A stretch of 64,000 bases of DNA from Arenicola marina (Eukaryota > Annelida > Polychaeta > Arenicolidae), in NCBI GenBank assembly GCA_964019135.1, contig OZ025249.1, positions 1,116,001-1,180,000 on the forward strand, read 5' to 3'. Below are positions 1-64,000 of the stretch, piece by piece. The notes beneath the pieces were generated by a model. That model was given only the letters and a program-made list of their open reading frames with translations. It searched no databases and was not told the origin of the DNA. The position numbers and the translations under genes are program-made. Numbering within the stretch: position 1 is the first letter of the stretch; each line of letters begins with the position of its first letter.

Positions 1-216
1 GTTGCTTTTATTGGTCATATCACACTATTCAAAAATTGTTCCCATGCATTCGCCAGATGGTGTAATGCATTAATCGTGTACGTCACACCGTGGCGCCACT
101 AGTCTCAACTCTCCCCTTATATTAATTGGCCGAGACGTCGACACACTGGCCGAATAATGAAGACACTCGGCATAGGAATTATGCCTTCAAGGTCATAACA
201 CACGTCGCATACTTAC
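1..216 (-). other. Start of FAAH intron 11, unique sequence
   Basis: The donor GTAAGTATG is at 208-216, followed on the minus strand by unique sequence to the window edge. No repeat or ORF is seen. The remaining FAAH exons should lie further left. Confidence 0.6.
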
Positions 217-311
217 ATCTGTTGCAGAAAGTGTTCACCTCCGTCACCAGTCAAGGCCGCCATGCTGTACCAGAAAGCCTCTTCCGCCCCGGGGGGTGAC
301 CAGGCCACAAC
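217..311 (-). CDS. FAAH: FAAH exon 11, whose 5' half seeds the 70-bp array
   Basis: 95 nt, starting in phase 0 and ending with 2 nt over. The acceptor is tgtattgtag|GTTGTG and the donor CAGAT|GTAAGT. It encodes [19 protein letters not shown] and [12 protein letters not shown], matching FAAH L-V-P-F-x-P ... A-L-E-T-L and G-L-F-S-D-G-G-x-x-F-L-Q. The first 47 nt plus the acceptor are repeated seven more times upstream as the 70-bp array. The part below 264, with the donor, is single copy. Confidence 0.88.
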
Positions 312-3300
312 CTACAATACAGACAGCACCCTCACTGTACCAGAAAGCCTCTTCCGCCCCGGGGGGTGACCAGGCCACAACCTACAATTCAAACAACACC
401 CTCACTGTACCAGAAAGCCTCTTCCGCCCCGGGGGGTGACCAGGCCACAACCTACAATTCAAACAACACCCTCACTGTACCAGAAAGCCTCTTCCGCCCC
501 GGGGGGTGACCAGGCCACAACCTACAATACAGACAGCACCCTCACTGTACCAGAAAGCCTCTTCCGCCCCGGGGGGTGACCAGGCCACAACCTACAATTC
601 AAACAACACCCTCACTGTACCAGAAAGCCTCTTCCGCCCCGGGGGGTGACCAGGCCACAACCTACAATTCAAACAACACCCTCACTGTACCAGAAAGCCT
701 CTTCCGCCCCGGGGGGTGACCAGGCCACAACCTACAATTCAAACAACACCCTCACTGTACCAGAAAGCCTCTTCCGCCCCGGGGGGTGACTAGGCCACAA
801 CCAACAAAGCACTGGCCTCGTGACCTTGGCTCTCCAAAAGGTCCTTCGCTGCGCGAACCACTCTCACACAGGCCACAACCTACAAAGCACTGACCTCGTG
901 ACCTTGGCTCTCCAAAGGGTCCTTGGCTGCGCGAACCACTCTCACACAGGCTAAAACCTACAAAGCACTGACCTCGTGACCTTGCCTCTCCAAAACGTCC
1001 TTGGCTGCGTGAACCACTCTCACACAGGCCACAACCTACAAAGCACTGACCTCGTGACCTTGGCTCTCCAAAAGGTCCTTCGCTGCGTGAACCACTCTCA
1101 CACAGGCCACAACCTACAAAGCACTGACCTCGTGACCTTGCCTCTGCAAAAAGGTCCTTGGCTGCGCGAACCACTCTCACACAGGCCACAACCTACAAAG
1201 CACTGACCTCGTGACCTTGGCTCTCCAAAAGGTCCTTGGCTGCGCGAAACCACTCTCACACAGGCCACAACCTACCAAGCACTGACCACGTGACCTTGGC
1301 TCTCCAAAAGGTCCTTGGCTGCGCGAACCACTCTCACACAGGCCACAACCTACAAATCACTGACCTCGTGACCTTGCCTCTCCAAAAGGTCCTTGGCTGC
1401 GCGAACCACTCTAACACAGGCCACAACCTACAAAGCACTGACCTCGTGACCTTGGCTCTCCAAAAGGTCCTTGGCTGCGCGAACCACTCTCACACAGGCC
1501 ACAACCTACAAAGCACTGACCTCGTGACCTTGGCTCTCCAAAAGGTCCTTGGCTGCGCGAACCACTCTCACACAGGCCACAACCTACAAAGCACTGGCCT
1601 CGTGACCTTGGCTCTCCAATAGGTCCTTGGCTGCGCGAACCACTCTCACACAGGCCACAAGCTACAAAGCACTGACCTCGTGACCTTGGCTCTCCAAAAG
1701 GTCCTTGGCTGCGCGAACCACTCTCACACAGGCCACAACCTACAAAGCACTGACCTCGTGACCTTGGCTCTCCAAAAGGTCCTTAGCTGTGCGAACCACT
1801 CTCACACAGGCTACAAGCTACAAAGCACTGACCTCGTGACCTTGGCTCTCCAAAAGTTCCTTGGCTGCGCGAACCACTCTCACACAGGCCACAACCTACA
1901 AAGCACTGACCTCGTGACCTTGGCTCTCCAAAAGGTCCTTGGCTGCGCGAACCACTCTCACACAGGCCACAACCTACAAAGCACTGACCTCGTGATCTTG
2001 GCTCTCCAAAAGGTCCTTGGCTGCGTGAACCACTCTCACACAGGCCACAACCTACAAAGCACTGACCTCGTGACCTTGGCTCTCCAAAAGGTCCTTGGCT
2101 GCGCGAACCACGCTCACACAGGCCACAACCTACAAAGCACTGACCACGTGACCTTGGCTCTCCAAAAGGTCCTTGGCTGCGCGAACCACTCTCACACAGG
2201 CCACAACCTACAAAGCACTGACCTCGTGACCTTGGCTCTCCAAAAGGTCCTTGGCTGCGCGAACCACTCTCACACAGGCCACAACCTACAAAGCACTGAC
2301 CTCGTGACCTTGGCTCTCCAAAAGGTCTTTGGCTGCGCGAACCACTCTCACACAGGCTGGCGCGGCTTGGCACGCCCCATCGTCCAGGAAGAACCCGATT
2401 CGCAGACCACGCTTTGAGGCGTACACCTGGAACAAAATCATGCATATTGTTTTTTCTTTTGACATTATTTAGCATCAACAATAGTTTTCTGCAACTACCG
2501 TTTTTGAAATAGATCCTTTTTAGTCTTGTCTTTACGTCATTACCTAGTCATCAAGTTGTTTGAGGCCAAACATCTCAACATACCTCTTCGTTAAACGGTA
2601 ATGGTGGCACTTTGGGATCGGCTGAGAAGTGAGGAGTCGTCAGCAAATGGCGCAGAGCTCTCGCCAGGCCATCCACGTCACGCGAGAGTGGGCTGGACGA
2701 GCTGGTCACTGCAGCAGGAGGCCGGTATGCCGTGCGCAGTATCAGTACAATGAAACATTAAAAGTGCTGAGATGTGCAACAAATGTGTTCAAATGAATCA
2801 TATATCACTTATATCGGCATGGAATAGCTGAGCATTACACACTGGTACTGGACCAATGTATGGGATAGCTGAGCATTACACACTGGTACTGGACCAATGT
2901 ATGGGATAGCTGTCCATTGCAAAACTGGTACCGGACTGTGTATTGGATAGCTGAGCATTACACACTGGTATCGGACCATGTATGGGATAGCTGAGCATTA
3001 CACACTGGTACTGAACCAATGTATGGGATAGCTGAACATTACACACTGGTACTGAACCAATGTATGGGATAGCTGAGCATTGTAAACAATTAATTCACTG
3101 GACATATGATAAACAATGACCAAGATTTGTTTAATTCACGACAAGCAATCATGTACTGACCTAGGTTTTGTCCAATAAAGCCCGGTCTGCCTTTCGTACT
3201 GTGACAACAAAACCAAGCCTTTCGTTAACATTATTTAGTCTCTTTAAGTCGTGGCTTTAACGAGTAACTTTTTGCGTACATAAATCGCGTCAGTGAGGGA

Positions 3301-6300
3301 GTTAAATAGGAGAACTGCATAGCTACCGCTAAATGTAGACACAACCTGACACCTAAAAGTTGATAAACAATCATCAAAGCGATAGTTTACATTGCAAACA
3401 AATCGACACATAAGTCGGAAACAACTTCTGTTAAATTGGGAACAAATACATTTAAATATTAAACATATCGCAGCTTATATAAAATATAATTTATTAAATT
3501 AAAGATTAAAGAGCATTGACTATGAAGACACCATGGGTTAAAGGGTCTGGACTACAACGACATCGCGGATTAAAGGCTCTGAGCTACAAAGACATTACGG
3601 GTTAAAGGCTCTAGACTACAAAGACATTATGGATTAACAGGGTCTGGACTACAAAGACATCATCACATGCTCAGCTATCATATACACAAAGACATCACGG
3701 ATTAAACGGTCTGGACTACAAAAACATTATGGATTAATCGGTCTGGACTACCAAGGCATCATAGATTAAAGGGTCTGGACTACAAAGACATTATAGATTA
3801 AAGGGTCTTGACTACAAAGACATTATGGATTAAAGGGTCTGAACTATAAAGACATTATGGATTAAAGGGTGTGGACTACAAAGTCATTATAGATTAAAGG
3901 GTCTCGACTACAAAGACATTATGGATTAAAGGGTCTCGACTACAAAGACATGGATTAAAGGGTCTGGCGTACAAAGACATCACGGATTAAAAGGTCTGGA
4001 CTACAAAGACAGTATAGGTTAAAGGGTCTGGACTATAAAGACATTATGGATTAAAGGGTCTGGACTACAAAGACATAATAGAATAACGGGTCTGGACTAC
4101 AAAGACATTATAGATCAAAGGTTCTCGACTACAAAGACATCACGGATTAAAGGCTTTGGACTACAGAGACATTATTTATGAAAGGGCCTGGACTACAAAG
4201 ACATCACGGATTAAAGGGTCTGGACTACAGAGACATTATTTATGAAAGGGCCTGGACTACAAAGACATCACGGATTAAAGGGTCTGGACTACAAAGACAT
4301 TATGGATTAAAGGGTCTGGACTACAAAGACATTATAGATTAAAGGGTCTGGAGTACAAAGACCACGGATTAAAGGGTCTGGACTACAGAGACATTATAGA
4401 TTAAAGGGTCTCGACTACAAAAACATTATGGATTAAATGGTCTGGACTACAAAGATATGGATTAAAGGGTCTGAAGTACAAAGACATCACGGATTAAAGG
4501 CTTTGGACTACAAAGACATCACGGATTAAAGGCTTTGGCCTACAAAGATATCACGGATTAAAGGCTCTGGACTACAAAGACATGATGGATTAAAGGGTCT
4601 GGACTAAAAAGATATTATAGATTAAAGGGTCTGGAGTACAAAGACATGACGGATTAAAGGGTCTGGACTACCAAGACATTATAGATTAAAGGGTCTGGAC
4701 TACAAAGACATTATAGATGAAAGGGTCTGGACTACAAATACATCACGGATTAAAGGCTCTGGATTACAAAGACATCACGGATTAAAGGCTCTGGATTACA
4801 GATATATCACGGATTAAAGGCTCTGGACTACAGGGACATGACGGATTAAAGGGTCTGGACTACAAAGACATCACGGATTAAAGAGTCTGGACTACAAAGA
4901 CATGACGGATTAAAGGGTCTGGACTACAAATACATCACGGATTATATAGTGGACTACAAAGAAGTCTTCGATTAAAGAGCATTAACTACAAAGACATCTT
5001 CGATTCGAGGATCTAGATTAGAAAAGCATGGATTAAAGCACCTACATTACAAAAAAACATGGATTAAAGGGTCTGCACTACCATCACATATATTAAAGGG
5101 TCTGCACTACAGAAGTATAATGGGGTAAAGGGTTTGCACTACAAAGGCATCATGGAGTAAAGGGTTTGCACTACAGAGGCATCATGGAGTAAAGGGTCTT
5201 CACTACAGAAACATCATGGAGTAAAGGGTGTGTCTGGACTACAGCCTCCGGGATGTTGGCTTGGTGTGCTGCAACTCACACTTACCTCAGTCTCTTGGAG
5301 GTTGGCTTGATGGCACAAAGCCCACAGAAGGCAGCCGGGCACCGGATGCTGCCGCACGTGTCACTGCCGAACCCTAGCGGGGAGCCCCCCAGGGCCAGGA
5401 GGGCCCCCTCCCCGGAGGACGACCCCCCAGGACCACGTCGAGGGTCCAGAGGGTGCGTGGTCGTCCCAAATATCGGGTTTCCACTTTCGAAACTGAAAGT
5501 ATAAGACAATTAGCTCGTAGAAGGGAAGGGAGGTTACATGACAACTAAGAATGCCATTATATATATAACATATGGTTTGAAGACTCCAACCAATCAACAG
5601 TATACACACTAGTCCTCTGAGGCCTTTAACCAACCAACAATGTACCCACTAGTCCTCCGAGGCCTTTAACTAACCAACAGTGTACCCACTAGTCCTCTGA
5701 GGCCTTTAACCAACCAACAGTGTGCCCACTAGTCCTCTGAGGCCTTTAACCAACCAACAGTGCACCCACTAGTCCTCTGAGGCCTTTAACCAACCAACAG
5801 TGTACATACTAGTCCTCTGAGGCCTTTAACCAACCAACAGTGTACCCACTAGTCTTCTGAGGCCTTTAACCAACCAACAGTGTACCCACTAGTCCTCTGA
5901 CCAACCAACAGTGTACCCACTAGTCCTCTCAGGCTTTAACCAACCAACAGTGTACCCACTAGTCCTCTGCTGAAGCCTCGCCTACTTGCCTCATTCCTAA
6001 CTGCGGCATGTTTGTCCTGGCGAAGGGCACTGCCCCGAGTTCTTTCAGCGCCTGAAAGCACCATCACATCGTGTTAAACACAGGTAACACACTCCAAGAG
6101 ACCTCACTAGGTGGCAGCACATCATTTCATCGAGAACCAGAGTTGGGGTCCCCTAGAATTGGACTGGCTGGTTTCACGCACAAATGTCATAAATGTCACT
6201 ACGGCAGCAATATAAATATTGCTTTATTTACAAGCAGGCATAATATAGGCATTGCCATATACTGTGATCGTCCATTACGGTGACGTTAAACATATAATTC

Positions 6301-9300
6301 AAATAACACTTCCGCCGCTTCCTACGCGAAATTAATTAACCTGGTTAAGAACAAAATCGTAACCAGAGTAGTAAAGATAATAAACACAACAGCCACACCG
6401 TGTCAGACCCACGTAACACAGTATCTGAAGCCACACCGTGTCAGACCCAGGTAACACACTATCTGCAGCCACACCGTGTCAGACCCAGGTAACACAGTAT
6501 CTGAAGCCACACCGTGTCAGACCAAGGTAACACACTATCTGCAGCCACACCGTGTCAGACCCAGGTAACACATTATCTGAAGCCACACCGTGTCAGACCC
6601 AGGTAACACACTATCTGAAGCCACACCGTGTCAGACCCAGGTAACACACTATCTGCAGCCACACCGTGTCAGACCCAGGTAACACAGTATCTGAAGCCAC
6701 ACCGTGTCAGACCCAGGTAACACAGTATCTGAAGCCACACCGTGTCAGACCTAGGTAACACACTATCTGCAGCCACACCGTGTCAGACCCAGGTAACACA
6801 CTATCTGCAGCCACACCGTGTCAGACCCAGGTAACACAGTATCTGAAGCCACACCGTGTCAGACCCAGGTAACACACTATCTGCAGCCACACCATGTCAG
6901 ACCCAGGTAACACAGTATCTGAATCCATGCAGTGTCAGACCCAGGTAACACACTATCTGAAGCCACACCGTGTCAGACCCACGTAACACAGTATCTGAAG
7001 CCACACCGTGTCAGACCCAGGTAACACACTATCTGCAACCACACCGTGTCAGACCCAGGTAACACAGTATCTAAAGCCATACCGTGTCAGACCCGAGTTA
7101 CACACTATCTGCAGCCACACCGTGTCAGACCCAGGTAACACAGTATCTAAAGCCATACCGTGTCAGACCCGAGTTACACACTATCTGCAGCCACACCGTG
7201 TCAGACCCAGGTAACACAGTATCTAAAGCCATACCGTGTCAGACCCGAGTTACACACTATCTGCAGCCACACCGTGTCAGACCCAGGTAACACAGTATCT
7301 GCAGCCACACCGTGTCAGACCCAGGTAACACAGTATCTGCAGCCACACCGTGTCAGACCCAGGTAACACAGTATCTGCAGCCACACCGTGTCAGACCCAG
7401 GTGACACAGTATCTGAAGCCACACCGTGTCAGACCCAGGTAACACAGTATCTGCAGCCACACCGTGTCAGACCCAGGTAACACAGTATCTGAAGCCACAC
7501 CGTGTCAGACCCAGGTAACACAGTATCTAAAGCCACACCGTGTCAGACCCAGGTAACACAGTATCTAAAGCCATACCGTGTCAGACCCGAGTAACCCACA
7601 ATCTGCAGCCACACCGTGTCAGACCCAGGTAACACAGTATCTGCAGCCACACCGTGTCAGACCCAGGTAACACAGTATCTGAAGCCACACCGTGTCAGAC
7701 CCAGGTAACACAGTATCTGAAGCCACACCGTGTCAGAACCAGGTAACCCAGTATATGAAGCCACACCGTGTCAGACCCAGGTAAGACAGTATCTGAAGCC
7801 ACACCGTGTCAGACCCAGGTAACACAGTATCTGAAGCCACACCGTGGCAGACCCAGGTAACACAGTATCTGCAGCCACACCGTGTCAGACCCAGGTAACA
7901 CAGTATCTGCAGCCACACCGTGTCAGACCCAGGTAACACACTATCTGCAGCCACACCGTGTCAGACCCAGGTAACACAGTATCTGAAGCCACACCGTGTC
8001 AGACCCAGGTAACACACTATCTGCAGCCACACCATGTCAGACCCAGGTAACACAGTATCTGAATCCATGCTGTGTCAGACCCAGGTAACACACTATCTGA
8101 AGCCACACCGTGTCAGACCCAGGTAACACAGTATTTGAAGCCACACCGTGTCAGACCCAGGTAACACACTATCTGCAGCCACACCGTGTCAGACCCAGGT
8201 AACACAGTATCTGCAGCCACACCGTGTCAGACCCAGGTAACACAGTATCTGAAGCCACACCGTGTCAGACCCAGGTAACACAGTATCTGAAGCCACACCG
8301 TGTCAGACCCAGGTAACACAGTATCTAAAGCCACACCGTGTCAGACCCAGGTAACACAGTATCTAAAGCCATACCGTGTCAGACCCGAGTAACCCACTAT
8401 CTGCAGCCACACCGTGTCAGACCCAGGTAACACAGTATCTGCAGCCACACCGTGTCAGACCCAGGTAACACAGTATCTGAAGCCACACCGTGTCAGACCC
8501 AGGTAACACAGTATCTGAAGCCACACCGTGTCAGAACCAGGTAACACAGTATCTGAAGCCACACAGTGTCAGACCCAGGTAACACAGTATCTGAAGCCAC
8601 ACCGTGTCAGACCCAGGTAACACAGTATCTGAAGCCACACCGTGGCAGACCCAGGTAACACACTATCTGCAGCCACACCGTGTCAGACCCAGGTAACACA
8701 GTATCTGAAGCCACACCGTGTCAGAACCAGGTAACACAGTATCTGCAGCCACACCGTGTCAGACCCAGGTAACACAGTATCTGCAGCCACACCGTGTCAG
8801 ACCCAGGTAACACAGTATCTGCAGCCATATCGTGTCAGACCCAGGTAACACAGTATCTGAGACCACACCGTGTCAGACCCAGGTAACACAGTATCTGCAG
8901 CCATATCGTGTCAGACCCAGGTAACACAGTATCTGCAGCCACACCGTGTCAGACCCAGGTAACACAGTATCTGCAGCCACACCGTCTTAGACCCAGGTAA
9001 CGCAGTATCTGCAGCCATATCGTGTCAGACCAGGTAACACAGTATCTGCAGCCACACCGTGTCAAACCCAGGTAACACAGTATCTGAAGCCACACCGTGT
9101 CAGACCCAGGTAACACGGTACCTGAAGCCACACCGTGTCAGACCCAGGTAACACAGTATCTGAAGCCACACCGTGTCAGACCCAGGTAACACAGTATCTG
9201 CAGCCACACCGTGTCAGACCCAGGTAACACAGTATCTGCAGCCACACCGTGTCAGACCCAGGTAACACGGTATCTGAAGCCACACCGTGTCAGATCCAGG

Positions 9301-12300
9301 TAACACAGTATCTGCAGCCATATCGTGTCAGACCCAGGTAACACAGTATCTGCAGACACACCGTGTCAAACCCAGGTAACACAGTATCTGAAGCCACACC
9401 GTGTCAGACCCAGGTAACACAGTATCTGCAGCCACACCGTGTCAGACCCAGGTAACACACTATCTGCAGCCACACCGTGTCAGACCCAGGTGACACACTA
9501 TCTGAAGCCACACCGTGTCAGACCCAGGTAACACAGTATCTGAATCCACACCGTGTCAGACCCAGGTAACACAGTATCTGAAGCCACACCGTGTCAGAAC
9601 CAGGTAACACAGTATCTGCAGCCACACCGTGTCAGACCCAGGTAACACAGTATCTGAAGCCACACCGTGTCAGACCCAGGTAACACAGTATCTGAAGCCA
9701 CACCGTGTCAGACCCAGGTAAAACAGTATCTGAAGCCACACCGTGTCAGACCCATGTAACACAGTATCTGAAGCCACACCGTGTCAGACCCAGGTAACAC
9801 AGTATCTGAAGCCACACCGTGTCAGACCCAGGTAACACAGTATCTGCAGCCATATCGTGTCAGACCCAGGTAACACGAGTATCTGCAGCTACACCGTGTC
9901 AGACCCAGGTAACACAGTATCTGCAGCCATATCGTGTCAGACCTAGGTAACACAGTATCTGCAGCCATATCGTGTCAGACCCAGGTAACACGAGTATCTG
10001 CAGCCACACCGTGTCAGACCCAGATAACACAGTATCTGCAGCCATATCGTGTCAGACCCAGGTAACACAGTATCTGCAGCCACACCGTGTCAGACCCAGG
10101 TAACACTGTATCTAAAGCCATACCGTGTCAGACCCAGGTAACACAGTATCTGCAGCCACACCGTATCAGACCCAGGTAACACAGTATCCGCAGCCATATC
10201 GTGTCAGACCCAGGTAACACAGTATCTGCAGCCACACCGTGTCAGACCCAGGTAACACAGTATCTACAGCCATATCGTCTCAGACCCAGGTAACACAGTA
10301 TCTGAAGCCACACCGTGTCAGACCCAGGTAACACAGTATCTGAAGCCACACCGTGTCAGACCCAGGTAACACACTATCTGCAGCCATATCGTGTCGGACC
10401 CAGGTAACACAGTATCTGCAACCACACCGTGTCAGACCCAGGTAACACAGTATCTGCAGCCATATCGTGTCAGACCCAGGTAACACAGTATCTGAAGCCA
10501 CACCGTGTCAGACCCAGGTAACACAGTATCTGAAGCCACACCGTGTCAGACCCAGGTAACACACTATCTGCAGCCATATCGTGTCAGACCCAGGTAACAC
10601 AGTATCTGAAGCCACACCGTGTCAGACCTAGGTAACACAGTATCTGCAGCCATATAGTGTCAGACCCAGGTAACACAGTATCTGAAGCCACACCGCGTCA
10701 GACCCAGGTAACACAGTATCTGCAGCCACACCGTGTCAGACCCAGGTAACACAGTATCTGCAGCCATATCGTGTCAGACCCAGGTAACACAGTATCTGCA
10801 GCCACACCGTGTCAGACCCAGGTAACACAGTATCTGCAGCCACACCGTCTTAGACCCAGGTAACGCAGTATCTGCAGCCATATCGTGTCAGACCAGGTAA
10901 CACAGTATCTGCAGCCACACCGTGTCAAACCCAGGTAACACAGTATCTGAAGCCACACCGTGTCAGACCCAGGTAACACAGTATCTGCAGCCATATCGTG
11001 TCAGACCCAAGTAACACAGTATCTGCAGCCACACCGTGTCAGACCCAGGTAACACAGTATCTGCAGCCATACCGTGTCAGACCCAGGTAACACAGTATCT
11101 GAAGCCACACCGTGTCAGACCCAGGTAACACAGTATCTGCAGCCATATCGTGTCAGACCCAAGTAACACAGTATCTGCAGCCACACCGTGTCAGACCCAG
11201 GTAACACAGTATCTGAAGCCACACCGTGTCAGACCCAGGTAACACAGTATCTAAAGCCATACCGTGTCAGACCCGAGTAACCCACTATCTGCAGCCACAC
11301 CGTGTCAGACCCAGGTAACACAGTATCTGCAGCCACACCGTGTCAGACCCAGGTAACACAGTATCTGAAGCCACACCGTGTCAGACCCAGGTAACACAGT
11401 ATCTGAAGCCACACCGTGTCAGAACCAGGTAACCCAGTATCTGAAGCCACACCGTGTCAGACCCAGGTAAGACAGTATCTGAAGCCACACCGTGTCAGAC
11501 CCAGGTAACACAGTATCTGAAGCCACACCGTGGCAGACCCAGGTAACACAGTATCTGCAGCCACACCGTGTCAGACCCAGGTAACACAGTATCTGCAGCC
11601 ACACCGTGTCAGACCCAGGTAACACACTATCTGCAGCCACACCGTGTCAGACCCAGGTAACACAGTATCTGAAGCCACACCGTGTCAGACCCAGGTAACA
11701 CACTATCTGCAGCCACACCATGTCAGACCCAGGTAACACAGTATCTGAATCCATGCAGTGTCAGACCCAGGTAACACACTATCTGAAGCCACACCGTGTC
11801 AGACCCAGGTAACACAGTATCTGAAGCCACACCGTGTCAGACCTAGGTAACACACTATCTGCAGCCACACCGTGTCAGACCCAGGTAACACAGTATCTGC
11901 AGCCACACCGTGTCAGACCCAGGTAACACAGTATCTGAAGCCACACCGTGTCAAACCCAGGTAACACAGTATCTGAAGCCACACCGTGTCAGACCCAGGT
12001 AACACAGTATCTGAAGCCACACCGTGTCAGACCCAGGTAACACAGTATCTAAAGCCACACCGTGTCAGACCCAGGTAACACAGTATCTAAAGCCATACCG
12101 TGTCAGACCCGAGTAACCCACTATCTGCAGCCACACCGTGTCAGACCCAGGTAACACAATATCTGCAGCCACACCGTGTCAGACCCAGGTAACACAGTAT
12201 CTGAAGCCACACCGTGTCAGACCCAGGTAACACAGTATCTGAAGCCACACCGTGTCAGAACCAGGTAACACAGTATCTGAAGCCACACCGTGTCAGACCC

Positions 12301-15300
12301 AGGTAACACAGTATCTGAAGCCACACCGTGTCAGACCCAGGTAACACAGTATCTGAAGCCACACCGTGGCAGACCCAGGTAACACAGTATCTGCAGCCAC
12401 ACCGTGTCAGACCCAGGTAACACAGTATCTGAAGCCACACCGTGTCTGACCCAGGTAACACAGTATCTGCAGCCACACCGTGTCAGACCCAGGTAACACA
12501 GTATCTGCAGCCACACCGTGTCAGACCCAGGTAACACACTATCTGAAGCCACACCGTGTCAGCCACAGGTAACACAGTATCTGAAGCCACACCGTGTCAG
12601 ACCCAGGTAACACAGTATCTGAAGCCACACCGTGTCAGACCCAGGTGACACAGTATCTGAAGCCACACCGTGTCAGACCCAGGTAACACAGTATCTGCAG
12701 CCACACCGTGTCAGACCCAGGTAACACAGTATCTGAAGCCACACCGTGTCAGATCCAGGTAACACAGTATCTGCGGCCACACCGTGTCAGACCCAGGTAA
12801 CACGGTACCTGAAGCCACACCGTGTCAGACCCAGGTAACACAGTATCTGAAGCCACACCGTGTCAGACCCAGGTAACACAGTATCTGCAGCCACACCGTG
12901 TCAGACCCAGGTAACACAGTATCTGCAGCCACACCGTGTCAGACCCAGGTAACACGGTATCTGAAGCCACACCGTGTCAGATCCAGGTAACACAGTATCT
13001 GCAGCCATATCGTGTCAGACCCAGGTAACACAGTATCCGCAGACACACCGTGTCAAACCCAGGTAACACAGTATCTGAAGCCACACCGTGTCAGACCCAG
13101 GTAACACAGAATCTGCAGCCACACCGTGTCAGACCCAGGTAACACACTATCTGCAGCCACACCGTGTCAGACCCAGGTAACACAGTATCTGAAGCCACAC
13201 CGTGTCAGACCCAGGTAACACAGTATCTGCAGCCACACCGTGTCAGACCCAGGTGACACACTATCTGAAGCCACACCGTGTCAGACCCAGGTAACACAGT
13301 ATCTGAAGCCACACCGTGTCAGATCCAGGTAACACACTATCTGAAGCCACACCGTGTCAGACCCAGGTAACACGGTACCTGAAGCCACACCGTGTCAGAC
13401 CCAGGTAACACAGTATCTGAAGCCACACCGTGTCAGACCCAGGTAACACAGTATCTGCAGCCACACCGTGTCAGACCCAGGTAACACAGTATCTGCAGCC
13501 ACACCGTGTCAGACCCAGGTAACACGGTATCTGATGCCACACCGTGTCAGATCCAGGTAACACAGTATCTGCAGCCATATCGTGTCAGACCCAGGTAACA
13601 CAGTATCTGCAGACACACCGTGTCAAACCCAGGTGACACAGTATCTGCAGCCACACCGTGTCAGACCCAGGTAACACGGTACCTGAAGCCACACCGTGTC
13701 AGACCCAGGTAACACAGTATCTGAAGCCACACCGTGTCAGACCCAGGTAACACAGTATCTGCAGCCACACCGTGTCAGACCCAGGTAACACAGTATCTGC
13801 AGCCACACCGTGTCAGACCCAGGTAACACACTATCTGAAGCCACACCGTGTCAGCCACAGGTAACACAGTATCTGAAGCCACACCGTGTCAGACCCAGGT
13901 AACACAGTATCTGAAGCCACACCGTGTCAGACCCAGGTGACACAGTATCTGAAGCCACACCGTGTCAGACCCAGGTAACACAGTATCTGCAGCCACACCG
14001 TGTCAGACCCAGGTAACACAGTATCTGAAGCCACACCGTGTCAGATCCAGGTAACACAGTATCTGCAGCCACACCGTGTCAGACCCAGGTAACACGGTAC
14101 CTGAAGCCACACCGTGTCAGACCCAGGTAACACAGTATCTGAAGCCACACCGTGTCAGACCCAGGTAACACAGTATCTGCAGCCACACCGTGTCAGACCC
14201 AGGTAACACAGTATCTGCAGCCACACCGTGTCAGACCCAGGTAACACGGTATCTGAAGCCACACCGTGTCAGATCCAGGTAACACAGTATCTGCAGCCAT
14301 ATCGTGTCAGACCCAGGTAACACAGTATCTGCAGACACACCGTGTCAAACCCAGGTAACACAGTATCTGAAGCCACACCGTGTCAGACCCAGGTAACACA
14401 GTATCTGAAGCCACACCGTGTCAGACCCAGGTAACACAGTATCTGCAGCCACACCGTGTCAGACCCAGGTAACACAGTATCTGCAGCCACACCGTGTCAG
14501 ACCCAGGTAACACGGTATCTGATGCCACACCGTGTCAGATCCAGGTAACACAGTATCTGCAGCCATATCGTGTCAGACCCAGGTAACACAGTATCTGCAG
14601 ACACACCGTGTCAAACCCAGGTGACACACTATCTGCAGCCACACCGTGTCAGACCCAGGTAACACGGTACCTGAAGCCACACCGTGTCAGACCCAGGTAA
14701 CACAGTATCTGAAGCCACACCGTGTCAGACCCAGGTAACACAGTATCTGCAGCCACACCGTGTCAGACCCAGGTAACACAGTATCTGCAGCCACACCGTG
14801 TCAGACCCAGGTAACACACTATCTGAAGCCACACCGTGTCAGCCACAGGTAACACAGTATCTGAAGCCACACCGTGTCAGACCCAGGTAACACAGTATCT
14901 GAAGCCACACCGTGTCAGACCCAGGTGACACAGTATCTGAAGCCACACCGTGTCAGACCCAGGTAACACAGTATCTGCAGCCACACCGTGTCAGACCCAG
15001 GTAACACAGTATCTGAAGCCACACCGTGTCAGATCCAGGTAACACAGTATCTGCAGCCACACCGTGTCAGACCCAGGTAACACGGTACCTGAAGCCACAC
15101 CGTGTCAGACCCAGGTAACACAGTATCTGAAGCCACACCGTGTCAGACCCAGGTAACACAGTATCTGCAGCCACACCGTGTCAGACCCAGGTAACACAGT
15201 ATCTGCAGCCACACCGTGTCAGACCCAGGTAACACGGTATCTGAAGCCACACCGTGTCAGATCCAGGTAACACAGTATCTGCAGCCATATCGTGTCAGAC

Positions 15301-18300
15301 CCAGGTAACACAGTATCTGCAGACACACCGTGTCAAACCCAGGTAACACAGTATCTGAAGCCACACCGTGTCAGACCCAGGTAACACAGAATCTGCAGCC
15401 ACACCGTGTCAGACCCAGGTAACACACTATCTGCAGCCACACCGTGTCAGACCCAGGTGACACACTATCTGAAGCCACACCGTGTCAGACCCAGGTAACA
15501 CAGTATCTGAAGCCACACCGTGTCAGATCCAGGTAACACACTATCTGAAGCCACACCGTGTCAGACCCAGGTAACACGGTACCTGAAGCCACACCGTGTC
15601 AGACCCAGGTAACACAGTATCTGAAGCCACACCGTGTCAGACCCAGGTAACACAGTATCTGAAGCCACACCGTGTCAGACCCAGGTAACACAGTATCTGC
15701 AGCCACACCGTGTCAGACCCAGGTAACACGGTATCTGATGCCACACCGTGTCAGATCCAGGTAACACAGTATCTGCAGCCATATCGTGTCAGACCCAGGT
15801 AACACAGTATCTGCAGACACACCGTGTCAAACCCAGGTGACACAGTATCTGCAGCCACACCGTGTCAGACCCAGGTAACACGGTACCTGAAGCCACACCG
15901 TGTCAGACCCAGGTAACACAGTATCTGAAGCCACACCGTGTCAGACCCAGGTAACACAGTATCTGCAGCCACACCGTGTCAGACCCAGGTAACACGGTAT
16001 CTGAAGCCACACCGTGTCAGATCCAGGTAACACAGTATCTGCAGCCATATCGTGTCAGACCCAGGTAACACAGTATCTGCAGACACACCGTGTCAAACCC
16101 AGGTAACACAGTATCTGAAGCCACACCGTGTCAGACCCAGGTAACACAGTATCTGAAGCCACACCGTGTCAGACCCAGGTAACACAGTATCTGAATCCAC
16201 ACCGTGTCAGACCCAGGTAACACAGTATCTGAAGCCACACCGTGTCAGAACCAGGTAACACAGTATCTGCAGCCACACCGTGTCAGACCCAGGTAACACA
16301 GTATCTGAAGCCACACCGTGTCAGACCCAGGTAACACAGTATCTGAAGCCACACCGTGTCAGACCCAGGTAACACAGTATCTGAAGCCACACCGTGTCAG
16401 ACCCATGTAACACAGTATCTGAAGCCACACCGTGTCAGAACCAGGTAACACAGTATCTGCAGCCACACCGTGTCAGACCCAGGTAACACAGTATCTGAAG
16501 CCACACCGTGTCAGACCCAGGTAACACAGTATCTGAAGCCACACCGTGTCAGACCCAGGTAACACAGTATCTGAAGCCACACCGTGTCAGACCCATGTAA
16601 CACAGTATCTGAAGCCACACCGTGTCAGACCCAGGTAACACAGTATCTGAAGCCACACCGTGTCAGACCCAGGTAACACAGTATCTGCAGCCATATCGTG
16701 TCAGACCCAGGTAACACGAGTATCTGCAGCTACACCGTGTCAGACCCAGGTAACACAGTATCTGCAGCCATATCGTGTCAGACCCAGGTAACACGAGTAT
16801 CTGCAGCCACACCGTGTCAGACCCAGAGAACACAGTATCTGCAGCCATATCGTGTCAGACCCAGGTAACACAGTATCTGCAGCCACACCGTGTCAGACCC
16901 AGGTAACACAGTATCTAAAGCCATACCGTGTCAGACCCAGAGAACACAGTATCTGCAGCCATATCGTGTCAGACCCAGGTAACACAGTATCTGCAGCCAC
17001 ACCGTGTCAGACCCAGGTAACACAGTATCTAAAGCCATACCGTGTCAGACCCAGGTAACACAGTATCTGCAGCCACACCGTATCAGACCCAGGTAACACA
17101 GTATCCGCAGCCATATCGTGTCAGACCCAGGTAACACAGTATCTGAAGCCATACCGTGTCAGACCCAGGTAACACAGTATCTGCAGCCATATCGTGTCAG
17201 ACCCAGGTAACACAGTATCTGAAGCCACACCGTGTCAGACCCAGGTAACACAGTATCTGAAGCCACACCGTGTCAGACCCAGGTAACACACTATCTGCAG
17301 CCATATCGTGTCGGACCCAGGTAACACAGTATCTGCAACCACACCGTGTCAGACCCAGGTAACACAGTATCTGCAGCCATATCGTGTCAGACCCAGGTAA
17401 CACAGTATCTGAAGCCACACCGTGTCAGACCCAGGTAACACAGTATCTGAAGCCACACCGTGTCAGACCCAGGTAACACACTATCTGCAGCCATATCGTG
17501 TCAGACCCAGGTAACACAGTATCTGAAGCCACACCGTGTCAGACCTAGGTAACACAGTATCTGCAGCCATATAGTGTCAGACCCAGGTAACACAGTATCT
17601 GAAGCCACACCGCGTCAGACCCAGGTAACACAGAATCTGCAGCCACACCGTGTCAGACCCAGGTAACACAGTATCTGCAGCCATATCGTGTCAGACCCAG
17701 GTAACACAGTATCTGCAGCCACACCGTGTCAGACCCAGGTAACACAGTATCTGCAGCCACACCGTCTTAGACCCAGGTAACGCAGTATCTGCAGCCATAT
17801 CGTGTCAGACCAGGTAACACAGTATCTGCAGCCACACCGTGTCAAACCCAGGTAACACAGTATCTGAAGCCACACCGTGTCAGACCCAGGTAACACAGTA
17901 TCTGCAGCCATATCGTGTCAGACCCAAGTAACACAGTATCTGCAGCCACACCGTGTCAGACCCAGGTAACACAGTATCTGCAGCCATACCGTGTCAGACC
18001 CAGGCAACACAGTATCTGAAGCCACACCGTGTCAGACCCAGGTAACACAGTATCTGCAGCCATATCGTGTCAGACCCAAGTAACACAGTATCTGCAGCCA
18101 CACCGTGTCAGACCCAGGTAACACAGTATCTGCAGCCACACCGTGTCAGACCCAGGTAACACACTATCTGCAGCCACACCGTGTCAGACCCAGGTAACAC
18201 AGTATCTGCAGCAATATCGTGTCAGACCCAGGTAACACAGTATCTGAAGCCACACCGTGTCAGACCCAGGTAACACAGTATCTGCAGCCACACCGTGTCA

Positions 18301-21300
18301 GACCCAGGTAACACAGTATCTGCAGCCATATCGTGTCAGACCCAGGTAACACAGTATCTGCAGCCACACCGTGTCAGACCCAGGTAACACAGTATCTGCA
18401 GCCACACCGTCTCAGACCCAGGTAACGCAGTATCTGCAGCCATATCGTGTCAGACCAGGTAACACAGTATCTGCAGCCACACCGTGTCAGACCCAGGTAA
18501 CACAGTATCTGAAGCCACACCGTGTCAGACCCAGGTAACACAGTATCTGCAGCCATATCGTGTCAGACCCAGGTAACACAGTATCTGAAGCCACACCGTG
18601 TCAGACCCAGGTAACACAGTATCTGCAGCCATATCGTCTCGGACCCAGGTAACACAGTATCTGAAGCCACACCGTGTCAGACCCAGGTAACACACTATCT
18701 GCAGCCATATCGTGTCAGACCCAGGTAACACAGTATCTGCAGCCACACCGTGTCAGACCCAGGTAACACAGTATCTGCAGCAATATCGTGTCAGACCCAG
18801 GTAACACAATATCTGAAGCCACACCGTGTCAGACCCAGGTAACACAGTATCTGCAGCCACACCGTGTCAGACCCAGGTAACACAGTATCTGCAGCCATAT
18901 CGTGTCAGACCCAGGTAACACAGTATCTGCAGCCACACCGTGTCAGACCCAGGTAACACAGTATCTGCAGCCACACCGTCTCAGACCCAGGTAACGCAGT
19001 ATCTGCAGCCATATCGTGTCAGACCAGGTAACACAGTATCTGCAGCCACACCGTGTCAGACCCAGGTAACACAGTATCTGCAGCCACACCGTGTCAGACC
19101 CAGGTAACACAGTATCTGCAGCCATATCGTGTCAGACCCAGGTAACACAGTATCTGCAGCCACACCGTGTCAGACCCAGGTAACACAGTATCTGCAGCCA
19201 TATCGTGTCAGACCCAGGTAACACAGTATCTGAAGCCACACCGTGTCAGACCCAGGTAACACAGTATCTGCAGCCACACCGTGTCAGACCCAGGTAACAC
19301 AGTATCTGCAGCCACACCGTCTCAGAGCCAGGTAACGCAGTATCTGCAGCCATATCGTGTCAGACCAGGTAACACAGTATCTGCAGCCACACCGTGTCAG
19401 ACCCAGGTAACACAGTATCTGAAGCCACACCGTGTCAGACCCAGGTAACACAGTATCTGCAGCCATATCGTGTCAGACCCAGGTAACACAGTATCTGCAG
19501 CCACACCGTGTCAGACCCAGGTAACACAGTATCTGCAGCCACACCGTGTCAGACCCAGGTAACACAGTATCTGCAGCCACACCGTGTCAGACCCAGGTAA
19601 CACAGTATCCGCAGCCATATCGTGTCAGACCCAGGTAACACAGTATCTGAAGCCACACCGTGTCAGACCCAGGCAACACAGTATCTGCAGCCATATCGTG
19701 TCAGACCCAGGTAACACAGTATCTGAAGCCACACCGTGTCAGACCCAGGTAACACACTATCTGCAGCCATATCGTGTCGGACCCAGGTAACACAGTATCT
19801 GCAGCCATACCGTGTCAGACCCAGGTAACACAGTATCTGCAGCCACACCGTGTCAGACCCAGGTAACACAGTATCCGCAGCCATATCGTGTCAGACCCAG
19901 GTAACACAGTATCTGCAGCCACACCGTGTCAGACCCAGGTAACACAGTATCTGCAGCCATATCGTGTCAGACCCAGGTAACACAGTATCTGAAGCCACAC
20001 CGTGTCAGACCCAGGTAACACAGTATCTGAAGCCACACCGTGTCAGACCCAGGTAACACACTATCTGCAGCCATATCGTGTCGGACCCAGGTAACACAGT
20101 ATCTGAAGCCCCACCGTGTCAGACCCAGGTAACACAGTATCTAAAGCCATATCGTGTCAGACCCAGGTAACACAGTATCTGAAGCCACACCGTGTCAGAC
20201 CCAGGTAACACAGTATCTGAAGCCACACCGTGTCAGACCCAGGTAACACACTATCTGCAGCCATATCGTGTCAGACCCAGGTAACACAGTATCTGCAGCC
20301 ACACCGTGTCAGACCCAGGTAACACAGTATCTGCAGCAATATCGTGTCAGACCCAGGTAACACAGTATCTGAAGCCACACCGTGTCAGACCCAGGTAACT
20401 CAGTATCTGCAGCCACACCGTGTCAGACCCAGGTAACACAGTATCTGCAGCCATATCGTGTCAGACCCAGGTAACACAGTATCTGCAGCCACACCGTGTC
20501 AGACCCAGGTAACACAGTATCTGCAGCCACACCGTCTCAGACCCAGGTAACGCAGTATCTGCAGCCATATCGTGTCAGACCAGGTAACACAGTATCTGCA
20601 GCCACACCGTGTCAGACCCAGGTAACACAGTATCTGAAGCCACACCGTGTCAGACCCAGGTAACACACTATCTGCAGCCATATCGTGTCAGACCCAGGTA
20701 ACACAGTATCTGAAGCCACACCGTGTCAGACCCAGGTAACACAGTATCCGCAGCCATATCGTGTCAGACCCAGGTAACACAGTATCTGAAGCCACACCGT
20801 GTCAGACCCAGGTAACACAGTATCTGCAGCCATATCGTGTCAGACCAGGTAACACAGTATCTGCAGCCACACCGTGTCAGACCCAGGTAACACAGTATCT
20901 GCAGCCACACCGTGTCAGACCCAGGTAACACAGTATCTGCAGCCATATCGTGTCAGACCCAGGTAACACAGTATCTGCAGCCACACCGTCTCAGACCCAG
21001 GTAACACAGTATCTGCAGCCATATCGTGTCAGACCAGGTAACACAGTATCTGCAGCCATATCGTACCTCTACCACTGCACAGTCCCTGCTGTACGGCTCG
21101 CCAAGGCGGCACGCGCTGCCCTCCGTGCTGTCGTGGCCCTGTCGGCATCAAGGTCATCATCATCTCATCCATGTAACTGAACCCGGGTACAAGGTTAATT
21201 ATTAAACCGGTCATCCGACTTCACCCAGTAATAACTTCAACCTCATTCAATCCTATCTGGCTGCCCTCAGTAATAACTTTAAACCTACCTGGCCGCACCC

Positions 21301-24300
21301 AGTAATAACTTTAACCCTATCTGGCTGCCCTCAGTAATAACTTCAACCTCATTCAATCCTATCTGGCTGCCCTCAGTAATAACTTTAAACCTACCTGGCC
21401 GCACCCAGTAATAACTTTAACCCTATCTGGCTGCCCTCAGTAATAACTTTAAACCTACCTGGCCGTACCCAGTAATAACTTTAACCCTATCTGGCTGCAT
21501 CCAGTAATAACTTTAACCCTATCTGGCTGCATCCAGTAATAACTTCAAACCTATCTGGCTGCATCCAGTAATAAACTCAATCCTATCTGGCCGCACCCAA
21601 TAATAACTTCAATCCTATCTGGCCGCACCCAGTAATAAACTCAATCCTATCTGGCCGCACCCAGTAATAACTTCAATCCTATCTGGCCGCACCCAGTAAT
21701 AACTTCAAACCTATCTGGCCACACCCAGTAATAACTTCAATCCTATCTGGCTGCATCCAGTAATAACTTCAAACCTATCTGGCTGCATCCAGTAATAACT
21801 TCAATCCTATCTGGCCGCACCCAATAATAACTTCAATCCTATCTGGCCGCACCCAGTAATAAACTCAATCCTATCTGGCCGCACCCAGTAATAACTTCAA
21901 TCCTATCTGGCCACACCCAGTAATAACTTCAATCCTATCTGGCCGCACCCAGTAATAACTTCAATCCTATCTGGCTGCATCCAGTAATAAACTCAATCCT
22001 ATCTGGCCACACCCAGTAATAACTTCAATCCTATCTGGCCGCACCCAGTAATAACTTCAATCCTATCTGGCTGCATCCAGTAATAACTTCAATCCTATCT
22101 GGCCGCACCCAGTAATAATTTCAATCATATCTGGCTGCTCCCAGGAATTACTTCAATCCTATCTGGCTGCATCCAGTAATAACTTCAATCCTATCTGGTC
22201 GCACCCAGTAATAACTTCAACGAACCACGTGGCGTGTAGTTTGACCTTCAATATAGTGGTTATTGCCGTGGCATTAGGCGATGATGTCAGTGTGCTCACC
22301 TTGACCGGGAAGTTGTCCTTGAGGCTGACGGGGACACCAAACAGGGCTCCGCGCCGACCAGCCCGCATCAAATCCTGTGCCCATTCCTGATTGGACAGAA
22401 CTGGACATGTGTCAACAATAACAACTAGCGGCATGAACTTGGTACCTTACATTACCACTCGTACTATTATTAGCACGTAGAAATGTGACACCGAGTGTCA
22501 CATCTGGACTCAATCGATGACATTCTGTGTCACAGTTCCATCGATGACATCCTGTGTCACAGCTCCATCGATGACATCCTGTCACAGTTCCATCGATGAC
22601 ATCCTGTGTCACAGTTCCATCGATGACATCCTGAGTCACAGTTCCATCGATGTCATCCTGTGTGACAGCTCCATCGATGACATCCTGTGTCACAGTTCCA
22701 TCGATGTCATCCTGAGTGACAGCTCCATCGATGACATTCTGTGTCACAGTTCCATCGATGTCATCCTGAGTCACAGTTCCATCGATGACATTCTGTGTCA
22801 CAGTTCCATCGATGTCATCCTGTGTGACAGCTCCATCGATGACATCCTGTGTCACAGTTCCATCGATGTCATCCTGAGTGACAGCTCCATCGATGACATT
22901 CTGTGTCACAGTTCCATCGATGTCATCCTGAGTCACAGTTCCATCGATGACATTCTGTGTCACAGTTCCATCGATGTCATCCTGTGTGACAGCTCCATCG
23001 ATGACATCCTGTGTCACAGTTCTATCGATGTCATCCTGAGTCACAGTTCCATCGATGACATTCTGTGTCACAGTTCCATCGATGACATCCTGAGTCACAG
23101 TTCCATCGATGACATCCTGAGTCATAGCTCCATCGATGACATCCTGTGCCACAGTTCCATCGATGACATCCTGAGTCACAGTTCCATCGATGACATTCTG
23201 TGTCACAGTTCCATCGATGTCATCCTGTGTGACAGCTCCATCGACGACATCCTGTGTCACAGTTCCATCGATGACATCCTGAGTCATAGCTCCATCGATG
23301 ACATCCTGTGTCACAGTTCCATCGATGACATCCTGAGTCACAGTTCCATCGATGACATTCTGTGTCACAGTTCCATCGATGTCATCCTGTGTGACAGCTC
23401 CATCGTTGACATCCTGTGTCACAGTTCCATCGATGACATCCTGAGTCACAGCTCCATCGATGACATCCTGTGTCACAGTTCCATCGATGACATCCTGAGT
23501 CACAGCTCCATCGATGACATCCTGTGTGACAGCTCCATTGATGGCCTTGTTTTTATGCGATATCCAATGTTGTGTCCATGCTTTATATTACATTTCCCAA
23601 AGACTAAATACATTCAGAGTGAACTTTAATAGTGATTCATTTAGAATTATGTTTACTATATTCTATATGACTTACCTCACTTTCATCAATGAACTCGATC
23701 AAGCAGTTTGTTTTTTGGTGGGCTGCCAGGGCCTACAAAAATAAATATAAATACAACTATTCGCATTCGCGTGGATGTCTAGCATCATTATTACTGAGTC
23801 TCCTGGTCGTGCGTGTCACGTGTAGTTTATCAAACCTAAGCTCGTCGTCCCCGGATCTGCTGACAGTACGGAAAGCCTAATGGTAAGAACAATGTATAAA
23901 GGGAGATAATACGGCCTTTCGGGTCGTTGATATGGGGAAACACTCCAACCACTGACTTCACAATGAGACGGCGGCGCGAGACCCTGTTACACGCGCCATC
24001 TGGCGGACCACATCACACGGGGCGCATTAGGATGAAGTTTCAGCGGACTGAGGAGAGGCCGCGGCACGAGCAGTGTCAGCGGACTGAGGCCGCGGCACGA
24101 GCAGTGTCAGCGGACTGAGGCCGCGGCACGAGCAGTGTCAGCGGACTGAGGAGAGGCCGCGGCACGAGCAGTGTCAGCGGACTGAGGAGAGGCCGCGGCA
24201 CGAGCAGTGTCAGCGGACTGAGGAGAGGCCGCGGCACGAGCAGTGTCAGCGGACTAAGGAGAGGCCGCGGCACGAGCAGTGTCAGCGGACTGAGGAGAGG

Positions 24301-27300
24301 CCGCGGCACGAGCAGTGTCAGCGGACTGAGGAGAGGCCGCGGCACGAGCAGTGTCAGCGGACTGAGGAGAGGCTGCAGCACGAGCAGTGTCAGCGGACTG
24401 AGGAGAGGCCGCGGCACGAGCAGTGTCAGCGGACTGAGGAGAGGCCGCGGCACGAGCAGTGTCAGCGGACTGAGGAGAGGCCGCGGCACGAGCAGTGTCA
24501 GCGAACTGAGGAGAGGCCGCGGCACGAGCAGTGTCAGCGGACTAAGGAGAGGCCGCGGCACGAGCAGTGTCAGCGGACCGAGGAGAGGCCGCGGCACGAG
24601 CAGTGTCAGCGGACTGAGGAGAGGCCGCGGCACGAGCAGTGTCAGCGGACTGAGGAGAGGCCGCGACACGAGCAGTGTCAGCGGACTAAGGAGAGGCCGC
24701 GGCACGAGCAGTGTCAGCGGACTGAGGAGAGGCCGCGGCACGAGCAGTGTCAGCGGACTGAGGAGAGGCCGCGGCACGAGCAGTGTCAGCGGACTGAGGA
24801 GAGGCCGCGGCACGAGCAGTGTCAGCGGACTGAGGAGAGGCCGCGGCACGAGCAGTGTCAGCGGCCTGAGGAGAGGCCGCGGCACGAGCAGTGTCAGCGG
24901 ACTGAGGAGAGGCCGCGGCACGAGCAGTGTCAGCGGACTGAGGAGAGGCCGCGGCACGAGCAGTGTCAGCGGACTGAGGAGAGGCCGCGGCACGAGCAGT
25001 GTCAGCGGACTGAGGAGAGGCCGCGGCACGAGCAGTGTCAGCGGACTAAGGAGAGGCCGCGGCACGAGCAGTGTCAGCGGACCGAGGAGAGGCCGCGGCA
25101 CGAGCAGTGTCAGCGGCCTGAGGAGAGGCCGCGGCACGAGCAGTGTCAGCGGACTGAGGAGAGGCCGCGGCACGCGCAGTGTCAGCGGACTGAGGCCGCG
25201 ACACGAGCAGTGTCAGCGGACTAAGGAGAGGCCGCGGCACGAGCAGTGTCAGCGGACTGAGGAGAGGCCGCGGCACGAGCAGTGTCAGCGGACTGAGGAG
25301 AGGCCGCGGCACGAGCAGTGTCAGCGGACTGAGGAGAGGCCGCGGCACGAGCAGTGTCAGCGGACTGAGGAGAGGCCGCGGCACGAGCAGTGTCAGCGGA
25401 CTGAGGAGAGGCCGCGGCACGAGCAGTGTCAGCGGACTAAGGAGAGGCCGCGGCACGAGCAGTGTCAGCGGACCGAGGAGAGGCCGCGGCACGAGCAGTG
25501 TCAGCGGCCTGAGGAGAGGCCGCGGCACGAGCAGTGTCAGCGGACTGAGGAGAGGCCGCGGCACGCGCAGTGTCAGCGGACTGAGGCCGCGACACGAGCA
25601 GTGTCAGCGGACTAAGGAGAGGCCGCGGCACGAGCAGTGTCAGCGGACTGAGGAGAGGCCGCGGCACGAGCAGTGTCAGCGGACTGAGGAGAGGCCGCGG
25701 CACGAGCAGTGTCAGCGGCCTGAGGAGAGGCCGCGACACGAGCAGTGTCAGCGGACTGAGGAGAGGCCGCGGCATGAGCAGTGTCAGCGGACTGAGGAGA
25801 GGCCGCGGCACGAGCAGTGTCAGCGGACTGAGGAGAGGCCGCGACACGAGCAGTGTCAGCGGACTGAGGAGAGGCCGCGGCACGAGCAGTGTCAGCGGAC
25901 TGAGGCCGCGACACGAGCAGTGTCAGCGGACTGAGGAGAGGCCGCGGCACGAGCAGTGTCAGCGGACTGAGGAGAGGCCGCGGCACGAGCAGTGTCAGCG
26001 GACTGAGGCCGCGGCACGAGCAGTGTCAGCGGACTGAGGAGAGGCCGCGGCACGAGCAGTGTCAGCGGACTGAGGAGAGGCCGCGACACGAGCAGTGTCA
26101 GCGGACTGAGGCCGCGGCACGAGCAGTGTCAGCGGACTGAGGAGAGGCCGCGGCACGAGCAGTGTTAGCGGACTGAGGAGAGGCCGCGGCACGAGCAGTG
26201 TCAGCGGACTGAGGCCGCGGCACGAGCAGTGTCAGCGGACTGAGGCCGCGGCACGAGCAGTGTCAGCGGACTGAGGAGAGGCCGCGGCACGAGCAGTGTC
26301 AGCGGACTGAGGAGAGGCCGCGGCACGAGCAGTGTCAGCGGCCTGAGGAGAGGCCGCGGCACGAGCAGTGTCAGCGGACTGAGGAGAGGCTGCGGCACGA
26401 GCAGTGTCAGCGGACTGAGGCCGCGGCACGAGCAGTGTCAGCGGCCTGAGGAGAGGCCGCGGCACGAGCAGTGTCAGCGGCCTGAGGAGAGGCCGCGGCA
26501 CGAGCAGTGTCAGCGGCCTGAGGAGAGGCCGCGGCACGAGCAGTGTCAGCGGACTGAGGAGAGGCCGCGGCACGAGCAGTGTCAGCGGACTGAGGCCGCG
26601 GCACGAGCAGTGTCAGCGGACTGAGGCCGCGGCACGAGCAGTGTCAGCGGACTGAGGAGAGGCCGCGGCACGAGCAGGGTCAGCGGACTGAGGAGAGGCC
26701 GCGGCACGAGCAGTGTCAGCGGACTGAGGCCGCGGCACGAGCAGTGTCAGCGGACTGAGGAGAGGCTGCGGCACGAGCAGTGTCAGCGGACTGAGGCCGC
26801 GGCACGAGCAGTGTCAGCGGACTGAGGAGAGGCCGCGGCACGAGCAGTGTCAGCGGACTGAGGAGAGGCCGCGGCACGAGCAGTGTCAGCGGCCTGAGGA
26901 GAGGCCGCGACACGAGCAGTGTCAGCGGACTGAGGAGAGGCCGCGGCACGAGCAGTGTCAGCGGACTGAGGAGAGGCCGCGGCACGAGCAGTGTCAGCGG
27001 ACTGAGGAGAGGCCGCGGCACGAGCAGTGTCAGCGGACTGAGGCCGCGGCACGAGCAGTGTCAGCGGACTGAGGCCGCGGCACGCGCAGTGTCAGCAGAC
27101 TGAGGCCGCGGCACGAGCAGTGTCAGCGGACTGAGGAGAGGCCGCGGCACGAGCAGTTTCAGCGGACTGAGGAGAGGCCGCGGCACGAGCAGTGTCAGCG
27201 GACTGAGGAGAGGCCGCGGCACGAGCAGTGTCAGCGGATTGAGGCCGCGGCACGAGCAGTGTCAGCGGACTGAGGCCGCGGCACGATCAGTGTCAGCGGG

Positions 27301-30300
27301 CTGAGGCCGCGGCACGAGCATTTTCAGCGGACTGAGGAGAGGCCGCGGCACGAGCAGTGTCAGCGGACTGAGGCCGCGGCACGAGCAGTGTCAGCGGACT
27401 AAGGCCGCGGCACGAGCAGTGTCAGCGGATTGAGGAGAGGCCGCGGCACGAGCAGTGTCAGTGGACTGAGGCGAGGCCGCAGCACGAGCAGTTTCAGCGG
27501 CCTGCGGAGAGGCCGCGGCACGAGCAGTGTCAGCGGACTGAGGAGAGGCCGCGGCACGAGCAGTGTCAGCGGACTGAGGAGAGGCCGCGGCACGAGCAGT
27601 GTCAGCGAACTGAGGAGAGGCCGCGGCACGAGCAGTGTCAGTGGACTGAGGCGAGGCCGCAGCACGAGCAGTTTCAGCGGCCTGCGGAGAGGCCGCGGCA
27701 CGAGCAGTGTCAGCGGACTGAGGAGAGGCCGCGGCACGAGCAGTGTCAGCGGACTGAGGAGAGGCCGCGGCACGAGCAGTGTCAACGGACTGAGGCCGCG
27801 GCACGAGCAGTGTCAGCGGGCTGAGACCGCGACACGAGCAGTGTCAGCGGACTGAGGAGAGGCCGCGGCACGAGCAGTGTCAGCGGACTGAGGCCGCGAC
27901 ACGAGCAGTGTCAGCGGACTAAGGAGAGGCCGCGGCACGAGCAGTGTCAGCGGACTGAGGAGAGGCCGCGGCACGAGCAGTGTCAGCGGACTGAGGAGAG
28001 GCCGCGACACGAGCAGTGTCAGCGGACTGAGGAGAGGCCGCGACACGAGCAGTGTCAGCGGACTGAGGAGAGGCCGCGGCACGAGCAGTGTCAGCGGACT
28101 GAGGCCGCGACACGAGCAGTGTCAGCGGACTGAGGAGAGGCCGCGGCACGAGCAGTGTCAGCGGACTGAGGAGAGGCCGCGGCACGAGCAGTGTCAGCGG
28201 ACTGAGGAGAGGCCGCGACACGAGCAGTGTCAGCGGACTGAGGAGAGGCCGCGGCACGAGCAGTGTCAGCGGACTGAGGAGAGGCCGCGGCACGAGCAGT
28301 GTCAGCGGACTGAGGCCGCGACACGAGCAGTGTCAGCGGACTGAGGAGAGGCCGCGGCACGAGCAGTGTCAGCGGACTGAGGAGAGGCCGCGGCACGAGC
28401 AGTGTTAGCGGACTGAGGCCGCGGCACGAGCAGTGTCAGCGGACTGAGGCCGCGGCACGAGCAGTGTCAGCGGACTGAGGAGAGGCCGCGGCACGAGCAG
28501 TGTCAGCGGACTGAGGAGAGGCCGCGGCACGAGCAGTGTCAGCGGACTGAGGAGAGGCCGCGGCACGAGCAGTGTCAGCGGACTGAGGAGAGGCCGCGGC
28601 ACGAGCAGTGTCAGCGGACTGAGGCCGCGGCACGAGCAGTGTCAGCGGACTGAGGCCGCGGCACGAGCAGTGTCAGCGGACTGAGGAGAGGCCGCGGCAC
28701 GAGCAGTGTCAGCGGACTGAGGCCACGGCACGAGCAGTGTCAGCGGACTGAGGAGAGGCTGCGGCACGAGCAGTGTCAGCGGACTGAGGCCGCGGCACGA
28801 GCAGTGTCAGCGGCCTGAGGAGAGGCCGCGGCACGAGCAGTGTCAGCGGACTGAGGAGAGGCCGCGGCACGAGCAGTGTCAGCGGACTGAGGCCGCGGCA
28901 CGAGCAGTTTCAGCGGACTGAGGAGAGGCCGCGGCACGAGCAGTGTCAGCGGACTGAGAGGCCGCGGCACGAGCAGTGTCAGCGGCCTGAGGAGAGGCCG
29001 CGGCACGAGCAGTGTCAGCGGACTGAGGCCGCGGCACGAGCAGTGTCAGCGGACTGAGGAGAGGCCGCGGCACGAGCAGTGTCAGCGGACTGAGGCCGCG
29101 GCACGAGCAGTGTCAGCGGACTGAGGAGAGGCCGCGGCACGAGCAGTGTCAGCGGATTGAGGCCGCGGCACGAGCAGTGTCAGCGGACTGAGGCCGCGGC
29201 ACGATCAGTGTCAGCGGACTGAGGCCGCGGCACGAGCAGTTTCAGCGGACTTAGGAGAGGCCGCGGCACGAGCAGTGTCAGCGGACTGAGGAGAGGCCGC
29301 GGCACGAGCAGTGTCAGCGGACTAAGGCCGCGGCACGAGCAGTGTCAGCGGACTGAGGCCGCGGCACGAGCAGTGTCAGCGGACTGAGGAGAGGCCGCGG
29401 CACGAGCAGTTTCAGCGAACTGAGGAGAGGCCGCGGCACGAGCAGTGTCAGCGGACTGAGGCCGCGGCACGAGCAGTGTCAGCGGACTGAGGAGAGGCCG
29501 CGGCACGAGCAGTTTCAGCGAACTGAGGAGAGGCCGCGACACGAGCAGTGTCAGCGGACTGAGGAGAGGCCGCAGCACGAGCAGTTTCAGCGGCCTGAGG
29601 AGAGGCCGCGGCACGAGCAGTGTCAGCGGACTGAGGAGAGGCCGCGGCACGAGCAGTGTCAACGGACTGAGGCCGCGGCACGAGCAGTGTCAGCGGACTG
29701 AGGCCGCGGCACGAGCAGTTTCAGCGGACTGAGGAGAGGCCGCGGCACGAGCAGTGTCAGCGGACTGAGGAGAGGCCGCGGCACGAGCAGTGTCAGCGGA
29801 CTGAGGCGAGGCCGCGGCACGAGCAGTGTCAGCGGACTGAGGAGAGGCCGCGGCACGAGCAGTGTCAACGGACTGAGGCCGCGGCACGAGCAGTGTCAGC
29901 GGACTGAGGAGAGGCCGCGGCACGAGCAGTGTCAGCGGACTGAGGAGAGGCCGCGGCACGAGCAGTGTCAGCGGACTGAGGAGAGGCCGCGGCACGAGCA
30001 GTGTCAGCGGACTGAGGAGAGGCTGCGGCATGAGCAGTGTCAGCGGACTGAGGAGAGGCCGCGGCACGAGCAGTGTCAGCGGACTGAGGAGAGGCCGCGG
30101 CACGAGCAGTGTCAGCGGACCGAGGAGAGGCCGCGGCACGAGCAGTGTCAGCGGACTGAGGAGAGGCTGCGGCATGAGCAGTGTCAGCGGACTGAGGAGA
30201 GGCCGCGGCACGAGCAGTGTCAGCGGACTGAGGAGCGGCCGCGGCACGAGCAGTGTCAGCGGACTGAGGCCGCGACACGAGCAGTGTCAGCGGACTGAGG

Positions 30301-33300
30301 AGAGGCTGCGGCATGAGCAGTGTCAGCGGACTGAGGAGAGGCCGCGGCACGAGCAGTGTCAGCGGACTGAGGAGCGGCCGCGGCACGAGCAGTGTCAGCG
30401 GACTGAGGCCGCGACACGAGCAGTGTCAGCGGACTAAGGAGAGGCCGCGGCACGAGCAGTGTCAGCGGCCTGAGGAGAGGCCGCGGCACGAGCAGTGTCA
30501 GCGGACTAAGGAGAGGCCGCGGCACGAGGAGTGTCAGCGGACTGAGGAGAGGCCGCGACACGAGCAGTGTCAGCGGACTGAGGAGAGGCCGCGGCACGAG
30601 CAGTGTCAGTGGACTGAGGAGAGGCCGCGGCACGAGCAGTGTCAGCGGACTGAGGAGAGGCCGCGGCACGAGCAGTGTCAGCGGACTGAGGAGAGGCCGC
30701 GGCACGAGCAGTGTCAGTGGACTGAGGAGAGGCCGCGGCACGAGCAGTGTCAGCGGACTGAGGAGAGGCCGCGGCACGAGCAGTGTCAGCGGACTGAGGA
30801 GAGGCCGCGGCACGAGCAGTGTCAGCGGACTGAGGAGAGGCCGCAGCACGAGCAGTTTCAGCGGACTGAGGAGAGGCCGCGGCACGAGCAGTGTCAGCGG
30901 ACTGAGGAGAGGCCGCGGCACGAGCAGTGTCAGCGGACTGAGGAGAGGCCGCGGCACGAGCAGTGTCAGCGGACTGAGGAGAGGCCGCGGCACGAGCAGT
31001 GTCAGCGGACTGAGGAGAGGCCGCAGCACGAGCAGTTTCAGCGGCCTGAGGAGAGGCCGCGGCACGAGCAGTGTCAGCGGACTGAGGCCGCGGCACGAGC
31101 AGTGTCAGCGGACTGAGGAGAGGCCGCGGCACGAGCAGTGTCAGCGGACTGAGGCCGCGGCACGAGCAGTGTCAGCGGACTGAGGAGAGGCCGCGGCACG
31201 AGCAGTGTCAGCGGACTGAGGCCGCGGCACGAGGAGTGTCAGCGGACTGAGGAGAGGCCGCGGCACGAGCAGTGTCAGCGGACCGAGGAGAGGCCGCGGC
31301 ACGAGCAGTGTCAGCGGACTGAGGAGAGGCCGCGGCACGAGCAGTGTCAGCGGACTGAGGAGAGGCCGCGGCACGAGCAGTGTCAGCGGACTGAGGAGAG
31401 GCCGCGGCACGAGCAGTGTCAGCGGACTGAGGAGAGGCCGCAGCACGAGCAGTTTCAGCGGACTGAGGAGAGGCCGCGGCACGAGCAGTGTCAGCGGACT
31501 GAGGAGAGGCCGCGGCACGAGCAGTGTCAGCGGACTGAGGAGAGGCCGCGGCACGAGCAGTGTCAGCGGACTGAGGAGAGGCCGCGGCACGAGCAGTGTC
31601 AGCGGACTGAGGAGAGGCCGCAGCACGAGCAGTTTCAGCGGCCTGAGGAGAGGCCGCGGCACGAGCAGTGTCAGCGGACTGAGGCCGCGGCACGAGCAGT
31701 GTCAGCGGACTGAGGAGAGGCCGCGGCACGAGCAGTGTCAGCGGACTGAGGCCGCGGCACGAGCAGTGTCAGCGGACTGAGGAGAGGCCGCGGCACGAGC
31801 AGTGTCAGCGGACTGAGGAGAGGCCGCGGCACGAGCAGTGTCAGCGGACTAAGGCCGCGGCACGAGCAGTGTCAGCGGACTGAGGAGAGGCCGCGGCACG
31901 AGCAGTGTCAGCGGACTGAGGAGAGGCCGCGGCACGAGGAGTGTCAGCGGCCTGAGGAGAGGCCGCGGCACGAGCAGTGTCAGCGGCCTGAGGAGAGGCC
32001 GCGGCACGAGCAGTGTCAGCGGACTGAGGAGAGGCCGCGGCACGAGCAGTGTCAGCGGACCGAGGAGAGGCCGCGGCACGAGCAGTGTCAGCGGACTGAG
32101 GAGAGGCTGCGGCATGAGCAGTGTCAGCGGACTGAGGAGAGGCCGCGGCACGAGCAGTGTCAGCGGACTGAGGAGCGGCCGCGGCACGAGCAGTGTCAGC
32201 GGACCGAGGAGAGGCCGCGGCACGAGCAGTGTCAGCGGACCGAGGAGAGGCCGCGGCACGAGCAGTGTCAGCGGCCTGAGGAGAGGCCGCGGCACGAGCA
32301 GTGTCAGCGGACTGAGGAGAGGCCGCGGCACGAGCAGTGTCAGCGGACCGAGGAGAGGCCGCGGCACGAGCAGTGTCAGCGGCCTGAGGAGAGGCCGCGG
32401 CACGAGCAGTGTCAGCGGACTGAGGAGAGGCCGCGGCACGAGCAGTGTCAGCGGACCGAGGAGAGGCCGCGGCACGAGCAGTGTCAGCGGACTGAGGAGA
32501 GGCTGCGGCATGAGCAGTGTCAGCGGACTGAGGAGAGGCCGCGGCACGAGCAGTGTCAGCGGACTGAGGAGCGGCCGCGGCACGAGCAGTGTCAGCGGAC
32601 TGAGGCCGCGACACGAGCAGTGTCAGCGGACTAAGGAGAGGCCGCGGCACGAGCAGTGTCAGCGGCCTGAGGAGAGGCCGCGGCACGAGCAGTGTCAGCG
32701 GACTAAGGAGAGGCCGCGGCACGAGCAGTGTCAGCGGACCGAGGAGAGGCCGCGGCACGAGGAGTGTCAGCGGACTGAGGAGAGGCCGCGGCACGAGCAG
32801 TGTCAGCGGACTGAGGCGAGGCCGCGGCACGAGCAGTGTCAGCGGACTGAGGCCGCGGCACGAGCAGTGTCAGCGGACTAAGGAGAGGCCGCGGCACGAG
32901 CAGTGTCAGCGGCCTGAGGAGAGGCCGCGGCACGAGCAGTGTCAGCGGACTGAGGAGAGGCCGCGGCACGAGCAGTGTCAGTGGACTGAGGAGAGGCCGC
33001 GGCACGAGCAGTGTCAGCGGACTGAGGCCGCGACACGAGCAGTGTCAGCGGACTAAGGAGAGGCCGCGGCACGAGCAGTGTCAGCGGCCTGAGGAGAGGC
33101 CGCGGCACGAGCAGTGTCAGCGGCCTGAGGAGAGGCCGCGGCACGAGCAGTGTCAGCGGACTGAGGAGAGGCCGCGGCACGAGCAGTGTCAGTGGACTGA
33201 GGAGAGGCCGCGGCACGAGCAGTGTCAGCGGACTGAGGAGAGGCCGCGGCACGAGCAGTGTCAGCGGACTGAGGAGAGGCCGCGGCACGAGCAGTGTCAG

Positions 33301-36300
33301 TGGACTGAGGAGAGGCCGCGGCACGAGCAGTGTCAGCGGACTGAGGAGAGGCCGCGGCACGAGCAGTGTCAGCGGACTGAGGAGAGGCCGCGGCACGAGC
33401 AGTGTCAGCGGACTGAGGAGAGGCCGCGGCACGAGCAGTGTCAGCGGACTGAGGAGCGGCCGCGGCACGAGCAGTGTCAGCGGACTGAGGCCGCGACACG
33501 AGCAGTGTCAGCGGACTAAGGAGAGGCCGCGGCACGAGCAGTGTCAGCGGCCTGAGGAGAGGCCGCGGCACGAGCAGTGTCAGTGGACTGAGGAGAGGCC
33601 GCGGCACGAGCAGTGTCAGCGGCCTGAGGAGAGGCCGCGGCACGAGCAGTGTCAGCGGACTGAGGAGAGGCCGCGGCACGAGCAGTGTCAGTGGACTGAG
33701 GAGAGGCCGCGGCACGAGCAGTGTCAGCGGACTGAGGAGAGGCCGCGGCACGAGCAGTGTCAGCGGACTGAGGAGAGGCCGCGGCACGAGCAGTGTCAGC
33801 GGACTGAGGAGAGGCCGCGGCACGAGCAGTGTCAGCGGACTAAGGAGAGGCCGCGGCACGAGCAGTGTCAGCGGCCTGAGGAGAGGCCGCGGCACGAGCA
33901 GTCTCCGTGGACTGAGGAGAGGCCGCGGCACGAGCAGTGTCAGCGGACTGAGGAGAGGCCGCGGCACGAGCAGTGTCAGCGGACTGAGGAGAGGCCGCGG
34001 CACGAGCAGTGTCAGCGGCCTGAGGAGAGGCCGCGGCACGAGCAGTGTCAGCGGACTGAGGAGAGGCCGCGGCACGAGCAGTGTCAGCGGACTGAGGAGA
34101 GGCCGCGGCACGAGCAGTGTCAGCGGACTGAGGAGAGGCCGCGGCACGAGCAGTGTCAGCGGACTGAGGAGAGGCCGCGGCACGAGCAGTGTCAGCGGCC
34201 TGAGGAGAGGCCGCGGCACGAGCAGTGTCAGCGGACTGAGGAGAGGCCGCGGCACGAGCAGTGTCAGCGGACTGAGGCCGCGGCACGAGCAGTGTCAGCG
34301 GACTGAGGAGAGGCCGCGGCACGAGCAGTGTCAGCGGACTGAGGAGAGGCCGCGGCACGAGCAGTGTCAGCGGACTGAGGCCGCGGCACGAGCAGTGTCA
34401 GCGGACTGAGGCCAGGCCGCGGCACGAGCAGTGTCAGCGGACTGAGGCCGCGGCACGAGCAGTGTCAGCGGACTGAGGCCGCGGCACGAGCAGTGTCAGC
34501 GGACTGAGGCCGCGGCACGAGCAGTGTCAGCGGCCTGTGGAGAGGCCGCGGCACGAGCAGTGTCAGCGGACTGAGGAGAGGCCGCGGCACGAGCAGTGTC
34601 AGCGGACTGAGGCCGCGGCACGAGCAGTGTCAGCGGACTGAGGAGAGGCCGCGGCACGAGCAGTGTCAGCGGACTGAGGAGAGGCCGCGGCACGAGCAGT
34701 TTCAGCGGCCTGATGAGAGGCCGCGGCACGAGCAGTATCAGCGGACTGAGGCCGCGGCACGAGCAGTGTCAGCGGACTGAGGCCGCGGCACGAGCAGTGT
34801 CAGCGGACTGAGGCCGCGGCACGAGCAGTGTCAGCGGACTGAGGAGAGGCCGCGGCACGAGCAGTGTCAGCGGACTGAGGCCGCGGCACGAGCAGTGTCA
34901 GCGGACTGAGGCCGCGGCACGAGCAGTGTCAGTGGACTGAGGCCGCGGCACGAGCAGTGTCAGCGGACTGAGGAGAGGCCGCGGCACGAGCAGTTTCAGC
35001 GGCCTGAGGAGAGGCCGCGGCACGAGCAGTGTCAGCGGACTGAGGCCGCGGCACGAGCAGTGTCAGCGGACTGAGGCCGCGGCACGAGCAGTGTCAGCGG
35101 ACTGAGGAGAGGCCGCGGCACGAGCAGTGTCAGCGGACTGAGGAGAGGCCGCGGCACGAGCGATGGCGACCAGCGCGATCCGGCACAACGCCATCTTGTT
35201 AATCTGCCCAGCGGGGTCATTTCACTAAGATTTCGTAACTTGTGTTCGTAAGAATTGAATTGCAGGCCCGAAGGAAACTGAAAATGTTCAATTTATCAAA
35301 AATAACATATTTGTAGATAATATTGGAGGAAAATTAATTGCACAGATTTGGCTGCACCACAATAATCGCAATATAACGCTTATTCCGTAAATTACGAGCT
35401 GTCGTTAAATTAGCATGTAAAAGATATGGTTACGTGCTCATAACTCTTAGTGAAACTTCACAATCCTGTGACACCTCCTCCTGGTAGATCCTCACCTTGT
35501 ATTGGTAGGCGTGCAGCACTGTCAACGGTGTTAGCTGGCCTTCTTGTAGTTTGGACTGCAGATCGGCGAGGGAGAGATCGGTGACTGCTTCCAGAGCCGT
35601 CAGATCCTGTTTGGGAACGAGGCACGACCTTTCTCAGTAACGACCCAGTGCTAGTCTCAGGCCAGTCTCGTCTGTTGGGGACACGGTCTCAGTAACGTCC
35701 TAGTGCTAGTCTCAGGCCTGTCTCGTTTGTTGGGGACACGGTCTCAGTAACGACCTAGTGCTAGTCTCAGGCCTGTCTCGTCTGTTGGGGACACGGTCTC
35801 AGTAACGTCCCAATGCTAGTCTCAGGCCTGTCTCGTCTGTTGGGGACACGGTCTCAGTAACGACCCAGTGCTAGTCTCAGGCCTGTCTCGTCTGTTGGGG
35901 ACACGGTCTCAGTAACGACCTAGTGCTAGTCTCAGGCCTGTCTCGTCTGTTGGGGACACGGTCTCAGTAACGACCTCGTGCTAGTCTCAGGCCTGTCTCG
36001 TCTGTTGGGGACACGGTCTCAGTAACGACCTCGTGCTAGTCTCAGGCCTGTCTCGTCTGTTGGAGACACGGTCTCAGTAACGACCTAGTGCTAGTCTCAG
36101 GCCTGTCTCGTCTGTTGGGGACACGGTCTCAGTAACGTCCCAATGCTAGTCTCAGGCCTGTCTCGTCTGTTGGGGACACGGTCTCAGTAACGACCCAGTG
36201 CTAGTCTCAGGCCTGTCTCGTCTGTTGGGGACACGGTCTCAGTAACGACCTCGTGCTAGTCTCAGGCCTGTCTCGTCTGTTGGTGACACGGTCTCAGTAA

Positions 36301-39300
36301 CGACCGAGTGCTAGTCTCAGGCCTGTCTCGTCTGTTGGGGACACGGTCTCAGTAACGACCGAGTGCTAGTCTCAGGCCTGTCTCGTCTGTTGGGGACACG
36401 GTCTCAGTAACGACCCAGTGCTAGTCTCAGACCTGTCTCGTCTGTTGGGGACACGGTCTTAGTAACGACCTAGTGCTAGTCTCAGGCCTGTCTCGTCTGT
36501 TGGGGACACGGTCTCAGTAACGACCGAGTGCTAGTCTCAGGCCTGTCTCGTCTGTTGGGGACACGGTCTCAGTAACGACCCAGTGCTAGTCTCAGGCCTG
36601 TCTCGTCTGTTGGGGACACGGTCTCAGTAACGACCGAGTGCTAGTCTCAGGCCTGTCTCGTCTGTTGGGGACACGGTCTCAGTAACGACCCAGTGCTAGT
36701 CTCAGGCCTGTCTCGTCTGTTGGGGACACGGTCTCAGTAACGACCTAGTGCTAGTCTCAGGCCTGTCTCGTCTGTTGGGGACACGGTCTCAGTAACGTCC
36801 CAGTGCTAGTCCCAGGCCTCTCTCGTCTGTTGGGGACACGGTCTCAGTAACGACCTAGTGCTAGTCTCAGGCCTGTCTCGTCTGTTGGGGACACGGTCTC
36901 AGTAACGTCCCAGTGCTAGTCCCAGGCCTCTCTCGTCTGTTGGGGACACGGTCTCAGTAACGACCTAGTGCTAGTCTCAGGCCTGTCTCGTCTGTTGGGG
37001 ACACGGTCTCAGTAACAACCCAGTGCTAGTCTCAGGCCTGTCTCGTCTGTTGGGGACACGGTCTCAGTAACGACCTAGTGCTAGTCTCATGCCTGTCTCG
37101 TCTGTTGGGGACACGGTCTCAGTAACGACCCAGTGCTAGTCTCAGGCCTGTCTCGTCTGTTGGGGACACGGTCTCAGTAACGACCTCGTGCTAGTCTCAG
37201 GCCTGTCTCGTCTGTTGGGACACGGTCTCAGTACCGTCCCAATGCTAGTCTCAGGCCTGTCTCGTCTGTTGGGGACACGGTCTCAGTAACGACCTAGTGC
37301 TAGTCTCAGGCCTGTCTCGTCTGTTGGGGACACGGTCTCAGTAACGACCCAGTGCTAGTCTCAGGCCTGTCTCGTCTGTTGGGGACACGGTCTCAGTAAC
37401 GACCTAGTGCTAGTCTCAGGCCTGTCTCGTCTGTTGGTGACACGGTCTCAGTAACGACCGAGTGCTAGTCTCAGGCCTGTCTCGTCTGTTGGGGACACGG
37501 TCTCAGTAACGTCCCAATGCTAGTCTCAGGCCTGTCTCGTCTGTTGGGGACACGGTCTCAGTAACGACCTAGTGCTAGTCTCAGGCCAGTCTCGTCTGTT
37601 GGGGACACGGTCTCAGTAACGACCCAGTGCTAGTCTCAGGCCTGTCACGTCTGTTGGGGACACGGTCTCAGTAACGACCTAGTGCTAGTCTCAGGCCAGT
37701 CTCGTCTGTTGGGGACACGGTCTCAGTAACGACCCAGTGCTAGTCTCAGGCCTGTCACGTCTGTTGGGGACACGGTCTCAGTAACGACCCAGTGCTAGTC
37801 TCAGGCCTGTCTCGTCTGTTGGGGACACGGTCTCAGTAACGACCCAGTGCTAGTCTCAGGCCTGTCTCGTCTGTTGGGGACACGGTCTCAGTAACGACCT
37901 CGTGCTAGTCTCAGGCCTGTCACGTCTGTTGGGGACACGGTCTCAGTAACGTCCCAATGCTAGTCTCAGGCCTGTCTCGTCTGTTGGGGACACGGTCTCA
38001 GTAACGACTCAGTGCTAGTCTCAGGCCTGTCACGTCTGTTGGGGACACGGTCTCAGTAACGACCCAGTGCTAGTCTCAGGCCTGTCTCGTCTGTTGGGGA
38101 CACGGTCTCAGTAACGACCGAGTGCTAGTCTCAGGCATGTCTCGTCTGTTGCGGACACGGTCTCAGTAACGACCTAGTGCTAGTCTCAGGCCTGTCTCGT
38201 CTGTTGGGGACACGGTCTCAGTAACGACCGAGTGCTAGTCTCAGGCCTGTCTCGTCTGTTGGGGACACGGTCTCAGTAACGACCCAATACTAGTCTCAGG
38301 CCTGTCTCGTCTGTTGGGGACACGGTCTCAGTAACGACCTAGTGCTAGTCTCAGGCCTGTCTCGTCTGTTGGGGACACGGTCTCAGTAACGACCCAGTGC
38401 TAGTCTCAGGCCTGTCTCGTCTGTTGGGGACACGGTCTCAGTAACGTCCCAGTGCTAGTCTCAGGCCTGTCTCGTCTGTTGGGGACACGGTCTCAGTAAC
38501 GTCCCAATGCTAGTCTCAGGCCTGTCTCGTCTGTTGGGGACACGGTCTCAGTAACGACCTAGTGCTAGTCTCAGGCCTGTCTCGTCTGTTGGGGACACGG
38601 TCTCAGTAACGACCTAGTGCTAGTCTCAGGCCTGTCTCGTCTGTTGGGGACACGGTCTCAGTAACGTCCGAGTGCTAGTCTCAGGCCTGTCTCGTCTGTT
38701 GGGGACACGGTCTCAGTAACGACCTAGTGCTAGTCTCAGGCCTGTCTCGTCTGTTGGGGACACGGTCTCAGTAACAACCCAGTGCTAGTCTCAGGCCTGT
38801 CTCGTCTGTTGGGGACACGGTCTCAGTAACGACCTAGTGCTAGTCTCATGCCTGTCTCGTCTGTTGGGGACACGGTCTCAGTAACGACCCAGTGCTAGTC
38901 TCAGGCCTGTCTCGTCTGTTGGGGACACGGTCTCAGTAACGACCTCGTGCTAGTCTCAGGCCTGTCTCGTCTGTTGGGACACGGTCTCAGTACCGTCCCA
39001 ATGCTAGTCTCAGGCCTGTCTCGTCTGTTGGGGACACGGTCTCAGTAACGACCTAGTGCTAGTCTCAGGCCTGTCTCGTCTGTTGGGGACACGGTCTCAG
39101 TAACGACCCAGTGCTAGTCTCAGGCCTGTCTCGTCTGTTGGGGACACGGTCTCAGTAACGACCTAGTGCTAGTCTCAGGCCTGTCTCGTCTGTTGGTGAC
39201 ACGGTCTCAGTAACGACCGAGTGCTAGTCTCAGGCCTGTCTCGTCTGTTGGGGACACGGTCTCAGTAACGTCCCAATGCTAGTCTCAGGCCTGTCTCGTC

Positions 39301-41093
39301 TGTTGGGGACACGGTCTCAGTAACGACCTAGTGCTAGTCTCAGGCCAGTCTCGTCTGTTGGGGACACGGTCTCAGTAACGACCCAGTGCTAGTCTCAGGC
39401 CTGTCACGTCTGTTGGGGACACGGTCTCAGTAACGACCCAGTGCTAGTCTCAGGCCTGTCTCGTCTGTTGGGGACACGGTCTCAGTAACGTCCCAGTGCT
39501 AGTCCCAGGCCTGTCTCGTCTGTTGGGGACACGGTCTCAGTAACGACCCAGTGCTAGTCTCAGGCCTGTCTCGTCTGTTGGGGACACGGTCTCAGTAACG
39601 ACCTCGTGCTAGTCTCAGGCCTGTCACGTCTGTTGGGGACACGGTCTCAGTAACGTCCCAATGCTAGTCTCAGGCCTGTCTCGTCTGTTGGGGACACGGT
39701 CTCAGTAACGACTCAGTGCTAGTCTCAGGCCTGTCACGTCTGTTGGGGACACGGTCTCAGTAACGACCCAGTGCTAGTCTCAGGCCTGTCTCGTCTGTTG
39801 GGGACACGGTCTCAGTAACGACCGAGTGCTAGTCTCAGGCATGTCTCGTCTGTTGCGGACACGGTCTCAGTAACGACCTAGTGCTAGTCTCAGGCCTGTC
39901 TCGTCTGTTGGGGACACGGTCTCAGTAACGACCGAGTGCTAGTCTCAGGCCTGTCTCGTCTGTTGGGGACACGGTCTCAGTAACGACCCAATACTAGTCT
40001 CAGGCCTGTCTCGTCTGTTGGGGACACGGTCTCAGTAACGACCTAGTGCTAGTCTCAGGCCTGTCTCGTCTGTTGGGGACACGGTCTCAGTAACGACCCA
40101 GTGCTAGTCTCAGGCCTGTCTCGTCTGTTGGGGACACGGTCTCAGTAACGTCCCAGTGCTAGTCTCAGGCCTGTCTCGTCTGTTGGGGACACGGTCTCAG
40201 TAACGTCCCAATGCTAGTCTCAGGCCTGTCTCGTCTGTTGGGGACACGGTCTCAGTAACGACCTAGTGCTAGTCTCAGGCCTGTCTCGTCTGTTGGGGAC
40301 ACGGTCTCAGTAACGACCTAGTGCTAGTCTCAGGCCTGTCTCGTCTGTTGGGGACACGGTCTCAGTAACGTCCGAGTGCTAGTCTCAGGCCTGTCTCGTC
40401 TGTTGGGGACACGGTCTCAGTAACGACCCAGTGCTAGTCTCAGGCCTGTCTCGTCTGTTGGGGACACGGTCTCAGTAACGACCCAGTGCTAGTCTCAGGC
40501 CTGTCTCGTCTGTTGCGGACACGGTCTCAGTAACGACCGAGTGCTAGTCTCAGGCCTGTCTCGTCTGTTGGGGACACGGTCTCAGTAACGACCCAGTGCT
40601 AGTCTCAGGCCTGTCTCGTCTGTTGGGGACACGGTCTCAGTAACGTCCGAGTGCTAGTCTCAGGCCTGTCTCGTCTGTTGGGGACACGGTCTCAGTAACG
40701 TCCGAGTGCTAGTCTCAGGCCTGTCTCGTCTGTTGGGGACACGGTCTCAGTAACGTCCGAGTGCTAGTCTCAGGCCTGTCTCGTCTGTTGTATTGCACAA
40801 GGCTACGTGACGCCGCTACCCTGGCTGCATGGGCCTACCTCGTATTGACACCGGAGTCTCTCCTCCACCTCCTTTAGTTGTTTGTTCCTAGCTGCCCTGC
40901 AGTCCTGCCTCTTGCGCTTGTAAAGCGAGCGATAATAGAAGGTTTTGGCACGCTGCATACAGAACCAGACGATCGGGACACTGCTGGTGAAAACTACAAA
41001 CACCTTGAAGACGGTACTGTCATAGAATCTCTTCACCTGGTAAAGACCCTTTCCCGCAGTATGGAGGGACATCTTTGGCAGTGGCATATCCAT
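217..41093 (-). CDS. FAAH: Fatty-acid amide hydrolase gene, 5' eleven coding exons (3' end outside window)
   Basis: FAAH is a membrane-anchored serine hydrolase of the amidase-signature family that cleaves fatty-acid amides such as anandamide and oleamide. Seen here: eleven minus-strand exons at 40839-41093, 35496-35606, 23676-23732, 22300-22386, 21067-21138, 5990-6051, 5286-5492, 3161-3198, 2584-2708, 2301-2426 and 217-311. They total 1235 nt, or 411 codons plus 2 nt, and every phase joins cleanly. The joined product reads like vertebrate FAAH from the membrane anchor to the DGG motif. Catalytic residues are Lys164 (VSLKDNF), Ser239 (GGSSSGEG) and Ser263 (CGSIRCP), with the same spacing as Lys142/Ser217/Ser241. 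About 165 C-terminal residues should lie beyond the left edge, judging by the usual length near 580. The introns hold a different minisatellite each. The exons were assigned by eye from splice sites and family similarity, so a cDNA would be decisive. Confidence 0.93.
265..794 (-). repeat. 70-bp tandem array, 8 copies, each with the exon 11 3' splice site and exon start
   Basis: Copies start at 265, 335, 405, 475, 545, 615, 685 and 755 on the plus strand. On the sense (minus) strand each unit has a pyrimidine-poor but AG-ending acceptor (TGAATTGTAG or TGTATTGTAG), then the first 46 nt of exon 11, then ACA|GTGAGG, a usable 5' splice site. The array is highly uniform. The main variation is attcaaacaac versus atacagacagc, and its order shows a duplicated three-unit (210-bp) block. 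The copy at 265-311 is the real start of exon 11. Confidence 0.93.
795..2352 (-). repeat. 78-bp tandem array, about 20 copies, made of FAAH exon 10 end plus splice sites
   Basis: The unit is 78 bp (26 codons). In sense direction it holds the 3' end of exon 10 (reading [19 protein letters not shown]), the donor GAG|GTCAGT, a spacer, then TGCTTTGTAG|GTTGTGG, which is an acceptor followed by the first bases of exon 11. From acceptor to next donor is 63 nt, open and phase 0. A few units have changed donors (ggcctcg or gaccacg on the plus strand). The array joins the 70-bp array through the shared motif TTGTAGGTTGTGGCCT, slightly mutated at the junction near 790-800. Confidence 0.93.
2301..2426 (-). 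CDS. FAAH: FAAH exon 10, whose 3' half seeds the 78-bp array
   Basis: 42 codons, phase 0 at both ends. The acceptor is ttgttccag|GTGTAC and the donor GAG|GTCAGT. It encodes [16 protein letters not shown], then [17 protein letters not shown], which aligns with FAAH V-Y-x-S-x-x-x-L-R-V-G-Y-Y and R-R-A-V-L-E-T-K-x-x-L-E-A-A-G-H. From about position 2350 downward the exon is already the first unit of a 20-copy tandem array that carries the same coding sequence and donor. The true splice donor in the transcript could therefore be any of many copies. The first one was chosen because it is contiguous with the unique exon part. Confidence 0.85.
2584..2708 (-). CDS. FAAH: FAAH exon 9
   Basis: 125 nt (2 nt + 41 codons), ending in phase 0. 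The acceptor is ctgctgcag|TGACC and the donor GAG|GTATGT. The peptide contains [18 protein letters not shown] and [11 protein letters not shown], matching FAAH G-P-M-A-R-D-V-x-S-L and D-P-x-V-P-P-L-P-F-x-E-E. It is followed by the only short intron seen (157 bp, 2427-2583), which is unique sequence. Confidence 0.92.
2709..3160 (-). repeat. FAAH intron 8 with a small 41-bp minisatellite
   Basis: Between about 2819 and 3080 there are six to seven copies of a 41-bp unit containing gggatagctgagcattacac and ctggtactggaccaatgtat. Copies differ by a few bases each. The rest of the intron is unique and AT-rich. Confidence 0.85.
3161..3198 (-). CDS. FAAH: FAAH exon 8, 38-nt micro-exon
   Basis: 38 nt (1 + 12 codons + 1). 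The acceptor is gttgtcacag|TACGAA and the donor CCTAG|GTCAGT. Joined to its neighbours it reads [14 protein letters not shown], which aligns with FAAH L-S-K-S-G-L-K-G-C-V-Y-G-Q-T-A-V. Leaving it out would shift the frame, so it is required. It is the only exon-like stretch in the 2.6 kb between exons 7 and 9. Confidence 0.85.
3199..5285 (-). repeat. FAAH intron 7 with a degenerate 32-bp minisatellite
   Basis: The unit is about 32 bp (ggattaaagggtctggacta then caaagacatt). It runs from about 3525 to 5235 with roughly 53 copies, many with small indels. It is more diverged than the intron 5 or intron 1 arrays, so probably older. About 325 bp next to exon 8 is unique AT-rich sequence. The array ends about 45 bp from the exon 7 donor. 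Confidence 0.88.
5286..5492 (-). CDS. FAAH: FAAH exon 7: amidase signature, both catalytic serines
   Basis: 207 nt (1 nt + 68 codons + 2 nt). The acceptor is actttcag|TTTCGA and the donor CTGAG|GTAAGT. It encodes most of the amidase signature: [17 protein letters not shown] with the cis-Ser (residue 239), then [16 protein letters not shown] with the nucleophile Ser (263), then [14 protein letters not shown]. The spacing Lys164-Ser239-Ser263 equals that of mammalian FAAH. One oddity is the oxyanion-loop residues: where the family has Ile-Gly-Gly-Ser, this gene has Thr-Cys-Gly-Ser (codons ACG TGC GGC AGC). Confidence 0.96.
5493..5989 (-). repeat. FAAH intron 6 with a 40-bp minisatellite
   Basis: About ten copies, from 5560 to 5970, of a 40-bp unit containing ctgaggcctttaaccaacca and acagtgtacccactagtcct. 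It ends within about 20 bp of the GC donor of exon 6. It is not related to the 40-bp satellite at the right of the window. Confidence 0.9.
5990..6051 (-). CDS. FAAH: FAAH exon 6, followed by a GC-AG intron
   Basis: 62 nt, starting in phase 0 and ending with 2 nt over. The acceptor is ctttcag|GCGCTG. The peptide [17 protein letters not shown] matches FAAH L-K-x-x-G-A-V-P-F-V-x-T-N-V-P-Q. The donor is ATGAG|GCAAGTAGG, the usual form of the rare GC donor class, with AG|GCAAGT in full. Joining AG to the T of exon 7 makes a Ser codon and continues into FESGNPIFG, as in FAAH (S-Y-D-C-S-N-P-L-F-G). Confidence 0.9.
6052..6394 (-). other. Unique part of FAAH intron 5 next to exon 6
   Basis: About 340 bp between the exon 6 acceptor and the 38-bp array. 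I see no gene, splice pair or mobile element in it. Confidence 0.6.
6395..21064 (-). repeat. 38-bp minisatellite, about 386 copies, filling FAAH intron 5
   Basis: The unit is 38 bp (acacagtatctgcagccaca then ccgtgtcagacccaggta) and spans 14.7 kb. Main variants are gcagcc/gaagcc, cacacc/catatc and a 37-bp unit that lacks one C of gaccc. Higher-order copies are plain: the rare variant tcagccacagg occurs near 12559, 13851 and 14839, spaced 34 and 26 units. The phrase cgtcttagacccaggtaacg recurs near 8984, 10847 and 17764. On the right the array stops about 3 nt from the exon 5 donor. Confidence 0.96.
21067..21138 (-). CDS. FAAH: FAAH exon 5
   Basis: 24 codons, phase 0 at both ends. The acceptor is tgccgacag|GGCCAC and the donor GAG|GTACGA. 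The peptide starts GHDSTEGS and ends SRDCAVVE, matching FAAH G-H-D-S-T-L-G-L ... S-D-C-V-V-V. The 38-bp minisatellite starts only about 3 nt inside the intron after the donor, so this splice site borders repeat directly. The exon is shorter than 100 codons in every frame and would be missed by simple ORF finding. Confidence 0.9.
21139..22299 (-). repeat. 32-bp minisatellite in FAAH intron 4
   Basis: About 31 copies from 21223 to 22220 of a 32-bp unit with ccagtaataacttcaatcct and atctggccgcac. The copies nearest exon 5 carry a different version (cctcagtaataactttaaac). The 80 bp each side are unique. It is distinct from the intron 7 repeat despite the equal unit length. Confidence 0.92.
22300..22386 (-). 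CDS. FAAH: FAAH exon 4: catalytic lysine
   Basis: 29 codons, phase 0 at both ends. The acceptor is caatcag|GAATGG and the donor AAG|GTGAGC. It encodes [17 protein letters not shown], the amidase-family G-[IV]-P-[VI]-S-[LV]-K motif. The Lys is residue 164 of the joined product and is the catalytic base of the Ser-Ser-Lys triad. A more upstream AG (gtccag, at 22401) is possible but breaks the phase with exon 3. The exon is boxed in by a 27-bp array on one side and a 32-bp array on the other. Confidence 0.93.
22387..23675 (-). repeat. 27-bp minisatellite in FAAH intron 3
   Basis: About 38 copies from 22513 to 23540 of a 27-bp unit with the core ccatcgatgac and the palindrome ATCGAT. Because 27 is a multiple of 3 and no frame has a fixed stop, both strands stay open for more than 1 kb (DILCHSSID repeats on plus, TQDVIDGTV on minus). 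These are repeat artefacts inside an intron, not genes. The rest (22387-22512 and 23541-23675) is unique. Confidence 0.92.
23676..23732 (-). CDS. FAAH: FAAH exon 3
   Basis: 19 codons, phase 0 at both ends. The acceptor is atttttgtag|GCCCTG and the donor GAG|GTAAGT. The peptide contains [14 protein letters not shown], matching the conserved N-K-x-T-N-C-V segment of FAAH and the N-C-V-x-E-F-I-x-E-A segment of FAAH2-like enzymes. A second possible donor (GTGAGG) lies 5 nt upstream, but using it would need a different start for the next exon. Confidence 0.87.
23733..24030 (-). other. Unique part of FAAH intron 2 next to exon 3
   Basis: About 300 bp of single-copy sequence between the exon 3 acceptor and the 36-bp array. 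No gene or element seen. Confidence 0.6.
24031..35161 (-). repeat. 36/31-bp GC-rich minisatellite, over 300 copies, filling FAAH intron 2
   Basis: The unit is 36 bp (cagcggactgaggagaggcc then gcggcacgagcagtgt), mixed with a 31-bp form that lacks 5 bp of gagag. It spans 11.1 kb and is rich in CpG and CCGCGG. In sense direction every 36-bp unit contains CCTCTCCTCAG, a good-looking 3' splice acceptor, which the 31-bp form weakens. Larger blocks are duplicated, for example a block near 24990-25200 repeated 391 bp later. The long ORFs on both strands come from the 12-codon unit. Confidence 0.96.
35162..35495 (-). other. Unique part of FAAH intron 2 next to exon 2
   Basis: About 330 bp of single-copy AT-rich sequence between the 36-bp array and the exon 2 donor. 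No gene seen. Confidence 0.6.
35496..35606 (-). CDS. FAAH: FAAH exon 2
   Basis: 37 codons, phase 0 at both ends. The acceptor is aaacag|GATCTG and the donor AAG|GTGAGG. The peptide includes [19 protein letters not shown], which aligns with the FAAH segment where a helix (L..KL..G.L.PE.VL..Y) precedes the amidase core. It lies between the 55-bp array (about 26 bp above the acceptor) and the 36-bp array (about 330 bp below the donor). It is one of the few unique islands in 16 kb. Confidence 0.9.
35632..40790 (-). repeat. 55-bp minisatellite, about 94 copies, filling FAAH intron 1
   Basis: The unit is 55 bp (tctcaggcctgtctcgtctg, ttggggacacggtctcagta, then acgacctagtgctag). It is very uniform, with variation mostly in the three or four bases after gtaacg. 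Rare markers (gtaacaaccc, tctcatgcctg, a 54-bp unit with ttgggacacg) recur in the same order about 1.76 kb apart, near 37.0-37.2 and 38.8-39.0 kb. That shows a recent duplication of a block of 32 units. It ends about 26 bp from the exon 2 acceptor and 48 bp from the exon 1 donor. Confidence 0.96.
40839..41093 (-). CDS. FAAH: FAAH exon 1: start codon and membrane anchor
   Basis: This exon gives 85 codons from the ATG at 41093, which has A at -3, G at +4 and an in-frame TAA just upstream. A second Met follows at residue 3. A hydrophobic segment at about residues 28-46 ([17 protein letters not shown]) matches the N-terminal transmembrane helix of FAAH. It is followed by a Lys/Arg-rich, probably helical stretch at 48-78, as in mammals. 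The donor is GAG|GTAGGC, phase 0. An acceptor-like ctttcag at 41113-41119 suggests the 5'UTR may itself be spliced. Confidence 0.88.
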
Positions 41094-41274
41094 GATGGTA
41101 GTTTAGCTATAACTGAAAGTCCGATGACAGTCCGACAGTGCGACACTACAAGGTGGCAAGTACCGCCCGCACGCATGTGTTCTGTGTTTACAATATGCCA
41201 TGTGGGTCACAGCCGACGTGCACCTGGCCAGCTCTGGCCGGGCCGGGGGCTAGGCTCGCTCTAAGTAAGTAAGT
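41094..41274 (-). promoter_or_regulatory. FAAH 5' leader, possible spliced 5'UTR
   Basis: Just above the ATG an acceptor-like actttcag ends at 41113, and about 170 bp further up there is a strong donor-like CCCG|GTGAGTAC. The 5'UTR may therefore contain a small intron. No TATA box is evident. This is inference from splice-site shape only. Confidence 0.35.
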
Positions 41275-41285
41275 ACTCACCGGGT

Positions 41286-41411
41286 AGCCTGAATGTTCAG
41301 ACGTTACAGTCTTCACACTTGTTCTTGTGACACAAGGGGTGTCACAAGTCTTGTGACTTGTTACAGTCACAAGAACAAGTGTCAAGACTGTAACGTCTGA
41401 ACATTCAGGCT
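41286..41411. mobile_element. 126-bp hairpin MITE with 10-bp target-site duplication
   Basis: Long inverted arms start AGCCTGAATGTTCAGACGTT and are nearly perfect over about 50 bp, with a short loop. The element is flanked by direct repeats ACTCACCGGG at 41275-41284 and 41412-41421. A 9-10 bp duplication is typical of Mutator-like elements, so this could be a MULE-derived MITE. There is no coding capacity. On the FAAH strand the duplicated target contains a consensus 5' splice site (CCGGTGAGTA). Confidence 0.8.
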
Positions 41412-41421
41412 ACTCACCGGG

Positions 41422-41685
41422 GTGACTTTACAAGTATAAACAAGCTCAGTGAGGAGCGGAATCCTCCTGAGTGTGCCCTGTTTCAGTTACGGAGGACTGT
41501 ACAACTCACGAGAATCTCGTGACAGCATTTCAATTAGCCTACATCTGATCGACACAAGAGACCGTTCCTATGGTTTTACGACCGTACCGGGGACTGCTTC
41601 ACCCCGCCTACCATTGCCCTACGCTGGCGGCGGCCAGGATACGGAATAATACAAAACAACCATGCACAAGGCGGTCCGCCGCTAA
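41422..41685. other. Unique sequence between MITE and satellite
   Basis: About 260 bp of single-copy sequence upstream of FAAH. It could hold the promoter or a 5'UTR exon. No convincing coding exon was found. Confidence 0.4.
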
Positions 41686-41719
41686 AGCATACACTGATGG
41701 GTTTACCTTCCACTATAAT
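41686..41719. repeat. Left fragment of the 40-bp satellite
   Basis: A single partial unit (agcatacactgatgg, then gtttaccttccactataat) identical to the array right of 49780. It is the left edge of that array, cut off by the retroelement. It ends in the AAT that serves as the integration core. Confidence 0.9.
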
Positions 41720-41809
41720 TAGGTAACCAGTCGCAAAAGAGAAGACAAAGGTGTGGCCGTTAACCGAGATTATTCAAACTGTGAATGAAACTGTGAAAGG
41801 AGGCGGCCA
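41720..41809 (-). repeat. Split direct repeat B2 of the DIRS-like element
   Basis: 90 bp (taggtaaccagtcgcaaaag ... aggaggcggcca), matching B1 at 45595-45684 with two differences seen. It forms the minus-strand 3' terminus of the element. Confidence 0.85.
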
Positions 41810-41913
41810 GCACGGCGTACTGGGCGCCGGCATAAGGAAACATTAAAAAGTAACATGTCATATAATGCAAAGACTAGTAGTATAATATTGCTTTAGGGTG
41901 GGTGGGTATTGGG
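41810..41913 (-). other. Spacer between A2 and B2
   Basis: About 104 bp of unique AT-rich sequence inside the retroelement. No feature seen. Confidence 0.5.
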
Positions 41914-42179
41914 AGCCAAATTGCGTTTCGACGGCAGGACCTGCAAGTGGCGGGTGAATGGGGGGCCGCTGGGGTTATAGGCCGGGCGCTGGCCAGAGAC
42001 CGGGTGTCCGACCAAACGGAGCGCTGACCAGTGACCCGGGGACCGACCAATGGGCGCGCTGGATCCAGAAGGCCCAGCCGGGTGGGTTGGCGGTCGGCGA
42101 GGCTTGTAGCCGGTGTCACGGTCTGAGATTGTACCGTGCTGGAATTACCTCGGCGCATGCGCATTAGCTTCGTTTTATG

Positions 42180-43650
42180 TAGCCAACTTCCGGCGTGCTC
42201 GTTTTGTCCGAGAGATTGCGCAATGTCGGTGCGAGCGCTTGTGACCGGTTGGCAGTTAGATTACTCTGGTAGATCGAACTTTTAATGTAGTTGAACTAGC
42301 CGTAAACCATTTAAAAGTACTATATTCATTACAATAAATTGTAGTCTTTTATAGGTATCTAATTGTCTATGGCAAATACATTTTTTAGAGCTTTCAATAT
42401 TTATAGTGCTGTACTAGTATTTTTATAGTTTATTTAGAGGAATTTGCCTTTCTACGTCTAACTTACCGGTACTTAATTTTATTTAGCCCAAATTCATTAT
42501 TTAGAATTCTCTACACTACCAGAGGCACTAACCATATTGGTTATATAGAGGTATTTTAGTGTATATATGTCATACCGGTAGTATTAAAAAATGAAAAAAC
42601 AAAACATTTGAATTTCATGTTCAGAAGGTTGAATTCTGTCAGACCAGACCAGAATATCGAGTAGCTCTAATTTCAATCATGCATGAATCTTTGTCTATTG
42701 TATCTTCAATGTAAAATGAAAGCTGCCAGTATATTGGATTAATATTGCAATATTTATTGTCTGTTCCTTTTTATGATTCAAATTTACATGTTTGTACAAT
42801 GGACCAAAGGTCACATGAATCAATAAAATATCATATTAATTTTAAATATCCAGCTTTGCTATGTGCTGATTTCACAACACACAACTATATAATTAGAGTA
42901 TGTATTTTATGTACTGATATGTCCATGGATAATGTTTGAATGAAAAATTGCAATTTTCAACTTTTGAGTCCAACAAGTAAAAGAATTTGATAACACAAAA
43001 TAGATCTGGTAGATTTACAGACTCTTGACATAGATTGACATACCAGGTCAATAAATATCAATGTACCAAATTTCAATTAATGTAGTTATTCTGATCATGC
43101 CTATAGTCCCAAAAAGGGATATTCTATTTATTATGATATAGTAATATGAAAAGAAGTTTATTGGAGTACTAGTCATACGGTCATATGGTACATATTACAC
43201 TATACATAAATAGAAACAAATCACAGGTGCCTAAATCAGCGGAGGGGGGTATCCCCCCCCCCTTAGGGGTACCCCCGCTGATTTACGGCGCCTGTGGAAC
43301 TACTATTTTTTTGATAAAAACTTGTCCTATTTCGACTGGCATTTTATTTAAATATACTGGGCATTTATTTCGAATAATCTATTGAGATCTATGAGGCGCT
43401 TCATGTTTCTGAAAAGTACGGTTTATATATGAAAACAAAATAAAAAAAATCCTTCTATTTTTGTATTTTGTGACTAGGTAAAACATTTTCAGTGTAGTAA
43501 TATTATGACTTCGTTTTCGGGAAAAATGCTTTACACGCGGAGGGGTACATGTGATATAGATATGGTAAATCAGCTGCGCGTATCTTTCTCACTTATACGA
43601 CAACCAATAAACATCTAAATTAACAATTATTACATGCAGCAAGGCCGATT
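42180..43650. other. AT-rich left half of the TIR transposon, no gene seen
   Basis: About 1.5 kb of AT-rich single-copy sequence. Short ORFs (60-70 codons) show no recognisable domain. It holds one palindrome, listed separately. Confidence 0.6.
43222..43296. mobile_element. 75-bp palindrome, possible mini-MITE
   Basis: The inverted arms cacaggtgcctaaatcagcg and cgctgatttacggcgcctgt flank a C-run core (tatcccccccccc). It looks like the fused ends of a larger TIR element reduced to its termini. No clear target duplication was found. Confidence 0.55.
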
Positions 43651-43669
43651 TTCAACGAACTGGAAGCGG

Positions 43670-45430
43670 CCTGAGTACCCTAGTCTGCAATTGTCCACCT
43701 GTGCGGCCATACTACGGCTAAAAGCATGAAAACATTTTCGGCACGGTTACAATTCCAGCTCGGTTGGTAGCGGTCTGAGATTACCCCAGTCTGAAATTGT
43801 CCCCCTGGACGGCCATACTACGGCTAAAAGCATTAAAACATTTTCGGCACGGTTACAATTCCAGCACAGCTGGTAGCGGTCTGAGATTACCCCAGTCTGA
43901 AATTTGCCACCTGTGCGGCCATAATACGGCTAAAAGCATGAAAACATTTTCGGCACGGTTACAATTCCAGCACGGCTGGTAGCGGTCTGAGATTACCCCA
44001 GTCTGAAATTGTCCCCCTGGACGGCCATACTACGGCTAAAAGCATGAAAACATTTTCGGCACGGTTACAATTCCAGCACGGCTGCTAGCGGTCTGAGATT
44101 GTCCCCCTGGACGGCCATACTACGGCTAAAAGCATGAAAACATTTTCGGCACGGTTACAATTCCAGCACGGCTGGTAGCGGTCTGAGATTACCCCAGTCT
44201 GAAATTGTCCCCCTGGACGGCCATACTACGGCTAAAAGCATTAAAACATTTTCGGCACGGTACAATTCCAGCACGGCTGGTAGCGGTCTGAGATTAACCC
44301 AGTCTGAAATTGTCCCCCTGGACGGCCATACTACGGCTAAAAGCATGAACACATTTTCGGCACGGTTACAATTCCAGCACGGCTGGTAGCGGTCTGAGAT
44401 TACATCAGTCTGAAATTTGCCACATGTGCGGCCATAATACGGCTAAAAGCATGAACACATTTTCGGCACGGTTACAATTCCAGCACGGCTGGTAGCGGTC
44501 TGAGATTACCCCAGTCTGAAATTGTCCCCCTGGACGGCCATACTACGGCTAAAAGCATGAAAACATTTTCGGCACGGTTACAATTCCAGCACGGCTGGTA
44601 GCGGTCTGAGATTGTCCCCCTGGACGGCCATACTACGGCTAAAAGCATGAAAACATTTTCGGCACGGTTACAATTCCAGCACGGCTGGTAGCGGTCTGAG
44701 ATTACCCCAGTCTGGAATTGTCCCCCTGGACGGCCATACTACGGCTAAAAGCATGAAAACATTTTCGGCACGGTTACAATTCCAGCACGGCTGGTAGCGG
44801 TCTGAGATTACCCCAGTCTGAAATTGTCCCCCTGGACGGCCATACTACGGCTAAAAGCATTAAAACATTTTCGGCACGGTACAATTCCAGCACGGCCGGT
44901 AGCGGTCTGAGATTAACCCAGTCTGAAATTGTCCCCCTGGACGGCCATACTACGGCTAAAAGCATGAACACATTTTCGGCACGGTGACAATTCCAGCACG
45001 GCTGGTAGCGGTCTGAGATTACCCCAGTCTGAAATTGTCCCCCTGGACGGCCATATTACGGCTAAAAGCATGAACACATTTTCGGCACGGTACAATTCCA
45101 GCACGGCTGGTAGCGGTCTGAGATTACCCCAGTCTGAAATTGTCCCCTTGGACGGCCATATTACGGCTAAAAGCCTGAAAAAATTTCGGCACGGTACAAT
45201 TCCAGCACGGCTGGTAGCGGTCTGAGATTACCCCAGTCTGAAATTGTCCACCTGTGCGGCCATACTACGGCTAAAAGCATTGAAACATTTTCGGCACGGT
45301 TACAATTCCAGCACGGCTGGTAGCGGTCTGAGATTACCCCAGTCTGAAATTGTCCCCCTGGGCGGCCATACTACGGTTAAAAGCATTAAAACCATTTCGG
45401 CACGGTTACAATTTCAGACTGTGACCGCAA
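43670..45430. repeat. 106-bp tandem array inside the TIR transposon
   Basis: About 17 units of roughly 106 bp. Some lack one base, and some lack the 15-bp taccccagtctgaaa. Each unit holds ggtctgagat and ggttacaattccagcacgg, which resemble the transposon's own TIR (ggtctgagattgtaccgtgc and its inverse). The array thus seems to have grown from terminal sequence. Small ORFs across it are artefacts. Confidence 0.88.
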
Positions 45431-45545
45431 CGGTCTGAATTTACCAGCCCGAAGTTGCGCATGCGCAGAAGGTGCCTCGGTAATTTCAGCACGGTAACAA
45501 TTTCAGACCGTGACACCGGAGAGGGAGGAGGCGAGAGGGAGAGAG

Positions 45546-45609
45546 GCGACTGGGGCCTAATTACCTAGAATTACTAATAGTAATTCTAGACAATTAGGTA
45601 ACCAGTCGC
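45546..45609. other. Inverted repeat across the B1/A2 junction
   Basis: Arms gcgactggggcctaattacc and its imperfect inverse (caattaggtaaccagtcgc) surround a perfect inner palindrome, ctagaattactaatagtaat followed by tctag. It contains the AAT core at 45592-45594. It may be the recombinase binding region of the circular intermediate; that role is inferred from position. Confidence 0.6.
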
Positions 45610-45684
45610 AAAAGAGAAGACAAAGGTGTGGCCGTTAACCGAGTTTATTCAAACTGTGACTGAAACTGTGAAAGGAGGCGGCCA
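45595..45684 (-). repeat. Split direct repeat B1
   Basis: 90 bp, nearly identical to B2 at 41720-41809, and directly adjoining A2. Confidence 0.85.
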
Positions 45685-46560
45685 AGAACTCGCCGGCAGC
45701 CACAGAAAGGGGGCTGGAGGCGGGTTCCGGCCAAACCTTTGGGAGAGGGAAGAGGGGTAGGGCTGGAGGTAGTGGGGTTAGTGAAAGTGCGGGGCGGAGG
45801 GGTGTGGGGGAGGGGGGGGGTGGGCAGCGAGTGGGTAGGAGGCAGCCATGCGCCGAGTCACCTCAAGCCAGTAACCCAAGGGGAGGTGGGGTAGCGCAGG
45901 TAGGCTGACGAGTGCCAGTCCCCGTGGGCCTGCAGGAACTGGGTGGGGGCTCCAACCAGAAGGGCGGTCGTGCAGCCCCCGCGCCTAAAAGGGAGTCGCC
46001 TGCGTAATGCGAGGGCTGGTGTTACGAGGCCCTCGGCAAGGCGAGGGGGAGGGAGGTCAGTGTGGAGCGGGTGAGGGTGGTGAGGCCCGAGCCAGAGGGG
46101 TAGCTGAAAGCGGGAGAGGGGTGGGGCGCTGGAACGAGGATGCGAGACGGCCATATAATAAGTGGCCGCCGGGTGGAGCGGGGAGCCAGGTGTGGCGCAA
46201 ATGGCAATAGTTAAAACATGCTGGCCGAAGTGCCCTGTCTTTGTCTTTGCTAGGGTCAGCAGCGAAGGAAACTCTGTCAGAGTGGGGGGACCGCGAAGTA
46301 AAGATCTGGCGGGGTCGAAAGCAGAATAAGAAGGTGAGGTTAGGTTTCCAAAGGGACGCCAAGAAAGCGGGTGACGAGGAAGGCGGCCCAAACTAGGGTG
46401 TGAAGAGGGCAAGTGGGGGGAAGGGTAGCTTGGCAAGGGGGGTTCAAAGAAAGGACAGTCTAGCACACAACACACAACAAAGAGATAAGTATTTAGCACA
46501 CAGGCATTTGACGGTTGTCTGCAAGGAATGCGACCGTGAACGTCCCGAGTTGATTGTATA
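45685..46560 (-). other. Decayed internal region of the DIRS-like element
   Basis: A Pro/Ser-rich minus-strand frame stays open but has no domain I recognise, and the plus strand is G-rich and low in complexity. No recombinase catalytic motif (R..HxxR..Y) was found. It is probably degraded 3' internal sequence. Confidence 0.4.
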
Positions 46561-47040
46561 ACGAACGCCTTCGTTAACACGAGTGAAACGATTAAGTCCC
46601 GGTAAGCCGCCTGAGCGTTAACTGCCGGTTGAGCTGCGGAAAAGTCATCGATGTGTCTCACAAATGACCAATTGGACCTCGTAAATCAGGCAGATCGGGT
46701 CTGCTACGCGCTGGCAATTGAAGAACAAAGCGCCCCTCCAGGGGAACGCACACATGCCTATGTCCCCGGGGGCAGATGAAATGACGTTGCAGGAAGGCGC
46801 GGGCGAGGTTCGCTTTGAAGTTGTGACAGACAGTCTGGACTGTGCTGCTGCACCTGGCGAACAAGGGGGTCAATTGTGGCGAGCTGTAGGGTCAGTGGGG
46901 TCTTTCTTCTGCATGCTTCAGAGAGGCGAGATAACGATGTCCAAGGGCAACGGGTTCGTGCTAAATGGCCCTAATAAAGCCCCGGCGCTAATCTTCTTGC
47001 TCATGTAGTTGTTGATGACAGCAGGCAAGCGCAAGACTGG
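46560..47040 (-). pseudogene. DIRS-type reverse transcriptase fragments
   Basis: On the minus strand at about 47040-46925 a frame reads KKISAGALLGPFSTNPLPLD then ISPL, stop, SMQKKD. This resembles the start of DIRS-order RT (G-A-x-x-G-P-F ... S-P-L-x-x-x-x-K). Near 46655-46560 another frame reads RHIDDFSAAQPAVNAQ and VLTKAF, which could be the Y-x-D-D block and following region. The two are only about 90 codons apart and are separated by stops, so the RT is broken and partly deleted. Confidence 0.5.
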
Positions 47041-47138
47041 TGGTTGGTAACGGGAACCGAGGGCTAAGTAGCCTTGACACAGTTAATCGGGAACAAGGTT
47101 TTGTATGTCGGTCCGGAGTCCGGAGTCCGGAGTCCGGT

Positions 47139-47157
47139 CCGGGGGGGGGGGGGGGGG
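47139..47157 (+). repeat. Poly-G run
   Basis: An uninterrupted G run of close to 20 bases within the retroelement. It is likely length-variable and prone to assembly error. Confidence 0.8.
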
Positions 47158-47239
47158 CACGGGTCCCGGGGCGGTGGGGTGGAGGCGCTCTCGGTAGTGG
47201 GAACCCGGGCGCCCGCCTGCCCGGCCACGGGGTGTGGAG

Positions 47240-48301
47240 TTACTGTGCAGGGGGAGGCGAGGGGGACTGGCCTTGGTGGCCGTCCCTTGGGCAGGCCTTG
47301 GCCCTGTGGTCGAGGGGCTGGAAGCCCGCTTGATGGCAGGACTTACAGACGTGCCTGAAGGCACACGATGTGCCACGGGGGCAGCCGCTCCTACCGAAAT
47401 TCCATTGTATGCAGATGTCTTCGGTCAGCGTCCTGTGCTGTTGGTCACGGTGGGTGGTTGTTTGGAGATCTGATGGCCGCAACATCTCCTTTAATTCCCT
47501 TATAGAGGTGTCCCAGCTATGGCGGCCTTGCCGGATGAGGCTTAATGCCTCCTGGTACAGAGCGCGGACCGATGGCCAACGGTATTGCTCTGCCATGACC
47601 ATCAGGTCCGCCATATGCCAGGTGCGGGCCCGCCTCTCCTCCTCCGATATAGCGGGCTCGCCGAGGATGCGCATTGTCCCGCACACAACTTCCGGCAGGG
47701 AGAGACTGCTGAAGGGGACATCGGCGGTGCCGGCCCTATGAACGAATTCGTTGGGCCACAAGATCGGGAAGACAATCCTACCCTTTGTGTTGGTTTGTAT
47801 CGGTCTTGGCTGGGGTTGGATAACGCCGGCTAGAGTCGGCGCTGCCGGGAAAGGAGTTGATCCCGCGATTGCCTGGCGGAGCTGGGCCAGGGTCGGCAGT
47901 CCGGCGGCCTGTGACTAGGGAAGGGCCCCCGAGGGGGTGTGTGTTGGATATGCATTCCAGGCGGGACCGGCGACAGCAGGCCCGCCGCCCATGGTGCTAT
48001 ATCCTGACGGCTGATGCGACGGGGGTGCCGGCCACGGTTGAAACAGGCCGGGAAGTGCGGGCTGCTGGGACGGTGTCGAAGGTGGCGCCATGGATGGCGC
48101 CTGAGGGCTGCGATGCACTGTTGGTGGCACAGCTGTTGGTGCCTGTATCGTAGTGCACTTTCCCCTGTCAGGCCATATAGTAGTGCGCCGGGAGCCAGCC
48201 CGCCAACCAAGCAGCGCACGCAGGCTCACGGGCGCAGCCCGCTTCACGATCCCAGCCGTGAATGCCCACGGGCCACGCCCAGCCCTGCCTCGCCCGCTCA
48301 C
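47240..48301 (-). pseudogene. DIRS-type gag, C-terminal part, with an in-frame TAG
   Basis: The frame runs from a Pro-rich segment through a conserved block (ILWPNEFVHRAG ... MADLMVMAEQYRWPSVRALY) to a Cys/His finger, C-x9-C-x5-C-x3-H (CIQWNFGRSGCP, CAFRHVCKSC), then a further C...H...C. CCCH-type fingers of this form are known in gag proteins of DIRS-order elements. A TAG at 47915-47917 interrupts the frame, so the gene is probably inactive unless read through. Confidence 0.65.
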
Positions 48302-48529
48302 TGGCGTGATTTATGGTCCTTGTTCAAATTTACTAGGCGCGCAAATCCAGAATCCGTTCCGCTCACTGTGTGCTATACTTTAACATGGCGTGTGCTTCAA
48401 GGGTCAGCTCTTTGCTGTGATTAAGATTAGTCACAAGTCACTTAGTTACTTTGTTCTACTACAAATATTCCTGGAAGTTAAATCTCCGATATAAGCTATA
48501 GATTATGATATGAAGTATATGATTAATTC

Positions 48530-48948
48530 TGTTATGAGGTCCACAAGGGGTTAGATCCAGTTGTTTTAGGAGGACCACCGACTGAAAAATGAACTTCCAT
48601 TGATATACGTAACGATCCTAAGTTATAGTATTCTTGCAAATGGTACATAACCATGTCACTAATTATCTTGCGAATTCTTACATTCCTGCTTTGCGTATTG
48701 ATTATTTTATTACCATCTAAAGTCAACCATCTAACACAATAGTGGCCTGGAGCCTGTCGAGCCATAGCTCGGATCCAAGCTGCCTCACGGTGCTCACCAT
48801 AACGTCCGCGCTTCCTCTATAAATAAGGGCAACCCCCGAGCAACCGGCAGACGGTCCTGGAGAGAGGCTAGGGAAATGTGTATTGTATATACTTATATGT
48901 TCATTTAATAAAGAGCACGATTAATTCAGCCCACGGATGAGTGTTATC
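48530..48948 (+). mobile_element. LTR-like sequence (possible solo LTR) in the gag region
   Basis: On the plus strand a TATAAATA box (48818-48825) is followed 82 bp later by AATAAA (48907-48912), the compact order of an LTR. ATTC occurs at both proposed ends (48526-48529 and 48949-48952), which would be a 4-bp duplication around TGTTATGAGG...GTGTTATC. The gag N-terminal frame stops right at this border. The termini do not end in CA and the far side is not gag-like, so the boundaries are uncertain. Confidence 0.4.
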
Positions 48949-49495
48949 ATTCTACTGACAAATTCCCCGACCACACCTGGATCGGCGCTGGCGTGGGGAC
49001 TTGGGGTTGGATCAGCGCTGGCGCGGGGGCTTGGGCCTGGATCGGCGCTGGCGCGGTGACTTGGGGGTCTAGTGGCGCTGGTGGCGGCGCCTGGGCCTGT
49101 GAGACTCTGTCGCTGCCAGATAACAGGTAGTTTATCTGTGCCTGCTGCCCCTCCATCAGCTGTGCCATCCTTATCAACGTCTCGTTGAGCTGTCCGAGTG
49201 ATGGTTCCACGGAACAGGATGGTGGGGGAGCCACAGCCTGGCCGCGGGCTGGGATGGAGGCAGATGTCACTGTGGGTGCCGCGATGGCGGCCGTGGTGGT
49301 GACTGTGCAGGTTGACGTTGTGGTCGCCGTCGTGCTGGTTGTCGTCGTGGTCGCGGTCATAGCGGTTGTTGGTCCCATTGCTCCTGATGTCGGGAGTGAT
49401 ATCCTGAGTAAGACGCTGCAGTTTTTGCCCCACGGATGACTATGTCCTTTGATCGGTTGATTACAACGTGAGCAGTAGCGAATATGGCGCGACAT
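48947..49495 (-). pseudogene. DIRS-type gag, N-terminal part
   Basis: The ATG at 49495 lies just inside A1. The first 26 residues hold C-x2-C-x6-H-x7-C (CSRCNQPIKGHSHPWGKNC), a zinc-binding start I associate with ORF1 of DIRS-like elements. Next come a Thr-rich tract, a short helical part (LNETLIRMAQLMEGQQAQIN) and Pro/Ala/Gln repeats. The frame ends at a TGA on the border of the LTR-like insertion, and the C-terminal half continues beyond it. Confidence 0.6.
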
Positions 49496-49512
49496 AAATC
49501 GTGTTAGCCAAA

Positions 49513-49780
49513 AGCCAAATTGCGTTCCGACGGCAGGACCTGCAAGTGGCGGGTGAAGGGGGTGCCGCTGGGGTTATAGGCCGGGCGCTGGCCAGAGACC
49601 GGGTGTCCGACCAAACGGAGCGCTGACCAGTAACCGGGGGACCGACCTATGGGCGCGCCGGATCCAGAAGGCCCAGCCGCGTGGGTCTGCGAGGCTTGTA
49701 GCCGGAGAGGGAAGAGACGAGAGGAAGAGAGGCGACTGGGGCCTAATTACTTAGAATTACTAATAGTAATTCTAGACAAT
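49513..49780 (-). repeat. Split direct repeat A1, with the empty site of the TIR transposon
   Basis: 268 bp. It carries an uninterrupted gtagccggagaggg where A2 holds the CCGG-flanked transposon. It ends in tctagacaat against satellite aactggagca. It forms the minus-strand 5' terminus of the element. Confidence 0.88.
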
Positions 49781-52700
49781 AACTGGAGCATACACTGATG
49801 GATTTACCTTCCACTATAATGACTGGAGCACACACTGATGGGTTTACCTTCAACTATAATGACTGGAGCATACACTGATGGGTTTACCTTCAACTATGAT
49901 GACTAGAACATACACTGATGGGTTTGCCTTCCACTATGATAACTGGAGCATACACTGATGGGTTTACCTTCCACTATAATGACTGGAGCATACACTGATG
50001 GGTTTACCTTCAACTATAATGACTGGAGCATACACTGATGGGTTTACCTTCAACTATGATGACTAGAACATACACTGATGGGTTTACCTTCCACTATGAT
50101 GACTGGAGCATACACTGATGGGTTTACCTTCACTATAATGACTGGAGCACACACTGATGGGTTTACCTTCCACTATAATGACTGGAGCATACACTGATGG
50201 GTTTACCTTCCACTATAATGACTGGAGCACACACTGATGGGTTTGCCTTCCACTATGATGACTGGAGCATACACTGATGGGTTTATCTTCCACTAAGATG
50301 ACTGGAGCATACACTGATTGGTTTACCTTCTACTATAATGACTGGAGCATACAATGAAGCGTGTACGTTCCACTATAATGACTGGAGCATACACTGATGG
50401 GTGTACATTCCACTATTATGACTGGAGCATACACTGATGGGTTTACCTTCCACTATGATGACTGGAGCATACACTGATGGGTTTACCTTCAACTATGATG
50501 ACTGGAGCATACACTGATGGGTTTACCGTCCACTATGATGATTGGAGCATACACTGATGGGTTTACATTTCACTACAATGACTGGAGCATACACCGATGG
50601 GTTTACCTTCCACTATGATGACTGCAGCATACACTGATGGGTTTACCTTCACTATAATGACTGGGGCATACACTGATGGGTTTACCTTCCACTATAATGA
50701 CTGGAGCATACACTGATGGGTTTACCGTCCACTATGATGATTGGAGCATACACTGATGGGTTTACATTTCACTACAATGACTGGAGCATACACCGATGGG
50801 TTTACCTTCCACTATGATGACTGCAGCATACACTGATGGGCTTACCTTCAACTATGATGACTGGAACATACACTGATGGGTTTACCTTCCACTGTGATGA
50901 CTGGAGCATACACTGATGGGTTTACCTTCCACTAAGATGACTGGAGCATACACTGATGGGTTTATCTTCAACTATACTGACTGGAGCATACACTGATGGG
51001 TTTACTTTCCACTATGATGACTGGAGCATACACTGATGGGTTTACCTTCCACTATAATGACTGGAGCATGCACTGATGGGTTTACCTTCCACTATGATGA
51101 CTGGAGCATACACTGATGGGATTATCTTTCACTATAATGACTGGAGCATACACTGATTGGTCTACCTTCCACTATAATGACTGGAGCATACAATGATGGG
51201 TGTACGTTCCACTATAATGACTGGAGCATACACTGATGGGTGTACATTCCACTATGATGACTGGAGCATACACTGATGGGTTTGCCTTCCACTATGATGA
51301 CTGGAGCATACAGTGATGGGTTTATCTTCCACTATAATGACTGGAGCATACACTGACGGGTGTACGTTGCACTATAATGACTGGAGCATACACTGATGGG
51401 TGAACGTTCCACCATAATAACTGGAGCATACACTGATGGGTTTACCTTCAACTATGATGACTGGAGCATACACTGATGGGTTTAACTTCCACTATAATGA
51501 CGGGAGCATACACTGATGGGTTTACCTTCAACTATGATGACTGGAACATACACTGATGGGTTTACCTTCCACTATGATGGCTGGAGCATACACTGATGGG
51601 TTTACCTTCAACTATGATGACTGGAACATACACTGATGGGTTTACCTTCAGCTATGATGGCTGGAGCATACACTGATGGGTTTACCTTCAACTATGATGC
51701 CTGGAGCATACACTGATGGGTTCACCTTCAACTATGATGACTGGAGCATACACTGATGGGTTTACCTTCCAATATAATGACTGTAGCATACACTGATGGG
51801 TTTACCTTCCACTATAATGACTGGAGCATACACTGATGGGTTTACCTTCCACTATGATGACTGGAGCATACACTGATGGGTTTACCTTCAACTATAATGA
51901 CTGGAACATACACTGATGGGTTTACCTTCCACTATGCTGACTGGAGCATACACTGATGGGTTTACCTTCCACTAAGATGACTGGAGCATACACAGGTGGG
52001 TTTATCTTCAACTATACTGACTGGAGCATGCACTGATGGGTTTACCTTCCACTATGACGACTGGAACATACACTGATGGGTTTACCTTCCACTATAGTGA
52101 CTGGAGTATACACTGATGGGTTTACCTTCCACTATGATGACTGGAGCATACACTGATGGGTGTACATTCCACTATTATGACTGGAGCATACACTGATGGG
52201 TATACATTCCACTATTATGACTGGAGCATACACTGATGGGTGTACATTCCACTAAAATGACGGGAGCATACACTGATGGGTTTACCTTCCACTATGATGA
52301 CTGGAGCATACACTGATGGGTTTATCTTCCACTATGATGACTGGAGCATACACTGATGGGTTTATATTCAACTATAATAACTGGAGTATACACTGATGGG
52401 TTTACCTTAAACTATGATGACTGGAGCATACACTGATGGGTTTACCTTCCACTATAATGACTGGAGCATACACTGATATTTTTACCTTCCACTATAATGA
52501 CTGTAGCATACACTGATGGGTTTACCTTCCACTATAATGACTGGAGCATAAACTTGTGGGTACCTTCCACTATAATGACTGAAGCATACACTGATGGCTT
52601 TACCTTCCACTATAATGACTTGAACGTGCACTGATGGGTTTACCGTCCACTATGATGACTGGAGCATACACTGTTGGGTTTACCTTCCACTGTAATGACT

Positions 52701-55700
52701 GGACAATGCACTGATGTGTTTACCATACACTATGATGACTGGAGCATACGCTGATGGGTTTACCTTCCACTATAATAACTGGAGCATACACTGTTGGGTT
52801 TACCGTCCAATATGATGACTTGAGCATACGCTGATGGTTTTACCTTCCACAATAATAACTGGAACATACACTGATGGGTTTACCTTCCACTATAATGACT
52901 GGAGCATAAACTGATTGGTCTACCTTCCACTATGATGACTGGAGCATACACTGATGGGTTTATCTTCAACTATAATCACTGGAGCATACACTGATGGGTT
53001 TACCTTCCACTATGATGACTGGACCATACACTGATGGGTTTACCTTCCACTATAATGACTGGAGCATGCACTGATGGCTTTACCTTCCACTATAATGACT
53101 GGAGCACACACTGATGGGCTTACCTTCCACTATGATGACTGGAGCATACACGGGTGGGTTTACCTTCCACTATGATAACTGGAGCATACACTGATGGGTT
53201 TATCTTCCACTATAATGACTGGAGCATACACTGATTGGTTTACCTTCCACTATAATGACTGGAGTATACAATGACGGGTGTATGTTCCACTATAATGACT
53301 GGAGCATACACTGATGGGTGTACGTTCAGCTTTAATGACTGGAGCATACACTGATGGGTGTACGTTCCACTGTAATGACTGGAGCATATACTGATGGGTG
53401 TACGTTCCACCATAATAACTGGAGCATACCCTGATGAGTTTACCTTCAACTATGATGACTGGAGCATACACTGATGGGTTTACCTTCCACTATGATGACT
53501 GGAGCATACACTGATGGGTTTACCTTCCAATATAATGACTGGAGCATACACTGATGGGTTTACCTTCCACTATAATGACTGGAGCATACACTGATGGGTT
53601 TATCTTCCATTATGATGACTGGAGCATACACTGATGGGTTTACCTTCCACTATAATGACTGGAGCATACAGTGATGGGTTTACCGTCCACTATGATGACT
53701 GGAGCATACGCTGATGGGTTTACCTTCCACTATAATAACTGGAGCATACACTGATGAATTTACCTTCCACTATAATGACTGCAGCATACACTGATGGGTT
53801 TACCTTCCACTATGATGACTGAAGCATACACTGATGGGTTTATCTTCAACTATAATGACTGGAGCATACACTGATGGATTTACCTTCCATTATAATGACT
53901 GGAGCATACGCTGATGGGTTTACCTTCCAATATAATGACTGGAGCATACACTGATGGGTTTACCTTCCACTGTAATGACTGGACAATGCACTGATGGGTT
54001 TACCATACACTATGATGACTGGAGCATACGCTGATGGGTTTACCTTCCACTATAATAACTGGAGCATACACTGGTGGGTTTACCGTCCACTATGATGACT
54101 TGAGCATACACTGATGGGTTTACCTTCCAATATAATGACTAGAGCATACATTTATGGGTTTACTTTCTACTATGATGACTGGAGCATACGCTGATGGTTT
54201 TACCTTCCACAATAATAACTGGAGCATACACTGATGGGTTTACCTTCCACTATAATGACTGGAGCATACACTGATGGGTTTACCTTCCACTATGATGACT
54301 GGAGCATACACTGATGGGTTTATCTTCAAATATAATCACTGGAGCATACACTGATGGGTTTACCTTCCACTATGATGACTGGACCATACACTGATGGGTT
54401 TACCTTCCACTATAATGACTGGAGCATGCACTGATGGCTTTACCTTCCACTATAATGACTGGAGCATACACTGATGGGTTTACCTTCCACTATGATGACT
54501 GGAGCATACACGGGTGGGTTTACCTTCCACTATGATAACTGGAGCATACACTGATGGGTTTATCTTCCACTATTATGACTGGAGCATACACTGATTGGTT
54601 TACCTTCCACTATAATGACTGGAGCATACAATGATGGGTGTATGTTCCACTATAATGACTGGAGCATACACTGATGGGTGTACGTTCAGCTTTAATGACT
54701 GGAGCATACACTGATGGGTGTACGTTCCACTGTAATGACTGGAGCATATACTGATGGGTGTACGTTCCACCATAATAACTGGAGCATACCCTGATGAGTT
54801 TACCTTCAACTATGATGACTGGAGCATACACTGATGGGTTTACCTTCCACTATGATGACTGGAGCATACACTGATGGGTTTACCTTCCAATATAATGACT
54901 GGAGCATACACTGATGGGTTTACCTTCCACTATGATGACTGGAGCATACACTGATGGGTTTATCTTCCACTATGATGACTGTAGCATACACTGATGGGTT
55001 TACCTTGCACTATAATGACTGGAGCATACATTGATGGGTTTACCGTCCCCTATGATGACTGGAGCATGCGCTGATGGGTTTAGCTTCCACTATAATAACT
55101 GGAGCATACACTGATGGATTTACCTTCCACTATAATGACTGCAGCATACACTGATGGGTTTACCTTCCACTATGATGACTGAAGCATACACTGATGGGTT
55201 TATCTTCAACTATAATGACTGGAGCATACAATGATGGTTTTACATTCCACTATAATGACTGGAGCATGCACTGATGGGTTTACCTTCCACTATGATGACT
55301 GGAGCATACACTGATGGGTTTATCCTCAACTATGATGACTGGAGCATACACTGATGGATTTACCTTCCATTATAATGACTGGAGCATACGCTGATGGGTT
55401 TACCTTCCACTATAATGACTGGAGCATACACTGATGGGTTTACCTTCCACTATGATGACTGGAGCCTACAGTGATGGGTTTATCTTCCACTATAATAACT
55501 GAAGCATACACTGATTGGTTTACCTTCTACTGTAATGACAGGAGAATACAATGATGAGTTTACGTTCCACTATGATGACTGGAGCATACACTGATGGGTG
55601 TACGTTCCACTATAATGACTGGAGCATACACTGATGGGTGTACGTTCCACTATAATGACTGGAGCATACACTGATGGGTGTACGTTCACCATAATAACTG

Positions 55701-58700
55701 GAGCATACACTGATGGGTTTACCGTCCACATTAAAGACTGGAGCATACACTGATGGGTTTACCTTCCACTATAATGACTGGAGCATACACTGATGGGTTT
55801 ACCTTCCACTATGATGACTGGAGCATACACTGATGGGTTTACCTACCACTATAATGACTGGAGCATAAACTTGTGGGTACCTTCCACTATAATGACTGGA
55901 GCATACACTGATGGGTTTACCTTCCACTATGATGACTGGAGCATGCACTGATGGGTTTATCTTCCACTCTAATGACTGGAGCATACACTGATGGGTTTAC
56001 CTTCCACTATGATGACTGGAACATACACTTATGGGTTTAAAGTCCGCTATAATCGCTGGAGTATACACTGATGGGTTTACCTTCCACTATAATGACTGCA
56101 GCATAAAGTCATGGGTTTACCTTCGACTATAATGACTGGATCATACACTGGCGGGTTTACCTTCCACTATGATGACTGGAGCATACACTGATGGGTTTAC
56201 CTTCCACTATAATGACGGGAGCATACACTGATGGGTTTACCTTCGGCTATAATGACCGGAGCATACATTGCTGGGTTTACCTTCCCCTATAATGACTGGA
56301 GCATACACTGATGGGTTTAACTTCAACTATAATGACTGGAGCATACACTGATGGGTTAACCTTCCACTATAATGAGTGGAACATACACTGATGGGTTTAC
56401 CTTCAACTATGATGACTGGAGCATACACTGATGGGTTTACCTACCACTATAATGACTGGAGCATAAACTTGTGGGTACCTTCCACTATAATGACTGGAGC
56501 ATACACTGATGGGTTTACCTTCCACTATAATGACTGGAACGTGCACTGATGGGTGTACCTTCCACTATAATGACTGAAGCATAAACTGATGGGTTTACCT
56601 TCCACTATAATGACTGGAACGTGCACTGATGGGTTTACCTTCCACTATGATGACTGGAGCATACAGTAATGGGCTTACCTTCCACTATGATGACTAGACC
56701 AAACACTGATGGGTTTAACTTCCACTATGATGACTGGAGAATACAGTAATGGGCTTACCTTCCACTATGATGACTAGACCAAACACTGATGGGTTTACCT
56801 TCCACTATGATGATTGGAGCATACACTGATGAATTTACCTTCAACTATGATGACTGGAACATACACTGATGGGTTTACCTTCCACCATGATGACTGGAGC
56901 ATACAGTAATGGGCTTACCTTCCACTATGATGACTAGACCAAACACTGATGGGTTTACCTTCCACTATGATGACTTGAGTATACACTGATATGTTTAATG
57001 TCCACTATGATGACTGGAGCATACACTGATGGGTTTACCTTCCACTGTAATGACTGGAGCATGCACTGATGGGTTTACCTTACACTATGATGACTGGAGC
57101 ATACGCTGATGGGTTTACCTTCCACTATAATAACTGGAGCATACACTGATGGGTTTACCGTCCACTATGATGACTTGAGCATACACTGATGGGTTTACCT
57201 TCCACTATAATGACTGGAGCATACATTGATGGGTTTACCGTCCACTATGATGACTTGAGCATACACTGATGGGTTTACCTTCCACTATAATGACTGGAGC
57301 ATACATTGATGGGTTTAATTTCTACTATGATGACTGGAGCATACGCTGATGGGTTTACCTTCCACAATAATAACTGGAGCATACACTGATGGGTTTACCT
57401 TCCACTATGATGACTGGACCATACACTGATGGGTTTACCTTCCACTATAATGACTGGAGCATACATTGATGGGTTTAATTTCTACTATGATGACTGGAGC
57501 ATACGCTGATGGGTTTACCTTCCACAATAATAACTGGAGCATACACTGATGGGTTTACCTTCCACTATGATGACTGGACCATACACTGATGGGTTTACCT
57601 TCCACTATAATGACTGGAGCATGCACTGATGGGTTTACCTTCCACTATAATGACTGGAGCATACACTGAAGGGTTTACCTTCCAATATAATGACGGGAGC
57701 ATACACGGATGGGTTTACCTGCCACTATGATGACTGGAGCATACACTGATGGGTTTATCTTCCACTATGATGACTGGAGCATACACTGATTGGTTTACCT
57801 TCCACTATAATGACTGGAGCATACAATGATGGGTGTATGTTCCACTATAATGACTGGAGCATGCACTGATGGGTGTACGTTCAGCTATAATGACTGGAGC
57901 ATACACTGATGGGTGTACGTTCCACTATAATGACTGAAGCATACACTGATGGGTGTACGTTCCACCATAATAACTGGAGCATACCCTGATGAGTTTACCT
58001 TCCAATATAATGACTGGAGCATACACTGATGGATTTACCTTCCAATATAATGACTGGAGCATACAGTGATGGGCTTACCTTACACTATGATGACTGGAGC
58101 ATACGCTGACGGGTTTACCGTCCACTATAATAAATGGAGCATACACTAATGGCTTTACCGTCCACTATGATGACTGGGGCATACACTGATGGGTTTACCT
58201 TCCACTATTATGACTGGAGCATACATTGATGGGTTTACCTTCCACTATGATGACTGGAGCATACGCTGATGGGTTTACCTTCCACTATAATAACTGGAGC
58301 ATACACTGATGGATTTACCTTCCACTGTAATGAGTGCAGCATACACTGATGGGCCTACCTTCCACTATGATGACTGAAGCATACACTGATGGGTTTATCT
58401 TCCACTATAATGACTGGAGCATACACTGATGGGTTTACCTTCCACTATAATGACTGGAGCATACACTGATGGGTTTACCTTCTACTATAATGACTGGAGC
58501 ATACAATGATGGGTGTACGTTCCACTATAATGACTGGAGCATACACTGATGGGTGTACGTACACCATAATAACTGGAGCATACCCTGATGGGTTTATCTT
58601 CAACTATGATGGCTGGAGCATACACTGATGGGTTTACCTTCCACTATAATGACTGGAGCGTACAATGATGGGTGTATGTTCCACTATAATGACTGGAGCA

Positions 58701-61700
58701 TACACTGATGGGTTTACCTCCCACTATGATGACTGGAGCATACACGCGTGGGTTTACCTTCCACTATGATGACTGGAGCATACACTGATGGGTTTATTTT
58801 CCACTATGATGACTGGAGCATACACTGATGGGTTTACCTTCCACTATAATGACTGGAGCATACACTGATTGGTTTACCTTCCACTATAATGACTGGAGCA
58901 TACAATGATGGGTGTATGTTCCAATATAATGACTGGAGCATACACTGATGGGTGTACGTTCAGCTATAATGACTGGAGCATACACTGATGGGTGTACGTT
59001 CCAATATAATGACTGGAGCATACACTGATGGGTGTACGTTCCACCATAATAACTGGAGCATACCCTGATGAGTTTACCTTCAACTATGATGACTGCAGCA
59101 TACACTGATGGGTTTATCTTCCACTATGATGACTGGAGCATACACTGATGGGTTTACCTTCCACTATAATGACTGCAGCATACACTGATGGGTTTATCTT
59201 CCACTATAATGACTGGAGCATACACTGATGGGTTTATCTTCCACTATAATGACTGGAGCATACACTGATGGGTTTACCTTCCACTATAATGACTGGAGCA
59301 TACACTGATGGGTTTACCTTCCACTATAATGACAGGAGCATAAAATGATGGGTGTACGTTCCACTATAAAGACTGGAGCATACACTGATGGGTGTACGTT
59401 CCACTATAATGTCTGGAGCATACACTGATGGGTGAACGTTCACCATAATAACTGGAGCATACCCTGATGGGTTTATCTTCAACTATGATGACTGGAGCAT
59501 ACACTGATGGGTTTACCTTCCACTATAATGACTGGAGCATACACTGATGGATTCACCTTCCACTATAATGACTGGAGCATACACTGATGGGTTTACGTCC
59601 CACTATGATGACTGGAGCATACACGCGTGGGTTTACCTTCCACTCTGATGACTGGAGCATACACTGATGGGTTTATCTTCCACTATGATGACTGGAGCAT
59701 ACACTGATGGGTTTATCTTCCACTATGATGACTGGATCATACACTGATGGGTTTACCGTCCACTATAATGACTGGAGCATACACTGTTGGGTGTGCGTTC
59801 CACTATAATGTCTGGAGCATACACTGATGGGTGTACGTTCACCATAATAACTGGAGCATACCCTGATGGGTTAACTTCAACTATGATGACTGGAGCATAC
59901 ACTGATGGGTTTACCTTCCACTATAATGACTGGAACATACACTGATGGATTCACCTTCCACTATAATGACTGGAGCATACACTGATGGGTTTACGTCCCT
60001 CTATGATGACTGGAGCATACATGCGTGGGTTTACCTTCCACTCTGATGACTGGAGCATACACTGATGGGTTTATCTTCCACTATGATGACTGGAGCATAC
60101 ACTGAAGGGTTTACCTTCCACTATAATGACTGGAGCATACACTGATGGGTTTACCTTCCACTATAATGACTGGAGCATACACTGATGGGTTTACCTTCCA
60201 CTATGATGACTGGAGCATACACGGGTGGGTTTACCTTCCACTATGATGACTGGAGCATACACTGATGGGTATATCTTCCACTATAATGACTGGAGCATAC
60301 ACTGATTGGTTTACCTTCCACTATAATGACTGGAGCATACAATGATGGGTGTATGTTCCAATATAATGACTGGAGCATACACTGATGGGTGTACGTTCAG
60401 CTATAATGACTGGAGCATACACTGATGGGTGTACGTTCCATCATAATAACTGGAGTATACCCTGATGAGTTTACCTTCAACTATGATGACTGGAGCATAC
60501 ACTGATGGGTTTACCTTCCACTATAATGACTGGAGCATACACTGATGGATTCACCTACGACTATAATGACTGGAGCATGCACTGATGGGTTTACCTCCCA
60601 CTATGATGACTGGAGCATACACGCGTGGGTTTACCTTCCACTATGATGACTGGAGCATACACTGATGGGTTTGTCTTCCACTATAATGACTGGAGCATAC
60701 ACTGATGGGTTTACCTTCCACAATAATAACTGGAGCATACACTGATGGGTTTACCTTCCACTATAATGACTGGAGCATACACTGATGGGTTTACCTTCCA
60801 CTGTGATGACTGGAGCATACACTGATGGGTTTATCTTCAACTATAATGACTGTAGCATACACTGATGGGTTTACCTTCCACTATGATGACTGGACCATAC
60901 ACTGATGGGTTTACCTTCCACTATAATGACTGGAGCATGCACTGATGGCTTTACCTTCCACTATAATGACTGGAGCATACACTGAAGGGTTTACCTTCCA
61001 ATATAATGACTGGAGCATACACGGATGGGTTTACCTGCCACTATGATGACTGGAGCATACACTGATGGGTTTATCTTCCACTATGATGACTGGAGCATAC
61101 ACTGATTGGTTTACCTTCCACTATAATGACTGGAGCGTACAATGATGGGTGTATGTTCCACTATAATGACTGGAGCATGCACTGATGGGTGTACGTTCAG
61201 CTATAATGACTGGAGCATACACTGATGGGTGTACGTTCCACTATAATGACTGAAGCATACACTGATGGGTGTACGTTCCACCATAATAACTGGAGCATAC
61301 CCTGATGAGTTTACCTTCCAATATAATGACTGGAGCATACACTGATGGATTTACCTTCCAATATAATGACTGGAGCATACAGTGATGGGCTTACCTTACA
61401 CTATGATGACTGGAGCATACGCTGATGGGTTTACCGTCCACTATAATAAATGGAGCATACACTAATGGCTTTACCGTCCACTATGATGACTGGGGCATAC
61501 ACTGATGGGTTTACCTTCCACTATTATGACAGGAGCATACATTGATGGGTTTACCTTCCACTATAATGATTGGAGCATACAATGATGGGTGTACGTTCCA
61601 CTATAATGACTGGAGCATACACTGATGGGTGTACGTACACCATAATAACTGGAGCATACCCTGATGGGTTTATCTTCAACTATGATGGCTGGAGCATACA

Positions 61701-64000
61701 CTGATGGGTTTACCTTCCACTATAATGACTGGAGCATACACTGATGGGTTTACCTTCCACTATAATGACTGGAGCATACACTGATGGGTTTACCTTCTAC
61801 TATAATGACGGGAGCATACAATGATGGGTGTACGTTCCACTGTAATGACTGGAGCATACACTGATGGGTGTACGTACACCATAATAACTGGAGCATACCC
61901 TGATGGGTTTATCTTCAACTATGATGGCTGGAGCATACACTGATGGGTTTACCTTCCACTATAATGACTGGAGCATACACTGATGGGTTTACCTCCCACT
62001 ATGATGACTGGAGCGTACACGCGTGGGTTTACCTTCCATTATGATGACTGGAGCATACACTGATGGGTTTATTTTCCACTATGATGACTGGAGCATACAC
62101 TGATGGGTTTACCTTCCACTATAATGACTGGAGCATACACTGATTGGTTTACCTTCCACTATAATGACTGGAGCATACACTGATGGGTGTACGTTCAGCT
62201 ATAATGACTGGAGCATACACTGATGGGTGTACGTTCCACTATAATGACTGGAGCATACACTGATGGGTGTACGTTCCACCATAATAACTGGAGCATACCC
62301 TGATGAGTTTACCTTCAACTATGATGACTGCAGCATACACTGATGGGTTTATCTTCCACTATGATGACTGGAGCATACACTGATGGGTTTACCTTCCACT
62401 ATAATGACTGCAGCATACACTGATGGGTTTATCTTCCACTATAATGACTGGAGCATACACTGATGGGTTTATCTTCCACTATAATGACTGGAGCATACAC
62501 TGATGGGTTTACCTTCCACTATAATGACTGGAGCATACACTGATGGGTTTACCTTCCACTATAATGACAGGAGCATAAAATGATGGGTGTACGTTCCACT
62601 ATAAAGACTGGAGCATACACTGATGGGTGTACGTTCCACTATAATGTCTGGAGCATACACTGATGGGTGAACGTTCACCATAATAACTGGAGCATACCCT
62701 GATGGGTTTATCTTCAACTATGATGACTGGAGCATACACTGATGGGTTTACCTTCCACTATAATGACTGGAGCATACACTGATGGATTCACCTTCCACTA
62801 TAATGACTGGAGCATACACTGATGGGTTTACGTCCCACTATGATGACTGGAGCATACACGCGTGGGTTTACCTTCCACTATAATGACTGGAGCATACACT
62901 GTTGGGTGTACGTTCCACTATAATGTCTGGAGCATACACTGATGGGTGTACGTTCACCATAATAACTGGAGCATACCCTGATGGGTTATCTTCAACTATG
63001 ATGACTGGAGCATACACTGATGGGTTTACCTTCCACTATAATGACTGGAGCATACACTGATGGATTCACCTTCCACTATAATGACTGGAGCATACACTGA
63101 TGGGTTTACGTCCCACTATGATGACTGGAGCATACATGCGTGGGTTTACCTTCTACTCTGATGACTGGAGCATACACTGATGGGTTTATCTTCCACTATG
63201 ATGACTGGAGCATACACTGATGGGTTTACCTTCCACTATAATGACTGGAGCATACACTGATGGGTTTACCTTCCACTATAATGACTGGAGCATACACTGA
63301 TGGGTTTACCTTCCACTATGATGACTGGAGCATACACGGGTGGGTTTACCTTCCACTATGATGACTGGAGCATACACTGATGGGTATATCTTCCACTATA
63401 ATGACTGGAGCATACACTGATTGGTTTACCTTCCACTATAATGACTGGAGCATACAACGATGGGTGTATGTTCCAATATAATGACTGGAGCATACACTGA
63501 TGGGTGTACGTTCAGCTATAATGACTGGAGCATACACTGATGGGTGTACGTTCCACTATAATGACTGGAGCATACACTGATGGGTGTACGTTCCATCATA
63601 ATAACTGGAGTATACCCTGATGAGTTTACCTTCAACTATGATGACTGGAGCATACACTGATGGGTTTACCTTCCACTATAATGACTGGAGCATACACTGA
63701 TGGATTCACCTACGACTATAATGACTGGAGCATGCACTGATGGGTTTACCTCCCACTATGATGACTGGAGCATACACGCGTGGGTTTACCTTCCACTATG
63801 ATGACTGGAGCATACACTGATGCGTTTGTCTTCCACTATAATGACTGGAGCATACACTGATGGGTTTACCTTCCACAATAATAACTGGAGCATACACTGA
63901 TGGGTTTACCTTCCACTATAATGACTGGAGCATACACTGATAGGTTTACCTTCCACTGTGATGACTGGAGCATACACTGATGGGTTTATCTTCAACTATA
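49781..64000. repeat. 40-bp satellite, about 355 copies, running off the right edge
   Basis: The unit is 40 bp (actggagcatacactgatgg, then gtttaccttccactataatg). It is moderately diverged (tatgatg/tataatg, tttacc/tgtacg and others), with larger blocks duplicated. For example, 53.24-53.47 kb recurs 1360 bp (34 units) later, and a stretch near 59.34 kb recurs about 3.24 kb later. No exon or unique island is visible in 14.2 kb. The array lies upstream of FAAH, and what lies beyond it is unknown. Confidence 0.95.

Follow-up and report, generated by a model that had tools for sequence, protein, structure and literature searches.

Exon-edge minisatellites fill intron 10 of a predicted FAAH-like gene in Arenicola marina

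Introduction

In amphioxus, minisatellite-like tandem repeats known as mirages run across the exon-intron boundary in units of 10-160 bp, with AG/GT in many units and with either boundary affected; they are described in Adh3, troponin C, the globin genes BflGb6 and BflGb9 and PGBD5, their features include length polymorphism or somatic instability, and the reported results suggest that regular splicing is undisturbed (PMC3087553, PMC3902484). In the chicken, mostly on dot chromosomes, exon stuttering is described, in which introns usually each have their own expanded motif and some motifs are copied from the adjacent exon edge with its splice site; the exon part measures 20-187 bp in 1-44 copies, its source lies at most 1 base from the border in >90% of cases, and the word 'mirage' is absent from the paper's main text (PMC12954441). 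In the Cryptococcus gene CNN00420, repeats hold exon ends and a full-length intron (about 107 nt), and repeat expansion adds annotated introns, with a copy number that varies (PMC2395259). One minisatellite of C. elegans is enriched near multiple alternative splicing decisions (PMC4039745).

Here we describe two arrays in intron 10 of a predicted FAAH-like gene of the annelid Arenicola marina, within a 64,000-nucleotide stretch of contig OZ025249.1 that we call the window. In human genes, the IFI6 (6-16) minisatellite has multiple splice donors, with donors only repeated, and the LPA kringle IV-2 repeat has kilobase-long units with exons that are genuinely used; the FAAH array resembles both in that their repeats, which are variable in copy number, carry splice sites. 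An original prediction, made from the DNA letters, held that arrays built from an exon plus both splice sites had not been described at such a copy number. This does not hold in general, as the mirages, exon stuttering and the Cryptococcus repeat are all known. The open-access literature, to which the original Adh3 and troponin C papers may add closer cases, gave us no described array of 20 copies whose unit combines the edges of both exons with a complete in-frame exon and its two splice sites, nor, with the same reservation about those two papers, a described intron made wholly of two such arrays. The FAAH array thus looks like a known kind of runaway repeat, unusual in a unit that spans both edges and in the two arrays that fill the intron.

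Results and discussion

Exons 1-11 of the gene lie on the minus strand of the window, in a predicted model that we built by hand from protein homology and splice consensus.

217..41093, minus strand, FAAH-like gene, exons 1-11 (predicted)
41093-40839, minus strand, exon 1 (hand-built model, as for exons 2-9)
35606-35496, minus strand, exon 2
23732-23676, minus strand, exon 3
22386-22300, minus strand, exon 4
21138-21067, minus strand, exon 5
6051-5990, minus strand, exon 6
5492-5286, minus strand, exon 7
3198-3161, minus strand, exon 8
2708-2584, minus strand, exon 9
2301..2426, minus strand, exon 10, 126 nt, ends in phase 0 (donor GAG|GTCAGT, first intron base 2300)
312..2300, minus strand, intron 10, 1989 nt, 100% covered by two arrays (tandem-repeat coverage)
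217..311, minus strand, exon 11, 95 nt (acceptor CTGTCTGTATTGTAG| ending at 312)

The predicted model has 17 exons and 16 introns in total. Exons 2-11 join in frame and, once exon 1 is added, give 411 residues without a stop, and exons 12-17, found in the flanking 20 kb (L014, L015), reach a terminal stop codon; the 17-exon gene therefore looks intact. The model protein matches the Pfam Amidase family (PF01425) with an E value of 1.2e-78, and the partial protein matches solved FAAH chains with an E value of about 1e-47. Its best relatives in protein searches, P0121 among them, are only 51% identical. In a tree of 19 rows, 18 of them hand-picked from search matches, the window protein pairs only with P0121 (94/98, which is below the tool's star) and stands outside both the vertebrate rows (100/97) and those of the tunicates (100/99). 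A search of Rfam at gathering scores gave no match. Intron 6 of the hand-built model is an apparent GC-AG intron, with GAG|GCAAGT at 5989.

All 1989 of the 1989 nt of intron 10 belong to two tandem arrays, a 78-bp array that forms the 5' part and a 70-bp array that forms the 3' part, and the arrays also take in the last part of exon 10 and the first part of exon 11.

795..2356, minus strand, 78-bp array, 20 copies (Tandem Repeats Finder: 792-2357, 20.1 copies, 95% matches)
265..807, minus strand, 70-bp array, 7.8 copies (Tandem Repeats Finder)
2353..2357, minus strand, GCCTG in exon 10, at the start of the first unit (printed sequences)
301..305, minus strand, GCCTG in exon 11 (printed sequences)

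The first of these arrays is the one that had been predicted, as 20 copies of 78 bp in FAAH intron 10 at 795..2426. Tandem Repeats Finder and a readout of all 20 units on the minus strand bear out its period, copy number and start, but not its end: the array stops at about 2357, and 2426 is instead the base at which exon 10 begins. The second array, 70 bp x 7.8 at 265-807, had gone unmentioned.

Both units are built from the exon edges. The 78-bp consensus unit consists of the last 56 nt of exon 10 (57 nt by alignment, with one shared G counted), the segment GTCAGTGCTTTGTAG and GTTGTGG, the first 7 nt of exon 11, such that GTCAGTGCTTTGTAG is a 15-nt GT...AG remnant between the exon 10 and exon 11 parts. 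The 70-bp unit combines the first 46-47 nt of exon 11 with 23-24 nt of acceptor region, and its final copy is exon 11 itself (311-265). Among its six inner copies, the acceptor types follow the order A A B A A B, a pattern suggesting that a 210-bp block was duplicated recently. With 60 shuffles per edge as the control, the end of exon 10 scores 109 and the start of exon 11 scores 94 in intron 10, compared to shuffle maxima of 22-24; thus, these exon copies are not due to chance. Over all 16 introns (32 tests), searched in introns 1, 2 and 5 through the first and last 2 kb, only intron 10 has exon edges far above the shuffles.

The copies of the 78-bp unit are very similar to each other, with a mean pairwise identity of 96.2% once the two 1-nt insertions are removed, which points to recent expansion or homogenisation. 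Neighbouring units differ at 2.95 positions and distant units at 2.97 (P = 0.46), and the order of the units carries no signal; the nearest-neighbour pattern of simple slippage is therefore absent. In a search of the genome with 306 bases of the array, we obtained at least 7 matches, every one of them within this array. It is conceivable that repeat copies were created or miscounted in assembly, since short repeats are error-prone and we have a single assembly of a single haplotype. However, the units differ by 22 distinct variants and two insertions, and the frame of the gene is open on either side, and we regard such an artefact as very improbable.

The sequence GCCTG is common to exon 10, exon 11 and the join of the 78-bp unit. 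The sharing of this motif by the join and both exons suggests a microhomology-mediated duplication, with GCCTG as the likely microhomology of the founding event. We propose that each minisatellite of intron 10 began when an exon-intron boundary was duplicated in tandem. The source of the 78-bp unit would have been the last 56-57 nt of exon 10 through the first 7 nt of exon 11, enclosing an intron that had shrunk to 15 nt, with its ends joined at the 5-bp microhomology, and the 70-bp unit would have been copied from the exon 11 acceptor region and the first 46-47 nt of that exon. Both arrays may then have grown by slippage or unequal exchange, as the separate arrays in 12 other introns of this gene may also have done.

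A different origin would be an intron gain of the Rogers type, in which an AG|GT proto-splice site was duplicated in tandem and the array is itself the new intron 10. The composition of the intron, two arrays of exon-boundary copies and nothing else, fits such an origin; yet the 15-nt GT...AG segment is non-exonic and lies precisely where the two exons meet, which points instead to a shrunken older intron. We consider a Rogers-type gain unlikely; it concerns the origin of the intron, and is compatible with what we propose below for its splicing.

The 78-bp units were predicted to be cassette exons, every one with an acceptor, 63 open nucleotides and a donor. We defined a candidate cassette as the acceptor of unit k together with the donor of unit k+1, which gives 19 candidates, as unit 1 (2356-2279) starts with the real exon 10 end. 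All three elements, an AG, an open 63-nt frame and a GT, are intact in 15 of the 19, and four candidates are defective. Frameshifting insertions of 1 nt are found in units 15 and 16 (2 of the 20 units), the GT is lost in units 10 and 20, and the AG is also lost in unit 20, such that GT is present in 18/20 units and AG in 19/20. The 63-nt piece from acceptor to next donor encodes 21 residues and, as predicted, is in phase 0 with exon 10 when translated, while the consensus 15-nt segment, if left unspliced, brings an in-frame stop (GTC AGT GCT TTG TAG). From the authentic donor, 14 of the intact candidates can be reached with an intron of at least 30 nt. The predicted spacing also stands: only 15 nt lie between units, so neighbouring units could hardly both be included, as 15 nt is too short for ordinary splicing given the minimum size of animal introns, and any included units would be non-adjacent.

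We find no sign that the frame of these units is under selection. The 78-bp units hold 18 distinct variants in their 63 exonic sites and 4 in their 15 intronic sites, an equal density. Synonymous changes account for 6 of the 18 exonic variants, compared to 4.3 expected under the same mutation types (P = 0.24), and none of the 18 makes a stop, compared to 0.55 expected. Thus, selection on the 63-nt frame is not detected, in a set of 18 variants that gives little power. Variant density and the synonymous share, taken together with the insertions and the donor losses, make the copies look neutral.

The internal splice sites resemble the true sites of the gene. In later units, 15 of the 19 donors are identical to the true donor (GAGGTCAGT). 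Of 15 positions at each acceptor, 7-9 are pyrimidines within the 78-bp array and 9-10 within the 70-bp array, compared to 10 at the true acceptor of intron 10 and 8-12 at nine other acceptors of the gene, and the longest pyrimidine run is 3-4 at internal acceptors and 3 at the true one. The comparison of splice sites that had been suggested for the units is therefore not decisive, with most donors equal to the true one and the acceptors of the 78-bp array only slightly poorer in pyrimidines. We rejected weak internal acceptors as an argument against cassettes, because their range overlaps with that of the gene's true acceptors. We also rejected recursive splicing at AG|GTTGTG, as by eye the GT that follows the acceptor has no donor consensus.

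We enumerated the transcripts that the internal sites could give. The repeat types supply 25 donors and 26 acceptors, which can be combined into 309 single-intron outcomes with an intron of at least 30 nt, and only one of these, the outermost pair, is open and in frame. When the authentic outer sites are kept and a single additional exon of 20-200 nt is allowed between them, the same site types give 45 paths, of which 14 are open, all of them with a 63-nt exon. Nearly every other use of internal sites is destructive.

These counts bear on two functional interpretations of the array. In the first, the units are alternative cassette exons, and one or more non-adjacent 63-nt pieces would each add 21 residues between the helix that precedes the exon 10/11 junction and the strand that follows it. 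In its favour are the intact AG, open frame and GT of 15 of the 19 candidates, the 14 of 45 one-extra-exon paths that stay open and in frame, always with the 63-nt exon, and internal splice sites comparable to the true sites of the gene. Against it, purifying selection on the frame is undetected, a 63-nt length would be in frame by chance one time in three, and insertion would duplicate a helix inside a conserved amidase fold. Protein searches are uninformative on the inclusion of units because the best relatives are so distant. Use of the units as cassette exons is unsupported, given that selection on the frame is not seen and that 1/309 single-intron outcomes is open, and we think it improbable.

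In the second interpretation, unproductive splicing lets the array reduce or tune FAAH output: internal donors and acceptors would be used at some rate, their stop-carrying products would be degraded, and copy number would set expression. The loss of frame or an encounter with a stop in 308 of the 309 counted single-intron outcomes is consistent with this idea, as is the identity of most internal donors with the true donor. On the other side, the cited amphioxus cases suggest undisturbed splicing. We doubt that the array acts in this way.

A combined form, in which the array acts as a bank of optional exons that varies in copy number, with non-adjacent units occasionally spliced in, nearly all other uses giving degraded RNA and array length setting FAAH isoforms and level, seems to us highly unlikely. 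If it were true, array length should vary between individuals and should set both the isoforms and the level of FAAH.

We favour the explanation that two boundary-seeded minisatellites fill intron 10, that the intron is most likely removed whole and that the internal sites are decoys, and we consider this explanation probable. Splicing would most likely join the first donor (2300) to the last acceptor (312), with all 1989 nt lost as a single intron. Since most internal donors equal the true one and the internal acceptors lie in or close to the range of true acceptors, no sequence feature that we tested explains the choice of the outermost pair. FAAH intron 10 is a natural test of how the spliceosome chooses among 25 donors and 26 acceptors that are alike, a test in which a working protein comes from the outermost pair only.

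Like the amphioxus mirages, the FAAH arrays cross exon-intron boundaries and carry AG/GT in many units; unlike them, both boundaries of intron 10 are repeated, the arrays make up the entire intron, and the 78-bp unit, in 20 copies, reaches across the edges of both exons and includes a whole mini-intron. At the best Adh3-like locus of this genome, a match below the family cut-off, no repeat in the span exceeds a score of 50; there is one 16-nt repeat with a score of 30, and the tandem-repeat fraction is 0.01. As in chicken exon stuttering, intron 10 holds copies of the adjacent edges above a shuffled control (109 and 94 versus 22-24), and the introns are heavily covered by repeats (37,320/39,642 nt of introns 1-10). 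The FAAH array differs from stuttering in that its 78-bp unit has a donor and an acceptor, whereas the chicken paper reports a donor or an acceptor, and in that, unlike the genes of the chicken dot chromosomes, the window FAAH gene is on a 61.5-Mb contig and falls outside the vertebrate rows of the tree. The FAAH array works like stuttering, but we do not class it as the avian phenomenon. Similarly, the FAAH unit spans an exon end, an intron and an exon start, as does the Cryptococcus CNN00420 repeat, but the intron within the FAAH unit is 15 nt and the copies sit inside an intron.

Repeat expansion is widespread in this gene. Introns 1-10 are 94% tandem repeat, and 13 of the 16 introns have an array, the exceptions being introns 9, 12 (one 2-copy repeat) and 13; thus, expansion is not peculiar to intron 10.

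35632-40790, intron 1 minisatellite, 55 bp
24036-35161, intron 2 minisatellite, 36 bp
22513-23543, intron 3 minisatellite, 27 bp
21246-22220, intron 4 minisatellite, 32 bp
6390-21058, intron 5 array, 38 bp x 386, 14.7 kb, 98% of the intron, starting 8 nt past exon 5
5588-5969, intron 6 minisatellite, 40 bp
3504-5229, intron 7 minisatellite, 32 bp
2819-3081, intron 8 minisatellite, 41 bp

Three introns of the gene have further features of note. Just past the donor of intron 7, at 5242-5266, there is one diverged 25-nt partial copy of the end of exon 7 (score 25 compared to a shuffle maximum of 20), which is perhaps an early or decayed exon-edge duplication. The 3' end of intron 5 (about 6060-6095) resembles, by eye, a degenerate copy of the 38-bp unit. 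Intron 14 (L014:5375-7555), in the flanking sequence, has 70-bp arrays of 24 and 7 copies with several larger periods, in which no exon sequence is found above shuffles.

Tandem repeats are also frequent elsewhere in the genome (867 Mb in 762 contigs), as judged from stretches whose places were fixed by hand and are not random (L017-L032, L034-L043). Sixteen 10-kb stretches, at position 2 or 5 Mb on contigs 1-12, have a mean tandem-repeat fraction of 0.64, with 10 of the 16 at 0.70 or above; ten stretches of 3 kb, nearer to mid-contig on contigs 1-8, have a mean of 0.44, with 3 of the 10 at 0.70 or above. Three window-adjacent stretches (0.82, 0.91 and 1.00) and the Adh3-like locus (0.01) stand outside these averages. 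The largest arrays of the sampled stretches mostly have a period of about 20-100 bp, and if these stretches are typical, about half of the genome would be minisatellite. A subtelomeric position was rejected as the sole cause of the repeats, because stretches far from contig ends still average 0.44.

In FAAH intron 10, exon edges have been amplified in a unit that also holds a complete mini-intron, within a genome where tandem repeats make up about half of the stretches sampled. Such an expansion in a repeat-rich genome raises the possibility that amphioxus mirages and chicken stuttering are one process, and it suggests a route by which introns may lengthen, move or yield new exons.

Elsewhere in the window, a 40-bp array occupies 49778-64000, up to the window end, and an array of period 40 fills the next 10 kb (L033); if these are one array, its length is at least 24 kb. 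An open frame at 47240-47914 has, by eye, a zinc-finger-like region rich in C and H and is retroelement gag-like; it has no Pfam match at E 0.1, and a protein search found five relatives.
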